Shown here: positions 1 through 64,000 of the stretch, piece by piece | Numbering within the stretch: the first letter of the stretch is position 1 | Layout of the letters: each line of letters opens with the position of its first letter | Origin: Sedimentisphaerales bacterium | GTDB lineage: Bacteria; Planctomycetota; Phycisphaerae; Sedimentisphaerales; Anaerohalosphaeraceae | DNA: 64,000 bases | Assembly: GCA_016926155.1 (NCBI GenBank) | Contig: JAFGPC010000051.1 | Location: forward strand, 62,001-126,000 | Reading direction: 5' to 3' | Notes under the pieces: generated by a model | Database searches by the model: none | Seen by the model: only the letters and a program-made list of their open reading frames with translations | What the model was told of the DNA's origin: nothing | Made by a program: the position numbers and the translations under genes

Positions 1-1222
1 GACCGTGCACAACGCAGGAGGATTCGCTTCCGATCTGACGGAACTGAACAATCATCTGCTGCTCTGCCGTGACGCCATCCTGTCGCAGGAGGGTGATGGG
101 AATGGCTGCAATCGGTCCCAGCTTCGTTTGTCCTGTCTTGGTAATCTGTCCGATTTTCAAAATCTCGACAATGCGATCTTCCTTGTCCGGCTTAAGGATG
201 ACCTTTCGCAGAAATTCGTCACCCCAGTTCCGACACAGAGGACACATTTTCTTAAGCTGCTCCATATCCTGCTCGATGACGGCCTGGAACATTGCCTCTA
301 AAACCTTCTCGGCGGCTTCCTGCTGCGTCAATCCTTCAGCGGAGACACCATCCTGTGGATTGCTCAGAATGCCCAGGGCTTCTTCGGGAATCATCAACGG
401 CTTTTCGACATATTGCACGCCGTCGGGTATGTGAGCGTCGAAGATGCTGTCCGGCAGGTTTTCATAATAGACAACCTTATAAGCTTCGAAGCCTGGCGGT
501 CCGTGCCGGTCCAGATTCGGCCATTGTTTAAAGGTGATGGGCAGCTTGCTGGCAACGTCAAATTCGATATTCCAGGCCTGTGCTCCGTTGGCATCGATCA
601 GGCTGCACAGCAGCAGCACGCGATCCCTTCCGGTTGCCGGGTCTTTGCCGCGAATCTGTTCGGAATTCTCCGCGCTGCCGAGCATCTCCAGCAAACGCGG
701 ACCGAGCCATTGTGAAAAACCCACTGTCATGGCCCCTTCATAATACACTGTGTTCTGGCCGGGTTCATAGTGATAGGTCGAGCCGTTCTTCGTCCATGTG
801 ATCGCACCCTGGCTGCCCTTGACAATGATATCCGTCGACTGACTTCGGGCCTTGTCGGCCCGCATCCAGATCTCCGCGGTACCACCGGGAAAAGCCCCGA
901 CGATATACACCGCTCCATAATCCCTGAGTGCTTTGATTGCATCTTCCAGGGCCCAGGCCGAGGAACCGAAGCGGCTGCTGTTGAAAACGAAGAGTAAGGC
1001 CACCGCGATCATAACGACGGCGGCGAGTTTGCTGGTCTTGCTTGTCATGATCATTCTCCATGATAGGGCCCCCGGAAGGGCCGCTTGTTGTCGTTTTGTA
1101 TGCATGGTTCGCAGTGCGTCGGCGAGAACCTTTTCGTCCACCGATGCCGCTTCGGGCACAGGCAGACTTTCCAGGTAGGAACGGACATAATGCTCTGTTT
1201 TCTTTGTCTCATTCGTGTTCAT
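1..1222 (-). CDS. Membrane-anchored protein coupled to an ECF sigma factor (partial, runs off the window edge)
   Basis: An uninterrupted minus-strand frame starts at 1222 and is still open at base 1, giving 407 codons. Its ATG overlaps the TGA of the ECF sigma gene (ATGA at 1219-1222), so the two are translationally coupled. A charged N-terminal segment of about 75 residues is followed by one hydrophobic segment at about residues 78-87, then a long, probably extracytoplasmic part rich in Trp, Tyr and charged residues. Position directly after an ECF sigma factor suggests an anti-sigma factor or sigma-linked regulator, but I see no zinc-binding anti-sigma motif (HxxxCxxC). That role is inference; the C-terminus is not visible. 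Confidence 0.75.
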   Translation of the reverse strand, partial: MNTNETKKTEHYVRSYLESLPVPEAASVDEKVLADALRTMHTKRQQAALPGALSWRMIMTSKTSKLAAVVMIAVALLFVFNSSRFGSSAWALEDAIKALRDYGAVYIVGAFPGGTAEIWMRADKARSQSTDIIVKGSQGAITWTKNGSTYHYEPGQNTVYYEGAMTVGFSQWLGPRLLEMLGSAENSEQIRGKDPATGRDRVLLLCSLIDANGAQAWNIEFDVASKLPITFKQWPNLDRHGPPGFEAYKVVYYENLPDSIFDAHIPDGVQYVEKPLMIPEEALGILSNPQDGVSAEGLTQQEAAEKVLEAMFQAVIEQDMEQLKKMCPLCRNWGDEFLRKVILKPDKEDRIVEILKIGQITKTGQTKLGPIAAIPITLLRQDGVTAEQQMIVQFRQIGSESSCVVHG

Positions 1223-1758
1223 AATTCACCGTCCAGTGCCGAACGCAGTTTGTTCAGGCCATACCGGTAGCGGCTCATGGCCGTGTTTACCGAGATCCCT
1301 TTATGTCTGGCGATTTCGCGAAACCGCATCCTGCTCTGCAGATGCAGGACGATCGTTTCTCGCTGTTCCTCGGGCAGTTCCAGCATGGCCTCATGCATCC
1401 GCTGCATGACTTCACTGCGTTGCGTTGCATGCTGCGGTTCTGCTTGGGGGGTGGAGTCTTGCCGGATTTTGTCAAGCGGGACCGTCGTACGTCGCTGCAG
1501 GCTGCGGTTGTGGTCTCGTGCCCGATTGGCTACACAGATAGCCAGGAATCCTTTCAGGTTGCCCCTGAGTTGCAGATGCCCCGCCTTGCCGGCAATCTCC
1601 ACAAAGACATCATGCAGAACATCCTCGATACCACTGTTGTCATAGAGCAAAGCAGCAGCCACTTTGAGCAGATCGTCGCGATACTTCTCATAGACACGAC
1701 ACAGCGCTGTCGTATCCCTGCGATTCAACCGCCAAACCAGGATCCTGTCTTCCAGCAT
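1219..1758 (-). CDS. ECF-type RNA polymerase sigma factor
   Basis: A 179-residue sigma-70 family factor with only regions 2 and 4, as in ECF sigmas. Region 2 carries the acidic stretch IEDVLHDVFVEI at about residues 43-54. Region 4 starts at ELPEEQRETIVLHL and ends in a helix-turn-helix (FREIARHKGISVNTAMSRYR). I chose the ATG at 1758, giving MLEDRILVWRL, over an in-frame TTG at 1773, because ECF sigmas of this group usually begin just before the LEDRxLVWR segment. The downstream gene overlaps its stop by four bases and is probably its partner regulator. No convincing promoter is visible upstream. Confidence 0.92.
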   Translation of the reverse strand: MLEDRILVWRLNRRDTTALCRVYEKYRDDLLKVAAALLYDNSGIEDVLHDVFVEIAGKAGHLQLRGNLKGFLAICVANRARDHNRSLQRRTTVPLDKIRQDSTPQAEPQHATQRSEVMQRMHEAMLELPEEQRETIVLHLQSRMRFREIARHKGISVNTAMSRYRYGLNKLRSALDGEL

Positions 1759-2070
1759 TTGCCAAACATCCAATCCAATATAACAATCGATTGTCCTCTA
1801 TGGAGACGGCTTAGATGATATTTTAGTCTACAATAGTTACGGTTTTTTACCAGACCGACGAGAAACCTATCCGGAGCGTGTCATCTTGGCTTTCTTGGAA
1901 TTGTTTGGTTTTTGAGCTTAAAAACTGGTAGAATACCAAGATACTTTCTTGGATTATGAATAGTGCTTCGAGCTTTAAACACACATCCTATCTTCTTTTT
2001 TTACCCCGAATTGAAAGCCTGGGTGTTGCCCAATCCGGCAGGGAGGAACAGTAAATGGAAAAGGAAACTG
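1759..2070. other. Intergenic region with a short inverted repeat
   Basis: No gene is visible in this AT-rich stretch between two minus-strand genes. It holds a perfect 6-bp inverted repeat, CCAAGA-TACTT-TCTTGG, at 1936-1952. Two further TCTTGG half-sites lie at about 1884 and 1893. These may be protein-binding half-sites in front of the sigma factor gene, but that is only a guess. Confidence 0.4.
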
Positions 2071-3387
2071 TTACAGCCTCCACGGACTTCGCATCGGCCG
2101 AGAGAGCATACGCTGGGCCTCGTCGTCACCGACAATGCGCTCTCTGTCCGGGTCCCATCGGATCATTCGTTCCAGCCGCATGGCGATATTGGCCAGGTGA
2201 CAGACCGTCACAGACCGATGGGCCTCATTGACAGGAGCGGCTACCGGCTTTTTGGAGACAATGCCGTCCACGAAATTGCGGTAGTGGTCATCGGATTTGT
2301 AAAGCTGGATTTCTTCAGGTCCGATCTGCTCTTTGAGGATGGATTCGGGATTAGAACGGATTTCATCGCGGTTAACGAATAACTCGCCTTTATCGCCAAG
2401 AAAGTGAATTCCATTAGGATACTGGTGCTTGAACTCTTCTTTGGCGAAGCAGATTACCTTGACACCGTTGGCGTAGCGGGCCTCATAACGCCAGTGGATC
2501 GCCGTATTGAACAGGCCTCGCTTGGGGAATACACCCTTGCCCTCGATTTCCGTCGGACCAGTACCGGTTGTGCCCATCGCCCATTGCGCGATATCCATAT
2601 GGTGTGCTCCCCAGTCGGTTACGCAGCCGCCGGCATAATCGAAGATCCATCGCCAGCCGAATGGATCAATCCGCAGCGGAGAATAAGGGGCGAATGGGGC
2701 CGGTCCCAACCACATCTCATAATCCAGTCCCTCCGGCACCGGACCGTAGTCATAGCGGTCGGTCTGCATGCTGCCGGGGACCTCCACCTCGATAGTGTGT
2801 ATCTTTCCCACCCGACCATTCCGCACCAGTTCACAGGCTCGTCGGAATCGTTCTTCGGAACGCTGCTGGGTGCCCGTCTGGAATACCACTCCGTAGCGCC
2901 GGGCGGCCTGAACCATCTTCTGTCCCTGTTCGATGGTCAGGGCAAGAGGTTTTTCACAATAGACGGCTTTGCCTGATGCACAGGCCTGTATGGCAGGGAT
3001 GGCGTGCCAGTGATCGGGCGTAGCGATCAGTACCGCATCGATGTCCTGTCGCGCTAACAGCTCACGGAAATCAGTATACTCCCGACATCCATTCGGTTGT
3101 CCCTGCTTGGCGTAAAAATCGTTCACGATACGAACCGCTGTCTGGCAATTCTTCGCCTGCACATCGCACACGGCGACAGCCTGAATCCGGGCGTCGTTCA
3201 TCAAACCCTGCAGATCCCCTCTGCCGCGTCCGCCCACGCCGATAGCACCGAGCGTGATTCGGTCACTCGGTGCGGGGCGATTACCCTGAGCAAACGAAGT
3301 ACTCCGAATAATGTACGGCAATGTCACCGCAGCGAGGGATGTTTTGAGCCACTCACGCCGTGTCGGTCGAAACTCCCGGTTGTGCAT
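2071..3387 (-). CDS. Gfo/Idh/MocA family oxidoreductase with Tat-type leader
   Basis: A 438-residue NAD(P)-dependent oxidoreductase. The N-terminus has a twin-arginine leader (RREWLK at residues 11-16, then a hydrophobic segment), so it is probably exported or membrane-associated. A Rossmann fold follows (ITLGAIGVGGRGRGD near residue 45). The family EKP motif appears in YCEKPLALT, where the Lys is the usual catalytic residue. The C-terminal half is the family's substrate-binding domain. A clear AAGGAG ribosome site precedes the ATG. It lies 40 bases downstream of the FHA gene on the same strand. Tat-exported members of this family are abundant in planctomycetes, and the substrate cannot be read from sequence; sugars or inositols are typical. 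Confidence 0.93.
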   Translation of the reverse strand: MHNREFRPTRREWLKTSLAAVTLPYIIRSTSFAQGNRPAPSDRITLGAIGVGGRGRGDLQGLMNDARIQAVAVCDVQAKNCQTAVRIVNDFYAKQGQPNGCREYTDFRELLARQDIDAVLIATPDHWHAIPAIQACASGKAVYCEKPLALTIEQGQKMVQAARRYGVVFQTGTQQRSEERFRRACELVRNGRVGKIHTIEVEVPGSMQTDRYDYGPVPEGLDYEMWLGPAPFAPYSPLRIDPFGWRWIFDYAGGCVTDWGAHHMDIAQWAMGTTGTGPTEIEGKGVFPKRGLFNTAIHWRYEARYANGVKVICFAKEEFKHQYPNGIHFLGDKGELFVNRDEIRSNPESILKEQIGPEEIQLYKSDDHYRNFVDGIVSKKPVAAPVNEAHRSVTVCHLANIAMRLERMIRWDPDRERIVGDDEAQRMLSRPMRSPWRL

Positions 3388-3427
3388 CGTTTCTCCTTGT
3401 GTGCTCGTAGGAACGGCTAATGGATTA

Positions 3428-4297
3428 TTACATCAAGCGTAATTTAGCTCCCGTTTGAACGGCCAGGAGGATCAGATAGTCCAGATCATTGATGCTATAA
3501 TGTGAATCGTCCACTGCATTATCCGCATAGATGACACCATGACTCCCCGTCGGGCTCAGGAGAGGGGCGATTACTGCTGAGCGGATCCGTTCGTAAATCC
3601 GGTTTTCAGGCAGGATCGGGATGAGGATATACTCCCGTTTTTCCATGGCCTCAGTGATGAAATGCTGAAACACAAGATCTTTCAACTTGAGATTCTGGCC
3701 GGTACGTCGTTTTCCAACCTGGCAGGTGAACGGTCCGTCCGTCTGGCGGCGGATCCCGATAAAAGTATGGAGCATTTTCATCTGTTGTACGGTCACAGCC
3801 AGCAGGGCTTTGACCAGTTCGGATTCGTTTTTGGCCTTCTGGATCGCCAACGTGGCGCCTACATACTCTTTATACCGGCGGGGCGGCATTCGCAGATCGG
3901 GCGAATCAGCCTGATCGAACAGGCGGATGATATTTTTTGGCGGTCTGGCCGCTACCCTTGCCGCAAGTTCCTGGGTGCTCAAGCCGGCAATCGAAGCCGA
4001 CGCAGCCTTGCCATTCAATTGAATCTCAATTTGGTAATTGCCGATGCTCAGCACATCCCCATCCCTTAATTGCTGTCGCTGAATTGGTTTTTTATTGAGC
4101 AGAGTTAATCCGATAGAACTGACATGTTCGGCGAACCATTCGGTTTCATCGGCGCCGCATAATACGGCATGTTCGTGATCAACCGAATTATCCGGCAAAC
4201 AAAGATGGCTTTCGATTTCTCGACCAATATAAACGGGACCCTGGGAGAAATGCGCTTCCTTCAGGAAGTTGTCGGATTGTTTGACAACCAGTTGCAT
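3428..4297 (-). CDS. FHA domain protein with C-terminal GAF-like domain
   Basis: A 289-residue cytoplasmic protein. Residues of about 20-80 form a forkhead-associated domain: a GREIESHLCLP core, DHEHAVL in the usual SxxH position, and a DGDVLSIGNYQIEI end. A FHA domain binds phosphothreonine peptides. Residues of about 145-285 resemble a GAF domain, ending in GVIYADNAVDDSHYSINDLD followed by a leucine-rich helix. A linker containing RRYKEYVGATLAIQKA joins them. FHA-GAF pairs usually act in Ser/Thr-kinase signalling, though no kinase lies here. A promoter and a strong palindrome are visible in its leader, described separately. Confidence 0.88.
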   Translation of the reverse strand: MQLVVKQSDNFLKEAHFSQGPVYIGREIESHLCLPDNSVDHEHAVLCGADETEWFAEHVSSIGLTLLNKKPIQRQQLRDGDVLSIGNYQIEIQLNGKAASASIAGLSTQELAARVAARPPKNIIRLFDQADSPDLRMPPRRYKEYVGATLAIQKAKNESELVKALLAVTVQQMKMLHTFIGIRRQTDGPFTCQVGKRRTGQNLKLKDLVFQHFITEAMEKREYILIPILPENRIYERIRSAVIAPLLSPTGSHGVIYADNAVDDSHYSINDLDYLILLAVQTGAKLRLM

Positions 4298-4331
4298 TAT
4301 CCTCTCCTAAACGATACCCACAGGACTTTCC

Positions 4332-4369
4332 ACACTGTACAACATCGCATTGCGATGTTATACATGTGT
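4332..4369. promoter_or_regulatory. Near-perfect palindrome between divergent FHA and ogt genes
   Basis: The core AACATCGCA-T-TGCGATGTT (4341-4359) is a perfect inverted repeat with a single central base. It extends through one mismatch to TGTA/TACA (4336-4339 and 4361-4364) and loosely to ACAC/GTGT outside that. It lies about 35-70 bases downstream of the predicted start of the FHA transcript and about 100 bases before ogt. It could be an operator or an RNA hairpin in the FHA leader. No U-run follows it in either direction, so it is not an obvious terminator. Confidence 0.65.
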
Positions 4370-4409
4370 TCCGTTGGTCGCTTGGGCGATTCGTCCAGTT
4401 GCTATTCTT

Positions 4410-4438
4410 ATTATCGACCAATGGCAGGATTTTGTCAA
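4410..4438 (-). promoter_or_regulatory. Sigma-70-type promoter for the FHA gene
   Basis: On the minus strand TTGACA (4433-4438) and GATAAT (4410-4415) are separated by 17 bases. Transcription would start near 4403, leaving a leader of about 105 bases before the FHA start at 4297; the palindrome at 4332-4369 falls inside that leader. Confidence 0.7.
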
Positions 4439-4470
4439 GCAATCTCGGATTTATCTATGAAGGTGTTAAA

Positions 4471-4989
4471 ATGGGTGAACAAGAAAGCTATGTCATCATC
4501 TCGACCGAATGGGGTCTGGTTGGACTGCTTGGTAATAAAAAAGGATTGCGGCGGCTCATTCTGCCTCTGCCCTCCGTGGAACAGGTGGAACACCATCTTC
4601 TTGGCGGGTTTTGTACTCATATAGAACCGGGATTCTATCGGCCGTTGCAGCAGGCGATCGTGGATTATTTTCGAGGAGAGCCGGTCGATTTTTCTCCGTA
4701 CAAGGTTTGTCTTGACGGCGCAAGCGATTTTACGCGACGCATTTTAAAGGTTTGCCGGGCAATTGAATATGGGCGAACCTCAACCTATTCGCAACTGGCT
4801 GTTTTTGCCGGTGTTCCCAGGGCAGCCCGTGCTGTCGGAAGAGCATTGGCAGTCAATCCGGTTCCCCTGGTGATTCCCTGCCACCGTGTTCTCCGAATGG
4901 ACGGTTCGCTTGGCGGTTTTTCCGCTGTGCAGGGAACAGCACTCAAGGAAAAAATGCTTCAACTCGAAAGTGACGCCGCCTTGGTTTGA
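4471..4989 (+). CDS. ogt: Methylated-DNA--protein-cysteine S-methyltransferase
   Basis: A 172-residue DNA repair protein that moves the alkyl group from O6-alkylguanine to its own cysteine in a single-use reaction. The active-site signature IPCHRV is at residues 136-140, with Cys137 as acceptor. It is preceded by the DNA-binding helix-turn-helix (TYSQLAVFAGVPRAARAVGRAL) and the conserved Asn in VNPVPLVIP, and followed by GSLGGF. The start at 4471 has an AAGGTG ribosome site six bases upstream; the frame is open further upstream but that part does not look coding. Length matches the family. It stands alone, divergent from the FHA gene and convergent with the next one. Confidence 0.95.
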   Translation: MGEQESYVIISTEWGLVGLLGNKKGLRRLILPLPSVEQVEHHLLGGFCTHIEPGFYRPLQQAIVDYFRGEPVDFSPYKVCLDGASDFTRRILKVCRAIEYGRTSTYSQLAVFAGVPRAARAVGRALAVNPVPLVIPCHRVLRMDGSLGGFSAVQGTALKEKMLQLESDAALV

Positions 4990-5009
4990 ACACCCTTCAA
5001 CCGTTTGTA

Positions 5010-6917
5010 TCAGCCGTATGTATCCAAATTCGCGTCCTGGTACTTTTCGATAGTACTATGATGTTCGGACAGATACTCAATCCCGGAGATAACCGTAAAC
5101 AACAATCCCATCGCTCCCAGATTGTGTTTTCCGGGATCGGTAAGAATCTTCCGGATGGTTTCTGTTGACATGATCTGACCGATCCGTTTGCATGATGTGA
5201 TCTGTTCGGTCATGCATTGCAGTAGTTCGGCAGGATGCTCAAAGGCAGGCGGGGTGACAGGGATAGGCGGAGGAACAAGGGTTCTTTTGATCGACTTGTA
5301 GACAATTTTGGCTGGTCTTAATGCTGTTCGAATCGTGTTCCATGCCGCTTGTCCGATTCGGATTGACAAGGAAGGTTCGGTAAGAATCGGAATCCCCTTT
5401 TTTCTCCAATTCATCACTCGTGGAATATCACAAAGAGCAGGTGCAAGTTGCCCTAAGACAGCATGATATAATTTCCAACCTGCCTTTTGCTCATCCGGAC
5501 AATTATAAATGTAGTGGAAGAATGCCGTCGACCAGAAGGGCGACATGGCCCAGAATTGTGATCGGGGTCGGTCATCGGCTTCGAAATATCGTTTAAACGT
5601 TTGTTCGTAGATTACATAGTGCACGACCTTTTGTGCCGGGTCCTTTTCCGGATAGGATTCGAGTCGGGCCTTGAGCTCTCCCCGGATTGCATCGACGGAC
5701 AGACCTGTGATTGATGCAATGGTTTCAATGTCAAAATCTCCTCTACCCAACTGCCCTCTTTCTTTTTGCAGGATATAGTCGATCGCTTCATCGAGAGTAG
5801 TAACGCTCCATCCCGGTCTGAGATCACATGTAATCCGGTCTCCGGCCAATCCGGTAAAGAGAAGAAAATCGGAACCGACGATCTGCTGGATGTTTTCATA
5901 ATGCTGCAAGGATCGTGCTGTAATGAGAGGTACCTGACCGGGCTTGCGATGTAAAAGACTTAAAACATATTTGCCAATAGTCGGCTTCAAACGATATGGA
6001 TTCCATGGTATCCCCAATGTTTTGGCAACCTGCTCGGCGACTTCCATATCCAGAGAGGTCTTGCCCCTATGGTCCTGCCATGTGACCGTTTGGAAAGGGA
6101 TCTTTTCATGACTCAGGGCCGCGGCAATGAGACGCGAATCGAGCCCGCCGCTGAGGGACAGCACGAGGGATTTCTCCTGCTCCACACGGTTTCTGCACCC
6201 TTTGGAAAACAGACGAGCAGTCTGAGCGGCATTTTCTTCGAGAGACTTGTCTTTGTGTTCTTTCTCCTCAAAATTCCATTCATAGATGGTTTTGGAGGAA
6301 ATCGTTCCCTCGGACAGGTCAATTCGCAAGAGTGAGGCTGGTCCGAGGCGATCCACTCCTTCAATCAGCGTGCGAGGCCCCAGTCCGCACAGACAGAGTA
6401 AATACTGCGCAATAGCCATTCGGTCGAAATGAAATTCCCCCAGCATGGCGGTCATATATTCCAAATTTCTTCCAACCAGAATAAGATCACCTTGACGACT
6501 ATAGTACCACGGAAGTCGGGAAAAAATATCATTGAACAGGATCATCTGCCGGGTTGGCTTATGAATAAGATAGACCACGAACTCACCATCAGCAGTCAGC
6601 AGCCAATCAGCCAACTTCTGTTCGGCATGATGCCCATCGCCGAATAAATCATCAGCCAGCCCAATAAGTTCCTCATGCAAAACCGTTTCAGTTTTGTTGT
6701 AAATCCTTCCTTCCAACACGAGTTGATAGGAACCAAGATTAACGGAATGAACCGGATAGCCAGCATAGGCTGCCTGGCCTAGTATGTATTGGTCGGATTC
6801 CAGAAGGATTTGATCAGAATACTCTTCTACAGCCGAGGCATGAAGGGCTTGTTTGAAGGAATCCTTGACCGAACCAAGGGATTCACGAAGATTGCAGGCT
6901 AGACAAGTTCCAGGCAT
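5010..6917 (-). CDS. Asparagine synthetase-like protein (AsnB family) lacking the glutaminase cysteine
   Basis: A 635-residue protein with the two-domain AsnB layout. The C-terminal part has the ATP-pyrophosphatase loop SGGLDS at residues 256-261. The N-terminal amidotransferase-like part keeps the fold (GEFVVYLIHKPTRQMILFNDIFSRLPWYY at about 111-139 resembles the family's GxFA...L.RDxxGxxPLYY pattern). However, position 2 is Pro rather than the Cys that hydrolyses glutamine, and the protein begins MPGTC. It should therefore use ammonia or form another amide bond. Related proteins occur in beta-lactam, lasso-peptide and exopolysaccharide pathways, and the product here is unknown. A well-formed promoter lies upstream. 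Confidence 0.85.
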   Translation of the reverse strand: MPGTCLACNLRESLGSVKDSFKQALHASAVEEYSDQILLESDQYILGQAAYAGYPVHSVNLGSYQLVLEGRIYNKTETVLHEELIGLADDLFGDGHHAEQKLADWLLTADGEFVVYLIHKPTRQMILFNDIFSRLPWYYSRQGDLILVGRNLEYMTAMLGEFHFDRMAIAQYLLCLCGLGPRTLIEGVDRLGPASLLRIDLSEGTISSKTIYEWNFEEKEHKDKSLEENAAQTARLFSKGCRNRVEQEKSLVLSLSGGLDSRLIAAALSHEKIPFQTVTWQDHRGKTSLDMEVAEQVAKTLGIPWNPYRLKPTIGKYVLSLLHRKPGQVPLITARSLQHYENIQQIVGSDFLLFTGLAGDRITCDLRPGWSVTTLDEAIDYILQKERGQLGRGDFDIETIASITGLSVDAIRGELKARLESYPEKDPAQKVVHYVIYEQTFKRYFEADDRPRSQFWAMSPFWSTAFFHYIYNCPDEQKAGWKLYHAVLGQLAPALCDIPRVMNWRKKGIPILTEPSLSIRIGQAAWNTIRTALRPAKIVYKSIKRTLVPPPIPVTPPAFEHPAELLQCMTEQITSCKRIGQIMSTETIRKILTDPGKHNLGAMGLLFTVISGIEYLSEHHSTIEKYQDANLDTYG

Positions 6918-7043
6918 ACAACACCTCTACGTTCTTTGAATTTACGCTCCATTTATTCGATTCCTACAGGGAATCGACCTGATGCGATAAGTTCTTGAAC
7001 GGATGTTTCGTATTCAGCCTGAAATTCGATAGAGTTAACGGTG

Positions 7044-7072
7044 ATTATACTGATTGTGACCTCGGGCGTCAA
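7044..7072 (-). promoter_or_regulatory. Sigma-70-type promoter for the asparagine synthetase-like gene
   Basis: On the minus strand TTGACG (7067-7072) and TATAAT (7044-7049) are 17 bases apart. The predicted start, near 7037, leaves a leader of about 120 bases before the gene start at 6917. The promoter lies just past the stop codon of the upstream dockerin-type gene. Confidence 0.7.
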
Positions 7073-7087
7073 GAAAAAAGAGGTCGA

Positions 7088-8008
7088 TCAAAGCAGACAG
7101 CCAACGAGCCAGCTATCGGCAAAAACGGCCAGGTCGGACAAGCCAACGTAACATTCACCCCCGGCCAGATCGGCCGTCAGAGGGCAATCAGCCGGATTTC
7201 CAATCGCTAGCCATTGATCCGAGAAGGCCTGAACATCTTCGACATCCACGCAACCATTTCCCGTCAGATCGGCACACAACGCGGCAATGCACCGGCTGAA
7301 CCACCCCTCGGCCTGTAAAGTGCCACTTAGACCCAGACGGACAACGATGTCCGATTCTTCGTAAGCGACATGGTCAATGGAAAGAGGCAGCGTCACCAGC
7401 ACGCGATAATACGCTTTTTCATTCTGGATATGATCCAATGTGACTTCAATCTGGCCCTGTCCTTCCATGGTTGCCTCGATCGGTTCCTGGGCAAAGTCCG
7501 AACTCATCGGTTCAAATTGGCTTCCGATCAAACCGGTCCCTTCGGCGTAGACGGTTCCTTCATTGAGAATCACGACATGTTCGGACAGTTCAAAGGTATT
7601 TTCACTTACTGAACCGGGTGGAATAGGTGTTAAGACGGTTGCTGCGATTCCGGTGCCGTCGGCGATTATGCTTCCAAGAAAAGAGAAGTTGAGTCGATAG
7701 GAAACATCCGTCATTTCGATCCGTCCACCGTTGAAAGTTACGGTGGTTATTTCATCCGGTTGGTTGGACGGATCAAAGGAAAGTTCAATCTCAGAGAATA
7801 CATCCCCCGAAATCTCTGTAGTATCTGTGTCGCTAACAGTAGCGGTTCCCACTGTCACGGAAAAAGAGGTGTCCAGGAGGTTGGCCTGGGATGAAGGCGG
7901 AACCAGAGTCAGATCCACAAACATGACTTCTGCAAAGATTGGACTATGCAACAACAGGATCGTCAAAAACAGTGACCATAAGAATGGAGAATGAATGGTT
8001 ATATACAT
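7088..8008 (-). CDS. Secreted protein with C-terminal paired dockerin-like repeats
   Basis: A 306-residue exported protein. The signal peptide (residues 1-26, hydrophobic FLWSLFLTILLLHSPIFA) precedes a beta-rich Thr/Ser/acidic body without catalytic motifs. The last 60 residues hold two calcium-loop repeats, ADLTGNGCVDVEDVQAFSDQWL and ADLAGGECYVGLSDLAVFADSWL, which match the tandem dockerin-like tails common on planctomycete secreted proteins. No cohesin is encoded nearby, so the partner is unknown. The start has a strong CGGAGGAG ribosome site. The body is not recognised. It has its own promoter and probably forms a single-gene unit. Confidence 0.85.
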   Translation of the reverse strand: MYITIHSPFLWSLFLTILLLHSPIFAEVMFVDLTLVPPSSQANLLDTSFSVTVGTATVSDTDTTEISGDVFSEIELSFDPSNQPDEITTVTFNGGRIEMTDVSYRLNFSFLGSIIADGTGIAATVLTPIPPGSVSENTFELSEHVVILNEGTVYAEGTGLIGSQFEPMSSDFAQEPIEATMEGQGQIEVTLDHIQNEKAYYRVLVTLPLSIDHVAYEESDIVVRLGLSGTLQAEGWFSRCIAALCADLTGNGCVDVEDVQAFSDQWLAIGNPADCPLTADLAGGECYVGLSDLAVFADSWLVGCLL

Positions 8009-8050
8009 AATACTCCTCCGAAAAAAAATGAGTATTTAAGCATAATAATA

Positions 8051-8079
8051 ATTATCTCATATTCTAAGGAAATCGTCAA
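8051..8079 (-). promoter_or_regulatory. Sigma-70-type promoter for the dockerin-repeat gene
   Basis: On the minus strand TTGACG (8074-8079) and GATAAT (8051-8056) are 17 bases apart, with the gene start about 40 bases downstream at 8008. Confidence 0.68.
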
Positions 8080-8135
8080 TCTTTTTTCTTGAGGGATGGA
8101 TATCACTTATCCCCGGAAAGTATGGGATGACATGA

Positions 8136-9686
8136 CTAATTCATTGGAAAGGTTTTGGACTGATGGATGATCTGGTACAGAAACGGCATCTTTTCAGACA
8201 GCATATCTATGATGTCCTGCGACAGGCAGGAAGGCCCAAAGGGAATCCGTTTGACATATTCCTGATCGTTTCCCGCAGTTCGTCCGTACTTGTACTCGTA
8301 GGTAAATTCCAGGGGCGATTCGATTTGGATGTTGGGATTGGTCTGATTGGGAACGCTGAGGAAAAATCGGCTTTGGGACAGATCGCTTTCGCCAAATCGA
8401 TCCGTGGTTGCCAGATAGTCATAGAGTTCGCCGGCCAGGCTCGGGGCCGGATCGATCAGGATAATGTTCTCGGTCATGAACGGGCGATAAATATACTCTC
8501 CATTTTCCTGATAATTATATAGCGCATCAAGTCTGTCAGCAAACTGCTCGCTGAAGAACGGATAGTGTGTACAGCCAAGGATCACAACCTTGAGTTTGCC
8601 GGCGTCGGATGCGATTCGAATCTGTTCCATGAGCGACGTGACATGATAGGCGATATAATTTTGGATGGAGTTGAGCTGAATATCATTTACTCGATTCTCC
8701 ATGCTGTCGAATAACAGGGCATTATTTATCGTATCAAATCCATATCTTGGCCAGATGGCCAGATCGATCCTTGCATCCGGATGGGTCTCTGAAGGTCCCT
8801 TGTAAGCCGGGCTGAATTCGATGGCTTCCGGCTGAAGATATTCACCAGCACCGTCAATCGCCCCAGCCAATCCGATCCCGGCTTGTTGAAAGATTGAAAT
8901 TTTTCCCCTTCGTCCGAGTTTGTCCTTTTGCGCGTTTAGAGCACGGACATAGCCATTCGAACTTACGGTGCCTGCGGTGGCAAATACGGCTATCGAGGCG
9001 TCTTCGTCTTCTTCGAGGGATTGCAATGCAGCTTGGACGCCGGCATCGATAATGCCGAAGACCTTCACATCCAGTCCGGAGCGACTGAGAAACCGCTCGA
9101 TTCGATCCATTCCGTATGCTGTAGCAGTGTTACATGCGACCACAATCGCTTTAACGGAGGGCTTGTCGGTCTGAACCATTGCATCGGTTGACGTAAGGTA
9201 GTATTGGTTGCCTAACAAAAACTGTACATCCTTGAGGATGTGTTCCTCCAGCAGGTCGATTTTGCTCTCTGCCGGATACGTTCCATAGGGCATATTGGCC
9301 TTGTCGCCCAGATAGAGAAAGTACTCCTGTTGAAAATCGCGTAGACCGTCACCATTGGGATTGGGTTGGTGGGTGTTGTTATCATGCCGATCAAAGTTGA
9401 CAATGGCATCCAGAACGGTCAGGCCTCCCGTACCTGAATCGAAGACACCTATCGGCAACAGGTGGTTGTCTCGAGGATAACGAGATACATCCAGATAAAA
9501 AGGACTATCGGGCTCGTACAGCATCCGGTCTTCGAGATCGTGCGAGATAACTTTATCATCATTCCAGAAACCACCCGAACATCCGGATAACATCAGGATC
9601 AATGCAAGAATCCAGTGGTGCAATCGATTCCGGTTAAGGAACTTTCGGATTAGGGCTGATCGGCTTTCTCGGTATAACTGGTCCAT
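8136..9686 (-). CDS. Exported lipoprotein of the aspartate/glutamate racemase (MurI-like) family
   Basis: A 516-residue protein that combines a lipoprotein leader (LMLSGC, lipidated Cys36) with a glutamate-racemase-like core. The family's catalytic residues are kept: Asp83-Ser84 in GVFDSGTGGLTVLD, Cys185 in VVACNTATAYG and Cys372 in ILGCTHYPFF. MurI is normally a cytoplasmic enzyme of about 265 residues that makes D-glutamate for peptidoglycan. This one is nearly twice as long, with insertions at about 97-120 and 285-345 and an extra C-terminus. Lipidation predicts an extracytoplasmic site. The gene starts inside the end of the GtaA-type gene (37-base overlap), with an AAGGAC site before the ATG, so the pair is co-transcribed. 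Confidence 0.88.
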   Translation of the reverse strand: MDQLYRESRSALIRKFLNRNRLHHWILALILMLSGCSGGFWNDDKVISHDLEDRMLYEPDSPFYLDVSRYPRDNHLLPIGVFDSGTGGLTVLDAIVNFDRHDNNTHQPNPNGDGLRDFQQEYFLYLGDKANMPYGTYPAESKIDLLEEHILKDVQFLLGNQYYLTSTDAMVQTDKPSVKAIVVACNTATAYGMDRIERFLSRSGLDVKVFGIIDAGVQAALQSLEEDEDASIAVFATAGTVSSNGYVRALNAQKDKLGRRGKISIFQQAGIGLAGAIDGAGEYLQPEAIEFSPAYKGPSETHPDARIDLAIWPRYGFDTINNALLFDSMENRVNDIQLNSIQNYIAYHVTSLMEQIRIASDAGKLKVVILGCTHYPFFSEQFADRLDALYNYQENGEYIYRPFMTENIILIDPAPSLAGELYDYLATTDRFGESDLSQSRFFLSVPNQTNPNIQIESPLEFTYEYKYGRTAGNDQEYVKRIPFGPSCLSQDIIDMLSEKMPFLYQIIHQSKTFPMN

Positions 9687-11752
9687 GTTTTATCGTCCTT
9701 GAGAAAGGGAATAAAAATACCGCCGATAACCGGACGGGCGCGAAAACCGCGAACCTTGGCCGTGCTGGTAAAGTACCAGTCACTGAACGGTACCCGATCC
9801 GGTGATTCGTCCGTGAAACGGTAAAGAGGACGGATCAGCATTTCAAAATCGCTCTTTTTTTCCGCCATCGTGGCGCACCATACCAGCCAGTCGGACTTAG
9901 TAAAGTCGGCCCGATTGTCCAGCGGCAACCCGTACTTGTTCTGGATTTTCAGGTAGTAGGTGATTTCAGTCCGGGCGATTTGTGGATCGAACAAGTCCAG
10001 ATTGAGAATCTCATCCCAGACCAGGTTATATTTCATGCTCCAGGTGCCGGGCTTGTCAAAGGCCAGGCGATAATGGTCGCCATCGTTGGCCATCTTCTGC
10101 CATTGACGGGCCATCTCCTTGGCGGCAGCCCGATATTGCCGGGCCTCCTGTGGTTTATCCATCTTCTCACAGAGCATCGCATAGGCTCCGATGGCATTTA
10201 TCGCTTTCAGCGAGAGGTTGACATTGTGTGCCAAATGTCCCGTGAAGTCGTCGGTACAAAGCTGATTTTCCGGATCGAGTCCCTTTTCCTTGAGGTAGCC
10301 GGCCCACTGGCTCAGCAGATCCCAGTAGCGTTTAGCAAAATCGGTGTTGCCGGACGCTTTAACACCGGCGGCTGTCATCAGGATCATGTTGCCGCATTCC
10401 TCGACGGGCATCTGACTCTCGAATCGCAGTTTACCCTCCCGGTTCCTGCCGTACGATTGACCATTGCCTTTTGGATAGGTACCTACGTCATGCGGTGCAA
10501 ACTCGAATGTCCAGTCTTCCGATCGAGCATATTCGAAGATCGGTGCACACATACCGTTGAGTAAGGTCGGAGAGAATAGGGCAAGAAACGGCGATGCAGG
10601 ATATGACACATCCACCGTTGCCATGCAGCCGTTGGAAAAACATTCTTTGTGGAAGAACCATGGCTCGGAACCGTCCGGAGAAACGACGATCTTGCCGCTG
10701 GCCCAGACATGCCGATAGGCGATGGCGACCAGATCTGCATATTCCTTTCCGCCGATTTTCCGGGCATCCGCAAGCAGGTCGACATCGAAGGAGTGGCGGC
10801 TTTTCCATACCTCCTGCGGTGTTTTGATGCATTGTTCCAGCATGGGCACAAATCCACCAAAAGCCTTGTAATACCAGGGGCGGAGTTTCTGGCCGAGGAA
10901 TTCAATGCTGAAAAGATCGTCATACGCCAGGGTCATCATGCAAGTACAGCTTCTATCCGCATGAACATCGAGGTTCATCACCGCGGCGATCACCGGCCAG
11001 TCGTCATTGGCCGGGCGAGGCATCCGGGCATCGTCGGTTTCGGGGATGGAACCGGTTCGGATGAACTGTTCACGGACACCATGCGGGGCAACGACGATCC
11101 GGTTATCGCCTTCCGTCGGCACGCCCACATAGAAATAACCCCAGTCGATCCGAAGGTTGTCGCCGGCTTTTTCGAGAATGGGCTGTTGGGCCGAGCCCAT
11201 GGAGACAAACTGCGTTCCAGCTATGGGTTTGGGCATGCGCTGCCAGACGATTTCCTGTCTGGCGTCGTTGATCACCCATTCACCTGAGGCGTCGAAGTAA
11301 ATCGTTACCTTGTGCGGTTTGTCGTCGGTTGCATTGACCTGAAACCAGACAAACGTAATCGGGGCGCTGAGCATCGCCAGGTCTGAAGAAAGCATGGGTG
11401 TGACGAAATTTAATCGCAATTTTACAGGGCCGGCTTCAAAGAAATAGGTTGTAGCCGTTGGTTGAACAGTTAACTGAGTCTGCTTGGCTGCCGTAGGGCA
11501 GACGACCTCGGGGCCCATGAAGCGATACGTCTTATCGTCGACGCGGATCATCCCGGCCATCGCATGGACCTGTCCGGTCCAGTGGACGGGCCAGGAATCG
11601 TAGAGATTGTCGGAAAATGACCAGACGCTCATATATGGATCGACCGTCACAAGCGGCACGGCGGGCGGACGGAACGAGTCGGTTTGGGATTCTGCACAAA
11701 AGGCGGGAAAACACAAAATTCCCATCAACAATACAGGTACAGCACTTCTCAT
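9650..11752 (-). CDS. GtaA-type glutaminase family protein (DUF4964/DUF5127/DUF4965/DUF1793)
   Basis: A 700-residue exported protein with a signal peptide (residues 1-20, ending CFPAFCAES). The opening RPPAVPLVTVDPYMSVWSF is characteristic of the family of fungal glutaminase A. The middle and end match the alpha-helical DUF4965/DUF1793 part (SEPWFFHKECFSNGCM, WDLLSQWAGYLKEKG, TKSDWLVWCATMA). The characterised fungal protein hydrolyses glutamine to glutamate, but bacterial members are mostly untested and the fold resembles glycoside hydrolases, so a sugar substrate is possible. A GAGGAG ribosome site lies nine bases before the ATG. The downstream overlapping gene is the racemase-like lipoprotein, which fits an amino-acid substrate. 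Confidence 0.85.
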   Translation of the reverse strand: MRSAVPVLLMGILCFPAFCAESQTDSFRPPAVPLVTVDPYMSVWSFSDNLYDSWPVHWTGQVHAMAGMIRVDDKTYRFMGPEVVCPTAAKQTQLTVQPTATTYFFEAGPVKLRLNFVTPMLSSDLAMLSAPITFVWFQVNATDDKPHKVTIYFDASGEWVINDARQEIVWQRMPKPIAGTQFVSMGSAQQPILEKAGDNLRIDWGYFYVGVPTEGDNRIVVAPHGVREQFIRTGSIPETDDARMPRPANDDWPVIAAVMNLDVHADRSCTCMMTLAYDDLFSIEFLGQKLRPWYYKAFGGFVPMLEQCIKTPQEVWKSRHSFDVDLLADARKIGGKEYADLVAIAYRHVWASGKIVVSPDGSEPWFFHKECFSNGCMATVDVSYPASPFLALFSPTLLNGMCAPIFEYARSEDWTFEFAPHDVGTYPKGNGQSYGRNREGKLRFESQMPVEECGNMILMTAAGVKASGNTDFAKRYWDLLSQWAGYLKEKGLDPENQLCTDDFTGHLAHNVNLSLKAINAIGAYAMLCEKMDKPQEARQYRAAAKEMARQWQKMANDGDHYRLAFDKPGTWSMKYNLVWDEILNLDLFDPQIARTEITYYLKIQNKYGLPLDNRADFTKSDWLVWCATMAEKKSDFEMLIRPLYRFTDESPDRVPFSDWYFTSTAKVRGFRARPVIGGIFIPFLKDDKTWTSYTEKADQP

Positions 11753-11801
11753 CTTTCAATCTCCTCAATCAGGAAATATAGACATTTTGATTGTTCGCAC
11801 C

Positions 11802-11830
11802 ATGATAACGTCATTGGCGGACCTTGACAA
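11802..11830 (-). promoter_or_regulatory. Sigma-70-type promoter for the GtaA-type gene and the racemase-like gene
   Basis: On the minus strand TTGTCA (11825-11830) and TATCAT (11802-11807) are 17 bases apart. The gene start at 11752 is about 45 bases downstream of the predicted transcription start. Confidence 0.6.
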
Positions 11831-11892
11831 TCCTAAATAGAAATGTGAGCGGTTTTCGGCGGAAGAATCTATACGGTGGAAATCAGAGCATA

Positions 11893-13017
11893 CTATTTTG
11901 CCAGGCGGAAGCCCATAATGCTGCTTTCTTTGATGGGCAGGGCGGTTGCCGCCGTGATTGCATCGCAGGCCTCCGGCGGGGCCATCCATGATCCTCCGCG
12001 AAGAATGCGAAAACCATCAAGCCCCGCGTGATGCGTGGTGGAGTACCAGTCCAGCGTCCATTCGGCGACGTTGCCCGCCAGATCACACACGCCATAAGGA
12101 CTATTGAATTTGGTAAAATGACCGACCGGCGAAGTATGAGAAAATCCATCCTCTTGGCCGTCGAAATTGCAGCGAAAAATACCGTCGGCATTGGGTGCTT
12201 CGTCACCCCAGGGATACTGGCGGTCGGGAATAGGATTGGGTATTTGTTTACTCTGGTCGCCATCGAGATAGGTACCACCGCGATAGGCCTTTTCCCATTC
12301 GGCCTCAACGGGAAGCCGCAGGCCGCACCATGCGGCAAACGACATCGCATCGTACCAGGACACATAGGTCACCGGGTAGTTTTCCCGGCCGGGCGTGACA
12401 GTGTACTTATAGTTTCCCGGCTCGCCTTCCTGGACGATGCCGCAACGGTCCGGGCGGGCCATGCGGGTATTGTAGCCCAGGCCGTTTGTGCCGGTTTCGT
12501 TGAGATAGTCGGTGTACATCGCGACTGTCGTTTCGGTATCGGCGAGGTAAAATTCGGGTACGGTCGTTACCGGCTCGTGGATTCGTGAGGTATCGCAGCC
12601 GTTACCGGGAACGGCTCTGGGCTCGAAGCGACCTGCGGGGATGCGGGCTATGCGCAGGGCCCGGACATGGAATTTCAATTGTTTTGGATCGACGGATTGG
12701 GTTTCCGTCGCACCCCAGAAGAATATCTGCTTTTGACCGGGCTTATCCACCAGGGCGAATCCATTACCCCGAAGACATTCCGGCAAAAGCAAAGACCATG
12801 TTTCGCCCTCATCGCTGCTGTAGCGGACAAACACGTAGGCCGGATGAGCCGTCGTTGCCTTGCCTTCGGCGAGTTCATACTCGATCACGACGCGGACGCC
12901 ACCCAGCTCCGTGGTCTCCTGCTTGACGACTACCCGGCCCAGATCGAGCCAGCTTGCCTGCGTCGTGGATAACAGTACAACGAGGACACCCATCAGCATG
13001 TAGATCAATCGATGCAT
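11893..13017 (-). CDS. Secreted formylglycine-generating-enzyme-like protein, one catalytic Cys missing
   Basis: A 374-residue exported protein. Residues 1-21 are a signal peptide, residues of about 25-120 a beta domain, and residues 123-374 the sulfatase-modifying-factor fold: NYPVTYVSWYDAMSFAAWC at 213-231, RLPVEAEWEKAYRGG, YPWGD, and GNVAEW at 315-320. True formylglycine-generating enzymes use two cysteines in the GGSY-x-C-x4-C region. Here GGSW at 341-344 is followed by Ala346 and then Cys351, so only the second is retained. It is probably not a formylglycine-generating enzyme; related folds act in binding or other oxidations. It begins 15 bases after the stop of the Gfo/Idh/MocA gene, in the same operon. 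Confidence 0.88.
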   Translation of the reverse strand: MHRLIYMLMGVLVVLLSTTQASWLDLGRVVVKQETTELGGVRVVIEYELAEGKATTAHPAYVFVRYSSDEGETWSLLLPECLRGNGFALVDKPGQKQIFFWGATETQSVDPKQLKFHVRALRIARIPAGRFEPRAVPGNGCDTSRIHEPVTTVPEFYLADTETTVAMYTDYLNETGTNGLGYNTRMARPDRCGIVQEGEPGNYKYTVTPGRENYPVTYVSWYDAMSFAAWCGLRLPVEAEWEKAYRGGTYLDGDQSKQIPNPIPDRQYPWGDEAPNADGIFRCNFDGQEDGFSHTSPVGHFTKFNSPYGVCDLAGNVAEWTLDWYSTTHHAGLDGFRILRGGSWMAPPEACDAITAATALPIKESSIMGFRLAK

Positions 13018-13032
13018 ATCACGATTCCATGA

Positions 13033-14361
13033 TTAGACCTGCTTCGGCACAATCCAGGGCTTGCGATACGTTCGCCTGAGATATCGGTTCGCTTCCGGGA
13101 GGTTCGTAATCGTCTCGGTCTTGCCGTCAAAGAGCAATGGGGCGTTATCCATTCTTCCCATTATATTGGCCAAGTGGAACGGCAGAGTGGAGTAGTGCCC
13201 CTGTTCGACATCCGCATTGGCCGGTTTACGTGAGCGGATGCAATCGATGAAATTCTGCTGATGCTCCTTATCAGCCTGTCTGCCGTAGATCGATTGCACA
13301 ATCCGACTATCCGAATCGACCATTTGCCAGCCGCCGCCGTGACGCCCGATCCAGAGAAAGCCCTTTGTACCGCAGACCTCAATCTTGGTACTGCAGAAGG
13401 GCCAGTCGGGGAACTGGTCCGAATCGCGGATGCTGCCGGGGATCTTCTTCATATACGGCGTCCAGAGGGCTCCTTCAAAAAGAAGGGTAAAGTCGTCATA
13501 TTCAAACAGGGCAAACTGTGTATCCGGACAGTCCCGCCCGTCTTTGAGGGCTTCGATCGCACTGCGGCCGGAGACTGATTTGGGATACGCCGGATCACCC
13601 ATCAAAAAACGGGCCAGGTCATACTGGTGCACCGCATCACCGGGAATCGGCCCACAACTGTACTCGAAAAAGTTCAGCCATCGCCGGGAAGGGTTGTACG
13701 GTAGCTTGGCCGCCGGACCGCACCACATATCGTAAGCCAGTCCATCCGGTTCCGGCTGGTCGGGGCCGATCCGCTGCATGGGGTGCTGCATCATGTTGAA
13801 AACGCGGACGATATGCACATCGCCGAGTTTGCCCGAGCGGATAACCTCCCGCGCCTGAGCCATATAGGGTCCGCTGCGGGATTGGGTGCCGACCTGGACG
13901 ATCCGCTTGTACTTGCGCGCTGCCTCGATCATCTGTCGACCCTCCCACAGGTTGTGGGACATGGGCTTTTCCACGTAGACATCCTTGCCCGCCTGACAGG
14001 CCAGGATCGTACCCAGTCCGTGCCAATGATCAGGTGTGGCGTTAATCAGAACGTCGACATTTTTGTCATCGAGGATCTGGCGGAAATCCTGTGTCAGTTT
14101 CGGGCTGCGGTCCTGGGTCTCCTCGACGGCTTCCCGCGCGCGGGCAAACCGCCGTTTATCGGTATCGCACAAATAGGCGATCTCGACATCGTCGCGATGG
14201 GCGAAGGCCTCGGCCAGATACGTACCCCGGCCGCCAAGGCCCATGCAGCCGACGATGATTTTCTCGTTGGCTCCTCGCACTTTTCTTGCTGATAACGCCG
14301 ACCATGCCGCCGCCGTACCGCAGGAGGCTTTTAAAAACTGACGCCGATCCCAACTGCTCAT
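13033..14361 (-). CDS. Gfo/Idh/MocA family oxidoreductase with Tat-type leader
   Basis: A 442-residue NAD(P)-dependent oxidoreductase with a twin-arginine leader (RRQFLKASCGTAAAW, residues 6-20). The nucleotide-binding segment is IIVGCMGLGGRGTYLAEAF, and the catalytic-Lys motif is EKPMSHN. It differs clearly from the protein at 2071-3387, so this is not a recent duplication. The ATG has an AAAGGAG site about seven bases upstream and a promoter 45-75 bases upstream. It is the first gene of a minus-strand operon followed by the formylglycine-enzyme-like gene. The substrate is unknown; sugar-derived compounds are usual for this family. Confidence 0.93.
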   Translation of the reverse strand: MSSWDRRQFLKASCGTAAAWSALSARKVRGANEKIIVGCMGLGGRGTYLAEAFAHRDDVEIAYLCDTDKRRFARAREAVEETQDRSPKLTQDFRQILDDKNVDVLINATPDHWHGLGTILACQAGKDVYVEKPMSHNLWEGRQMIEAARKYKRIVQVGTQSRSGPYMAQAREVIRSGKLGDVHIVRVFNMMQHPMQRIGPDQPEPDGLAYDMWCGPAAKLPYNPSRRWLNFFEYSCGPIPGDAVHQYDLARFLMGDPAYPKSVSGRSAIEALKDGRDCPDTQFALFEYDDFTLLFEGALWTPYMKKIPGSIRDSDQFPDWPFCSTKIEVCGTKGFLWIGRHGGGWQMVDSDSRIVQSIYGRQADKEHQQNFIDCIRSRKPANADVEQGHYSTLPFHLANIMGRMDNAPLLFDGKTETITNLPEANRYLRRTYRKPWIVPKQV

Positions 14362-14405
14362 GACGGGCTCCTTTCGAAGAGGAATATCTTACCTTTTATG
14401 TAATT

Positions 14406-14434
14406 ATTATAGCAGAATATATATTGCAGGTAAA
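14406..14434 (-). promoter_or_regulatory. Sigma-70-type promoter for the Gfo/Idh/MocA operon
   Basis: On the minus strand TTTACC (14429-14434) and TATAAT (14406-14411) are 17 bases apart. Transcription would start near 14399, 38 bases before the gene start. Confidence 0.7.
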
Positions 14435-14506
14435 CCGTTCTTGAATGGGAGACGGCTGGTCAGGTTAAATTGATAGGAGGGACCGTTCTTGAAATGATTT
14501 GCTTGG

Positions 14507-14546
14507 TGGGTGAGCACCCGCTATGGAAAGAGCGTGTGCTCACCCA
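14507..14546. repeat. Long stem-loop between two minus-strand genes
   Basis: Arm TGGGTGAGCAC (14507-14517) is matched exactly by GTGCTCACCCA (14536-14546). After one mismatch, CGCT (14519-14522) and AGCG (14531-14534) continue the pairing, leaving an 8-base loop: 15 pairs in all. It sits after the stop of the small Cys-rich gene on the minus strand. It lacks a U-run, so it may be a factor-assisted terminator, an mRNA-stabilising hairpin or a DNA-binding site. Confidence 0.7.
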
Positions 14547-14563
14547 TGAGTTGCATAGCAAAC

Positions 14564-14767
14564 TTACGCTGCCATCGTTTGACCTGTGGGCATCATCTCA
14601 TCAGGAGGTGGAGAACCGTGCTTCTGACGAAACAGCTTCCGCTTGCATTCGTCCATCTTCGGGCCTTTGCAGTACTGCTTGATAAAGCCCTGACAAGCCA
14701 GGTCCCTGGTGTTTTGGAACTTCTTGAAGAATCCACAGTTTGCAAGCAATTCACATTCCGTACCCAT
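14564..14767 (-). CDS. Small cysteine-rich protein, function unknown
   Basis: A 67-residue protein beginning MGTECELLANCGFFKKF. Five cysteines (CELLANC, LAC, YC, DEC) suggest metal binding or a compact redox or zinc fold. The pattern C-x5-C-GFF...C-x7-YC-x7-C-x-R recalls small conserved proteins found next to signalling genes in anaerobes and planctomycetes (recognised from memory). I chose the ATG at 14767 because AAGGAGA lies at ideal spacing; an upstream in-frame ATG at 14800 has no such site. The C-terminal half is basic, then Pro/Met-rich (GSPPPDEMMPTG). A strong hairpin follows the stop. No promoter was identified. Confidence 0.8.
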   Translation of the reverse strand: MGTECELLANCGFFKKFQNTRDLACQGFIKQYCKGPKMDECKRKLFRQKHGSPPPDEMMPTGQTMAA

Positions 14768-15205
14768 CTCTTTCTCCTTCTTGATTTTGATATCCCCCAT
14801 ATTCGATATTCAACCGGATATCAAAAGAACCGGATTATTCCTAGTACAATCGTATACAATAAGATATTCCCTGCCTTTTAATTTACTAATCGGTCTGATA
14901 GAAAGGGCTAATAACAGAATCTAGCCTAAAATCGGCGGGCCGAAGGCCCAAGCGTTAGACTGTCCGATAGGAACAACATTCTTGATGCTTGAGAAAGAGT
15001 TATCGTCAGGATCGCAAATTAAGAATCCAAGGGAAATCGCGATGTCAAATCGTTTCTACAAACCGTATCGTCCGAATACCTATGGATTGAGGGGTGCATA
15101 AGTTCATCCGATCATCGGGAAAGTTGTCTGAAATTTAGGAGTTATAAAATCAAAATCGTTGTCGTAGAGGGAGAGAATAATATGAATATAGTCGAATGGT
15201 TCGTG
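14768..15205. other. Gene-free region
   Basis: No credible gene is visible. It holds one small GC hairpin, GGGCC-GAA-GGCCC, at 14937-14949. The rest is AT-rich sequence without clear structure. It could contain the promoter of the small Cys-rich gene, though no well-spaced -35/-10 pair was found. Confidence 0.5.
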
Positions 15206-15278
15206 AAGTACCCCCAGACTTGACAGGGCTATTTGTCTGCGGGTACGATAGTACTTCTTGCATGAACGAGGCGTTGAT
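15206..15278 (+). promoter_or_regulatory. Promoter-like module, copy 1 (orphan)
   Basis: TTGACA (15220-15225) and TACGAT (15244-15249), 18 bases apart, sit inside a 73-bp segment that aligns without gaps to 16735-16807 (52 of 73 identical). The shared part covers about 14 bases upstream of the -35, GCGGG before the -10, and a downstream block TGCRTGRACGRGGCGKTGAT. No plus-strand gene follows; the next gene is antisense. It may drive a short RNA, antisense transcription into the PEP-CTERM gene, or be a relic. Confidence 0.6.
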
Positions 15279-15341
15279 GATAGAGAATTACTTGGTAGGA
15301 ATCTTTTCTGTTCTTTGAATATTGTTTACTTGTAAGGAAAC

Positions 15342-15382
15342 AAAAAAGCAAGGGTCTTCGGCCTTTGCTTTAGACCCTTGCC
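15342..15382 (-). terminator. Intrinsic terminator of the PEP-CTERM gene
   Basis: On the minus strand a 9-bp stem (GCAAGGGTC, 15373-15381, with GACCCTTGC, 15348-15356) is followed at once by a run of six U residues (15342-15347). It lies 16 bases beyond the stop at 15398. Confidence 0.88.
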
Positions 15383-15397
15383 GGTTGTAGTCAGTTT

Positions 15398-15961
15398 CTA
15401 CAAACTATTGCGGCGTCGCAGCCAGCCGACAATTCCAGTCCCGAGAGAAGCAAGCGCAAATGCCCCCGGAGCCGGGTTCATGACGGGTGACGGAGTATCC
15501 AGGGATTCATTGATTGTAAAGTTATCAATGGCTACAAAATCCACTGCTCCCCCAATACGGAATTGGATCAGATTCACTTTCGTGCCCCAATCCTCAAATC
15601 CATACCATGTCAGCTTATCGGTCAGATCAATCGTCGAGGTGCCGACGCGAGTGAAATCGCCGCCGTTTAATAGGTATCCCCGGACTTCTACGGTAACCGG
15701 GCTGGAAGTGACACTGGCCAAATAAGCGCCATTAAACAAGAAAGGAGTCGAGGCGATAGCTGTCCGTGAGATCAGTTCAACATTTCCCAAGACATTATCG
15801 CTTGTCCAATCGCTGTTATCTACAGCGCCGGCTCTCGACCAATACAAGCCCTCGTAAGACCGGACCGAACCACTTATACCCTCGAAACCAATTACACCGG
15901 CGGTGACAAAGGATGACAAAAATAGGAGACATCCCACAAGGAAGAATCTCTTCGTGTTCAT
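15398..15961 (-). CDS. PEP-CTERM sorting domain protein
   Basis: A 187-residue secreted protein. An N-terminal signal peptide (MNTKRFFLVGCLLFLSSFVTAG) and a C-terminal tripartite anchor (NPAPG, hydrophobic ALASLGTGIVGWL, then RRRNSL) mark it as an exosortase substrate, as commonly seen in Phycisphaerae. The body is beta-rich with a segment resembling carbohydrate-binding or extracellular-matrix folds (TWYGFEDWGTKVNLIQFRIGGAVDFVAIDNFTI), but no family is certain. I placed the start at 15961 because AAGGAAAG precedes it. No exosortase gene is in the window. A single-gene unit ending in a clear terminator. Confidence 0.87.
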   Translation of the reverse strand: MNTKRFFLVGCLLFLSSFVTAGVIGFEGISGSVRSYEGLYWSRAGAVDNSDWTSDNVLGNVELISRTAIASTPFLFNGAYLASVTSSPVTVEVRGYLLNGGDFTRVGTSTIDLTDKLTWYGFEDWGTKVNLIQFRIGGAVDFVAIDNFTINESLDTPSPVMNPAPGAFALASLGTGIVGWLRRRNSL

Positions 15962-16487
15962 TTTCTCTTTCCTTACAAATCCCACACATTCCTATGACTT
16001 GCTTTAAAAATCATCAAAATAAAGGACACATAATTTTCCCATTTCGACTCCTTTCCGCCCCTTGGGTCTTCTTTAAACCTCTCCTGTTCGTTATCCCTAC
16101 ACGTAAGATTTGTTAATATTCTTGACAGACGCTTAAACGAAACACATTTCCCTTATCAAATTTCAGTCCCGTTTCCTCTCCCGTGGAGGTATTTCCTGAA
16201 TCAGAGGGACTGCACACTTCTCATCTAGATCAAAGAAAAATACTGAAAATGGCGGGATTTTATAGATGGGGAAAAAACAAAGATTTAATCCCCACTCCGG
16301 GTTTCTTGGTCGATCTAAACATGTAAAACTTTCATCTTTTGGTTGTATACGTTTTATCCGGGATAAAGTTCATTTTTCGGGAAGAGTGAATTTTACTGAT
16401 GTAGACATCAATTAATACCTCTGAGCCAGCCCTATTGGGTATTCAAATGGCTCCCAAACAACCATGAAATTGCCCATTTTACACTTG

Positions 16488-16503
16488 TGTGATGTTTATC
16501 ACT
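16488..16503. promoter_or_regulatory. CRP/FNR-family-like binding site
   Basis: TGTGA-N6-TCACT matches nine of ten defined positions of the E. coli CRP consensus TGTGA-N6-TCACA. It lies about 245 bases before the -35 of the glycosidase promoter, further than usual for activation. The regulator is not in the window and could have a different consensus in this lineage. Confidence 0.35.
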
Positions 16504-16630
16504 CCTTTTTGCATTTGTAAGCACAAGACGTGAAACAATCAAAGAATACAAGCACAGAAATTCAGATATTGCGATACCTTTTCCGGGAGGTTGGAATCAC
16601 TACACTAGGGAAACAGTAATCGGATCGAAC

Positions 16631-16684
16631 CGGCAACCAATTGTTGTACATGGATCAATACAATACAACGGATTGTTGTTGCCG
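16631..16684. repeat. Imperfect inverted repeat upstream of the rhamnosidase promoter
   Basis: The outer arms CGGCAAC (16631-16637) and GTTGCCG (16678-16684) are exact; inside them CAAT and GTTGTA continue the symmetry with small offsets. It ends 64 bases before the -35 at 16749, a plausible place for an activator site or a DNA hairpin. Confidence 0.45.
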
Positions 16685-16734
16685 TACATACCAGCACAAT
16701 CTGTACGTTGCTCTATACCGATAAGCCATTCAAC

Positions 16735-16807
16735 AAGCACTTCCAGCCTTGACAGAGGTGTCCGCCGGCGGGTATGATGGTGCCACGTGCGTGGACGGGG
16801 CGGTGAT
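16735..16807 (+). promoter_or_regulatory. Promoter-like module, copy 2, for the glycosidase operon
   Basis: TTGACA (16749-16754) and TATGAT (16773-16778) are 18 bases apart, giving a predicted start near 16785 and a leader of about 135 bases before the first gene at 16920. The whole segment is 71% identical, without gaps, to 15206-15278. A dyad CCACG-TG-CGTGG at 16783-16794 overlaps the expected transcription start, where a repressor could bind. Confidence 0.7.
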
Positions 16808-16919
16808 AGAGGGTCATTCCTGCCGTGATGTCCGACTGCAATACTGGGAAAGAAGGGGAAACTGGGGAGGACCAGGGATTGAAAAGAACGAAACGACAAA
16901 TCCAGGAAAGGATAAAATC

Positions 16920-19900
16920 ATGAAAGGCATGCCGGTATTTTTAAGTTCCATATTGTTTCTTGTTGGTATGACCTTGTGTCTGGCTTCATGTTCGGCCCAG
17001 GCCGGGATTGAGCCGGCCTATCTGCGTTGTGAATACAAGGTCAATCCGCTGGGGCTGGATATGCCCGATCCCCGGCTGAGCTGGGTTGTGCAGTCGGATC
17101 AGAGGGCACAGACACAAACGGCCTATCATATTCTCGTGGCCGGCAGTCGCGAACTGCTCGACAAGGATCGGGCGGACCTTTGGGATACCGGCAAGGTCAT
17201 GAGTGATGAAACTTCGCAGATTATCTATACCGGCCGGCCGCTGCGTTCGAATATGGAGTGCTACTGGAAGGTTCGCGTTTGGGACCGGCGGGGCGAGCCG
17301 TCGGCCTGGAGCGCGCCGGCAAGATGGACGACCGGGCTGATGGATTCCGGCAAGGAATGGATTGCACAATGGATCGGATTCGATGCCAGCCGCGACCGCT
17401 CTGTAGCCCAGTTTGATCTGTCATTCGAAAAGGCAAAGTGGATCTGGTATCCGGAAGGCAATCCACGCAACAATGCGCCGGTGGGTGGGCGTTACTTCCG
17501 CGCAATGTTTACAATTCCGCAGGATCGTACGATCAAACGTGCAACCGCCGCAATCAGCGCCGACAACAGTTATAAATTTTTTGTCAATCATCGGCGAACG
17601 CGGGACGGCAGCAATTTTAAGACAGCGATCGCTTTTGATATGACCGATCGTGTCAGACCGGGACGGAATATCGTCGCAGCCGAGGCGGTCAATGAAGGAG
17701 ACTCGGACAATCCGGCGGGATTCCTGGCGGTGATCAAGATCGAGTTTGACCGGGGCGAGCCGATGATGATCGTCAGCGACAAGAAGTGGCTGGTCTATAA
17801 TAAAGGCAGTGATGACTGGATGAACCTGGACAAGGATACCGGAGACTGGAAGCAAGCCATGGAACTGGGTGACTATGGAAGCCAGCCATGGAATAATATC
17901 GAAATTAAATCCACCGAATTATTCCTGCCGCCGGTGCAGTACCTGCGGAAAGAATTTTCCTGTGACAAGGAAATCCACCGCGCTGTAGTCTTCGCCTCGG
18001 CTTTGGGTAATTATGAACTGCACGTGAATGGAACACAGGTTGGGCGGGATTATTTCACGCCCGGCTGGACCGATTACAACATCCGCGTCTACTACAATAC
18101 CTACGATGTGACGGAAATAATTCACAAGGGCGATAATGCCATCGGGGCGATGTTGGCTGACGGTTGGTACAGCGGACACATCGGCTGGCAGCATATGCGG
18201 GACCATTATGGACAGAATCCAAGATTTTCCGCCATGCTCCGTGTTGAATATGTCGACGGCAGCGTTAAGCTTGTACCAACCGATGATTCCTGGAAGGCCT
18301 CGACCGGGCCGATTCTGGAGGGTGATTTCCTGATGGGTGAGACCTATGATGCCCGTCTGGAAATGAATGGCTGGGCTGCGGCCGACTTTGCCGATACGGG
18401 CTGGAAGACGGTTGATGTGACCAGCAAGATCGAGGCGAAAATTCAATCCTATCCTGGCGTTACAGTACAGGTCTTCCAGGAGATTCGACCCCGGACGATT
18501 GCCGAGCCGGAAAAGGGAAAATATGTTTTCGATATGGGAACCAACTTTGCCGGTTTTGTAAGGCTCAAGGTCAAGGGCCGGCCGGGCCAAAAGATAGTCC
18601 TGCGTTTCGCAGAGCGGCTCAATCCGAATGGAACCATCTACACGATCAATCTGCGCGGAGCACGTGCCACAGATACATATATCTGTAAAAGCGATGCCGT
18701 CGAGATCTGGCAGCCGCGGTTTACATTCCATGGCTTCCAGTACGTCGAGATCAGCGGCTTGGATCAGCGGCCTTCCCTGGATACGATCACGGGGATCGAG
18801 CTGACCAGCGCTACACCGATTGCAGGCAGCTTTGTCTGCAATGATGAGACGGCCAATCAGCTTTATAAAAATATATGTCAGACACAAAGGGCCAATTACA
18901 TTGATATCCCCACCGATTGTCCGCAGCGGGATGAACGCCTGGGCTGGACGGGCGATGCACAGGTCTATGTGCGGACGGCAACCAATAATACCGATGTCTC
19001 AGCCTTCTATACCAAGTGGCTGGTGGATCTGGAAGATGCGCAGGGACCGACGGGCGACTTTCCGGATGTGGCCCCGCGCAAGGTGGCCACCGGAGGCGGA
19101 ACGGCGGCCTGGGGGGATGCTGGCGTGATCTGTCCCTGGACGATCTACCTGATTTACGGGGACAAACGGGAATTGGCTGAGCACTATGACGGCATGCAGC
19201 GCTGGGTGGACTATTGCAAGGGAATCACCAAGGACCTTCTACGTCCCGCCCAGGGTTATGGTGACTGGCTGAGCATCAATGCCGATACGCCCAAGGATGT
19301 GCTGGCAACGGCCTATTTTGCCTACAGTACAAAGCTGACCGCAAAGGCCGCCGAAGTGTTGGATAAGGCCGAAGATGCAGTCAAGTACAACAATCTGTTT
19401 GAAGACATCAAAGCGGCCTTTAATAAGGCCTATGTTGCCGAAGATGGGCACATCAAAGGCGATACGCAAACAGTATATGTATTGGGACTGATGTTCGATC
19501 TGCTGCCCCAGGCCAAGCGGCCTGCCGCCGTGAAGTATCTGGTTGACAATATTGCCCAGCGAGGCTGGCACCTGTCCACCGGGTTTGTCGGCACCAAGGA
19601 TCTGATGATGACACTGTACGATGTCGGACGACTGGATGTGGCGTACCGGCTATTCCATAATGATACGTTCCCGTCCTGGGGCTTTTCCATTCGCCACGGT
19701 GCTACGAGTATCTGGGAGAGGTGGGATGGCTGGACCCCGGACAGAGGCTTCCAGAATCCCGGTATGAACAGCTTTGCCCATTACAGCTTTGGTGCGGTGG
19801 GCGAGTGGATGTTCAGGACGATTGGCGGGATCGATACGGACGGACCCTCGTACAAACAGATCATTATTCGACCTCGGCCGGGCGGGAAAATCCATGAGGC

Positions 19901-20168
19901 CCGGGTCAGCCATAAATGTATCCGCGGGATGATCCATACGGATTGGAATCTGTCGGGAGATGTATTTACGTTGAAAGTAGATGTCCCGGCTAATACGACC
20001 GCCCGGGTTTATATCCCGATCGACAAACGGGATGCGGTTTCCGAAAAAGGCAATTTTGTTGGTACGGATTATTTGTGCATCGAAGACGGCTCGGTCGTCT
20101 ACCGCATAGGCTCGGGTAGCTATGAGTTTGCCGCCAAGGGCGTCAAGCCGATTCAAATGGCTGAATAG
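16920..20168 (+). CDS. GH78 alpha-L-rhamnosidase, lipoprotein
   Basis: A 1082-residue glycoside hydrolase expected to release alpha-L-rhamnose from polysaccharides or glycosides. The leader ends in the lipobox LASC, so it is probably an exported lipoprotein. The N-terminal fibronectin-like domain has the family opening EPAYLRCEYKVNPLGLD and PRLSWVV. Beta-sandwich domains follow, one carrying the family's ADGWYSG segment. The (alpha/alpha)6 barrel contains the acid motif DCPQRDERLGWTGDAQ at residues 666-681. The C-terminus ends with PANTTARVYIP. The start at 16920 is chosen for the AGGAAAGG site and the signal peptide; the longer open frame runs back through the promoter. First gene of a five-gene operon. 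Confidence 0.95.
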   Translation: MKGMPVFLSSILFLVGMTLCLASCSAQAGIEPAYLRCEYKVNPLGLDMPDPRLSWVVQSDQRAQTQTAYHILVAGSRELLDKDRADLWDTGKVMSDETSQIIYTGRPLRSNMECYWKVRVWDRRGEPSAWSAPARWTTGLMDSGKEWIAQWIGFDASRDRSVAQFDLSFEKAKWIWYPEGNPRNNAPVGGRYFRAMFTIPQDRTIKRATAAISADNSYKFFVNHRRTRDGSNFKTAIAFDMTDRVRPGRNIVAAEAVNEGDSDNPAGFLAVIKIEFDRGEPMMIVSDKKWLVYNKGSDDWMNLDKDTGDWKQAMELGDYGSQPWNNIEIKSTELFLPPVQYLRKEFSCDKEIHRAVVFASALGNYELHVNGTQVGRDYFTPGWTDYNIRVYYNTYDVTEIIHKGDNAIGAMLADGWYSGHIGWQHMRDHYGQNPRFSAMLRVEYVDGSVKLVPTDDSWKASTGPILEGDFLMGETYDARLEMNGWAAADFADTGWKTVDVTSKIEAKIQSYPGVTVQVFQEIRPRTIAEPEKGKYVFDMGTNFAGFVRLKVKGRPGQKIVLRFAERLNPNGTIYTINLRGARATDTYICKSDAVEIWQPRFTFHGFQYVEISGLDQRPSLDTITGIELTSATPIAGSFVCNDETANQLYKNICQTQRANYIDIPTDCPQRDERLGWTGDAQVYVRTATNNTDVSAFYTKWLVDLEDAQGPTGDFPDVAPRKVATGGGTAAWGDAGVICPWTIYLIYGDKRELAEHYDGMQRWVDYCKGITKDLLRPAQGYGDWLSINADTPKDVLATAYFAYSTKLTAKAAEVLDKAEDAVKYNNLFEDIKAAFNKAYVAEDGHIKGDTQTVYVLGLMFDLLPQAKRPAAVKYLVDNIAQRGWHLSTGFVGTKDLMMTLYDVGRLDVAYRLFHNDTFPSWGFSIRHGATSIWERWDGWTPDRGFQNPGMNSFAHYSFGAVGEWMFRTIGGIDTDGPSYKQIIIRPRPGGKIHEARVSHKCIRGMIHTDWNLSGDVFTLKVDVPANTTARVYIPIDKRDAVSEKGNFVGTDYLCIEDGSVVYRIGSGSYEFAAKGVKPIQMAE

Positions 20169-20289
20169 AGCACCGATTTTACAATTTGTTGCCGTTTGTG
20201 TGAATTCAGCGGCCTCATTGCGCAAAACGAAACATCGCGGGGATGTAATGTACGCATGCATTTTATTTTGCTAATAGAAAGGATTTGCA

Positions 20290-23133
20290 ATGAAAATAGC
20301 AAGCTGTTCCATCCCAAGTATTTCTTTAGTGTGTGTTTTGTTTGCGTCTGTCAGTATGGCCGACAGAAACGTAATCCGTTTTAATTCGGACTGGCGCTTT
20401 AACAAAGGCGAGATGGAAGGCGCTGAGAAGGTGGACTTTGATGATTCGGCATGGAAGCCGGTGAACATACCGCACGACTGGGCCATCTCCGGTCCCTTCG
20501 ACCCAAAGGAAAACGGCTATGCCGGCAAGCTGCCCTGGCGTGGAGTCGGCTGGTATCGAAAGACCTTCTCACTGAAGAAAGCCGATCAAAGCCGAAGAGT
20601 ATACGTGGATTTTGGGGGAGTGATGGCCTTTCCCAAGGTTTATGTCAACGGGCAATTGGCAGGGCAATGGGATTATGGATATATGTCGTTCCGGGTGGAT
20701 GCGACACCGTATGTGAAATTTGGCGGGATAAATGTGATTGCTGTTCAAGCCGATACGCGACGACACGGCACCCGGTGGTATCCCGGTGCGGGGATCTATC
20801 GAAATGTCGCGATAACAATCTGCGATCCCGTGCACGTTGCCCACTGGGGTACGTTTGTGACAACGCCCGAAGTGAACGATTCTTCCGCGACGGTTCATGT
20901 AAATGCAACGATTGAGAACCATCTTGATGCCGAAGCAAAGATCCAGGTCGAAGCGATCCTGATCGGACCGGATGGTCGGCCGGTGGTTCGGGCCAGAAAG
21001 GATTACGTTGTTCCGGCTAATGGCTCCTGTCAGGCGGAGCCGTCTTTTGAGATCTCCGATCCCCAGCAATGGGATGTGGACAGCCCGAATCTGTATACCG
21101 CCAAGGTCATACTTTCCAGGGACTACAAAATACTTGATACGGACGTGGTATCATTTGGAATCCGTACGTTCGAATTCACTGCTGACGATGGATTTCATCT
21201 CAACGGCCGGCGAGTCCAGTTGTATGGTGTCAACCTACATCACGATCAGGGACCGCTGGGGGCCGCATTTTACACAAGGGCGATGGAGCGGCAACTGCAG
21301 ATCATGAAAGAGATGGGATGCAATGCACTTCGCACCAGTCACAATCCGCCCGCGTCCGAGGTGCTCGATTTATGTGATCGGATGGGAATTATTGTCTGGG
21401 ATGAATGTTTCGACAAGTGGAATGAGACATCGGACCGACTTCGGGATGTGGATCTGGTGGAGCACAATAAAAAGCAGCTTTGGAATTTAGTCATGCGGGA
21501 CCGGAATCATCCCAGTGTGGTGCTCTGGTCGATTGGAAATGAAATTTCCGATGTGGAAGGTAACGCCGGTGGAAGAGGTAAGGAGCAGGTTCGAATTCTC
21601 GGTGAATTTGTCCGGATGCTTGATCCGACCCGCCCGGTCGGGATGGGGTGTTATATTCCTTCCGCCGTAGGAACGCGCGTACTGGAAACCCTGGATCTTA
21701 CGGGTTGGAATTATGCTCGACGATATGCTCCATGTCGAGAGCTTTTCCCGGATAAGCCGATTATATACAGCGAATCCGCTTCGGCGTTGAGCACGCGGGG
21801 CTTCTATGATTTTCCTCTATCGAATCAGAAAACCCAGTATTCCGACCAGTTTCAGGTGGATTCGTATGATCTCAATGCAGCGCCATGGTCGGATATCGCC
21901 GATGCCGAGTTCAAGCTTATGGAGCAGGATCGCTTTGTGGCCGGCGAGTTTGTCTGGACGGGATTTGACTATCTAGGAGAGCCCACGCCGTTTGCTCAGG
22001 AAGCGAGGAGTTCCTACTTCGGGATTGTCGATCTGTGCGGGATTCCCAAGGATCGTTTTTATCTGTATCGGAGTTATTGGCGGCCGGAAGTCGTTACAGT
22101 ACACATTCTTCCGCATTGGAACTGGCCGGACCGTGTTGGAAAAAACGTGCCGGTGTTCGTCTACACGAATGGGGATTCAGCCGAACTGTTCTTAAACGGC
22201 AAGTCTCTCGGGCGGCGCACGAAGGGAAAACTGCCGGAACGACCTGAGAATTTTGCCCTGGGAAAACCTGCGACGGCCGGCACCCACCAATCGGAATATG
22301 GACATGTCGCCAATCACGCCAACGACGGAGATAATGATACGCGTTGGTGCGTTTCTTCCGGTCAGGTCGAGCAGTGGTGGCAGGTCGATCTGGGCAAAAT
22401 GCAGCCGATCCGCTTTCTTTCGATTGGTTTCGAAAAAGAAGAAAAGAATTATGGATATGTAATCAAGGCCTCGTCCAATGCATCCGACTGGACTACTCTT
22501 GTGACCAAGAAAACCAGTCAGGAACCTCGATGGGGCGGCCCGAGCGAACAATTCCACGATGTGGATGTGCAAGCCAGATACGTACGAATAGAGTTTACGG
22601 AATTACGATCCGGAATATGGGCAAGTATTCGGGAATTCGGCGTTTTCCCCGCCAAAGTAGAGTCTTTCTATTATAATCCAACCTACCAATATCGCCTGCG
22701 ATGGAACGAGGTCGTGTATGAACCGGGCGAATTGAAGGCAGTTGCTTACAAGGATGGAAATAAAATTGGTGAAGCAACAATGCGGACTGCGGACAAACCA
22801 GCCTCGATTCGCCTGACACCCGATCGTAAGACCTTGAAAGCGGATGGGCAGGACCTGTGTTATGTTTTAGTTGAGGCATTGGATGAGCAAGGAACATTGT
22901 GTCCCCTTGCCGATAACCTGATCCATTTCAAGGTGCAAGGGCCTGCGGAAATCGCAGGTGTGGGTAACGGAAATCCACTTTCCCTCGAACCGTTTCAGGC
23001 CGATTTTCGCAAATTGTTCTATGGCAAGGCGATGCTGATCCTTCACATAATCGAAAACCGCTCGGGTTCTATTCGGGTTAGTGCGTCCAGTGAGGGATTG
23101 GTATCAGACAGTATGAAGATCGAGAGTGAATGA
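20290..23133 (+). CDS. GH2 beta-galactosidase-type enzyme with inserted CBM32-like domain
   Basis: A 947-residue secreted glycosidase. After a signal peptide (residues 1-24), the GH2 jelly-roll begins (FNSDWRFNKGEMEGA, PHDW). An Ig-like domain and the TIM barrel follow (NLHHDQGPLGAAFY, NALRTSHNPPASEVLDLCD). The acid/base Glu418 is in SIGNE, and Glu495 in IIYSESAS is the probable nucleophile. Residues of about 653-790 are an F5/8 type C (CBM32-like) domain inserted before the final Ig-like domains (ALGKPATAG start, WWQVDLG, RYVRIEFTE). It could act on beta-galactosides or related beta-linked sugars; GH2 specificity is not readable here. An AGAAAGG site precedes the ATG. Four-base ATGA overlap with the longest possible start of the next gene. 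Confidence 0.93.
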   Translation: MKIASCSIPSISLVCVLFASVSMADRNVIRFNSDWRFNKGEMEGAEKVDFDDSAWKPVNIPHDWAISGPFDPKENGYAGKLPWRGVGWYRKTFSLKKADQSRRVYVDFGGVMAFPKVYVNGQLAGQWDYGYMSFRVDATPYVKFGGINVIAVQADTRRHGTRWYPGAGIYRNVAITICDPVHVAHWGTFVTTPEVNDSSATVHVNATIENHLDAEAKIQVEAILIGPDGRPVVRARKDYVVPANGSCQAEPSFEISDPQQWDVDSPNLYTAKVILSRDYKILDTDVVSFGIRTFEFTADDGFHLNGRRVQLYGVNLHHDQGPLGAAFYTRAMERQLQIMKEMGCNALRTSHNPPASEVLDLCDRMGIIVWDECFDKWNETSDRLRDVDLVEHNKKQLWNLVMRDRNHPSVVLWSIGNEISDVEGNAGGRGKEQVRILGEFVRMLDPTRPVGMGCYIPSAVGTRVLETLDLTGWNYARRYAPCRELFPDKPIIYSESASALSTRGFYDFPLSNQKTQYSDQFQVDSYDLNAAPWSDIADAEFKLMEQDRFVAGEFVWTGFDYLGEPTPFAQEARSSYFGIVDLCGIPKDRFYLYRSYWRPEVVTVHILPHWNWPDRVGKNVPVFVYTNGDSAELFLNGKSLGRRTKGKLPERPENFALGKPATAGTHQSEYGHVANHANDGDNDTRWCVSSGQVEQWWQVDLGKMQPIRFLSIGFEKEEKNYGYVIKASSNASDWTTLVTKKTSQEPRWGGPSEQFHDVDVQARYVRIEFTELRSGIWASIREFGVFPAKVESFYYNPTYQYRLRWNEVVYEPGELKAVAYKDGNKIGEATMRTADKPASIRLTPDRKTLKADGQDLCYVLVEALDEQGTLCPLADNLIHFKVQGPAEIAGVGNGNPLSLEPFQADFRKLFYGKAMLILHIIENRSGSIRVSASSEGLVSDSMKIESE

Positions 23134-23159
23134 TCTGTCGAACAGAAAGCGGGTGTGCG

Positions 23160-25976
23160 ATGTCAATGCGATTATTGTCAATCCTACTACTGATTTCAGG
23201 GATATATTCCCTGCCTTCCAGTGCATCGGAAATAGATCGTTATAATGTCCTGTGGACCAGTCCCAGCAAAGATGCTTCCGGGAGTATGCCGTTGGGAAAT
23301 GGAGACATCGGCCTGAATGTCTGGATGGAGGAAACGGGAGATCTGCATTTCTATATAAGCAAGACCGATGCATGGGGCGACAACGCCCGCCTGCTCAAGA
23401 TCGGCAAGATCCGTATCAATATTTCCCCCAATCCATTACAGGCGGATTCCTCGTTTCGACAGGAACTGCAACTGGAAAAGGGCATGATTGTTTTTGAGTT
23501 GAATCAGGGGAAATCGAATGCAATCAAAGTATCCATCTGGGTGGATGCCAATGATTCGGTGGTTTACATAACTGCTGAATCCCCTGAACCGGTTATATTA
23601 ACCGGTTATATTGAGTTGTGGCGAAACAAACCCTTTGAATTACCCTCGCTGGAATGCAGCGATGTAATGCAAATCAGCCATTCCCGCCCCAAAGATCCAA
23701 TGGGGCCTACAATTGTACAGCCGGACACAGTCTTCAAGGATTTGCAGGGACAAATCGGCTGGGTGCACTACAACAGCAAATCTGTAGGTCCGGAGATCAC
23801 CATGAAGATCCAGGGCCTGGATGATTTTTCCATGCCCGATCCACTGTTGGGACGTACATTTGGAGCGGTAATTACTGCCGACAACAGCCAACGAATCGAT
23901 GACCTGACGTTGAAAACCAAGCCGGCCGTTTTCCATCGCTTTAACGTGTTTGTATTAACTGAACATCCGTCTACTCCCGAAAAGTGGCTCAACACGGTGG
24001 ATGGGATAATCAAGCAGACCGAGCAGACCGATTTCACTATTCGCCGCAATCGTCACGAGCAGTGGTGGCGTGATTTCTGGCAACGGAGCTGGATTCATAT
24101 TGATTCAGATATCCCCCCGTCTCTGCCGGTAATGGTGGGCCGGAACGATCACCCGGTCCGGATTGGTGTGGATCAGGCGGGAGGTAATCGATTTGTCGGG
24201 CAGATCGGTCGAGTTTCTCTATTCAAACAGGCACTCAGTCCGGAGCAGATCCTGCTTTTAACCCTGAATCGGACAATTATAAAGAGAGAAGGTATCATCG
24301 GAAGCTGGATGGATGTGCCGATTGGCAAAGAGCTTGCGGAGATTGATTCCAAGAACCTGACCGGACCTTTGACATTGGAAGCGTGGATCCTGCCCGGTGC
24401 GCTTCCGGAATCTGGTGGCCGCATCGTAGACAAGGTAACGCCGGGCAAAGATGATGGGATTTTGCTGGATACCTGGCCGGGTAACAGTTTGCGTCTGATC
24501 AGTATAGTCGGGCATGTCGAAGTGAAAGAATGCCTAACCCTCGGAACTTGGCATCATGTGGCGGCAACACTCGATCCATCCACTGGAATACAACGTCTTT
24601 ATTTGGATGGAAAAATAATCGGTGATCTAACTATAAACATAACAAAACCAACCTTTGTCCTATCGCAATCATATCAGCTTCAGCGATTCATTAATGCCTG
24701 CGCAGGGCGGGGACGATATCCGATTAAATTTAACGGTTCGATCTTTACCGTTCCCGCCGCCGGAATGCCGGGGGATGCCGATTTTCGTCGGTGGGGGCCC
24801 GGTTACTGGTGGCAGAATACGCGGCTGCCGTATATCAGCATGCCCGCTTCGGGCGATTTTGATTTGATGCGTCCGCTATTTCGGATGTATGTCGATGATC
24901 TGATGCCGCTATTTGTCCATCGAACTAAAAAATACTTTGGTCATGATGGCGCCTATGTTCCGGAGTGTATCTATTTCTGGGGGACGGTTTTTAGTGAAAC
25001 GTATGGATGGACGCCGTATGAAGAGCGCCGGGACAAGCTACAGGAAAGCGGCTGGCATAAGTGGGAGTGGGTGTCCGGGCCGGAACTGGTCTTTATGATG
25101 TTCGATTATTATGACTATACATTGGATGAATCGTTTCTACAGAAGTCTTTGCTTCCAATGGCTCATCAGATCCTGACATTTTTCGACGAACACTATAAAT
25201 CAGGAGATGACGGCAAGCTCATTATGCATCCGTCGCAGGCCCTGGAAACATGGTGGGACTGCACTAATCCCATGCCGGAGGTAGCGGGTTTGCATGCGGT
25301 AACCCAGCGTCTGCTCGCATTGCCTGACAAATTTGCGACTACCGAGCAACGTGAGTTCTGGCAATCATTGCAGAACAAGATGCCTCCTCTGCCAATCCGC
25401 GAGGTGGATGGCGTTCGAATGCTTTCTCCCGCCGACAAATTCGCAGATAAACGAAACATTGAAAATCCGGAGTTGTACGCTGTTTTCCCGTTTCGGCTGG
25501 TCTCGTTCGAAAAGGACAATGCAGCTCTTGGCCGGACTGCCTTGGAGCACCGTCAAGATCGTGGCAATTTCGGCTGGAGGCAGGATGACATTTTTATGGC
25601 CTACCTCGGCCTGACTGATCAGGTCAGAGAATATGTCGTTGGACGGGCTCGGAATAAAGATAAAAACTCGCGTTTTCCAGTGTTCTGGGGCCCCAATTAT
25701 GATTGGGTGCCCGATCAGGATCATGGAGGGATTCTGCTCAAGACAGTTCAGTCCATGCTGCTGCAGACCGAGGGCAAAAAAATTTTCCTGATGCCGGCCT
25801 GGCCGAAGCAGTGGAATGTGGATTTCAAACTTCACGCACCCCGCCGTACTGTGCTACAGGGACGATATAAAGAAGGCCGACTCGAGCGACTTGATGTAAC
25901 TCCCGTCGAACGAAGGGAAGATGTTATCATCGTGAATTCAGCTTCTCCCAATAAGGAACAGGAAAATCCCAATTGA
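23160..25976 (+). CDS. DUF5703 / GH95-like secreted protein with inserted LamG domain
   Basis: A 938-residue exported protein. Following a signal peptide (MSMRLLSILLLISGIYSLPSSA), the N-terminal domain opens WTSPSKDASGSMPLGNGDIGLN and continues FYISKTDAWGD, typical of DUF5703 proteins related to GH95 and GH65-type (alpha/alpha)6 hydrolases. Residues of about 320-490 form a LamG/concanavalin-like domain (GPLTLEAWILPG, TWHHVAATLD, RLYLDGKIIG) set into the chain. The helical barrel then resumes at QSYQLQRFINACAGRGRYPIKF. Substrate is unknown; a role in polysaccharide breakdown is inferred from the operon. The start is uncertain: 23130 overlaps the preceding stop as ATGA, but 23160 gives a proper signal peptide. 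Confidence 0.85.
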   Translation: MSMRLLSILLLISGIYSLPSSASEIDRYNVLWTSPSKDASGSMPLGNGDIGLNVWMEETGDLHFYISKTDAWGDNARLLKIGKIRINISPNPLQADSSFRQELQLEKGMIVFELNQGKSNAIKVSIWVDANDSVVYITAESPEPVILTGYIELWRNKPFELPSLECSDVMQISHSRPKDPMGPTIVQPDTVFKDLQGQIGWVHYNSKSVGPEITMKIQGLDDFSMPDPLLGRTFGAVITADNSQRIDDLTLKTKPAVFHRFNVFVLTEHPSTPEKWLNTVDGIIKQTEQTDFTIRRNRHEQWWRDFWQRSWIHIDSDIPPSLPVMVGRNDHPVRIGVDQAGGNRFVGQIGRVSLFKQALSPEQILLLTLNRTIIKREGIIGSWMDVPIGKELAEIDSKNLTGPLTLEAWILPGALPESGGRIVDKVTPGKDDGILLDTWPGNSLRLISIVGHVEVKECLTLGTWHHVAATLDPSTGIQRLYLDGKIIGDLTINITKPTFVLSQSYQLQRFINACAGRGRYPIKFNGSIFTVPAAGMPGDADFRRWGPGYWWQNTRLPYISMPASGDFDLMRPLFRMYVDDLMPLFVHRTKKYFGHDGAYVPECIYFWGTVFSETYGWTPYEERRDKLQESGWHKWEWVSGPELVFMMFDYYDYTLDESFLQKSLLPMAHQILTFFDEHYKSGDDGKLIMHPSQALETWWDCTNPMPEVAGLHAVTQRLLALPDKFATTEQREFWQSLQNKMPPLPIREVDGVRMLSPADKFADKRNIENPELYAVFPFRLVSFEKDNAALGRTALEHRQDRGNFGWRQDDIFMAYLGLTDQVREYVVGRARNKDKNSRFPVFWGPNYDWVPDQDHGGILLKTVQSMLLQTEGKKIFLMPAWPKQWNVDFKLHAPRRTVLQGRYKEGRLERLDVTPVERREDVIIVNSASPNKEQENPN

Positions 25977-25990
25977 TTGGAGGATGACTC

Positions 25991-28777
25991 TTGGTATCGC
26001 AACTAAGGACACGAATTGGATTGCAACTCATTCTTATACTACTTATGGTCTCTATGAGTACAGCGCGACTGAGAAACCTTTACTCTGACACTTGGGTGGC
26101 TACCGATGCCTTGGGACGTTCCCTACCGGATTACAATGAATGCGGTGAACCAAAAAAAAACAAGTTTGTCGGCATCTTTTACTGGACATGGCATACAGCG
26201 CATGGTGTCCGCGGCCCATATGATGTAACGCAGATTCTTTCTGATAATCCGATAAATCCCCAATGGGGTCCGGTCGGAGCGGCCCATCATTGGGGCAGGC
26301 CTGAGCTGGGGTATTACATCTCGACGGACCGATACGTTATCCGTAAACACGCCTCCATGCTGTCGGATGCCGGTGTGGATGCGATCTTTTTCGACACGAC
26401 CAATCCGCCATTCACTTTCAGAGAATCGTACATGGCCTTGTGTGATGAATTTCGTAAAATGCGTCAGCAGGGCAACCAGACGCCGCAGATTGTGTTTTTA
26501 ACGCCTTTCGGTGATCCTCGCGGCATCGTACAGCAGATATATGACGATTTGTATCGTTCCGGCTTGTACGAGGAGTTATGGTTTCGATGGAAAGGGAAAC
26601 CATTGATCCTGGCCGATCCGGCGGCGATCGAAAACAGTGAAATTCTCGAATTTTTCACCTTTCGAAAACCGGTAGCTTCCTATTTCACTGGACCAACTGG
26701 AGCCAATCAATGGGGCTGGCTGGAGGTCCACCCACAACATGGGTTCAAGGATGAAAACGGCAGGATTGAAGAGGTTACGGTCGGTATCGCCCAGAACGCA
26801 GTGGGTTCTGAGTTGTCCATGATGAGCCATAAAGACGGGGCCATGGGCCGAAGTTGGCATAATGACGTAAAAGACACACGACCGGATGCCGTGAATCTGG
26901 GATTAAACTTTACCGAACAATGGCAGCGTGCCTTTGAATTGGATCCTTCCTTTGTGTTTATCACCGGTTGGAATGAATGGGTAGCAGGCCGCTTCACCGA
27001 ATGGTATAAATATGCCACCAAAGACAGCTATCATGTCGATGCCCTGTTTGTCGATCAGTACAACCATGAATACAGTCGCGATATCGAGCCGATGGAGGGA
27101 GGCCATGGCGATAGCTATTATTATCAGATGATAAGCTATATCCGTCGTTTCAAGGGAGTACGCAAGCCGCCCATCGCTTCCGGTTTCAAAACGATTGCAG
27201 TAGACGGGCGATTTGAGGATTGGGCTGATGTACTCCCCGAGTATCGAGATACAATCGGTGATACGGCTCATCGAGATCACAAAGGCTATGGTTCGACACA
27301 TTATGTCAATACGACCGGGCGAAATGATCTTATCCGACTCAAGGTGGCCTGCGATTCCCAAAACGTCTACTTCTATGCCCAAACGGCAGAACCGATTACG
27401 CCACATTCGGATGTCAACTGGATGCTGCTGTTTATCGATTCCGATCAGAATGCATCCACGGATTGGCATGGTTACGATATTCGAATCAATCGAAATGTAT
27501 CGAATACAAAGGAAACGAACTTGGAACGGTTCCAGGCTGGCAAGGGCTGGATTGATGCCCATACGATCCCGTATCGTGTCCAGGATCATGAAATGGAATT
27601 GGCGATTTCACGCGAGATATTGGGCTTGTCTGACGAACAAGTAAAAATCGATTTCCACTGGGCCGACAACATGCAATCACTGGATAACATCACTGAATTT
27701 GCCCTCAGTGGAGACAGTGCCCCCAATCGACGTTTCAATTACAGATACATCGGTCCGGAAGGTAAATCTGGATCTCGTGTTATCATTCCGGCCAAACCTG
27801 CAGGCAGAACCGTTGCCCAACAGACCATGCAGGCCATTTATGAGCAAGTTAAGACACCCTATAAGTACGGCGTGATTCTTAAAGGACAAGAAGGGCGAAA
27901 ATTGGATTGTCCCAGCGTGTTCCGCCATGGCGACAAGTGGTATATGACCTACATCATTTTCGACGGTACGGGATATGAAACGGCCTTGGCGGTTAGTGAA
28001 GATCTACTGCATTGGAAACCACTCGGCAAAATCCTTCCCTTTCGCAAAGATGCGTGGGATGCCATGCAGGCGGCCGGTTACATTGCTTTACAGAATTATC
28101 AATGGGGTGGTACCTATACTATAGAGACGTATGATGACAAATACTGGATGTCTTATCTGGGCGGAGCCTTGAAAGGATATGAAACGGATCCTTTAGCGAT
28201 TGGGATTGCATGGACAACCGATCCGAGCATACCCGTTCCCTGGAACCGTCTGAAGGAACCGGTGTTGTCGCGGGACCAGCCCGATGTACGTGATTTTGAA
28301 CGGTTGACACAATACAAAAGCAATATCATACACGATAAAGACAGGACGTTGGGATATCCCTTTGTTATGTTTTATAACGGCAAGCCGAATGCCGGATATG
28401 AACGTATCGGAATGGCGGTGTCTACTGATATGCGAACCTGGCTCCGTTATGGAGTTGAACCGGTTATCGACAATGGAAAGGGTATATCCGGTGATCCCCA
28501 AATCACGCGGATCGGAGATGTGTGGGTGATGTTTTATTTTGGTGCGTTCTGGCGTCCCAAGGCATTTGATACTTTCGCTTGCTCCTACGATCTGGTGCAC
28601 TGGACTAAGTGGACAGGCCCGGATCTGGTGGAACCGTCCGAGCCTTGGGATAATACGTATGCTCACAAGCCTTGGATAATTAACCACGAAGGAGTTATAT
28701 ATCATTTTTATTGTGCAGTGGGAGACCAGGGACGCGTTATTGCCCTTGCCACGTCAAGAAAAATGAAACAGGAGTAA
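25991..28777 (+). CDS. Multidomain glycosidase-like protein: GH99-like, CBM9-like and GH43-like modules
   Basis: A 928-residue secreted fusion. Domain one (about 45-375) resembles GH99/GH71-like barrels: FVGIFYWTWHTAHG, MLSDAGVDAIFFDTTNP, and FITGWNEWVAGRF. Domain two (about 395-590) is CBM9/DOMON-like, opening IAVDGRFEDWADV and holding FIDSDQNASTDWHGYD. Domain three (about 620-925) is a five-bladed propeller of GH43/GH130 type (KLDCPSVFRHGDKWYMTY, ALAVSEDLLHWKPLG, VWVMFYFGAFWRPKAFDTFA). The start codon is TTG at 25991, seven bases after GGAGG, and yields a signal peptide; no in-frame ATG fits. It lies 14 bases after the preceding gene. Precise activities are unknown. Confidence 0.82.
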   Translation: MVSQLRTRIGLQLILILLMVSMSTARLRNLYSDTWVATDALGRSLPDYNECGEPKKNKFVGIFYWTWHTAHGVRGPYDVTQILSDNPINPQWGPVGAAHHWGRPELGYYISTDRYVIRKHASMLSDAGVDAIFFDTTNPPFTFRESYMALCDEFRKMRQQGNQTPQIVFLTPFGDPRGIVQQIYDDLYRSGLYEELWFRWKGKPLILADPAAIENSEILEFFTFRKPVASYFTGPTGANQWGWLEVHPQHGFKDENGRIEEVTVGIAQNAVGSELSMMSHKDGAMGRSWHNDVKDTRPDAVNLGLNFTEQWQRAFELDPSFVFITGWNEWVAGRFTEWYKYATKDSYHVDALFVDQYNHEYSRDIEPMEGGHGDSYYYQMISYIRRFKGVRKPPIASGFKTIAVDGRFEDWADVLPEYRDTIGDTAHRDHKGYGSTHYVNTTGRNDLIRLKVACDSQNVYFYAQTAEPITPHSDVNWMLLFIDSDQNASTDWHGYDIRINRNVSNTKETNLERFQAGKGWIDAHTIPYRVQDHEMELAISREILGLSDEQVKIDFHWADNMQSLDNITEFALSGDSAPNRRFNYRYIGPEGKSGSRVIIPAKPAGRTVAQQTMQAIYEQVKTPYKYGVILKGQEGRKLDCPSVFRHGDKWYMTYIIFDGTGYETALAVSEDLLHWKPLGKILPFRKDAWDAMQAAGYIALQNYQWGGTYTIETYDDKYWMSYLGGALKGYETDPLAIGIAWTTDPSIPVPWNRLKEPVLSRDQPDVRDFERLTQYKSNIIHDKDRTLGYPFVMFYNGKPNAGYERIGMAVSTDMRTWLRYGVEPVIDNGKGISGDPQITRIGDVWVMFYFGAFWRPKAFDTFACSYDLVHWTKWTGPDLVEPSEPWDNTYAHKPWIINHEGVIYHFYCAVGDQGRVIALATSRKMKQE

Positions 28778-28842
28778 GGTGGTTCAGAAAAAGGTCGAAT
28801 CCTAAATGTTCCTCATTCCTCTGGGATAACGGGAGAGTACGA

Positions 28843-31062
28843 ATGTCTGTTATTTCTTATAAATCAAATATAAACATTTTGATTTGTATACTTGTCACGA
28901 TGACATGGGGAATCATTATCATCGCCTCCCCGCTTGCGCCAACCGGACAATTATGTGAACTGCTTCATTATCCTGAACAGACGGTTATAACCGATCCGCA
29001 ACCTGAATTTGGTTGGGTTGTCAATTCAGACCAGTCGGATGATGTGCAGTCAGCTTATCAAATCCAGGTGGCCACATGCTCATCGCTGTTAGAGGATAAC
29101 CAGCCGGATGCATGGAATTCCGACAAAGTGGTTTCAAGCCGGTCGATCAATGTGGAATATGCTGGTAAACCTTTAATGTCCAATAAACCCTATTTCTGGC
29201 GGGTGCGCACCTGGGACAAGGAGGATCAGCCAAGCCACTGGTCAAAGATCCAGCAGCTCAATACATCTGTAGAAATGAGTAAATATACCACACCGTGTCA
29301 ACCGCTGGAAGTTAGACGAATTGCCCCAAAGAAGATTGTTAAAACAGATGATGGACATTTTTTCGTGGATTTTGGAAAAGCGGCTTATGGAACCATTGAA
29401 TTAACCATTACCAGTCCGGATCAACGCATCCTTGAAATACACGTGGGTGAAAAACTGAAACATGCTCTGGCGATTGACCGCCGGCCTCCAGGCACAATCC
29501 GCTACCGAAGGATCAACTTGGCGGTTCAGCCGGGTCGAGAGACGTATCGGCTGATTATTCCACCGGATCGACGCAATACGGGTTCTGCAGCGATCAAAAT
29601 GCCTTTGAGGCTGTTTGAAGTTATGCCGTTTCGGTATTGCGAAATTGTAAATTCTGCGACAGATATAAGACAAGAGTCGATTGTACAACTCGCCGTCAAT
29701 TATCCGTTTGACGATAATGCAGCGCATTTTGAATGTGATGATCCAATTCTCAATGATGTTTGGGAAATGTGTAAATACAGTATTAAGGCGACGAGTTTCT
29801 GCGGAGTCTATGTCGACGGAGATCGAGAACGTATCCCCTACGAGGCGGACGCTTACATCAATCAACTCTGCCATTATGGAGTCGACCGTGAATATGCCAT
29901 GGCCCGTTATACACATGAATATCTGATCACGCATCCCACTTGGCCGACCGAGTGGGTTCTACATTCCGTGTTGATGGCCTGGGCAGATTATATGGCCACG
30001 GGGGATTCGGAATCGTTGGAAAACTTATATCAGGACCTCAAGGCCAAGACACTGCTTTCGTTGGAAAGGGCAGATGGTTTAATTAGTACACAATCCGGGC
30101 TCTTAACTAAAACGATCCTGGATTCGATTCATATCAATCAGCCGATACGTGATCTGGTAGACTGGCCCCCGGCCTCCTTCACTCGTAACGGTCAATATGG
30201 AGAACGGGATGGGCATGAAATGGGCGCCATCAATACTGTTGTCAACGCGTTGCACTATCAGGCCCTTGTATTAATGGCCCGTATAGCTGAATCTCTGGGA
30301 CAAAAAGAGGATTCAGTTAATTTTGAAAAGTGTGCTCAAGCTGTATATAAGTCCTTCAATAATAAGCTCTTCGACGAAACCAAAGGAGTTTATGTGGATG
30401 GAGAAGGCAGCCTGCATTCTTCTCTGCATGCCAACATGTTCCCCCTGGCGTTCGGGTTGGTACCGAAGGAACGTGTACAGACGGTACTCCAATTCATTGA
30501 ATCGCGTGGGATGGCATGCAGTGTCTATGGATCGCAATATCTTTTAGAAGCTTTGTTTAAAGCGGAGCATGATGAATATGCTGTTTCCCTGATGACAGCC
30601 ATGCATGATAGAAGCTGGTTCAATATGCTTCGTTCCGGCTCAACGGTTACATTGGAAGCCTGGGATTGGAAGTTCAAGAACAACCTGGATTGGAATCATG
30701 CCTGGGGGGCAGCCCCGGCGAACATCATTCCCCGGTATATAATGGGAGTTCAACCTTTGGAAGCCGGTTTTGGCCATATGCAGATTAAGCCTCAACTTGG
30801 TCATCTTCATCGAGCCATCGCAAAAATCCCGACCATCCGTGGCACAGTTTATGTCAATTTCGAAAGAACGATCGAAAGTTTTAATCTTGAGTTCAGTATA
30901 CCGGCCAATACCACCGCAGATGTGTTTATACCGTTAGGGCAGACTCGTAATACGACGGTTTATATGGATGGAAAAATCATAAAGGGAGAATTACAAAACA
31001 AATACATTGAAATTCGTGGAGTTGGTTCTGGAAGGCATCAATTTCAGTGTTGTGTCCGTTAA
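28843..31062 (+). CDS. GH78-family alpha-L-rhamnosidase-like protein
   Basis: A 739-residue exported protein. The N-terminus has a hydrophobic segment (INILICILVTMTWGIIIIASP), then a fibronectin-like domain starting LCELLHYPEQTVITDPQPEFGWVV as in GH78 enzymes. The (alpha/alpha)6 barrel has DGDRERIPYEADAYI at about 325-338, the equivalent of the family acid motif, and the end carries EFSIPANTTADVFIP. It is 340 residues shorter than the operon's first GH78 protein and lacks one or more beta domains, so the two probably cut different linkages. The start at 28843 has GGGAGAG upstream; the longer frame begins inside the previous gene. Last gene of the operon. Confidence 0.9.
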   Translation: MSVISYKSNINILICILVTMTWGIIIIASPLAPTGQLCELLHYPEQTVITDPQPEFGWVVNSDQSDDVQSAYQIQVATCSSLLEDNQPDAWNSDKVVSSRSINVEYAGKPLMSNKPYFWRVRTWDKEDQPSHWSKIQQLNTSVEMSKYTTPCQPLEVRRIAPKKIVKTDDGHFFVDFGKAAYGTIELTITSPDQRILEIHVGEKLKHALAIDRRPPGTIRYRRINLAVQPGRETYRLIIPPDRRNTGSAAIKMPLRLFEVMPFRYCEIVNSATDIRQESIVQLAVNYPFDDNAAHFECDDPILNDVWEMCKYSIKATSFCGVYVDGDRERIPYEADAYINQLCHYGVDREYAMARYTHEYLITHPTWPTEWVLHSVLMAWADYMATGDSESLENLYQDLKAKTLLSLERADGLISTQSGLLTKTILDSIHINQPIRDLVDWPPASFTRNGQYGERDGHEMGAINTVVNALHYQALVLMARIAESLGQKEDSVNFEKCAQAVYKSFNNKLFDETKGVYVDGEGSLHSSLHANMFPLAFGLVPKERVQTVLQFIESRGMACSVYGSQYLLEALFKAEHDEYAVSLMTAMHDRSWFNMLRSGSTVTLEAWDWKFKNNLDWNHAWGAAPANIIPRYIMGVQPLEAGFGHMQIKPQLGHLHRAIAKIPTIRGTVYVNFERTIESFNLEFSIPANTTADVFIPLGQTRNTTVYMDGKIIKGELQNKYIEIRGVGSGRHQFQCCVR

Positions 31063-31107
31063 ATTGGGAAGACCTGGCACGTTCGTTCTACTTGAAAATG
31101 AAAAAAC

Positions 31108-31136
31108 TTGACGAAATGAGCGAAAAGTGCGATAAG
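31108..31136 (+). promoter_or_regulatory. Sigma-70-type promoter for the HD-like gene and coaD
   Basis: TTGACG (31108-31113) and GATAAG (31131-31136) are 17 bases apart. The gene start at 31165 is about 22 bases beyond the predicted transcription start. It separates the housekeeping genes from the glycosidase operon. Confidence 0.6.
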
Positions 31137-31164
31137 GAAGTATGGATATTTGAAGGGAGTGACC

Positions 31165-31872
31165 ATGTCTGAGATGGATATAGTACGGGATGTCGCCCGC
31201 CAGGTTCTTACGGTTCCTACGCTGACCGGTGGGCCGGATAGCTGGTTGTGGGACAGAACCAAACGGATTGTTCGTAATATTGAGCACATTTGTCGCCTGC
31301 CGGAACTGGCCGGAAGTGATATGGCTGTTGACCGATTCTGTTTGATTGGGGCCGGTTACTTCTGCGATTCCGGTTTTGCCCGATATGCAGACGCCCAGGA
31401 TCCCAATGCAAGATTAGTCTTAGCAGATATGACGGCCGGCGACCTGCGTGATTTTTCCACCCAGGTCGTGACAGACAAACTCAGTGGGGCACTGCCGGGA
31501 CCGAAAATCGATAAAATCAATAAAATTATTATCGAATCCGGAGATCGATATACGGAAATGATTGAGGCGATGATCCTTTCCGATGCTAGAAATCTGGACG
31601 ACATGGGTTCGGTCGGATTGTTTAATGAATTTCGACGGTACACTATTCACGGCAAAGGAGCCACGGATGTACTGGAAAGCTGGAAGCGAAAGATCGATTA
31701 TCAATACTGGGAAGCTCGTTTAAAGGAGAGCTTCCGGTTTGAATCGGTCCGCCGGGTGGCCCAGCAGAGACATGAAACTACGGAATATTTTATGAATCAG
31801 CTTGGCACCGAAAACGCTGCCAGAGACCTGGAGGAACTGATTATCGAGTCGCTGGATAAGGTGGTGAGTTGA
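31165..31872 (+). CDS. HD-domain-superfamily-like protein with probably lost metal site
   Basis: A 235-residue cytoplasmic, helical protein. The layout recalls small HD phosphohydrolases: an early His (IVRNIEHICRL), a segment at the HD position that reads LIGAGYFCDSG instead of LLHDxG, and a late SDARNLDDMGSVGLFNEF resembling the DADRLDxLGAxGIxRxF motif. The missing HD pair suggests a non-catalytic relative. The assignment rests on pattern recall and is tentative. I chose the ATG at 31165 for its AAGGGAGTG site; a TTG at 31150 is less likely. It precedes coaD by 46 bases, and a small hairpin (31883-31902) lies between them. Confidence 0.7.
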   Translation: MSEMDIVRDVARQVLTVPTLTGGPDSWLWDRTKRIVRNIEHICRLPELAGSDMAVDRFCLIGAGYFCDSGFARYADAQDPNARLVLADMTAGDLRDFSTQVVTDKLSGALPGPKIDKINKIIIESGDRYTEMIEAMILSDARNLDDMGSVGLFNEFRRYTIHGKGATDVLESWKRKIDYQYWEARLKESFRFESVRRVAQQRHETTEYFMNQLGTENAARDLEELIIESLDKVVS

Positions 31873-31918
31873 CCTGTAGGCCTTCGGAATGTAACTTCCG
31901 AAATAAAAAGGAGTTACA

Positions 31919-32443
31919 ATGTCGCACAAGCCCGTAAGAGCCGTTTTCCCCGGCTCGTTTGATCCGATTACGAACGGTCATATGGATGTTATCGGACGGG
32001 GAAGTAAGCTCTTTGATGAACTGATTGTGGCCGTTGGACAAAATCCTCTTAAAGACCAACTTTTTACCCAACAGGAAAGAGTTGAAATGATCCGCGAATT
32101 GGTCATGGATCACTCCCGTGTTCTGGTGGATAGTTATGATTGCCTGACGGTAGAATTCGCCGCTCAGATCGGAGCAGATGTCATGCTCCGAGGCCTTCGA
32201 AACCTGACTGACGTTCAGTATGAGTTCCAGCTTGCGATGACAAATCGTACTGTGGCGGGGATCGAAACGGTGTTTATAATGACCAGCGAGGAATTCGGCT
32301 ATGTAAACTCGACAATGGTCCGTGAAATCGCCCTTCTTGGGGGGGATGTATCCAAGCTGATCCCTCTGACGGTTTATGAGCGGCTGAAAAAAAGATTAGA
32401 GGATAAATCAATGCCAAACTCTCCACGGAATGAAGACCTGTAA
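31919..32443 (+). CDS. coaD: Phosphopantetheine adenylyltransferase
   Basis: A 174-residue enzyme joining 4'-phosphopantetheine and ATP to give dephospho-CoA, the penultimate step of coenzyme A synthesis. The nucleotidyltransferase signature AVFPGSFDPITNGHMDVI at the N-terminus contains the TxGH motif. NPLKDQLFTQQERVEMI, RGLRNLTDVQYEFQLAMTNR and the ISSTMVR-like segment YVNSTMVREIALLGGDVS follow in the family order. Length is about 10 residues above the norm through a short C-terminal tail. An AAAAAGGAG site precedes the ATG. Confidence 0.97.
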   Translation: MSHKPVRAVFPGSFDPITNGHMDVIGRGSKLFDELIVAVGQNPLKDQLFTQQERVEMIRELVMDHSRVLVDSYDCLTVEFAAQIGADVMLRGLRNLTDVQYEFQLAMTNRTVAGIETVFIMTSEEFGYVNSTMVREIALLGGDVSKLIPLTVYERLKKRLEDKSMPNSPRNEDL

Positions 32444-32594
32444 TACCCTCTATACTTCAGTCTTCCGTCGAAAAAGTCACTCATACCGGGTATACCCAAG
32501 CGACCCAGGATCGTATATAATAATTGTAGCATTACGGTACAATAGTCGATATGGATTCGTTGAGACAAGAATGTGGAAGAAAGGTTGAAAAACG

Positions 32595-33104
32595 ATGTTG
32601 TGCCAGGCCTGTAAAGAGCGAACAGCCACAATTCATCTGACCGAGATTTCCGGCGGACAGAGAAGTGAAATGCATATTTGTGAGCAATGTGCCCAGGAGC
32701 AGGGAATCGTTGTTAAAAATCAGATTCCTCTCAATGAGCTTCTCAGTTCTCTGTTGTCGGTGCAGGCGGAAGGCCAGACCTCCGGAGCGGGGCCGACCGG
32801 AATGGAATCTGCGGACGATCTTGTGTGTCCTACCTGTGGGATGAGCCTGAAAAAGTTCAGTAAAACAAGATTACTTGGCTGTCCTCATGATTATGAAGTG
32901 TTTGATGAACCGCTTCGTTCGTTGATCGAGCGTTCCCAGAGCGGCCATTCCCGTCATTGTGGAAAAACTCCCTCCCGAGCACCCAAGGCGATGAAGAACC
33001 ATATGGAAGTGATGAACTTGCGGCGTCAATTGGAAGAAGCGGTCAAGGCGGAAGATTACGAAACTGCCGCCAAAATCAGAGACCAGATTCAACAAAAACA
33101 ATGA
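32595..33104 (+). CDS. mcsA: McsA-like activator of protein arginine kinase (UVR-motif, zinc-finger protein)
   Basis: A 169-residue cytoplasmic protein. The N-terminus has zinc-binding CxxC pairs (CQAC at 3-6, CEQC, then CPTCGMSLKKF and a later GCPHDYEVF), and the C-terminus a UVR coiled-coil motif (RRQLEEAVKAEDYETAAKIRD). This is the layout of McsA, which binds and stimulates the arginine kinase McsB. Its stop overlaps the mcsB start as ATGA (33101-33104), which supports the assignment. In Firmicutes the pair marks proteins with phosphoarginine for ClpCP; no clpC or ctsR gene is next to it here. The 150 bases upstream contain a GGGTATACCC palindrome at 32488-32497. Confidence 0.93.
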   Translation: MLCQACKERTATIHLTEISGGQRSEMHICEQCAQEQGIVVKNQIPLNELLSSLLSVQAEGQTSGAGPTGMESADDLVCPTCGMSLKKFSKTRLLGCPHDYEVFDEPLRSLIERSQSGHSRHCGKTPSRAPKAMKNHMEVMNLRRQLEEAVKAEDYETAAKIRDQIQQKQ

Positions 33105-34156
33105 AACCCAGTGATTTAAGCAATCATATCAGTCAATGGTTTGACGGTTCCGGCCCCGGTGCCGATATCGTGATCAGTTCGCGTGTCCGTCTGGCTCGGA
33201 ATCTGGGCGGGTATGAATTCTGTCCCTGTCTGAACGCCTCGCGTAAACGAGAAGTGCTCAATAAGCTCAAAGAAATTATCCTCAGCTTGGATCTGGGGCA
33301 GGATATGTTTTTTATCGATGTGGACAACTCTTCGACACTGGAACAGGACCTGCTGGTGGAAAGGCATCTAATCAGCCGGCAGCACGCCCAGGCAAAAGGA
33401 CCTCGCGGTGCCATCATTGCCCAGAACGAATCTTTTACCGCGATGATTAATGAAGAAGACCATCTGCGAATCCAGGTCTTCAAAACAGGTTTACAGCTCA
33501 AGGAATGTTGGGAGCGAATCAATCAAGTCGACAATCTGATTGAAAAGCAGGTGGAGTATGCCTTCGATCCTGAATATGGCTATCTGACAGCTTGCCCGAC
33601 CAATGTGGGAACGGGAATCCGCGTTTCGGTCATGTTGCATCTGCCTGCCTTGAAAATGACAGGGCAAATTGAAAAGTTTTACAATGCCGCTAAGGACACT
33701 AATCTGGCCGTGCGTGGCTTATTCGGAGAGGGCACCGATGCTGTCGGAGATTTTTTTCAGCTATCTAATCAAGTTACATTGGGCTATTCCGAGCAGCAGA
33801 TTGTGGATGAGTTTTCCGGTTTTATTGTGCCTAAAATTGTAGAATATGAAATACTGGCGCGGGAAAAGCTTTTAAAAGCCAAACCCGATATGCTGGATGA
33901 TAAAATACAGCGGGCTCTTGGTGTCCTGCGAAGTGCTCGCCTGATCAGTTCTCAGGAAGCATTGTTTCTGCTCAGCCATGTCCGAATGGGCGTCAATCTC
34001 AAGCGGCTTGAAGGGATTTCTATCGCGACCATCAATGAATTATTTATGCTGACACAACCGGCTCATCTTCAAATGCGACAGGGACATGAACTGGATCCGG
34101 ACCGAAGAGACGCCATGCGCGCTCAGATAATCCGTTCCCGCCTCTGTCAAAACTGA
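33101..34156 (+). CDS. mcsB: Protein arginine kinase McsB
   Basis: A 351-residue ATP:guanido phosphotransferase family enzyme that phosphorylates arginine side chains in proteins. Visible signatures are SSRVRLARNLGGYEFCPC near residue 26, NEED at 117-120, and the catalytic-Cys block YLTACPTNVGTGIRVS with Cys165. The C-terminal RDAMRA fits the RDxxRA phosphoarginine-binding motif described for Bacillus McsB, so allosteric control is probably retained. It is coupled to mcsA by a four-base overlap. Together they suggest a phosphoarginine-dependent protein quality-control system in this organism. Confidence 0.96.
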   Translation: MKPSDLSNHISQWFDGSGPGADIVISSRVRLARNLGGYEFCPCLNASRKREVLNKLKEIILSLDLGQDMFFIDVDNSSTLEQDLLVERHLISRQHAQAKGPRGAIIAQNESFTAMINEEDHLRIQVFKTGLQLKECWERINQVDNLIEKQVEYAFDPEYGYLTACPTNVGTGIRVSVMLHLPALKMTGQIEKFYNAAKDTNLAVRGLFGEGTDAVGDFFQLSNQVTLGYSEQQIVDEFSGFIVPKIVEYEILAREKLLKAKPDMLDDKIQRALGVLRSARLISSQEALFLLSHVRMGVNLKRLEGISIATINELFMLTQPAHLQMRQGHELDPDRRDAMRAQIIRSRLCQN

Positions 34157-34226
34157 TGCGTGTTTTACGAATTAAGCTGATAACCTAATAATTGCATCAG
34201 AGCAAAAAACATGAAAAGGGATGAGC

Positions 34227-34622
34227 ATGAAGTATAAATGGGTATTGTTTTGTATTGAATTGCCATTCTTGATTGGTTGTTCCCAGTCCAAAATGGTGTT
34301 TTCTGAAAGATTACCTGTCCAGCCTATGATCGAGATTTGCGCCGGTCTGGGGGAGGAAATTACGTTGGAATTGCCGGCTAATCCATCTACAGGGTATTCC
34401 TGGCGCCTCGTTGGCGCCATGCCCTTTCTGCTGCGTCCGGTGGCGCGAAAGTATGAACCAGCACAACAATCCGGTAGCATTATTGGTGCCGGAGGTACGG
34501 AGATATGGACTTTTCGAGCCGATGAAACCGGCCAGGCTGACATGACAGTCGAATACGCTCGCCCATGGGAAACGGATACACCGGCCACCTTAACCCGTAC
34601 GTTTCATATCGTCATACAGTAA
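34227..34622 (+). CDS. Chagasin-family (I42) protease inhibitor lipoprotein
   Basis: A 131-residue lipoprotein; the leader ends in FLIGC. The mature part has the three loop motifs of chagasin-type cysteine-protease inhibitors: NPSTGYSW (the NPTTGF/Y loop), GAGGTEIWTF (the GxGG loop), and EYARPWE (the RPW loop). Such proteins block papain-like peptidases. I chose the second of two close ATGs because AAAAGGG abuts the first but is well spaced from the second. It is 70 bases past mcsB and may be independent. No papain-like protease is encoded in the window. Confidence 0.88.
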   Translation: MKYKWVLFCIELPFLIGCSQSKMVFSERLPVQPMIEICAGLGEEITLELPANPSTGYSWRLVGAMPFLLRPVARKYEPAQQSGSIIGAGGTEIWTFRADETGQADMTVEYARPWETDTPATLTRTFHIVIQ

Positions 34623-34701
34623 GGTAGATATGCCGTCTTTCTGGATTGGATTAAATGATTATCAGGCCACGTTTTGACGGATTGTTATCCGAGGGATATT
34701 T

Positions 34702-35352
34702 ATGAATATGCTAGCCTTGTCGGATATTCACTCGGATTTACGATATATTCAAACGATTGGTAAAGAACTGGTTACAGCGGATGTGGTCTTAGTGGCAGGG
34801 GATATAACGAATTTTGGCGGGGCGGCGGGTGCTTCTGAAGTAATTGAAGAATTACGCATATACAACCGGCATGTCCTTGCAGTACCGGGCAATTGTGACG
34901 GAGTAGAGGTCAATCATTTTCTAGCTGCCGAAGGAATCAGCCTCCATTGTCGCCGTATCGATATGAACGGAGTGGCGTTTGGGGGATTGTGTCATTGGCT
35001 GGATTGTAAAAAGGAATTACAACAGGGGGAACCTGCACGGGATGGATATGGATTGATCGAATCCCGCCTGAAGGGAGCAGACCAGATAGTGCTCGTAACA
35101 CATCAGCCGGCTTATAGAACAAAGATGGACAATAAACACGGACATCACGCCGGTAGCCGGGAGACACGGGCGTTGATCGAGCGTCTTGAACCCGTACTTG
35201 CGATTTCTGGACACATCCACGAGGCGATAGGGACCGATCAACTCGGCAAGACAATACTGCTCAATCCCGGTCCGCTCTGCCGTGGTTGTTATGCACGAAT
35301 TACATTATCGGACGACAGCCTGCAAGTGGAATTGTGCCACGTCAATCGATGA
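34702..35352 (+). CDS. Calcineurin-like metallophosphoesterase
   Basis: A 216-residue cytoplasmic phosphoesterase with the dinuclear-metal motifs in order: LALSDIHSDL (DxH), VLVAGDITNFG (GDxxxxG), VPGNCDG (GNCD), VTHQPAY, and SGHIHEAIG (GHxH). It ends LLNPGPLCRGCYARITL, as in the YfcE-like and archaeal phosphoesterases, which hydrolyse phosphodiesters or phosphoproteins. The substrate is unknown. A GAGGGA site precedes the ATG by six bases. It has no obvious functional tie to its neighbours. Confidence 0.92.
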   Translation: MNMLALSDIHSDLRYIQTIGKELVTADVVLVAGDITNFGGAAGASEVIEELRIYNRHVLAVPGNCDGVEVNHFLAAEGISLHCRRIDMNGVAFGGLCHWLDCKKELQQGEPARDGYGLIESRLKGADQIVLVTHQPAYRTKMDNKHGHHAGSRETRALIERLEPVLAISGHIHEAIGTDQLGKTILLNPGPLCRGCYARITLSDDSLQVELCHVNR

Positions 35353-35399
35353 ATGCGGTTTTCACTCTAATAACGAATTTCTCTCTGTATCACGACGCG

Positions 35400-35435
35400 A
35401 TAGAATCGATTTTTTTACCTATAAATGGATTCTAT
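35400..35435. repeat. Inverted repeat upstream of cheV
   Basis: Arms ATAGAATC (35400-35407) and GATTCTAT (35428-35435) are exact complements with a 20-base, T-rich middle. They lie about 90 bases before the cheV start and could form a hairpin or a regulator site. No U-run follows the second arm, so it is not a clear terminator for the phosphoesterase gene. Confidence 0.4.
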
Positions 35436-35523
35436 TATGGTTTGTCGTTCTCCGCCAGCCGATATGAATGTCGAGTTTTGATATATGCGGCCAATGTCCG
35501 CGCTGAAAAGCAAGGAGACAGCA

Positions 35524-36471
35524 ATGTCGAATGAGATTCTTCTTGAAGCGGGTACGAATGAGATGGAGTTGTTGGTTTTCCGTCTCGGCTCAACCCCGTT
35601 TGGAATCAATGTGGCAAAAGTGCGAGAAATTATCCAACGACCCAAAACGATTGTCATTCCCCGTTCCCCGTTGGCGGTCGAGGGAAGCTTTCGTCTACGG
35701 GAGCGAGTCCTGACATTGTTGAATCTTGGCCGTTATTTTACCATGGAAAGTGAAAAAATGCGAGCCGGTGAAGGGATGATTATTGTCGTTGAGTTCAATA
35801 GCATCACCTGTGGAGTTTTGGTAGACTCGGTTGAGCGGATCTATCGGCTTCACTGGGACCAGATTGAATCTCCTTCGCAATTTCTGATTCGCATGTCTAT
35901 CCCGGTAACGGGTGTGGTAAAAGTGGCTGATGAGATTGTGCAGATCGCCGACTTCGAGACGATTGTCGGTACAATTTTGGGTGTACAAAGCGCGACAATG
36001 CTGGATACTAATTCGCAGGAACAGACTAAAGAGGAATTCGCGGATGCTCGGATTATCCTGGCCGATGATTCCCACATATTACGCAATAATCTGGAAAGCA
36101 TTCTACGACGCGCGGGATTTGAAAACCTGACGATATGTAATGATGGACAGGAAGTGTGGGATCAGATTCAGCGCCGAAAGAATGAGCCGAACGGCCCCTG
36201 CGACCTGGTCCTGACTGATATCGAGATGCCGCGGATGGATGGTCTCCATCTGACCAGGAGAATCAAGGAAGATACGGCCTTAAAAAATATCCCTGTCATT
36301 TTGTTCAGCTCACTGATCACTGACGACAACCGACGGAAAGGACAAGCCGTCGGTGCTGATGCCCAAGTCAGCAAGCCGGACAGCCGCCAGATGATCGAAT
36401 ATATCCGCGAGTTTCTACGAAAACGATTTTCCAGAGCCGCCGAGTTGTCGTGTGCAACGGCGTCTGAATAA
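35524..36471 (+). CDS. cheV: Chemotaxis protein CheV (CheW-receiver fusion)
   Basis: A 315-residue chemotaxis coupling protein. Residues of about 10-160 are a CheW domain (FGINVAKVREIIQRP, GSFRLRERVLTLLNLGRYF), linking receptors to CheA. Residues of about 174-300 are a receiver with acid pair Asp181-Asp182, phospho-acceptor Asp232 in LVLTDIEMPRMDG, and Lys284 in VSKPD, so it should be phosphorylated by CheA during adaptation. The start at 35524 has an AAGGAGA site; an upstream in-frame ATG at 35485 is less likely. No other chemotaxis genes are present, but flagellar operons lie 10-28 kb away. Confidence 0.95.
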   Translation: MSNEILLEAGTNEMELLVFRLGSTPFGINVAKVREIIQRPKTIVIPRSPLAVEGSFRLRERVLTLLNLGRYFTMESEKMRAGEGMIIVVEFNSITCGVLVDSVERIYRLHWDQIESPSQFLIRMSIPVTGVVKVADEIVQIADFETIVGTILGVQSATMLDTNSQEQTKEEFADARIILADDSHILRNNLESILRRAGFENLTICNDGQEVWDQIQRRKNEPNGPCDLVLTDIEMPRMDGLHLTRRIKEDTALKNIPVILFSSLITDDNRRKGQAVGADAQVSKPDSRQMIEYIREFLRKRFSRAAELSCATASE

Positions 36472-36497
36472 ACCGGCTCTGTTAGGCGAACAAAACT

Positions 36498-38138
36498 CTA
36501 TTTCCGTTTTACTCTGACGGATTCCTTGATTCGCTGAATATGGCCGCGCCCCAACGCCTTGACCTCGCAATTCAGTTCAAAGTAACGTCGAATCTTACTG
36601 TCATCGAGAATCCCGAAACAATCGATGATCGCGATCGGCTGACCGGCCCATTTCACGATCTGATCCGGATCCAGGTTCAGGTATGGCTCATGTGGTACAG
36701 CCAGAATCAGGGCTTCAGCGCCTTTGATTGCTACGGACAGATCATTCTGTATACGCATATCCGGCAAATGATCCTGGTTCCGGAAGAAACGAGCCCAGCT
36801 ATGGCCCGGAGCAGGATACGTATCCTGTTTTTCCAGTTCATACCAGTGTTCCATGTAGGGATCATGGATGCGCATCTCCGCCCCCATCTCGGTCAGCCTT
36901 CGGACGACGATTTCCGAGCCGCTGTAACGGGTATCGGCGACATCCTGACGATAGCTGGCCCCGCAGATCAGCACATTGGCACCGGCAATATAACGGCCCA
37001 TATTCCGCAATGCATCGCGTGTGAGGGTGGCTACGTGCAGACCGCGGGTATCATTGATGTCGATAGCGGCTGTGGTAATCTTAAAGATATCGTCATCAAA
37101 ACCGAGCAGGTGCTTATAAGCCCAGTATCCCAGTCCGCCATCCTTGGGCAGGCAATACCCACCAATGCCCGGACCGGGAAAGATGATATTGCTGTGTGTG
37201 GGGCGCATTTTGATGGCCTTGATGACTTTGATCAGGTCCACACCATTACGCTCGGCAAACAGGGACCATTCATTCAAGAATGCCAGAATGGTCGCACGAT
37301 ACGAATTTTCAACGATCTTGGTAGTTTCCGATTCAATGGGGCGATCCATGACGGTCAGAGGAAAGTTTTCGGTGTTGAGCACTTCACGGAGGAACTTTTC
37401 CACGCGTTGTCGGGCTTCGGCGTTACATCCGGAACAGACGCGCCAAAAATCGCGGATGGAGGCGACATATTCTCTGCCGGGCATGACACGTTCAAAGCTG
37501 TGAGCCAGTAAAGGCTCGGTGTTGATACCACGGGTTTTGAATGCCTTTTTCATGATGGGCCAGGCGACAAACTCGGTAGTGCCGGGGGCGACGGTGGTTT
37601 CGATCAGCGTCAGGCAATGGGCCGGCACTTTTTTGCCGATCGTCCGCATGGTGGCTTCCAGAGCCTTCATATCGGCCTGACCGGTGCGGAGATTTCCCAG
37701 ATCGCGTTTGCTGTAATCGCACTGCACATCGACCACAACGCAGTCGGCCAGCGTGAGGCAGTCGCTGTTGAACGTGGCAGTCAGGGTCTTTTTTTCGTTG
37801 ACGCATCTGACAATCATGGGATCGACTTCAGGATCCTCGGCCTTGACGGGAGATTCGCCTCGGTTGAGCAGTGGAATCTTCCAGTAGCTGCGCGTGCTGG
37901 GCCGCTGGCAGCCGATAACGAACTTGTTGGGTTTGCCGGTGGATGGATCAACGGTGTCGGCTATGATAGCGGCCATAACCGCACCGACAAATCCAACGCC
38001 CATGACGACAACGATTTCCTTGCCTTCACTTCGAGCGGACTGGGTTAATTTTTCAAGCCGATCCATTTCTGGAGCGTATTCGTTTTCCTGGGGAATGGGA
38101 AATTGTTCCCCGGCCGGGCTTATAGAAAACTCACTCAC
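36498..38138 (-). CDS. UDP-glucose/GDP-mannose dehydrogenase family protein
   Basis: A 546-residue NAD-dependent nucleotide-sugar dehydrogenase that would oxidise a sugar C6 alcohol to a uronic acid. Rossmann motif VVVMGVGFVGAVMAAI at 43-58, TLIETTVAPGTTEFV at 177-191, and the catalytic Cys329 in GGYCLPKD are intact. A basal C-terminal Rossmann domain (NVLICGASYRQDVADTRYSGSE) completes the three-domain plan. It is about 100 residues longer than typical, mainly at the N-terminus and between motifs. The start codon is GTG with GGAGG seven bases upstream. It lies on the minus strand after the SGNH and sulfatase genes and may feed polysaccharide synthesis. Confidence 0.93.
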   Translation of the reverse strand: MSEFSISPAGEQFPIPQENEYAPEMDRLEKLTQSARSEGKEIVVVMGVGFVGAVMAAIIADTVDPSTGKPNKFVIGCQRPSTRSYWKIPLLNRGESPVKAEDPEVDPMIVRCVNEKKTLTATFNSDCLTLADCVVVDVQCDYSKRDLGNLRTGQADMKALEATMRTIGKKVPAHCLTLIETTVAPGTTEFVAWPIMKKAFKTRGINTEPLLAHSFERVMPGREYVASIRDFWRVCSGCNAEARQRVEKFLREVLNTENFPLTVMDRPIESETTKIVENSYRATILAFLNEWSLFAERNGVDLIKVIKAIKMRPTHSNIIFPGPGIGGYCLPKDGGLGYWAYKHLLGFDDDIFKITTAAIDINDTRGLHVATLTRDALRNMGRYIAGANVLICGASYRQDVADTRYSGSEIVVRRLTEMGAEMRIHDPYMEHWYELEKQDTYPAPGHSWARFFRNQDHLPDMRIQNDLSVAIKGAEALILAVPHEPYLNLDPDQIVKWAGQPIAIIDCFGILDDSKIRRYFELNCEVKALGRGHIQRIKESVRVKRK

Positions 38139-38187
38139 GATCTATCCTCCACATTTTATGTTGATATTATTACCTCACGGACTGGTT

Positions 38188-38916
38188 TTATGATATCGAC
38201 AACACATCAATAGGTATAAACGCAACCGGTTCGGATCCGGTGACGGCCTTGTAGATTTCCACGGCCATCTGACGAGCCCCTTCGGCGTTTGGGTGGATCT
38301 TATCGGGGAACAACTCAGGTTTATCACTCAAGGGAGTATATAAATCGATCAATCCGACCCCCATCTCCTTGGCGATCTGGCGGACTTTGGGAATCACACC
38401 CTCTCGGACGATTTCGTCCGAGATACCCCAGCGCACTTCATAGGCGGGTACAGGCAGGCAGATCCAGACCTTCGGATGGGCCGGCAGGGCGGCAAAGCTC
38501 TTGATCATATCCTTGTAATCGCGGACAAATTCGTCGCTGTATTTCCAGTTTTGCGGCTTGGTGTCGTTGGTGCCCAGCTTGATAATGACCACGTTGGGAT
38601 TATAGAGCAGGGCCTGCTGATAGGCCTGCTGATCCCAGTACGGCAGATCTCCATCACGCAGCAGGGTTGCGCCACTGACACCGAAATTTCGTGTTTGCCA
38701 TTTGTCGCCGAGCATTTTACCCAGTTGCAGCGGATAGTGATTGTTCTCACGGTCCTGAATCCCGGCGCCAAAGGTGATACTGTCTCCGATACATGCCACC
38801 CGAATCGTCTCGGTGTAGTCGGCTGGATTGATTGTCTGTTGTGAACCTCCGACGCAACCAGGTAAAAGGATACAAGACAATAGTACCAATAGAGAACAAA
38901 TTATATGGGTTTTCAT
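38188..38916 (-). CDS. SGNH/GDSL hydrolase lipoprotein
   Basis: A 242-residue esterase-type protein. The leader ends in the lipobox LPGC, so it is exported and lipid-anchored. SGNH blocks are all visible: IGDSITFGAG (nucleophile Ser), NFGVSGATLL (Gly), LGTNDTKPQNW (Asn), and DKIHPNAEGARQMA (Asp and His). Relatives remove acetyl or other ester groups from carbohydrates. It starts 12 bases after the sulfatase stop, so the two are probably co-transcribed; desulfation and deacetylation of one sugar substrate is a reasonable inference. Confidence 0.93.
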   Translation of the reverse strand: MKTHIICSLLVLLSCILLPGCVGGSQQTINPADYTETIRVACIGDSITFGAGIQDRENNHYPLQLGKMLGDKWQTRNFGVSGATLLRDGDLPYWDQQAYQQALLYNPNVVIIKLGTNDTKPQNWKYSDEFVRDYKDMIKSFAALPAHPKVWICLPVPAYEVRWGISDEIVREGVIPKVRQIAKEMGVGLIDLYTPLSDKPELFPDKIHPNAEGARQMAVEIYKAVTGSEPVAFIPIDVLSIS

Positions 38917-38928
38917 TCTTAATCTCCC

Positions 38929-40449
38929 TTATCGTATAGATTGTTCTGGCAATTCGGTTTTCACACCTTCATCAAGGGGCATTTGATCGGGCAGGGCGCC
39001 GGTTTCTCGAAGAAGCCGCTGGAGTTCAGCTTTAAGTTTTGTAATAACATCTCCATACTTTGGATCGTTGATGAGATTGTTCCGTTCCTGGGGATCCTCC
39101 TTGAGGTTGTACAACTCGGCCATATGCCGGTCAGGTCCATCATCCCCATGGGGATAGTGAACATACTTCCATTGATTGGTACGCACACCACGGACATTAG
39201 GCGTATAAGGAAACTGTTTTTCATAATTGTATTCATAGAGCCATGCCGTTCGCCAGCCGGCCGATTTTCCTTCAAGAAGCTGGACCCAGCTCTTGCCATG
39301 GATCTTTTCCAGCGGCGGGGCATCGCAAAGCTCGAGTATGGACGGGGCCAGATCGATACTGAGCACCTGTTCGGCGATGCGGGTATTAGGTCGAATCGCC
39401 TTGGGATATCGCACTACCAGCGGCACACGGATGCTCTCTTCATGCATGGTCCGCTTGTCGATCATACCATGCTCGCCCAGTAAAAAGCCGTTATCACTGG
39501 TAAAGACAAAGATCGTATTGTCAAGCTGCCCCGTTTCCTGTAGGGCTTTGTAGACGGCGCCGACACTGTCGTCGACGGAATTGATCGTGCCGGTATAACT
39601 GCGGACAAAATCCTCAAATCGATCCACGCCTTCAGGGCTGCGGTCGGGAAAATCCTTGCGAAACTCGTAGAGCGGGCCGTAGATGCCATGCCATGTATCG
39701 AGGCGTTCGGTAATCCATTGGGGCTTGGTTTCCAGATGAAAGCCGGACTCGGGATACGGGATCTTGAGATGATCATAGATATGCCGATACTTTTCTTCCG
39801 GCATAAACGGGCCATGCGGAGCCTTTTGCCCCAGGATCATCAGAAAAGGTTTACTGGATTGGCGTTTGTTTTTTAGCCAGTCAACGGCCATATCGGTGAC
39901 GACATTGGTGTAGTATCCTTTGACCACCCTGCGTGTGCCATTGATATTGAAGGTGGTATCATAATATTTTCCCTGCCCTTTGTGGGTGATCCAGTAGTCA
40001 AATCCTGGACGTTTCTGGTCATCCTGTTCACCCATATGCCACTTTCCGATATAGGCGGTGTTATAGCCCTGTTCCTGAAGGCGACGGGGATAGCTGGCCA
40101 GATTGGTCGGATAATCGGTAAAATTGTTCATCACGCCATGCGTATGGGCATACAATCCCGATAGGAACGAAGCCCGGCTGGGAGAGCAAAGCGAGGTGGT
40201 GATGAACATATTCTCAAACCATGCACCTTCCCTGGCGAGCCGATCCAGATGAGGCGTTTTGATACCTAACAGTGGCTTGGGATAAATACCGAGGCAATCG
40301 GCTCTTTGATCGTCGGTGAAGATAACTACGACATTGGGCCGGGCAGGGGTGAGATTTCGTTCAAGAGAACCACAACCATGTAAAGTCAGCAGGGCTGAAG
40401 AACAGCCGATAGTACTGAGAAAATCCCGACGAGTCATGCCATCGTTCAT
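38929..40449 (-). CDS. Arylsulfatase-type sulfatase, Cys type
   Basis: A 506-residue exported sulfatase of the alkaline-phosphatase superfamily. The leader combines an RRDFL twin-arginine-like start with a lipobox LHGC (Cys26). Metal-binding Asp46-Asp47 sits in [11 protein letters not shown], and the sulfatase signature is [12 protein letters not shown] with Cys88 to be converted to formylglycine. [13 protein letters not shown] follows, and the C-terminus has the usual family end ([14 protein letters not shown]). The only formylglycine-enzyme-like gene in the window (11893-13017) lacks a catalytic Cys, so maturation needs another gene. I chose the start at 40449 for its GGGAGA spacing. The substrate is probably a sulfated polysaccharide. 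Confidence 0.94.
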
Positions 40450-40513
40450 GTCCATCTCCCAGCGATCCGAATGAAATACGACTTTCACCGGGAATCTATA
40501 TAAGGTAAGTGGT

Positions 40514-41302
40514 CTAGTTTATCAATCTTTTCTTGAGACGTTTGACAGCGAAAAAACTGATCAATGTGATGAAAAGTACAATATAGGAGACATCCCAAAG
40601 AAGAAGAGCGTCAAATTGTACCAGGTAAACCGCACGAAGGATACGGACAGAATGGGTCAGAGGCAGGATTTGAGCGATTGGATACACTTGGGGAGGCAGT
40701 TTGCTGATCGGAAAGACCACACCACAGAAAAAAAACATCGGTGACAGCAGTCCCGTCATATAGAAATTGAAATGATTGATTGTTTTCACGTAGGAGGTGA
40801 TCAGCAATGAAAGAGCGCCAAACATTGTACCTGTGAGAAATCCGACAAAGGGAGCGATCAGAGCATGAGGAAGATGGATGATGCGGAACAGACTCAGTAC
40901 GCATAAGACAGCGAATGAAAAGAATACGCCCTTGGTTCCGGCCCAGAGAATTTCGCCGACGATGAGGTTTTCCGCAGTAATCGGAGCGGCGAGCATGCCG
41001 TCATAAACCTTTTCAAACTCCAGCCGGATGAATGTGCCGTAGCTGCATTCAAAGGCCGCTGTCCACATGGCGGCAGTACATAGTAATCCCGTTGCCAGAT
41101 ACTCGATGTAAGCCATGTTATCCATTCGGCCGATGTAGTCTCCCAGTCCCAGTCCGATTCCACCCAGAAAGATAAGCGGTTCCAGAAAGGGAGGAAAGCC
41201 ATTGCTGATCAAATGCCGCGTATAAACGCGCACATGCCGGAACCAGACGCTGTACAGACGTCGCCAGAGAGGTGGATACAGTCGTGCATTACTGGGCGGC
41301 AT
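40514..41302 (-). CDS. ABC-2 type transporter permease (NodJ-like)
   Basis: A 262-residue inner-membrane protein with about six hydrophobic segments. The N-terminal [41 protein letters not shown] resembles NodJ/DrrB permeases. The C-terminal part includes [24 protein letters not shown] and [16 protein letters not shown], as in the ABC-2 family. It would form the membrane part of an exporter with the ATPase just upstream, whose gene it overlaps by 14 bases. The cargo (lipids, polysaccharides or drugs) cannot be told from sequence. Confidence 0.92.
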
Positions 41303-42221
41303 TGAGGCTTCTCCCGGTGGCTTTCAGGAAAACATCCTCCAGATTTGACTGGCGGATGAGGTAATTGTCACTGTGCAGGGCAGCGGCGATCTGTTGCAGA
41401 TCGTCGATCTCATCGGCATAGAGCCGGGAAACCTCATGCGAAATATCAGCTCGCACCGAATCGAGTAAATCGCCTCTGACCAATTCATCGATCGGTTGCC
41501 CATCAAGAATTTCCAACACATAGGGTTCGATATTGTCACGCTGAAGTTGGCGAGGATTGCCCTGAAGGATGGCCAGTCCTTTGTCCATGATGATCAGTTC
41601 ATCGCAGATTTGAAAGGCCTCTTCCATGTAGTGTGTGGTCAACAGGATGGTGGTGCCCTGACGTTTGAGATGGCGGAGCTTGTCCCAGATCAAGTGACGT
41701 ACCTGGGGATCCAGACCGGTAGTCGGTTCGTCGAGGATCAACAGCCGGGGCTCATTGAGAAGTGCCCTTGCGATGACCAGTCGCCGTTTCATCCCGCCGG
41801 ATAATTCACGGATTTTGGATCGGGTTTTTTCCGACAGTTCAAGAAAATCCAACAATTCGGCGATTCGTTGTTTGGCGACAGCACCGGGTAAATTATAAAA
41901 ACGAGCGAAGATCATCAGGTTCTGGATGACATTGAGCTCTTCGTCGAGGTTGTCTTCCTGTGGTACGACGCCGGACAAATTCTTAATGGCCAGCTCATCG
42001 GTTCGCGGATCAAAGCCGAAGATGTCCATAGTGCCGCGACAGTCCCGGTCACAAGTGGCCTTGCCGTAGATCATCTTCATCATAGTTGTTTTTCCGGCGC
42101 CATTGGGACCGAGAAAACCAAAACAGGAGGCTTCAGAAACCGAAAAACTTAGATCCTGTACGGCACGTATAGGGCCGAAGGACTTGCTGATTTTCTCTAC
42201 TTTGATTACACTCTCTGCCAT
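41289..42221 (-). CDS. ABC transporter ATP-binding protein (NodI-like)
   Basis: A 310-residue ATPase subunit. Walker A GPNGAGKTT at 38-46, a Q-loop VVPQEDN, the signature LSGGMKRRL, and Walker B LLILDEPTTGLDP are intact. The D-loop and switch His (LLTTHYMEEAFQI) follow. A C-terminal extension after about residue 225 is typical of NodI/DrrA-type exporters. It pairs with the overlapping permease. I place the start at the ATG 42221, giving MAESVIKVEK; a longer frame begins with TTG at 42257. A 55-base gap separates it from the next gene upstream. Confidence 0.95.
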   Translation of the reverse strand: MAESVIKVEKISKSFGPIRAVQDLSFSVSEASCFGFLGPNGAGKTTMMKMIYGKATCDRDCRGTMDIFGFDPRTDELAIKNLSGVVPQEDNLDEELNVIQNLMIFARFYNLPGAVAKQRIAELLDFLELSEKTRSKIRELSGGMKRRLVIARALLNEPRLLILDEPTTGLDPQVRHLIWDKLRHLKRQGTTILLTTHYMEEAFQICDELIIMDKGLAILQGNPRQLQRDNIEPYVLEILDGQPIDELVRGDLLDSVRADISHEVSRLYADEIDDLQQIAAALHSDNYLIRQSNLEDVFLKATGRSLNAAQ

Positions 42222-42312
42222 ATCGGTAGTACTCAAAACGTATGGGGCAGGTTTCAAATCATCTCCCAGACAACTGCATTTTTCAACTTCAGGGTCGGTC
42301 TGCAGGTCTCAC

Positions 42313-42819
42313 TTAAAGTTTGGCGTACAACCCTTTCATGAATCCATGAAGGATCTTGGGGGCGATATCAGCCAGTTCCGGTTCGGGTTGTTCGGTCCGA
42401 GCCATCCGTTTTAAAAGATCTTTCACCTGTTCGGATTGCGATTGGAGTTGTCCGGCCATGTCGTCCGCTTCCTCGAGTTTGCCCTCGGCCATCTGTCGAA
42501 GATAGATAATAATCCGTCGGATCAATTCCTTTTCCGGAACAGGGTCGGAACTGTTGGATAGTGTTGCGCCCTCGGCGGGAGTCTGTGTTTCGTGCAGGAT
42601 ATTCTGGGTCAAATTATAGGTTTCCCGCATCATCTGCTTATATTGCTGTTCCTCTTCCTCATCAATGGGCGCGAGTTTCAGTTCCGGCTCATCATCCGAT
42701 TTAGGCATGGGAATATAGCAGCGATGCTTGCAATAGGGACAAGCTCCCCATTTACCCCCGGCTTCATCAGGTGCTTTGATCTTTTTTTTACAGGCTTCAC
42801 AGTGAAAGCTGATCGGCAT
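42313..42819 (-). CDS. Zinc-ribbon protein, function unknown
   Basis: A 168-residue soluble protein. The N-terminus has a CEACKKKIKAPDEAGGKWGACPYC zinc ribbon (two CxxC pairs), resembling short ribbons fused to many planctomycete proteins. The rest is acidic and helical, with likely coiled coil at about 105-140 (KELIRRIIIYLRQMAEGKLEEADDMAGQLQ). No catalytic motif. It follows queF on the same strand after about 29 bases. Possibly a nucleic-acid- or protein-binding adaptor; this is speculative. Confidence 0.8.
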   Translation of the reverse strand: MPISFHCEACKKKIKAPDEAGGKWGACPYCKHRCYIPMPKSDDEPELKLAPIDEEEEQQYKQMMRETYNLTQNILHETQTPAEGATLSNSSDPVPEKELIRRIIIYLRQMAEGKLEEADDMAGQLQSQSEQVKDLLKRMARTEQPEPELADIAPKILHGFMKGLYAKL

Positions 42820-42848
42820 GGTCCTGTTCCTCTTCTGATAATTCAGGA

Positions 42849-43199
42849 TTATTCCGTTTTAAACTCAGCCATAATGTCGGTTGTGATTCCTCCTCGTGGC
42901 GAAAACCGACTGGTAACGCGCATCCAGTGGGGTTGGCAGGCCCCGGCCAAATCGTCCAGAATATCATTGGTCAATTGCTCATAAAAAACACCCTTATTCC
43001 GGTATCTTTGCATATAAAATTTCAGACTTTTCAGTTCAATGCAGGTTTTATCCGGGGTGTATTCAATTGTGATTTCACCGAAATCGGGCTGGCCGGTTTT
43101 CGGGCAAAGACTGGTAAATTCCGGCACCCGGATGGTGATGGTATATTCCCTGCCGGGCCGCGGATTGTCGAATAACTCCAGATTTACTTCGTCGGCCAT
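42849..43199 (-). CDS. queF: NADPH-dependent 7-cyano-7-deazaguanine reductase
   Basis: A 116-residue unimodular reductase that converts preQ0 to preQ1 in queuosine synthesis. The active-site Cys32 lies in [19 protein letters not shown], with Asp39 in the conserved position. The substrate-binding Glu in [21 protein letters not shown] matches the QueF motif, including the E(S/L)KS(L/F)K(L/F)Y core. Size fits the short bacterial form. It is divergent from queC, sharing an 80-base intergenic region. Confidence 0.97.
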
Positions 43200-43280
43200 G
43201 GTTTACCCTTGTTACAAAAGCGATTATACTATCCTGTTATCTTAACGGGACTGATTGGATTTGCAAGGGACAGCTTGGAA

Positions 43281-43970
43281 ATGAACAAAACGGCAGTAGT
43301 ACTCCTCAGTGGTGGTTTGGATTCGGCAACGACGCTTGCCATCGCACGGGATCAGGGTTTTTCATGCTTTGCGATGAGTTTTCAGTATGGGCAACGTCAT
43401 ACGGTTGAGCTCAAGGCTGCCCGACATACAGCTCAATCGCTGGGTGTAGTGGAGCATCGGTTTGTAGACATCGACTTGGGGTCATTGGGAGGATCAGCGC
43501 TAACAGATTTTTCAGTGGATGTTCCCAAAGATCGCACAGAGATTACTTCTGGTCCGATTCCTGTGACGTATGTGCCTGCTCGAAATACTATTTTTCTCAG
43601 TTATGCCCTGGCCTGGGCCGAAGTGCTCGGCGCCTTCGATATTTTCATCGGGGTCAATGCGACCGATTACAGTGGATATCCGGATTGCCGGGATGAATTT
43701 ATTACGGCTTTCGAAACAATGGCCAATCTAGCGACGGCTGCAGGGGTGGAGGGTCGGGGAAAATTCCGCATCCATACCCCGATTCTCACAATGAGCAAGT
43801 CCGAGATTATCAAGACAGGGATCAGGCTTGGAGTTGACTACAGTTTAACCCATAGCTGCTATGATCCCGATTCTCAGAATCGAGCTTGTGGACGTTGCGA
43901 CTCTTGCAGACTGAGAAAAAAAGGTTTTGCAGAAGCCGGAATACCTGATCCGACAGTATACCAACTGTAA
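43281..43970 (+). CDS. queC: 7-cyano-7-deazaguanine synthase
   Basis: A 229-residue ATP-dependent ligase that makes preQ0 from carboxydeazaguanine and ammonia for queuosine-modified tRNA. The PP-loop SGGLDS is at residues 9-14, FQYGQRH and [10 protein letters not shown] follow, and the zinc site is HSCYDPD...[16 protein letters not shown] near the C-terminus. The ATG at 43281 gives the usual [12 protein letters not shown] start; the frame is open upstream but without family similarity. Queuosine genes queD and queE are not in the window. No preQ1 riboswitch is seen in the short queF-queC gap. Confidence 0.97.
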
Positions 43971-43984
43971 TCGGAGCGAAGAGA

Positions 43985-44857
43985 TTATTCACGGATCATC
44001 TCCAGGATATCGTGAGGAAGTTTGCCCGCCTCATCGGCAATCTGTCGTAGTGTGGCATCCTGAGGAACCTCAATTCCAGCCTTTTTAAGCGTATTTATAG
44101 CTTGATCCAGATTAATTCCTTCGTCGGAGCAAACCTGTTTTAGGGTCATTCGTCCAAAGCCCCGGCTTCCGCCTCCTGTCTGTCCTCCGAGCCCTCCCCC
44201 GCCATGACCTCCACGACCTTGTCCACTTCCTCTTTCCATTTTTCCGGTGGCTAGAGAATACAGTTGGTTTGGTGACAGATTGTTGCTTTTGGCTAATGTA
44301 CCAAAAATCACATCATTGGAAGGGACTTCGATTCCAGCTGTTTTCAGGTTTGATAATAAGGTTTCCAATGGGATATCGGCCTTATCCGCTAATTCATTGA
44401 GAGGTAACAATTCAGCATGCGGTATGGGGCCCTGAGCGGCGGGAGTTTCCCAATGATCCTTGAATTTATAATTCAGGGCTACGATCGAAGAAAACGGTGG
44501 CACATTCCAAAAAATGCCCAGGAAAACAGCAATACAAAAAATCACTGCAAGAAGCCAATCAAGCCGTATAGCAAAAGATCGAGTCAGACGACTCTTAAAA
44601 TAATGGATCAGCGGCCTCCAGTTATAGATTGTGTGCAGGATGGAAATGAGAATAAAGAGAAAACTGAAACACATATGCATGGCAGCCCATTGTTCCTTGT
44701 CCAGCCCAAGCAGGGTCCAGTTGGTCCAATGGGCAGTTCGCCCACGGGGACTGGCAAACAGAATCAAGCCAGTAATTGCTAAAACAAGAAAAGAAAGTGC
44801 CAGAAGAACCGACACCATGGCTCGAAAACGAAACTTTTTGCCACTAGTTTGTTCCAT
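43985..44857 (-). CDS. DUF4405-type membrane protein with tandem C-terminal repeats
   Basis: A 290-residue inner-membrane protein. Three hydrophobic segments lie at about 13-33, 58-80 and 98-118, with His residues in AMHMCFSFLFILISILHTIYNW resembling the DUF4405/cytochrome-b561-like pattern. Heme binding is possible. A Gly-rich stretch (RGGHGGGGLGGQTGGG) separates two related segments: PLETLLSNLKTAGIEVPSNDV and DQAINTLKKAGIEVPQDATL. These may be a repeated small domain. Function is unknown. It is convergent with queC across a 14-base gap. Confidence 0.8.
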   Translation of the reverse strand: MEQTSGKKFRFRAMVSVLLALSFLVLAITGLILFASPRGRTAHWTNWTLLGLDKEQWAAMHMCFSFLFILISILHTIYNWRPLIHYFKSRLTRSFAIRLDWLLAVIFCIAVFLGIFWNVPPFSSIVALNYKFKDHWETPAAQGPIPHAELLPLNELADKADIPLETLLSNLKTAGIEVPSNDVIFGTLAKSNNLSPNQLYSLATGKMERGSGQGRGGHGGGGLGGQTGGGSRGFGRMTLKQVCSDEGINLDQAINTLKKAGIEVPQDATLRQIADEAGKLPHDILEMIRE

Positions 44858-45004
44858 TATTCTTAACCTCTGAAATTATATGTTTTTGGATTGTTGTATT
44901 GTACTATCATAGGCATACATTGGTTCAGAGCCGGTTTAAAAATTCCCGAATTTCTCGGATTCGAGAGTATCTTAGAGGATGAAATGGACGAGGATTCTAT
45001 GTTG

Positions 45005-45205
45005 CTATGCGTAGAGGTTTCCGTCGGTATCGGCAATAACATGGGAATCGGAGGTCTCGATGATCCGTACTGCCTTGTCCATACTAATCAGATCCGGGAT
45101 TTTCACTATTCCACGGCAATTGGAACAACGCTTTCGCTTGTCGGCAGAATCGATGTGTAACTCCAATACATGGCCACACTTAGGACATTTTGCAAGAACT
45201 TTCAT
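45005..45205 (-). CDS. Small zinc-ribbon protein
   Basis: A 66-residue protein. CPKC at 7-10 and CSNC at 27-30 form a single zinc ribbon with basic residues between (HIDSADKRKRCSNC). The rest (PDLISMDKAVRIIETSDSH) is a short helix. It may bind nucleic acid or a protein partner. The ATG at 45205 is preceded by GGGA at moderate distance. The plus-strand frame in the same stretch has no such pattern, so I prefer this one. About 150 bases separate it from the DUF4405 gene on the same strand. Confidence 0.75.
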   Translation of the reverse strand: MKVLAKCPKCGHVLELHIDSADKRKRCSNCRGIVKIPDLISMDKAVRIIETSDSHVIADTDGNLYA

Positions 45206-45286
45206 ATTGGTTTATCCCATCCTGAACTTTCACGTATAATTCCTGGGAAAGAGCTCTTTAGTAACTCGGCGTTATAAAAGCAAAAC

Positions 45287-45315
45287 TTGCATTTTCAGCC
45301 TATTTGTGCTATAAT
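45287..45315 (+). promoter_or_regulatory. Sigma-70-type promoter
   Basis: TTGCAT (45287-45292) and TATAAT (45310-45315) are 17 bases apart, giving a predicted start near 45322. The only plus-strand frame just downstream is the small reading frame at 45381, so it either drives that gene or a short RNA. Confidence 0.65.
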
Positions 45316-45380
45316 ACATGTCTCAAATGTAGGGGTGTTCGCAATTTCCGGTAGCAATGTATTTAATGGGGGGTGTTGAA

Positions 45381-45620
45381 GTGACGAAGAGGATTTTTTG
45401 CAGGGTGATTGAATCTGTCCCTCTGATTACGGAGCCAAGTGGCAGAGAAAACCGAAAGAAACCGAAGGTTCAATCCGATAATAATGAACTCCGATATGTT
45501 TCAAATGAGAATTTAGCTGAATTCCAAAAATACTGCGATAAAAACTATCTTCCAACATATCGCAGTTACAGTCATAAAGGAGCGATTCCGTTTGGCTTGA
45601 TGTTGGATCAATCTATCTGA
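45381..45620 (+). CDS. Small hypothetical protein
   Basis: A 79-residue frame from a GTG at 45381, with GGGGGGTG at good spacing and a strong promoter 60 bases upstream. In-frame ATGs at 45357 and 45366 are alternatives. The sequence is polar and basic (SGRENRKKPKVQSDNNELRY) with a central helix (NLAEFQKYCDKNYLPTY). I recognise no family or motif. The promoter, ribosome site and open frame argue for a real gene, but composition alone does not settle it; a regulatory RNA is the alternative. Confidence 0.45.
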   Translation: MTKRIFCRVIESVPLITEPSGRENRKKPKVQSDNNELRYVSNENLAEFQKYCDKNYLPTYRSYSHKGAIPFGLMLDQSI

Positions 45621-45637
45621 TAGGATCCAGAACGCAG

Positions 45638-45687
45638 AAAAAAGGCGAGGCCGTTAACAGGGGTTACCTGCATCCGTGCTCCTCGCC
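45638..45687 (-). terminator. Intrinsic terminator at the end of the fliL-flhA operon
   Basis: On the minus strand a GGCGAGG/CCTCGCC stem (45681-45687 with 45644-45650) encloses a 30-base region and is followed by six U residues (45638-45643). It ends about 60-110 bases after the FlgM-like stop at 45747. Confidence 0.75.
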
Positions 45688-45746
45688 AGATTCCTGTCAA
45701 TCCGTTATGGACTCGCCAGCCATCCTTGGCCGGTGTGATAAGTCTT

Positions 45747-46022
45747 TTATATACCAAAAGATACGATTTTCAATGCGGCCTGTCGAATCGCTTCGGCTGT
45801 TTCCAGCGTTCCGTTTTCCAGATCCTGTTTGGCCTGAGACACGGCCTGGGCGTCGGAAGCTGTTTTTTCCATTTGCAGGGCTTGTTGAATTGTTTCGGAA
45901 TATTGCCCCAGCAAAGCGGCATTGACCGCGTCGTTTTGAATTCGAATTCTCTCTGTCGGTCCGGCTTGCGATAATGATTCGGCCGGAACCTGTCCGATCT
46001 TGTTTGTAATATTGATATCCAT
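45747..46022 (-). CDS. FlgM-like small protein of the flagellar cluster
   Basis: A 91-residue soluble protein, MDINITNKIGQVPAES at the start and VSQAKQDLENGTLETAEAIRQAALKIVSFGI at the end. The C-terminal pattern (helix, short turn with NGTL(D/E)T, then a helix ending near IA..I) recalls the FlgM anti-sigma-28 region. The middle is polar and probably disordered. It is the last gene before a terminator, about 230 bases after the small membrane gene. If correct, it would hold sigma-28 until hook completion, but no fliA gene lies in the window. The assignment is by pattern only. Confidence 0.55.
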   Translation of the reverse strand: MDINITNKIGQVPAESLSQAGPTERIRIQNDAVNAALLGQYSETIQQALQMEKTASDAQAVSQAKQDLENGTLETAEAIRQAALKIVSFGI

Positions 46023-46250
46023 TTCTGAATCTCATCAGCTTAAGGCTTCTTATGGGTTCTCTCATCCTATGCTATTGTCGAATTCGGAGACAACAACTTG
46101 AATATTTTTAGTGATTATAGTTGATTTTTTTCAAAATCCGCCAAATTTTTTTAAAGTCCAATACCTTCTCGGACGATAGGACTCCTTCTTTATCACAATG
46201 GGGGATAAATGGGAATAAAGGAATGGACCCAAACCGGATAGGTCTGACAG

Positions 46251-46493
46251 TTAACGATCTTCTGTATAACGCTGACTGTATTGGCGGACCTGGTTTTCGA
46301 TGATTTCGTCGACGAGAATACGAAGGATGATACGGCCGGCGATCGAGACGACTATATAGGCAACAATTCCTCCGACAAGGGCTCGATAAGCACATGTGCC
46401 GGGCTCACAATCGCTGATCCATGCAACGATGGCGATGATAAAAAACATGGCCACACCCAGCGAGCCGGCAATTGGTTTAATCTTGTTTTCCAT
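46251..46493 (-). CDS. Small membrane protein downstream of flhA
   Basis: An 80-residue protein with two hydrophobic segments at about 8-26 (GSLGVAMFFIIAIVAWI) and 38-60 (ALVGGIVAYIVVSIAGRIIL), then a polar tail (ILVDEIIENQVRQYSQRY). Two Cys (SDCEPGTC) lie in the loop between them, probably outside the cytoplasm. It begins 18 bases after flhA, so it is co-transcribed with the export gate gene. I recognise no named family. A role in assembling or stabilising the flagellar export apparatus is inferred from position. Confidence 0.75.
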   Translation of the reverse strand: MENKIKPIAGSLGVAMFFIIAIVAWISDCEPGTCAYRALVGGIVAYIVVSIAGRIILRILVDEIIENQVRQYSQRYTEDR

Positions 46494-46510
46494 GTCTTAT
46501 ATCCTTGATG

Positions 46511-48634
46511 CTATGCCGTTCCTACCGTTTGCTGGCGTCCTCCCAACAAGGAGGCCGTTTCTTGAATTTTAATGGTTTCGATCGGTTCAATATGCGTGTC
46601 GGGGACGATTTCATCGTAGGCTACAACAGGCAGACGGGGAATATTGCGTTCAATCATGTTATATAGGGCAACACGAATTCGTGAATCACAGAGGAGTACA
46701 ATCGTCTCATAGGCCTTGTTCATCGCTGTCTTCCAGGCCTCTGCAATATTCCGATTCAATTCCAGCGCCATTTCGGGCGCGATGTTCAAAGAAACATTTT
46801 CCCCCTGTTGATTGATCGTACTGATTAAATGGTGTTCCAGTGTGGAATCCAGGGTCAAAGCAACCACCGAATCGGTGGGGGACTTGTATTGTTCGGTGAT
46901 AGCGCGAGCCAGCCGCTTTCGAGTTACCTCGGTCAGTAGAGTTGCATTCTTGGTGCGCGAGGCATGTTCCCCCAGTGCCTCCAGAATCAAAGGCAGGTCA
47001 CGTACTGGAATGCCTTCCCGCAGAAGATTTTGCAATACCCGCTGCAACAGGCCAACCGGAACCAATTCCCCTACTACATCTCCCACCAGAGACGGCTGGC
47101 TTCGGCGAAGCCGTTCAACAAGTTGCTGCGTATCCTCGCGAGTCAACAGTTCATTGGCGTGTCGGGTCAGTGTTTCCGATAAATGGGTAATAAGGACCGA
47201 TTCCGGATCGATCACTGTATACCCGTTGATTTCCGCATGATCCTTGTCTGCCGTCGTAATCCAAAGGGCGGGCAGGCCGTAAACCGGTTCGCGCGTGGGA
47301 ATACCCTGAACGGGTTTACTGACGGTGCCAGAATCCATCGCCAGAAATTTGTCCGGCTCGATATGTCCGGAAGCGATGATATGGTCATAGAGCCGAATTT
47401 CATAGGCGGTAGGCTCCAGATTGATGTTGTCGCGAAGCCGAACCAGCGGCACAATCAATCCCAGTTGTTGGGCGATACGGCGACGTAAAGCCCCGATTCG
47501 ATCGAAAATGCTGCTTTTCTTTCTTGGATCGACCAGGCTGATCAGTCGAACGCCGACCAGGATTGACAGGATGTCGATACTCAGAAGTTCTTCCACGGAT
47601 TCGGTTTCTTCCGGCTTGGCTTCCGGTTTTGTTTTGTCAGTTTTACGGGCTTTAAGCTCAGCCTGACGGGACGACCAGGCGAACCACCCGCAGGCGGAGC
47701 CGATCAGCAAAAACGGCAGCTTGGGAAAACCAGGCACCAGCGCGAATGCCGAGATGACGACCGAGGCAATTCCAATGGGCTGGTAATGCCGTAAAAGCTG
47801 GCGGGTCAGGTCAAAGCTGACGGTGTTCTTGGATCGGATTTTACTGACCAGAAAACCGGAGCTGATCGCTATAATGATCGAAGGGATTTGACTGACCAGA
47901 CCATCACCGATGGACAGAATGGAATACCGTCGGATAGCATCGGCAATGGTCATACCGCGGGTATATCCCAGAATAATCCCGCCGACAAGGTTGACGGCAG
48001 TGATAATCAGCCCCGCCTTGGCGTCCCCTGCGATGAATTTGCTGGCACCGTCCATCGCTCCATAAAATTCGCTTTCTCGAACAATATCTTTTCGCCGTTG
48101 CCGGGCTTCGGTATCGGTAATATTGCCGGCATTCAGATCGGCATCGATTGCCATCTGCTTACCAGGCATGGCATCCAGAACAAATCGAGCCGAAACCTCG
48201 CTGATTCGCGAAGCACCTTTAGTAATCACGATAAACTGGATAACGACCAGAATCAGAAAGATGACCAGCCCGACGATCAGACTTCCGCCGGCGACGAAGT
48301 TTCCGAATGTTTCGATGATTGTACCGGCGTTTCCCTGAAGAAGAATCAATCGGGTCGAAGCGACATTCAATGCCAGACGAAACAGAGTGGTGATTAATAA
48401 CAACGATGGAAACGTAGATAATTCAATCGGCTGGTTTGTACCGAGCACAATAATCAGGATGGCCAGTCCCAGTGAAATGCTACAGGATAGGCCGATATCC
48501 AGAAGAAATGTCGGCAAGGGGATTAACAAAGTGGCCAGAATCGCCACCAGCCCTGCCGCAAAGATAATATTGCTGTTTTTTGCCAGTCGGCCGGTAATCG
48601 AATCGGCCGGCATTGTAACGTCATTATCCGCCAT
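46511..48634 (-). CDS. flhA: Flagellar export gate protein FlhA
   Basis: A 707-residue inner-membrane protein of the flagellar type III export gate. The N-terminal half has about eight membrane segments up to residue 325, interrupted by the conserved cytoplasmic loop (KGASRISEVSARFVLDAMPGKQMAIDADLNAG). The C-terminal cytoplasmic domain binds chaperone-substrate complexes and contains PALWITTADKDHAEINGYTVIDP and ETLTRHANELLTREDTQQLV. Length is normal. It follows fliN with a 35-base gap. The matching gate gene flhB is absent from the window. Confidence 0.97.
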   Translation of the reverse strand: MADNDVTMPADSITGRLAKNSNIIFAAGLVAILATLLIPLPTFLLDIGLSCSISLGLAILIIVLGTNQPIELSTFPSLLLITTLFRLALNVASTRLILLQGNAGTIIETFGNFVAGGSLIVGLVIFLILVVIQFIVITKGASRISEVSARFVLDAMPGKQMAIDADLNAGNITDTEARQRRKDIVRESEFYGAMDGASKFIAGDAKAGLIITAVNLVGGIILGYTRGMTIADAIRRYSILSIGDGLVSQIPSIIIAISSGFLVSKIRSKNTVSFDLTRQLLRHYQPIGIASVVISAFALVPGFPKLPFLLIGSACGWFAWSSRQAELKARKTDKTKPEAKPEETESVEELLSIDILSILVGVRLISLVDPRKKSSIFDRIGALRRRIAQQLGLIVPLVRLRDNINLEPTAYEIRLYDHIIASGHIEPDKFLAMDSGTVSKPVQGIPTREPVYGLPALWITTADKDHAEINGYTVIDPESVLITHLSETLTRHANELLTREDTQQLVERLRRSQPSLVGDVVGELVPVGLLQRVLQNLLREGIPVRDLPLILEALGEHASRTKNATLLTEVTRKRLARAITEQYKSPTDSVVALTLDSTLEHHLISTINQQGENVSLNIAPEMALELNRNIAEAWKTAMNKAYETIVLLCDSRIRVALYNMIERNIPRLPVVAYDEIVPDTHIEPIETIKIQETASLLGGRQQTVGTA

Positions 48635-48669
48635 GTCTCATCCGTGAGTTGAATCTTCTCTCATTGAAG

Positions 48670-49056
48670 TCAATCCAGTTCTTCGTTTCGTTGTTGTTCC
48701 TCCAGTTCCTCTTTACCGAGAATTTCTTTAATCCGAACGGCAAAACAACCGTCAACAACAACGATATCCCCGGTAGCAAAACGTATGTCTTGTACAAAAA
48801 TCTCGGCTGGTTGTCCAACGGCCTTGTCGAGCTGGAGAACGGAACCGGGCCCCATCTGTAAGAGATCACGGAAAGGGATCGTCGTGCGGCCCATGTTAAC
48901 AATGATAGGCATGTTGATATCGAGCAGGATATCCAGGTTTTCCTCCTCGGCCGGAATCACACCCTGTTCAACCTGTTCCAGTTCGGTATCCTGGACTTCT
49001 GTCGTGGCGTCGTCGGTCATCTCTGCGGTGGCTTGTGCCTGTTCTGTTTCAGCCAT
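48670..49056 (-). CDS. fliN: Flagellar motor switch protein FliN
   Basis: A 128-residue switch-complex component. The C-terminal SpoA domain is clear: LDILLDINMPIIVNMGRTTIPFRDLLQMGPGSVLQLDKAVGQPAEIFV, then ATGDIVVVDGCFAVRIKEIL. The first 40 residues are acidic and Gln/Thr-rich, as in other FliN N-termini. It follows fliM after 30 bases and precedes flhA. It forms the cytoplasmic C-ring with FliM and FliG and helps deliver export cargo. Confidence 0.96.
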   Translation of the reverse strand: MAETEQAQATAEMTDDATTEVQDTELEQVEQGVIPAEEENLDILLDINMPIIVNMGRTTIPFRDLLQMGPGSVLQLDKAVGQPAEIFVQDIRFATGDIVVVDGCFAVRIKEILGKEELEEQQRNEELD

Positions 49057-49086
49057 TGTGTTCCATCCCTAGTCAATGACGTATTA

Positions 49087-50058
49087 TTATTTGGCCTCCT
49101 GAGAGGAGATCACCAGTGCATATTTCGTGGCCGTTCGTGCAGGATAGGCCTTAAAACATGCACGCTTATTCAAAAGGACGTCGATGGGTTCAGTAATCCG
49201 TTTTCGAAGCACAACAAGGTCGTTCGTCCGAAGGCGCATAATATCGTGCAATGAAATCAAAGCTCGTCCCAAACGGGCTTCCACCTGGATCGGCGCTTCA
49301 TGAATCGTTTCCATGATCCTGTCTCTAAGCTCTTGCGGTGTTTGATTGGTTCCGGTTTTCGGCTCCACGCCCAGGATTGGCTCCATCGCCTCTGCGGTAA
49401 ATGTATATCGCAACTCAATGTTGTCCGTTTCGCTGGCGAGAGAAAGAGTGATACTGAATAAGTCTTCCAGTCCCGAAAAATCCATCGGCCAGTCTCCCTT
49501 AATGAAGCGGGAGGCTTTCTGGATTGCAGGACCGCCGACTTCGCTAAAAACGCGGGTAATGGTATCCGTAATTGCCGCGATTACATCCATCAGGATCGAT
49601 TCTTCCAGCTTGGTCAACTCACGATCTTCACCGGCGGCAAAATCCGGGTCGCGCAACATATATCCCACAAGAGAAGCGGCAGAATCGGGTGCGATGGACA
49701 CAAAACCGGTTCGTTCCTTGCTGTTTACACTAAGAGGAAGAAAATAATATTTCTGCTGTTCGGTTTGGACTTGATTTGCCAACCTATGGGCATAGTCTTG
49801 TTCGTAGGACCCTGCAGAAACTTCGAACTGTCCGTGGCAGAGATTTTCAAACGTGATGAGTACCTGCTTTTCAATTTTTCGCGCAAAAGATTCATAGGAT
49901 GAAAGATTTTCCCGGGCAAAATGGTGGGGTTTAAGCCAATCGAACAACTCACATTCCGGTGTGGATTCAGTATTGTCTCGAAGACCGAATGCCCCCGCCA
50001 TTTGTCGCAAGCGACGTAATTTATCTCGTGTAAGTTTTTTCGTGTCTGTGGTGTCCAT
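49087..50058 (-). CDS. fliM: Flagellar motor switch protein FliM, without the usual CheY-binding N-terminus
   Basis: A 323-residue protein with the FliM middle domain (about 40-230) and C-terminal SpoA domain (EAPIQVEARLGRALISLHDIMRLRTNDLVVLRKRITEPIDVLLNKRACFKAYPA). The N-terminus reads MDTTDTKKLTRDKLRRLRQMAG and lacks the LSQxEIDALL-type peptide that binds phosphorylated CheY in other bacteria. The ATG at 50058 follows the fliL stop by one base; a TTG at 50073 inside fliL is less likely and would not add the motif. The switch may therefore sense CheY through FliN or another partner. Confidence 0.93.
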   Translation of the reverse strand: MDTTDTKKLTRDKLRRLRQMAGAFGLRDNTESTPECELFDWLKPHHFARENLSSYESFARKIEKQVLITFENLCHGQFEVSAGSYEQDYAHRLANQVQTEQQKYYFLPLSVNSKERTGFVSIAPDSAASLVGYMLRDPDFAAGEDRELTKLEESILMDVIAAITDTITRVFSEVGGPAIQKASRFIKGDWPMDFSGLEDLFSITLSLASETDNIELRYTFTAEAMEPILGVEPKTGTNQTPQELRDRIMETIHEAPIQVEARLGRALISLHDIMRLRTNDLVVLRKRITEPIDVLLNKRACFKAYPARTATKYALVISSQEAK

Positions 50059-50059
50059 T

Positions 50060-50650
50060 TTATTGTACGGCAAATTCTCTAAAGTAAATTTCCAGAATAA
50101 ACGGCTTGCTTTCAGAAAAAAGTTGTTCGTTAATAATCTCTCGAATCTGCTTCTTAATTCGCTCGATATTCCGACGTCCCCTCACGTCTTCCAAGCTCAA
50201 ATCGGAGAAAAAAGCGTGAATCGTATCGCGGATTACGAGTTCTTTTTCCTGAAGAAATACAGGTCCGTTTTCCTTATTCATTTCCGAACTGACCTGCAAT
50301 GTAATACTGGCTCGAATATATCGTGTTACACCGGGTTCATCGAGATTGGCGATGATAGGTTCTTGGATTTCGTAAGGCCAGGACATTTCCTGGTCGGGAT
50401 TCTCCGAAAGAAGATCATCAAATGTTTTAATCGGGACCGGATCTTTGGAATCACCTGCATTCTGGTTTTGAGGCGGGGTTGGATCGGAGCCGGCCAGTAA
50501 TTGAGCCAGAGCAAATCCACCAAGCAAACCGGCCAATACCATAGCTCCCATGATACCCCATAGGAACATTCCCCCCGGTAGATTCACTTTTTTGGCTACC
50601 TTCTCCTCTGCTTTTTGTTCTTTTTTTTCCTGTTTTTCCTCTTCGGCCAT
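50060..50650 (-). CDS. fliL: Flagellar basal body-associated protein FliL
   Basis: A 196-residue single-pass membrane protein. A Glu/Lys-rich cytoplasmic tail (EEKQEKKEQKAEEKVAKK) is followed by a membrane segment at about 28-50 (MFLWGIMGAMVLAGLLGGFALA) and a periplasmic FliL domain (YIRASITLQVSSE, ELVIRDTIHAFFSDLSLEDVRG, LFSESKPFILEIYFREFAVQ). FliL supports stator function and torque. The cytoplasmic tail is more charged than usual. Its stop is one base before fliM starts. Confidence 0.9.
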   Translation of the reverse strand: MAEEEKQEKKEQKAEEKVAKKVNLPGGMFLWGIMGAMVLAGLLGGFALAQLLAGSDPTPPQNQNAGDSKDPVPIKTFDDLLSENPDQEMSWPYEIQEPIIANLDEPGVTRYIRASITLQVSSEMNKENGPVFLQEKELVIRDTIHAFFSDLSLEDVRGRRNIERIKKQIREIINEQLFSESKPFILEIYFREFAVQ

Positions 50651-50666
50651 GTTTAATCTCCGTGGT

Positions 50667-52085
50667 TCAGGAATATGCCGCTGCTGTTCGGCGAGAATCG
50701 AAATCCGGCAAAGACTGCCTGTACTTCTTGATCTTTTCTCTTAAAGTTCGCCCGCTGATTCCAAGAACTTTAGCGGCTTTTGCCTGATTTCCTTCCGTGG
50801 TTTCGAGAGTGGCGAGGATAGCCTGTCGTTCGATATCTTTTAATGGGACCCCAGCCAGATCCGAAGTTTCCGGCGACGGCTCATTTATTGTCAATTCGTC
50901 CAGAAGCCATGGTGTTTCATCCAGAGAAAGCACCTGTCCCGAGCCAAAAATCATCGCTGCTCGGATTGTGTTTCGCAATTGTCGGATATTTCCGGGCCAG
51001 GAATAATTATGACAAGTACGGAGCATTTGTTCGTCAACGGCCGTTATCGGACGTCGGATTTCCTGGGCAAATCGATTGACAAAGTGCCAGATGAGCTGTG
51101 GAATGTCTTGAGGCCGATTTCGGAGTGGAGGAACAGGCAACCGAATAGTCGCTAATCGATAGTATAAATCGGCCCTGAAAAAGCCTTGGCGAACAAACTC
51201 AAGGATATTCGTATTTGTCGTACTTATAATTCGAACATTAATATTAATGTCTTCGGAACCTCCTACGCGCTGAAAATTCATTTCTTCAAGCACTCGAAGG
51301 AGTTTTGCCTGAAAGGACAAGGGAGTTTCTGTGATCTCATCCAGCATCAGGGTGCCCCCATGGGCCCGCTCAAACCGACCCTGAAATCTGCCTATTGCGC
51401 CGGTAAACGCCCCTTTTTCGTGACCGAATAGTTCACTTTCCAAGAGGGATTCACTGAGAGCAGCGCAATTGAGTTTGATAAACGGACCATTGGCTCGACG
51501 ACTCTGGGTATGAATAAGCTGAGCAATGAGTTCCTTGCCAGTCCCGCTTTCTCCATGGATTAATACCGGCACCGAGGTAGGAGCGACCTTACAGGCTCTT
51601 TCCACCGTTTCCTGCAACTGTGGACTGGAGCCGACAATTTGCTGTATTCCCCCATCATGGCGGGGCAAAATCGCTGCCGTTTGAATGCAATGGCCGGGCA
51701 ATAAAGTCTGCAGAATATTGGAGATCAGGTCTTTATCCAGGGGTTTGGCGTAAAATTCCGTAGCCCCTGCTCGAAGTGTTTCCACTGCACTGCGGGCACA
51801 ATCCTTGTCACTGGTCACCAGAATAGGTGTTTCCGGTTGTTCAACTCGGATATTACGGAGTAATCGGTAATCTCTTAATCCGTTTTCCGAGACGGTTTGT
51901 AAGTTTAAAAAGACAACGTCAAATTTCTTTTCATGGAGATATTTCACAGCAACATCGACTTGTGGTGCGACTGTTCCCCGGATGGCTCTCTGCGCAAAAG
52001 CCTCCAACAGGATTCGGACACAGGTCGAATCTCTGTCGATGATCAGAACATCATGGTGAACCTGATCAGAGGCTATTGGGATCAT
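50667..52085 (-). CDS. Sigma-54-dependent activator with degenerate receiver domain
   Basis: A 472-residue NtrC-type regulator. The receiver (1-125) has Asn61 at the phospho-acceptor position (VVFLNL instead of LDL), although Lys114 is kept, so classical phosphorylation is unlikely. The AAA+ domain is intact: Walker A GESGTGKE at 178-185, GAFTGA at 225-230 for sigma-54 contact, and Walker B GTLMLDE. The Fis-type DNA-binding helix-turn-helix ends the protein (NQAKAAKVLGISGRTLREKIKKY). The start at 52085 is chosen over a TTG at 52106. Its place inside the fliL-flhA operon and two flanking sigma-54 promoters suggest it activates flagellar genes. Confidence 0.93.
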   Translation of the reverse strand: MIPIASDQVHHDVLIIDRDSTCVRILLEAFAQRAIRGTVAPQVDVAVKYLHEKKFDVVFLNLQTVSENGLRDYRLLRNIRVEQPETPILVTSDKDCARSAVETLRAGATEFYAKPLDKDLISNILQTLLPGHCIQTAAILPRHDGGIQQIVGSSPQLQETVERACKVAPTSVPVLIHGESGTGKELIAQLIHTQSRRANGPFIKLNCAALSESLLESELFGHEKGAFTGAIGRFQGRFERAHGGTLMLDEITETPLSFQAKLLRVLEEMNFQRVGGSEDININVRIISTTNTNILEFVRQGFFRADLYYRLATIRLPVPPLRNRPQDIPQLIWHFVNRFAQEIRRPITAVDEQMLRTCHNYSWPGNIRQLRNTIRAAMIFGSGQVLSLDETPWLLDELTINEPSPETSDLAGVPLKDIERQAILATLETTEGNQAKAAKVLGISGRTLREKIKKYRQSLPDFDSRRTAAAYS

Positions 52086-52812
52086 ATCCGTATCTTTCCA
52101 AAACAATTATTGGGTTTTGGGTTTGTTGTTTCTGGATGATTTCGGCCAGGATTTTTGCCATCGAGGAAAAGGTATGACCGGGGTATTCAGAGATCACTTG
52201 ATTATAGATTTCAATCGCCCGGATCGGATCTCGACGTCGTAAACAATTGGCTGTCTGGAAAAGCGCCCAGGGGCGATCGTTATTGGCTTCACCGACATCT
52301 GTATTTTTCAGGGCCAGTTGATAATAAAGTAAAGCTTTTTCCATATCATGATTTGAGAACAAAGCATCTGCTGTTTTAAGCGGAAAAGCAATAGCTTCAG
52401 GATCCTCCTGAACAACATCCAGAATGGGATCATTGGTTTCTTGTTGTTTTTGTGCAGTCGGCGATTTCTGGGACTGGCTTTCTTGTGCTACTACCGGAGG
52501 AGGCAACAGTACATCTTGTGGATTTTCAGAAGGTGTTTGGGGCTCCGATGTGGCCTTGGGATCCGGCACATCCAGCCTGTTCAAGCGATTGATCCAGTCT
52601 TGCAGTTCATTTGTGGAGGAGGAAGCAGTCTGATTCGGATCCGTATCGATGGCCGAAATTTGTTCGGAAACGAGGATTTTACGGAGTTGACGAGAAGCCG
52701 AACCATCTTTCGGACGATCATTGTCTTCTGTATTTTGGGCTGCCATGACGGAGGCCAAAAGCAGAATCGTTATGATCCAAACAGATCGAATTATTCCGAT
52801 TACTCCTTTCAG
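52066..52812 (-). CDS. Exported TPR-containing protein with probable CTG start
   Basis: A 248-residue protein. No in-frame ATG or GTG gives a leader, but a CTG at 52812 is six bases after AGGAGG and overlaps the preceding TGA as CTGA, like the ATGA couplings elsewhere in the window. It gives the signal peptide MKGVIGIIRSVWIITILLLA. The middle is low-complexity (Ser/Pro/Gln-rich, about 40-130), and the C-terminal 100 residues hold two or three TPR-like helical repeats (ADALFSNHDMEKALLYYQLAL, WALFQTANCLRRRDPIRAIEIYNQVI). Its end overlaps the activator gene by 20 bases. The function is unknown; it is probably linked to flagella by operon position. Confidence 0.7.
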   Translation of the reverse strand: MKGVIGIIRSVWIITILLLASVMAAQNTEDNDRPKDGSASRQLRKILVSEQISAIDTDPNQTASSSTNELQDWINRLNRLDVPDPKATSEPQTPSENPQDVLLPPPVVAQESQSQKSPTAQKQQETNDPILDVVQEDPEAIAFPLKTADALFSNHDMEKALLYYQLALKNTDVGEANNDRPWALFQTANCLRRRDPIRAIEIYNQVISEYPGHTFSSMAKILAEIIQKQQTQNPIIVLERYGYDPNSL

Positions 52813-55256
52813 TTTGTTCCTCCTGCTTTCGGTTTGATCAGGCCTGCGTATGCAAGAGCGGCTTTGTCATGCTGGTTTTTATTTGTATACACACGTCCCA
52901 GAATTTCAAAGGCGGCATTTCGTTGTGAAACGGGCACATCGTGGCGTTGGAGAAAACGAAGACAGATATCTTCCGTCTGGGACAGATCGCCCAACCGGAG
53001 ACAAACTTCGGCCAGAAGAAGATGGGCTTCATTGGCCAGTTCGGGCGGTGCCAAATCTTTGAGGGCATCGGCCAGATCCTGTCGTGCCTGTTTCAAGGCG
53101 TCTATCTGTAATTCACATTTGGCTAGTTCCAGTGTTAGCAGGGCCCGGTTGCGAAAATCGGCGATGTATTGAATCTGACGTCGAAGTAATGTAATGGCGG
53201 TATCGGTAAGACCGATGTCTCGAAAAATCTGCGCTTGTGCCGTCAGAGTTTGGCAAATGTAGTATTGGCTCAGCTTTTCCATCGGTATCGTTTCAAGCAT
53301 GTTCAGGGCAGTTACATAATCTCCCTGGCTTCGTTCCGCCTGGACCAGTTGGAGGACAACTTCAACATATTCGTTGGTGGAAAGTGTGGTTTCCAAAGCC
53401 TGTCGCAAGGCAATTGCAGCCTGGGGATACTCTTGGAGCTGCATCAAGGTCTTTCCAAGCATAAAATATCCGGGACCAAACCGACGGTCCTGTGGATTTT
53501 CCATTAACAGGATTGCCTGCATAAGCCATTTTTTGGCATTGTCAAACTGCCTGAGTTCAAAGGCGCATTGCCCTGCTCCGTACGCTGCTCTGCAACGGGA
53601 TTCCTTACTCAGATCGAGATTATAGACTTTTCGGAACATACGGACCGCATCCTCGTAAAGCCCTGCATTCATAGTCGCTTCGGCTAGATACAAGGACGCT
53701 TCATCAACCAACTGACAGTCGGAATATTGAATCAGAAGCTCGGTAAGATCAGCCTTGGCGCCTTCATAGTCCCGCATTTCGGTTTTAATACGGCTGCCGT
53801 TAAACAAAGCATACGGCGCTAGGGGATTGTGGGAAAATTGTCCGGAAACCAGCTTGTACTCTCCTACCGCAGCAATGCTTTGCTCAATATTTTCATGTAA
53901 AAGGCCCAGGGCATAATGTGCATTGGGAGTACGGTGATCCCCGCGATATTGCAGGAGAAACCGGCGCCAGACATAAATGGCTTCCCGGGTAAGAAGATGT
54001 TTGTGTTCGGCCAGATCCTCATAACTGTTGGGATTATGAATGATAATGTCATCCGTATTAAATTCGGCGATCAATCCGACACTGCCGGCGGCGATTTCGG
54101 GGATTCGCTGTTCGGCTGTTCCGGGCAGGTACATCGTGACAGGGCGTTTCTTGATTTCTTCCAGTTGAGCCGTCCAGGTCACATTCCATTCGGCTTCTGT
54201 GGCAAATCGGGCCAGAAACTCAGACAGAGGGGCCTCCATAGCGATAGCCGACCATTGTGATCCGACGCTTAATCCAGGCTGATTGGCGATATGAGGCGTC
54301 AGTGCCGCCATTGCGGTTTGCTCAACGCCGTGTTGTAACAGATTTCGTAATTGTTCCTGTGTGGTCACCGGTAAATATTCCAAGGCAAGACTGTCGGACC
54401 ATAATGTGCCGGGCAACGCAATGTCTTTATTGCTCAACAACATGACTTGTTTAGTCAGGGCCTCGGCCATCGTAAAGTAACAATCTCCTTCCATGTTGGG
54501 TGAGCACTCATCCTGAACGGTTGGCAAAAGCGCCAGGGTTTTATAGGCTCTCATCCGGGCGGTGTCGAAATTGCGGTTGGCTATGGCGATCATCATGAGA
54601 TGATAATTCGTCAGCACGCGAACGACCGGAGAACGGCTGATCAGGGCCCGATTGAACAATTCCTCCGGTGATCCATATTCAGGCAGCTTCTGTATACACA
54701 ACGCCATCTTGAGATACAGCATATCCCGGATGAGGTTGTCACCTTCTCTGTGCTGTGTCAAATTCCGATTCAATTTTTCGTATACATAATAGGCGCGAAT
54801 GTAATCCCCGGATTGCAGAAGTTGTTCCGCAACCTGCCATGAGACAGCTTTATCCAGTTCGGCGGATGTTGTTCGACTCAGATTGATTCGAGGCAGTTCC
54901 ATCTGCCCACCAGAGGCGGCGGATGGTTGTGTCGGTGGGATCGCCGTTTCGCTCGGGTCACGCATAACCAGATAACCCAAAGTGCCCATAATAACGACGA
55001 CATTTATCATGAGAACGAGATGGGTTGGCGTCAGGAACTTGGCGCCGGCCTTATGTGCTACTTTGCTGGCATGGGAAAGAAGGTTGGGGCCGCGCCCCTT
55101 TTCGATTATACGATACAGATTATCATCACCGGCAAATAAATCCTGTACGGAGACGTCCTGCTCCATCTGCCCGCCAAACAATTCGGAAGCGTGGGGTGAC
55201 CGTGACGCCTGATCAAACACATTTTTAGTTTCGGTATCGATTTCCATCTTCGTCAT
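52809..55256 (-). CDS. Membrane-anchored TPR-repeat protein, first gene of the flagellar operon
   Basis: An 815-residue protein with a cytoplasmic N-terminus, one membrane segment at about 78-97 (LTPTHLVLMINVVVIMGTLGYLVM), and a long periplasmic part rich in tetratricopeptide repeats between about 140 and 800 (for example DYIRAYYVYEKLNR, PQAAIALRQALE, DLSQTEDICLRFLQRH). TPR scaffolds bind other proteins. No flagellar gene of this kind is familiar to me. It starts 72 bases after a sigma-54 promoter-type sequence and leads the fliL-flhA operon, so a structural or assembly role in this organism's flagellum is inferred. Whether the first or second ATG is used is unclear. Confidence 0.8.
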   Translation of the reverse strand: MTKMEIDTETKNVFDQASRSPHASELFGGQMEQDVSVQDLFAGDDNLYRIIEKGRGPNLLSHASKVAHKAGAKFLTPTHLVLMINVVVIMGTLGYLVMRDPSETAIPPTQPSAASGGQMELPRINLSRTTSAELDKAVSWQVAEQLLQSGDYIRAYYVYEKLNRNLTQHREGDNLIRDMLYLKMALCIQKLPEYGSPEELFNRALISRSPVVRVLTNYHLMMIAIANRNFDTARMRAYKTLALLPTVQDECSPNMEGDCYFTMAEALTKQVMLLSNKDIALPGTLWSDSLALEYLPVTTQEQLRNLLQHGVEQTAMAALTPHIANQPGLSVGSQWSAIAMEAPLSEFLARFATEAEWNVTWTAQLEEIKKRPVTMYLPGTAEQRIPEIAAGSVGLIAEFNTDDIIIHNPNSYEDLAEHKHLLTREAIYVWRRFLLQYRGDHRTPNAHYALGLLHENIEQSIAAVGEYKLVSGQFSHNPLAPYALFNGSRIKTEMRDYEGAKADLTELLIQYSDCQLVDEASLYLAEATMNAGLYEDAVRMFRKVYNLDLSKESRCRAAYGAGQCAFELRQFDNAKKWLMQAILLMENPQDRRFGPGYFMLGKTLMQLQEYPQAAIALRQALETTLSTNEYVEVVLQLVQAERSQGDYVTALNMLETIPMEKLSQYYICQTLTAQAQIFRDIGLTDTAITLLRRQIQYIADFRNRALLTLELAKCELQIDALKQARQDLADALKDLAPPELANEAHLLLAEVCLRLGDLSQTEDICLRFLQRHDVPVSQRNAAFEILGRVYTNKNQHDKAALAYAGLIKPKAGGTN

Positions 55257-55328
55257 CCAATTGAGAGGTCGAATTGTCCTTTTTCAGACCTTTCGACGGG
55301 GCGCAATACGCCATCACGTTCAAAGAGG

Positions 55329-55344
55329 AGCAACATCTGTGCCA
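55329..55344 (-). promoter_or_regulatory. Sigma-54 promoter upstream of the minus-strand flagellar operon
   Basis: The minus strand reads TGGCACAGATGTTGCT, matching the sigma-54 consensus TGGCAC-N5-TTGCW with the obligatory GG-N10-GC spacing. The predicted start is about 12 bases on, near 55318, and the first gene begins at 55256. Confidence 0.88.
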
Positions 55345-55543
55345 TGAATGAATTTCCTGTCTTGCTAATGCGGATACAGGCGTCAAATAGCCTCTCAAGC
55401 GGTTCAGGGGAAGGGGATGTAAGCTATTGAGAATGCGAAAACAAGACGATGATTGTACGGAAGATTGACGGGTGTGTACTTGTTAGACATTACGTGGTGC
55501 TGTATTTCAGGAATTAGACAGTATAGAAAGATAGAGGACTGAA

Positions 55544-56932
55544 TCAGGCTGTTACGGATTCGGTTATTTTGTCGGGCTCTGTGATTTCGTATTGCTTGAC
55601 CTTGGCGTAGAGTGTTGCTCGAGTTATACCCAAAAGGGCCGCGGCACGAGTTTTTTGCCAGCCCGCTTGCTGGAGGGCTCGCTTGACCAATTCCTTTTCA
55701 GCTCGTTCCAGTGAAAAGTCTTTCAATCCGACAAACGGCGAAGATGTCTCGGCTTCCATGCCATTTTCCGGATGGATTATCAGGTTGTCGACCGCAATTT
55801 TATCTTTGGTTTCCAACAAAATGGCCCGTTCGATCACATTTTTCAGCTCACGAACATTGCCAGGCCAATGATGTTTGAGAAGAGATTGCTGGGCTAACTT
55901 GGTCATCCCGGAAATTCGACCGGCTTTTTCCGGGCAGATTGTGGAATTTTTGAGAAAATACTCGGCCAGTAACAGAATATCTTCGCATCGGTCCGGGGAA
56001 CGCAGGGGAGAAAGGACAATAGGGCAGATGGAAAGACGATAGTACAGGTCTCTGCGGAATTTTTTTTCCTCGACGGATTTCCGCAGATTTTGATTGCTGG
56101 ATGCAATAATCGTGGCCTTACATTCAATATCCTTCGTTCCGCCGACGCGTCGGAACGTCTTTTCCTGTACCACACGAAGCAGTTTTGCCTGCAAATCCGG
56201 CGGCATCTCACTGATCTCATCCAGAAAAATGCTTCCGTCCCCGGCCAGTTCCAGTAAGCCCACTTTATCACGATCAGCACTGGTAAAGGAGCCTTTAACA
56301 TGTCCAAAGAGTTCACTTTCCAGTAGGGTAGCCGTCAGAGCGGCGCAGTTCAGAGCCACAAATGTACTGTTGGTTCCATGCCGCAGGATATGAATGGCCT
56401 TGGCTGCCAGTTCCTTGCCGGTACCGGTTTCCCCGATGATTAACACCGGATTACAGGTGCTTTTAGCCACAACCCGAATCATTCGCAAAGTCCGATCCGT
56501 TGCCTCGCTTCGTCCAACAATCGATACGGAAGAGGGACACTGACTGGAGAAAAATCGGGCGTCCGTATTCCCATCGATGCGGATTCGTTTGAGTTTGTCG
56601 ATAATTTGTCCTATGCGATTGTGGTCTTTCTTTCCTTTTATATAGTCAAAGGCGCCAAGCTGAAGAAAAGATTCGGCATGCTCCTGGACATTCTCATGGC
56701 CCACAACGACGATTGGAGGCGTGTTTGTTTTCCGGCAGGCCATGGAAAGGAATTCGGTTACATCGGTGGTCGGAACATGCGGATCCAACAGGATCAGATG
56801 CGGGTCGACTGATTCGAGCATACCCCAGACATCTCTGGGTTCATCGGCCGCAAACAACTCTTTGGTGTAAGGCCGGAGCAGTTGATGGGTTTCCATGTCC
56901 TTGCCAACGACCAGAATCTTTTCCAATGCCAT
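55544..56932 (-). CDS. NtrC-family regulator with degenerate GAFTGA motif
   Basis: A 462-residue protein with receiver, AAA+ and Fis-type domains. The receiver keeps the phospho-acceptor Asp50 (LILLDPHVP). In the AAA+ domain Walker A GETGTGKE (167-174) and Walker B SIFLDE are intact, but the sigma-54-contacting loop reads GSFTSA at 214-219 in place of GAFTGA. The C-terminus has a helix-turn-helix (QKTRAAALLGITRATLYAKVKQY). Changes in GAFTGA often weaken or abolish sigma-54 activation, so it may act as a modified activator, a repressor or a partner of the 50667-52085 protein. Single-gene unit between the two flagellar operons. Confidence 0.9.
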   Translation of the reverse strand: MALEKILVVGKDMETHQLLRPYTKELFAADEPRDVWGMLESVDPHLILLDPHVPTTDVTEFLSMACRKTNTPPIVVVGHENVQEHAESFLQLGAFDYIKGKKDHNRIGQIIDKLKRIRIDGNTDARFFSSQCPSSVSIVGRSEATDRTLRMIRVVAKSTCNPVLIIGETGTGKELAAKAIHILRHGTNSTFVALNCAALTATLLESELFGHVKGSFTSADRDKVGLLELAGDGSIFLDEISEMPPDLQAKLLRVVQEKTFRRVGGTKDIECKATIIASSNQNLRKSVEEKKFRRDLYYRLSICPIVLSPLRSPDRCEDILLLAEYFLKNSTICPEKAGRISGMTKLAQQSLLKHHWPGNVRELKNVIERAILLETKDKIAVDNLIIHPENGMEAETSSPFVGLKDFSLERAEKELVKRALQQAGWQKTRAAALLGITRATLYAKVKQYEITEPDKITESVTA

Positions 56933-57295
56933 ATACGCTTCTCATTCAAAGAAGAGGGAACTGTTGTTGAAGTCAATCGATTTTCATAGAACCCTGTTCG
57001 GCACAGAACCAAAGTTATCTTGAATTTTTTATAGGACGGTCCAATAAAGACCAAAGGTTTTTCAAAGAATCCGGAGGGCATTAAGATTTATCGGACGTAA
57101 CAAGAAAATTTCTTTGAACTCCCCGGTTTTGGAAAGGCGGTTATGTAGCGATATCTTTTCCTGACGATGGGGAGATTTTATCCATCATGCAGGAGTGTTT
57201 GGCGCATTCGACACAATAATGATATTTATCCGTCATTCTATAAGTGTCTGTATGTAAAGTCTTTATATGCATTGGCTGGATTCGGTGTTTTACAA
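56933..57295. other. Intergenic region between divergent regulator and hook operon
   Basis: No gene is visible. The region is AT-rich and holds no strong hairpin. The regulator gene's own promoter must lie here, but I see no -35/-10 pair with good spacing. Enhancer sites for the sigma-54 promoter at 57296 would be expected in this stretch; none can be named from sequence alone. Confidence 0.4.
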
Positions 57296-57311
57296 TGGCA
57301 TGTCAATTGCA
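57296..57311 (+). promoter_or_regulatory. Sigma-54 promoter upstream of flgD
   Basis: TGGCATGTCAATTGCA fits TGGCAY-N5-TTGCW with GG-N10-GC spacing (GG at 57297-57298, GC at 57309-57310). The expected start near 57322 leaves a leader of about 53 bases before flgD at 57375. Confidence 0.88.
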
Positions 57312-57374
57312 CACTAAGTGCATGAGATGGAATGGATTGATTGATCTTGGCATTCATAGGAAGGAACGTAGCCG

Positions 57375-57824
57375 ATGGAAGGCGTAAGTGCGGCAAGTCA
57401 ACAGCGATTGGATTTTATGACACTGCTGGTGGAGGAACTCCGTAATCAAAATCCTCTGGAACCAATGGATCATCAGCAGATGGCGGCTCAGCTTGCACAA
57501 TTCTCGCAACTGGAAGAGAGCGAGAAAATGAACACTAATCTGGAAACCATCAACGAAACCATTGGAAATATGGATAGTAGTTTTCAGGCGGCGATGTATT
57601 TGGCGGAACTGGATTATGCCAGGAGTCTACTGGCCCAGGAAGTGAGTTTCTATAGCGACTACTATGATCAAATGCTCACCGGCCGAGTCGAGGAAATTAA
57701 TTATGATAGCGGTTTACCCTCACTGGCAGTACAGGTAACCATGGTAAATGAAGAAGGCCAGAATGAACTTCGAGAGTTTGCCGTGGCACTGGAAGAGGTT
57801 AGCAGTATTAAAAACGAACAATAG
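57375..57824 (+). CDS. flgD: Flagellar hook assembly scaffold FlgD
   Basis: A 149-residue hook-capping protein. The N-terminal FlgD domain is clear: QRLDFMTLLVEELRNQNPLEPMDHQQMAAQLAQFSQLEESEKMN. The C-terminal part is short compared with the usual 220-residue FlgD, lacking most of the Tudor/FnIII region; a short beta segment remains (GRVEEINYDSGLPSLAVQVTMV). First gene of the hook and rod operon, directly behind the sigma-54 promoter. It guides FlgE subunits into the growing hook. An AAGGAAC site precedes the ATG. Confidence 0.93.
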   Translation: MEGVSAASQQRLDFMTLLVEELRNQNPLEPMDHQQMAAQLAQFSQLEESEKMNTNLETINETIGNMDSSFQAAMYLAELDYARSLLAQEVSFYSDYYDQMLTGRVEEINYDSGLPSLAVQVTMVNEEGQNELREFAVALEEVSSIKNEQ

Positions 57825-57860
57825 GTTTTGGGATCCTGCGGGAAGTAAAAGGAGACACAC

Positions 57861-59561
57861 ATGGGCGCATTGGCAGCGGGTGTAACGGGTCTGAAGGCGC
57901 ATCAGACAATGCTGGACGTGGCTGGTAACAACCTGGCGAACGTGAATACCATTGGGTATAAGTCCAGCAATGTAACATTTGCAGAGCTTCTCAGTCAGAC
58001 ATTGAAAAAGGCCAGTGGGCCGGTGGGTTCTTTGGGTGGGACAAATCCTCAGCAGATGGGAAGTGGCGTTGGAGTGGCGGCCATTGCCCGGAATATGAGC
58101 CAGGGCAATCTACTCTCAACGGGACAGGACCTGGATGTTGCAATTGATGGAGAGGGATACTTTGTCCTTAATGACGGCGACCAGAACGTCTACACCAGAA
58201 TCGGTTCTTTCAGTGTGGATTCCGACAATACGCTGGTCGATCCGGCGACCGGCAATAAAGTACAGCGAATCGGAACGTATGGAGAAAGCGAGGGATTTCA
58301 GACCGCCGGAGACACGAGTATTCATATCCCGTGGGATGCTTCCATGCCCGCCCAGGCCACCACTTCCGTTACCATGAATGGGAATCTGCGCTCTTCTGCC
58401 TCGGCAACGGACGCCACCTATCATAAACTTACTTCCGATCTGGGATTTACGTACAATAGCGGAGCTAATGTTGCTTCTTTAACTACCGAACTGGATACAC
58501 TGGATCAATTTACGGTGGCAGGCACCTATGGTACGATTTCGATTACCGGGCTGCAATCCGATGGGAGCACCGCACTGGCGGCCGGGGATTTTACAGTAAC
58601 GGCGACAAGTACGGTACAGGACTTGCTCAGCTGGGTCAGCGGTAAGTTTCCCGATGCGACCGCAACGCTGAACTCCAGTGGACAGATTGAACTGACTGGT
58701 GATGATCGTGGCTATAGCCAGGCCATGATCACGGGGATGAGCTATACGCCCGGGGGGGGAGAAAGCTTTACGGTACCCACATTCTTCAACCTGACAACAC
58801 CGGGGGGCAACGACAGTAAGAGTTTCAATATTACCGTTTATGATTCCACGGGGGAACCGCATGTTATGAGCGGGTATCTGGTCAAGACTGATACCACCAA
58901 TGCATGGGATCTGGTGGTTCCCGCCGTTGGAGGGGAGACCAGCCCGACATGGAGCGGTTATGACATCACTTCTTCGACGTTTAATCGTCGCATCTCGGGG
59001 ATTCAATTTAATTCCGATGGCTCGTATGCGGGATTGAGCAGTTCTACCGAAAGTTTGGCGGTTGGCGTACAGTTTTCCACCAATCCCGGGGTAACCCAGT
59101 CGATCACATTCGATTTGGGAACAGAGGGTGAATTTACCGGATTAACCCAGTTTTACAGTGAACAATCCAGTGCCAACGCCCTGAGTCAGGACGGTTATCA
59201 GGCCGGTGAACTGTCCGGCATTTCCATCGACCAGAGTGGTATGGTGGTAGGTACTTTTACAAACGGTGTAAAAAGGAATGTGGCTGCCATCCAGATTGCC
59301 ACGTTCCAGAATCCCGGCGGCCTGGAAGCGATTGGAGATGGGTATTTTCTTACTTCGGCTAACAGTGGTTCGGCGGTGGCGACCATGGCAGCCACCGGCG
59401 GGGCCGGTACGTTGCGAGGGGGAAGCCTGGAAGGATCCAATGTGGATGTGGCGACGGAATTTGTAAACATGATGCAAGCCCAGAATGGATATCAGGCCAA
59501 TGCCAGAACAATCCGGGTAGCCAATGACATCCTTCGAGAACTAACTAATCTGATTCGGTAA
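57861..59561 (+). CDS. flgE: Flagellar hook protein FlgE
   Basis: A 566-residue hook subunit. The N-terminal rod-hook motif (GVTGLKAHQTMLDVAGNNLANVNTIGYKSSNVTFAELL) and the C-terminal end (ATEFVNMMQAQNGYQANARTIRVANDILRELTNLI) are typical of FlgE. The middle, rich in Thr, Ser and Gly, forms the surface domains and includes a FlgE D2-like segment (FNITVYDSTGEPHVMSGYLVKTD). At 566 residues it is longer than the E. coli form (402) through surface insertions. It follows flgD by 36 bases with an AAAAGGAG site. Confidence 0.96.
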   Translation: MGALAAGVTGLKAHQTMLDVAGNNLANVNTIGYKSSNVTFAELLSQTLKKASGPVGSLGGTNPQQMGSGVGVAAIARNMSQGNLLSTGQDLDVAIDGEGYFVLNDGDQNVYTRIGSFSVDSDNTLVDPATGNKVQRIGTYGESEGFQTAGDTSIHIPWDASMPAQATTSVTMNGNLRSSASATDATYHKLTSDLGFTYNSGANVASLTTELDTLDQFTVAGTYGTISITGLQSDGSTALAAGDFTVTATSTVQDLLSWVSGKFPDATATLNSSGQIELTGDDRGYSQAMITGMSYTPGGGESFTVPTFFNLTTPGGNDSKSFNITVYDSTGEPHVMSGYLVKTDTTNAWDLVVPAVGGETSPTWSGYDITSSTFNRRISGIQFNSDGSYAGLSSSTESLAVGVQFSTNPGVTQSITFDLGTEGEFTGLTQFYSEQSSANALSQDGYQAGELSGISIDQSGMVVGTFTNGVKRNVAAIQIATFQNPGGLEAIGDGYFLTSANSGSAVATMAATGGAGTLRGGSLEGSNVDVATEFVNMMQAQNGYQANARTIRVANDILRELTNLIR

Positions 59562-59585
59562 TTTGGTTACGATAAGGCAGGGGTA

Positions 59586-60779
59586 ATGCTGCTGTCAATA
59601 CTTGCATTTTTGAAACCGATGTTGGAAACGGCTTTAACGCCGTACGACCGATTCCGCGCGATGAGGGAGATGCGATACGGCAGCGGTTGGGATGTGGCAG
59701 GCAACAAGTGGTTTGTTCTGGTTGGCGCCTCCCTGATTCTGATTTTAACAATTGTACTATTGGCCGTGCGTCGCTGGCGCCTGCAGCGCCAGCAACAGAA
59801 TCAGGCCTTGGAGTTTGATGAGGAGTGTTATCGAAGGGGTTTGACCGCCGAAGAGCATGAGATTCTGACAGGGATTGTGGAGCGATCCGAACTGAAACGC
59901 AGGAATTCCATCTTTACGATGGTTGTGGCGTTTGACCGGGGGGCTTCCAAACTGATGCAAGAACAGTTTGCTCAGGGCAAGAGCATTGTCGAACGGAAGC
60001 GTTTGAGCACGACGGTCAATACCGTCAAGGATAAACTGGGATTGGCAGGTCGGGCGCGGAATTACGGAGTTCGACGAAGTCGTGGTGATAAGGGGCTCAG
60101 CAGTCGAACCATTCCGGAAGGGAAATTGGTAACGGTTACTTTGGCGGGTAAAGCGGAAAATCAGCGGATCGAAGGAGTGGTTGCGAAAAATGATGAATAT
60201 GAAATTGTGATTCGTACGGCAATTCCCCTTTCCAGTAAACCCGGCCAGGTTTGGAATGTACGGTATCAGTTGGGTTCGGCCACATGGGAATTTGATGGAT
60301 TGACGATGGCCTGTGGTCCGGAGGGTCTGGAATTGAGCCATTCGGACAATATCCATTTTCTGAATCGGCGTCGCTTTTTGCGGGCCAATGTGCGTCGGCA
60401 TGCTTTAGTGTCGCGATTTCCAATGATTCTCAAAGATATAGATGGACAGGATATGGCGCCGGAGTTTGTCGAGGGAATAGTGACCGAGATTTCCGGACCG
60501 GGATTGCGAATCCGGTGTGACCTGGAGGTGAGGCATGGTGACCGGGTATTGGTTATCTTCGAATTGGAGAAGGGCAAGGTTATACAAGATATCGGGGAGG
60601 TGCGGGGAAGTCGAGACACAGCAGTTACCCGGTCTATCGGCGTGGAGTTGATCGGGCTCAGCGATGCGGGTGTCAACGAAATGGTGCGCGTGACGAATCG
60701 GATTGCCGTCCAACAAGGGGCGGACATGGAAGAAGGCAGTGAAGATTTGATCATGGCGGGAGGTCCGGCACATGGTTAA
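59586..60779 (+). CDS. PilZ-domain membrane protein in the hook operon
   Basis: A 397-residue protein. A membrane segment lies at about 42-61 (WFVLVGASLILILTIVLLAV), and the C-terminal half resembles the YcgR-type pair of an N-terminal split-barrel and a PilZ domain. The c-di-GMP motif RxxxR is present in RRRFLR at 261-266, but the second motif reads EISGPG at 301-306, with Glu where D/N is usual. It lies between flgE and flgF and overlaps flgF by eight bases, so it is probably made with the hook. A brake that couples c-di-GMP to motor speed is the obvious inference; affinity for c-di-GMP is uncertain. Confidence 0.85.
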   Translation: MLLSILAFLKPMLETALTPYDRFRAMREMRYGSGWDVAGNKWFVLVGASLILILTIVLLAVRRWRLQRQQQNQALEFDEECYRRGLTAEEHEILTGIVERSELKRRNSIFTMVVAFDRGASKLMQEQFAQGKSIVERKRLSTTVNTVKDKLGLAGRARNYGVRRSRGDKGLSSRTIPEGKLVTVTLAGKAENQRIEGVVAKNDEYEIVIRTAIPLSSKPGQVWNVRYQLGSATWEFDGLTMACGPEGLELSHSDNIHFLNRRRFLRANVRRHALVSRFPMILKDIDGQDMAPEFVEGIVTEISGPGLRIRCDLEVRHGDRVLVIFELEKGKVIQDIGEVRGSRDTAVTRSIGVELIGLSDAGVNEMVRVTNRIAVQQGADMEEGSEDLIMAGGPAHG

Positions 60780-61509
60780 TTCCACCGGTCCATTAGGTTC
60801 CAGCATTGACGCTCTGATGAAGGAATATCAGACAATTACGAATAATCTGGCCAATGTCAGTACGACCGGATACAAACGCCAGATCAATACGTTTAGCCGT
60901 CATCTACTCGACAAACTGGCCGATGCTCCGGCTTCCGATCCTCCCGTCGCGGAATTGGTGACCAAAGGGGGACTAGACTTTTCCCAGGGGACGCTTCTAG
61001 CGACGCAACGGACACTGGATGTGGCAATTGAAGGGAAGGGTTTTTTGGTCGTGGAGACGCCGGAAGGACCTCTTTATACACGAAATGGAGTATTACAGAT
61101 CAATGCGCAGGGTAATCTGGTGGATTTGCAGGGTCGGATCGTTGCCGGGGCCGAAGGATTGATCATCATTCCTCCCAATGTCAACGAACAAGACATTACC
61201 ATTTCCGAGGAGGGAGTTGTCTCAATGGGCCAGGCACAGTTTGGCAGGCTCAGAATCGTGGATTTCGGAGCGGATGAGAACCAGTTGGTTCCGGTGGGTT
61301 TCAATTCCTACAAAGCGCCGGACAACCTCCAATCCGCTGTCGCCACGAATGCCTCTGTAAAACAGGGTTTTCGTGAAAGTTCGAACGTCCAATTGATGGA
61401 GGAAATGGTGGACCTGATGACGGTTGCGCGAATGTATGAAACCAATATGGGACTGATGCAGCGTCGGCGCGAGTTGACGCGAACAATCATGGGTATAGCG
61501 AATGGATAA
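60772..61509 (+). CDS. flgF: Flagellar basal-body rod protein FlgF
   Basis: A 245-residue rod subunit with the common rod/hook N-terminus (SIDALMKEYQTITNNLANVSTTGYKRQINTF) and C-terminus (NVQLMEEMVDLMTVARMYETNMGLMQRRRELTRTIMG). The middle includes RTLDVAIEGKGFLVVETPEGPLYTRNG. Being shorter than FlgG and placed directly before flgG fits FlgF. The gene begins within the last eight bases of the PilZ gene. It forms part of the proximal rod. Confidence 0.94.
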   Translation: MVNSTGPLGSSIDALMKEYQTITNNLANVSTTGYKRQINTFSRHLLDKLADAPASDPPVAELVTKGGLDFSQGTLLATQRTLDVAIEGKGFLVVETPEGPLYTRNGVLQINAQGNLVDLQGRIVAGAEGLIIIPPNVNEQDITISEEGVVSMGQAQFGRLRIVDFGADENQLVPVGFNSYKAPDNLQSAVATNASVKQGFRESSNVQLMEEMVDLMTVARMYETNMGLMQRRRELTRTIMGIANG

Positions 61510-61530
61510 TCCTGACCAGGGAGAAAGACA

Positions 61531-62313
61531 ATGCTAAGGGCATTTTCCACAGCCGCGACGGGAATGGATGCACAACAAACAATGGTGGACACCATTGCCA
61601 ATAATCTGGCCAATGTGAATACCAACGGATTCAAGACTTCGACGGTGAATTTCCAGGACCTGTTGTATGTAAAGCTTCGGGAGGCGGGCCGCGAGGTGGC
61701 ATCGGGTATTACCGCTCCCAGCGGACTGGAGGTCGGCAGCGGTGTCCGATTGGCTTCGACAAACAAGATCTTTACGGTTGGAGAATTTCAAAATACGGGT
61801 AATGATTTACACATCGCCATTCAGGGAGACGGTTTTTTGCAGGTAACGTTGCCCAATGGAGATTTGCGATATACACGGGATGGAGCTCTGCAAATGGATG
61901 CCAACGGTCAACTGGTTACGGCATCGGGATTTGTAGTCAGTCCGACCATCACGATCCCGCAGGATTTTCAGACGGTCGATATTGCCGCGGATGGAACAGT
62001 CAGTGTGGAGACCTCCAGCGGCAATCAGGCGGTCGGGAACATCGAGTTGTATCGATTTCAAAATCCGTCCGGCCTGAGTTCGGAGGCCGGCAACCTCTAT
62101 CGAGAGACCGAAGCCAGTGGATCCGCCACCTCCGGTACTCCGGGGGAGGATGGGTATGGCAGTATTCTTTCGAAATATCTGGAAAAATCCAACGTACAGA
62201 TGGTCAGTGAATTGGTCAACCTGATTCAGGCGCAGCGAGGTTATGAGATCAACTCACGCTGTATCCGGGTGGGTGACAATATGTTACAACAGCTCAACAC
62301 TCTGGTGCGGTAG
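61531..62313 (+). CDS. flgG: Flagellar distal rod protein FlgG
   Basis: A 260-residue rod subunit that matches the family length and order. Key segments are AFSTAATGMDAQQTMVDTIANNLANVNTNGFK near the N-terminus, LHIAIQGDGFLQVTLPNGDLRYTRDG, and EKSNVQMVSELVNLIQAQRGYEINSRCIRVGDNMLQQLNTLV at the C-terminus. It forms the distal rod that FlgH and FlgI rings surround. It follows flgF by 21 bases. Confidence 0.97.
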   Translation: MLRAFSTAATGMDAQQTMVDTIANNLANVNTNGFKTSTVNFQDLLYVKLREAGREVASGITAPSGLEVGSGVRLASTNKIFTVGEFQNTGNDLHIAIQGDGFLQVTLPNGDLRYTRDGALQMDANGQLVTASGFVVSPTITIPQDFQTVDIAADGTVSVETSSGNQAVGNIELYRFQNPSGLSSEAGNLYRETEASGSATSGTPGEDGYGSILSKYLEKSNVQMVSELVNLIQAQRGYEINSRCIRVGDNMLQQLNTLVR

Positions 62314-62336
62314 TGACCGATGAGGAGTCTGGAAAT

Positions 62337-63344
62337 ATGAAATGGGCGGTCATTGCATGGATGGCGATTTGGATGGCAAGTGCCGGACCGGCCAAGGCGC
62401 AAGGGGATATGTTACGCATCTATCTGCCGCGCGAAATCGTCATACAGGAGGATGTGATTCGATTAGGACAGGTTGGCATTTTCCGAGGAGATGCATTGCT
62501 GCAAGCCAAGGCCGAATCGGTGGAACTGGGAAAATTTGCTTTGACCGGTCAACAGGTTATGTTGGACCGTGTTTCCATCTTGAGTCGACTGGCTTCCAGC
62601 GGTATCAAGGCGGATCAGGTTCTTTTAAGCGGGGCCCAGACAGTGCTTGTTCGACGGGACGAAAAGCAAATCCATCCGGATCGAATCGAAGCGGTTGCCC
62701 GTTTCTTTCTGGAAACGGTGATGGGATCCGACCGGCTTTGTGAACTGAAAGTTCTTCGTAAGCCCCGGGCTTGGGTTCTGCCGGATGGATCGGGAAATAT
62801 AGACTTACGTCCACAGATGGGGCAATATCAGGTAAAAGGCACACGAAGGGTTTCCGTGGAGATCGTCAAGGATAACAAAGTGCTTGGACGTCGTGAGGTG
62901 GCGTTTTCATTGCGTTTTCGATGTCGTCGGGCGGTTGCTACGGAGGAGATACCGGCCGGGACCTTTCTGACCAATCAGAATATGAAGATTGAGACTGTAG
63001 AATCGGATACAGCCGAACCGACGGACTGGAAACCACCCTATGGTCAAGTTGCTCAGCGATTGGTTCGATCCGGGGATGTGATTCCGGATACACTGACTGC
63101 CCCAGCCGAACCAATCATCGTTGTCAAACGAAGGCAGATGGTCGTTGTGCGTCTGGAAAGCCCATTGTTGCAGTTATCCTGGGTCGGGGAAGCACTGTCC
63201 GATGGCCGGGTAGGGGAAATAATCAAAGTCAAGATGGGGGCCCTGCGGAACGGACGGATAATTACCGCTCGGGTCAAGGAAGATGGAACATTGGAACCGT
63301 ATCGGGAAGGAATGAACATATGGGCGGCAAAAACTGGATCCTGA
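62337..63344 (+). CDS. flgA: Flagellar P-ring assembly chaperone FlgA
   Basis: A 335-residue periplasmic protein with signal peptide MKWAVIAWMAIWMASAGPAKAQ. The C-terminal SAF-like domain is typical of FlgA: AVATEEIPAGTFLTNQNMKIETVESD, then VKRRQMVVVRLESPLLQLSWVGEALSDGRVGEIIKVKM. FlgA helps FlgI form the P ring. A longer start at a GTG (62313) overlaps the flgG stop by one base, but the ATG at 62337 gives the better leader. It is longer than E. coli FlgA (219) because of an added N-terminal domain. It overlaps flgH by 25 bases. Confidence 0.93.
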   Translation: MKWAVIAWMAIWMASAGPAKAQGDMLRIYLPREIVIQEDVIRLGQVGIFRGDALLQAKAESVELGKFALTGQQVMLDRVSILSRLASSGIKADQVLLSGAQTVLVRRDEKQIHPDRIEAVARFFLETVMGSDRLCELKVLRKPRAWVLPDGSGNIDLRPQMGQYQVKGTRRVSVEIVKDNKVLGRREVAFSLRFRCRRAVATEEIPAGTFLTNQNMKIETVESDTAEPTDWKPPYGQVAQRLVRSGDVIPDTLTAPAEPIIVVKRRQMVVVRLESPLLQLSWVGEALSDGRVGEIIKVKMGALRNGRIITARVKEDGTLEPYREGMNIWAAKTGS

Positions 63345-63937
63345 CAATCCTGTTGTGCGGATGTGTGTTGTCGGCCTCTTGCCAGGCCGGATCCATCTGG
63401 GCTAAAAAAAACAAGAGTAAACCGAGTCTCTATTCGGACGACAAGGCCTGGCAGGTCGGAGATGTGCTGACGATCATCATCAATGAAGATCATAAGGTCG
63501 ATAACAAGGTGGATCGCGATCTGGAAAAGACCACCACCCATAGTTTAGATTTTGATGGGGATGATTTTACCGTTGAACATCTCATTCCCAGTATTCCCAG
63601 CCTGAAAATTGAGGCGGAAAGCAGTAAATCTCTGGAAGGTAAGAGCGATTACAAGGATGAGCGAAGCATCGAAGACCGCATCACAGTGATTGTGGAGGAT
63701 GTGCATCCCAACGGAAATCTGGTGGTGTTGGGTACACGAACCCGAGAGGTTACCGGGGACCGTCAAACGATTCAGGTCAGCGGTATTGTCCGGCCCAGCG
63801 ACATTTTGATTGACAACACCGTACGGAGCGAACAGGTAGCCAATTTCATGTTGGTCTCCCTCAGCGATGGTGTGACAGCCGATTACAATGAGCCCGGCTG
63901 GCTTGCGAAAATATTCGATTTCATCTGGCCCTTCTAA
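63320..63937 (+). CDS. flgH: Flagellar L-ring protein FlgH, lipoprotein
   Basis: A 205-residue outer-membrane L-ring subunit. The lipobox LSASC gives lipidation, and the FlgH domain follows: GDVLTIIINEDHKVDNKVDRDLE, VVEDVHPNGNLVVLGTRTREVTGDRQTIQVSGIVRPSDI, and a C-terminal AGWLAKIFDFIWPF-like end (PGWLAKIFDFIWPF). Its presence agrees with a diderm cell envelope. It is followed by flgI. Confidence 0.96.
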   Translation: MGGKNWILTILLCGCVLSASCQAGSIWAKKNKSKPSLYSDDKAWQVGDVLTIIINEDHKVDNKVDRDLEKTTTHSLDFDGDDFTVEHLIPSIPSLKIEAESSKSLEGKSDYKDERSIEDRITVIVEDVHPNGNLVVLGTRTREVTGDRQTIQVSGIVRPSDILIDNTVRSEQVANFMLVSLSDGVTADYNEPGWLAKIFDFIWPF

Positions 63938-63960
63938 AGGGAAATGCTGCACGGAGCGAA

Positions 63961-64000
63961 ATGAATATGAGACGTATCAACCAAATGAACCTTATATTGC
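63961..64000 (+). CDS. flgI: Start of flgI-like gene (partial)
   Basis: Forty bases of an open frame starting MNMRRINQMNLIL, with GGAGCGA just before the ATG and only 23 bases after flgH. The standard order flgF-G-A-H-I predicts the P-ring protein FlgI, which has a signal peptide. The 13 visible codons are too few to prove it. Confidence 0.5.
   Translation, partial: MNMRRINQMNLIL

Follow-up and report, generated by a model that had tools for sequence, protein, structure and literature searches.

The window analysed here, a stretch of 64,000 nucleotides from a Sedimentisphaerales bacterium (contig JAFGPC010000051.1), carries two overlapping genes on its minus strand. One (9650..11752) encodes a 700-residue protein with the GtaA-family domain composition DUF4964-DUF5127-GtaA_6_Hairpin, the other (8136..9686) a 516-residue lipoprotein, predicted to be exported, with the Asp/Glu racemase fold of MurI. 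The two open reading frames (ORFs) share exactly 37 nt (9650-9686), in agreement with the preliminary description of this DNA. The ATG of the racemase gene is preceded at a distance of 10-14 nt by the Shine-Dalgarno-like sequence AAGGA (9696..9700, minus strand), which sits within the end of the GtaA ORF; with the alternative starts TTG22 and TTG29 the overlap is lost and the lipobox retained. Pfam recognises the 516-residue product by a partial match to Asp_Glu_race (PF01177; 8.2e-10). Judged from the alignment, the racemase ORF is real and not a chance ORF, since 46 distinct family members (see below) align over its full core.

The N-terminus of the racemase resembles that of a bacterial lipoprotein by a sequence heuristic, with a lipobox following a hydrophobic core. 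The putative signal peptide (residues 1-35; 9582..9686, minus strand) consists of a 25-residue n-region, a hydrophobic core (mean Kyte-Doolittle value of 2.65) and the residues LSG, after which comes the lipobox cysteine Cys36 (LSGC; 9579..9581). An AlphaFold model of the 516-residue protein (pLDDT 90) was compared against PDB structures. The best matches were all MurI proteins, with 2dwu at the top (Z 28.0, 258 residues, 2.5 A), whereas aspartate racemases reached Z <=17.7. Residues 72-508 of the model align throughout as a MurI fold, which makes the protein a two-domain Asp/Glu racemase-fold member nearest to MurI.

The residues needed for MurI catalysis are present as well. The equivalent of the catalytic Asp is Asp83 in the motif FDSG (9438..9440, minus strand), which does not vary across the 73 rows of family members and seven rows of canonical proteins in the alignment, and the equivalents of the first and second catalytic Cys are Cys185 in ACNTA (9132..9134) and Cys372 in GCTHYP (8571..8573), both on the minus strand and both invariant in the family. 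These three residues and the lipobox had already been pointed out and were all recovered in the ORF. The PYG motif is likewise intact, and neither the window protein nor the rest of the family has lost the Cys, Asp, Thr and His of the catalytic positions. The ancillary active-site Glu of MurI (by alignment, Glu147 in Aquifex) is replaced by Asp278 in the window protein (8853..8855, minus strand); it is Asp also in the nearest relative, L108, and Glu in nearly all other members. The score against TIGR00067 (81.9 bits) stays far below the curated cut-off of 146.65, and the relatives L108, L013 and L060 score similarly (84-90 bits). The core of the window protein measures 438 residues, compared to the usual ~250.

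A conserved 48-residue segment specific to the family was used as a search query and matched 234 loci, mainly in the Planctomycetota and Verrucomicrobiota, 80 of which were examined. In a phylogenetic tree the exported proteins form a well-supported clade (100/100), apart from 23 canonical MurI proteins. The window racemase is a divergent member of this clade, with 31-41% identity to 45 aligned members and 57% to L108, and because of this divergence single-protein scans of genome contigs and viral contigs with the window protein yielded no relatives. The viral contigs gave no match to the 48-residue segment, and searches of plasmids and phages returned only partial, canonical MurI-like matches (~25-33% identity). 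A literature search that took in few subscription papers found no description of a glutamate racemase that is exported, secreted or located in the periplasm. As far as sequence goes, these predicted exported racemases form a distinct family, centred on the Planctomycetota and Verrucomicrobiota, that had so far escaped notice.

Signal peptides were called by a heuristic that looks for a hydrophobic core at the N-terminus. Such a core was found in 72 of the 73 stand-alone family members, versus one of the 33 canonical MurI proteins from related genomes; the other 32 have no signal peptide, as expected of a cytoplasmic MurI, whereas the window racemase has one. Since nearly all examined members carry the signal, predicted export is a trait of the whole family; a lipobox is the form of the signal in a minority of members. 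The suggestion that an exported MurI-type protein is encoded here is thus supported by the signal calls, and extends to the whole family. The core holds half as many cysteines as that of the canonical proteins (1.02 against 1.94 per 100 residues), which is what one would expect for an extracytoplasmic protein.

The assignment of the adjacent gene to the GtaA family was borne out by its Pfam matches: GtaA_6_Hairpin (PF16335) scored 454 bits (gathering score 24.9), together with DUF5127 and DUF4964, and all 28 aligned GtaA members match both PF16335 and PF17168. The preliminary description had combined the two genes into one module, in which the GtaA protein would free extracellular glutamate from glutamine and the racemase would then convert it. 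The genes overlap on the same strand and both products have export signals by inspection, but a GtaA homologue was found beside none of 79 family racemase loci. The GtaA gene occurs in only two of 21 family genomes, one being the window genome and the other carrying it on a different contig; within the order it is frequent (38 of 161 genomes), yet absent from the four other racemase-bearing genomes. The co-occurrence of homologues, on which the module had been staked beforehand, is therefore lacking, and the module reading is not supported. In addition, the GtaA model is closest to GH116 and GH52 glycosidases (Z 25-27), and an assayed bacterial GtaA-family homologue showed no glutaminase and a weak beta-galactosidase activity (PMC9668830), both of which speak against the release of glutamate by this protein. 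We therefore regard the module as very unlikely. Going by its model, the window GtaA protein probably cleaves glycosides as part of a local region for the breakdown of glycans; it probably shares at most a transcript with the racemase and is probably no true partner. A GtaA homologue with 65% identity, at locus L176, is followed by a Xaa-Pro aminopeptidase.

Other members of the family have other associations. In L022, L030 and L037 a D-aminoacylase-like amidohydrolase and the racemase are parts of one fusion protein (PDB D-aminoacylase, 5e-79), and L044 and L140 encode a D-aminoacylase-type enzyme immediately downstream of the racemase (N-acyl-D-glutamate deacylase 3gip; 2e-77 and 3e-65). The tree requires three changes of this association label; the association with a D-aminoacylase-type deacylase is found in several lineages. 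In L066 and L078 the racemase is fused to a DD-carboxypeptidase of the Peptidase_S11 family, a periplasmic-type enzyme (5e-36, with PDB hits too). Further partners are a gamma-glutamyltransferase (L040), a NagZ-like GH3 protein (L016 and L017), a SpmA/B-like Gate protein (eight loci) and the alanine racemase gene alr, located 1-3 nt upstream of the racemase gene in ten checked loci of the Opitutae. FGE-like neighbours (two loci) and Gfo/Idh/MocA neighbours (nine loci; Gfo/Idh is a large family) have no fixed position and were rejected as conserved partners. The 975-residue ORF of deacylase type at L180, in a related genome, turned out to join the deacylase to another enzyme and to contain no racemase.

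From these computational results on the fold, the catalytic residues, the signal peptides, the clade, the fusions and the gene neighbours, we infer export itself, as well as the substrate, the activity, its direction and its role in physiology, as follows. The signal peptide, with a lipobox in the window member, would take the enzyme across the inner membrane, where its MurI-like site would racemise glutamate, in either direction, or a closely similar acidic compound by a two-base deprotonation and reprotonation via Cys185 and Cys372. Peptidoglycan peptides, N-acyl-D-amino acids or gamma-D-glutamyl compounds outside the cytoplasm may provide the D-glutamate, and the resulting L-glutamate would be taken up by the cell. 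An exported, cofactor-independent racemase of acidic amino acids, most likely turning D-glutamate into L-glutamate in the salvage of D-amino acids or muropeptides, is the reading we favour, with a probability somewhat better than even. In its favour is also a published case, in which a broad-spectrum racemase that bears a signal for secretion provided the cytoplasm with D-glutamate only once the signal had been removed (PMC12502697). For the family at large (Planctomycetota, Verrucomicrobiota and some other phyla), the chances appear evenly balanced that dedicated, PLP-free exported glutamate racemases work alongside D-aminoacylases, DD-carboxypeptidases and gamma-glutamyltransferases, in some cases within one polypeptide, to run a metabolism of D-glutamate outside the cytoplasm. 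For the window protein, the salvage role is proposed by analogy with other lineages, because the GtaA gene is its only close neighbour and a search of its genome at E 1e-25 detected nothing related to the D-aminoacylase-type partner. Salvage is also weighed against by the divergence of the window member, by its Asp278 and by the L140 deacylase, which has no obvious signal peptide. The same holds for the sugar-acid deacetylases among the relatives of the D-aminoacylases, of which PpOngB occurs within the same PDB match lists.

Instead of consuming D-glutamate, the enzyme might make it, or another D-amino acid, outside the cytoplasm for editing of the wall or matrix, in the manner of BsrV and BsrF but without PLP. 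The predicted location, the DD-carboxypeptidase/transpeptidase-type fusion and the wall-linked neighbours (alr and the Gate protein) would fit, as would the precedent of the periplasmic racemases of Vibrio, which are known to act as producers of D-amino acids (PMC7890096). However, a MurI pocket as strictly conserved as this one suggests glutamate as the substrate, and the deacylase, gamma-glutamyltransferase and NagZ-like partners suggest breakdown. Glutamate is not known to be exchanged into the terminal positions of the stem peptide, and we consider such production possible but rather unlikely. Similarly unlikely is that the enzyme, though of this fold, racemises or epimerises something else, for instance aspartate, an amino acid that is N-acylated or derived from a sugar, or a gamma-linked peptide; the family-specific insertions would then reshape the entrance. 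The low TIGR00067 score, the long core, Asp278 and the presence among the D-aminoacylase relatives of PpOngB, which the PDB names a carbohydrate de-N-acetylase, would agree with this, but glutamate racemases are the nearest structures by a wide Z margin and the four substrate and catalytic motifs are intact. That same retention of catalytic residues makes a dead binding or regulatory lipoprotein hardly credible, despite Asp278 and the divergence of the window subgroup.

The protein could also be a housekeeping MurI, whose signal is unused and which feeds D-glutamate to the cytoplasmic MurD. MurD is present in the window genome and, among the genomes tested, no canonical MurI was found in the window genome, the Planctomycetes or the Opitutae, the last of which show the adjacency of alr, so that room remains for a biosynthetic role in these groups. 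On the other side, 13 genomes (by locus titles 12 Verrucomicrobiota, one being Akkermansia, and one of the Gemmatimonadales) hold both forms, the exported form therefore being additional there, and the genome G418 has the exported racemase and no detectable MurD. D-glutamate may have other sources: DapF has been proposed for PVC bacteria without MurI (PMC5885031), and aminotransferases may perhaps be another, although no candidate for the latter scored above the curated cut-off. Together with the near-universal signal peptides and the DD-carboxypeptidase fusion, these observations make a housekeeping role very unlikely.

Glutamate racemase is usually regarded as a cytoplasmic enzyme of wall synthesis and as a drug target. 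If the favoured reading is correct, glutamate racemisation in some bacteria takes place beyond the cytoplasm, by means of an exported MurI lineage with D-aminoacylase-type and DD-carboxypeptidase fusions. Since its members might be mistaken for enzymes of wall synthesis, the family could also distort surveys in which BLAST counts of MurI homologues are used to judge D-glutamate synthesis in the PVC group (compare PMC5885031).

Finally, a comparison with known systems can be made. The window neighbour is by sequence a clear member of the GtaA family (PF16335, PF17168 and PF16334), the bacterial members of which are doubtful glutaminases; it is modelled as GH116/GH52-like and is not a conserved neighbour of the racemase. 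The D-aminoacylases and N-acyl-D-glutamate deacylases (1m7j, 3gip) are fused to or adjacent to the racemase in separate lineages, whereas the search of the window genome at E 1e-25 detected none. The periplasmic broad-spectrum racemases BsrV and BsrF are likewise amino-acid racemases with an export signal. These Bsr enzymes are PLP-dependent and have an alanine-racemase fold, whereas the window racemase is modelled with the MurI fold and would not be expected to have a PLP site. With MurI/RacE (TIGR00067; 2dwu, 1zuw, 1b73) it shares the two-domain fold (Z up to 28), the Asp-Ser, PYG, CNT and CTH motifs and the catalytic Cys pair; unlike MurI/RacE, the exported family has a signal peptide, a longer core with family-specific insertions, a C-terminal extension, TIGR00067 scores below the cut-off and half the cysteine content, and forms a clade of its own.

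The two overlapping ORFs of the preliminary description were confirmed in the sequence, with their coordinates; they share 37 nt, and the racemase has both the described lipobox (LSGC, Cys36) and its catalytic landmarks. The ORFs encode the 516-aa MurI-like racemase (8136..9686, minus strand) and a 700-aa GtaA-family protein (9650..11752, minus strand; DUF4964-DUF5127-GtaA_6_Hairpin). The sequence AAGGA sits 10-14 nt 5' of the racemase ATG; the overlap hinges on this start codon, since it is lost with the alternative starts TTG22 or TTG29, which keep the lipobox. A 306-aa exported protein without a Pfam match (7088-8008, minus strand), whose C-terminus resembles two dockerin-type repeats, is also encoded in the window.

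Pfam and NCBIfam gave only a partial Asp/Glu racemase match for the window protein, and its TIGR00067 (MurI) score was 81.9 bits (cut-off 146.65). Its AlphaFold model (mean pLDDT 90), built from an alignment of 46 window and locus sequences (A4), matched glutamate racemases best in the PDB (2dwu, Z 28.0 over 258 residues), with the aspartate racemases ranking behind (Z 17.7 or less). Invariant in the alignments were Asp83, Ser84, Pro133-Tyr134-Gly135, Cys185-Asn186-Thr187, Thr237, Thr240, Cys372 and His374; the invariance of Cys185 is partly built in, as ACNTA/ACNSA was among the criteria for choosing ORFs, whereas Cys372 was no selection criterion in the alignment of 73 family and 7 canonical rows. 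Where MurI has its active-site Glu, the window protein (Asp278) and its relative L108 carry Asp; nearly all other members keep Glu.

Searched with the window protein, 58 other genomes from the same family and order gave no relatives, and the 391 other genomes of the phylum sample gave two long homologues. A 48-aa segment specific to these proteins yielded 234 confirmed loci in GTDB genomes. The 80 fetched, the best matches to one segment, stem mostly from Planctomycetota and Verrucomicrobiota, with singles from Latescibacterota, Omnitrophota, Gemmatimonadota and Holophagaceae; many lie on short MAG contigs, with gene starts picked by heuristic. The family is infrequent in the sampled genomes: within the window's class, 6 of 397 genomes have the long form (the other matches span just part of the model, nearly always in a frame of canonical length), as do 5 of 289 in the Verrucomicrobiota sample. 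In a PMSF tree it forms a single clade (100/100), separate from 23 canonical MurI. L108, from the same order (57% identity), is the sister of the window protein, and both fall within a set holding Latescibacterota, Omnitrophota, Gemmatimonadales and Phycisphaerae-type members; the deepest placements are unsure because of long branches.

By a simple signal-peptide heuristic, a hydrophobic N-terminal core is present in 72 of 73 stand-alone members. Among 33 canonical MurI from related genomes one has such a core, and these proteins have a start codon 1-13 residues ahead of the first motif. Lipobox-like matches occur in further members (convincing-looking in L039, L047, L060 and L065), while most others appear to carry Sec type I signals or uncleaved anchors. 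The core contains 1.02 cysteines per 100 aa in the family versus 1.94 in canonical MurI. An extracytoplasmic location is thus predicted, backed by fusion of the racemase to a Peptidase_S11 DD-carboxypeptidase (L066, L078).

The proposal that GtaA releases glutamate outside the cell for the racemase was not supported. No GtaA homologue was found in 79 family loci. GtaA occurs in 38 of 161 genomes of the order but was absent from the four others carrying the racemase (G656, G700, G780, G716), and close relatives (65-72% identity) are present in genomes without it; at one such relative (L176) the next gene encodes an M24 aminopeptidase. The GtaA model aligned to GH116 and GH52 enzymes over ~590-635 residues (Z 25-27), and in a published study (PMC9668830) a homologue from Streptomyces, sharing its domains, lacked glutaminase activity and was weakly active as a beta-galactosidase. 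The window also carries, at 16749-31062 (plus strand), a run of five large glycan-degradation ORFs, of which two encode GH78 rhamnosidases, one a GH2 and one a DUF5703/GH95-like protein; the fifth (25991-28777, 928 aa) has no Pfam match. Together these observations point to GtaA as most probably a gene of glycan degradation, preceding the racemase by happenstance. A 195-aa protein at 15398-15985 (minus strand), without a Pfam match, ends in what resembles a PEP-CTERM-type sorting tail.

The racemase has other partners, whose frequencies as neighbours are biased because the loci were chosen as best matches to one segment. It is fused to a D-aminoacylase-like amidohydrolase in L022, L030 and L037, and to a BPL_N/glutamine-amidotransferase-like domain in L139 (5533-7791, minus strand, 752 aa). 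A deacylase gene lies immediately downstream in two loci: the product in L044 is predicted, from its N-terminal sequence, to be exported, and that in L140, where the genes overlap by 4 nt, shows no obvious signal peptide; the PDB matches of both include the N-acyl-D-glutamate deacylase 3gip. Further neighbours are a gamma-glutamyltransferase after the racemase (L040) and a GH3 protein close to the beta-N-acetylhexosaminidase NagZ before it (L016/L017; 190.5 bits, cut-off 207). Ten Opitutae loci that were checked have an alanine racemase 1-3 nt upstream, and eight loci of Prosthecobacter type have an upstream gene for a Gate-domain protein. The deacylase link requires three changes on the tree and thus has a history of repeated gain, or of repeated gain and loss. 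Since NF006560, related to the deacylase partner, averages about one gene per genome tested, chance is an improbable-looking source of such adjacency across several lineages. We infer D-glutamate to be the common substrate; the deacylase superfamily includes sugar-acid enzymes too, and a different acidic substrate for the racemase is a live alternative. A 975-aa exported ORF in L180 (G445, contig 129) joins an N-terminal neutral-ceramidase-like domain to a D-aminoacylase-type amidohydrolase.

Canonical and exported forms coexist in thirteen genomes, which by locus title are mostly Verrucomicrobiota and include one Gemmatimonadales; in these, wall synthesis is therefore not the task of the exported form. 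Canonical MurI was not found in the window's genome, nor in the Planctomycetes and Opitutae tested. MurD was undetected in a 99%-complete Pirellula genome with the exported racemase (G418; L005/L013), where the racemase therefore cannot serve the standard wall-precursor pathway. That the enzyme makes D-amino acids with which the wall is edited likewise remains a live explanation. We favour a putative role in extracytoplasmic racemisation of D-glutamate during salvage, given the thirteen genomes with both forms, the presence of class-IV aminotransferases, the bifunctional DapF proposed to serve MurI-less PVC bacteria (PMC5885031), and the secreted racemase Bsr, which could feed the cytoplasm only once its signal was lost (PMC12502697).
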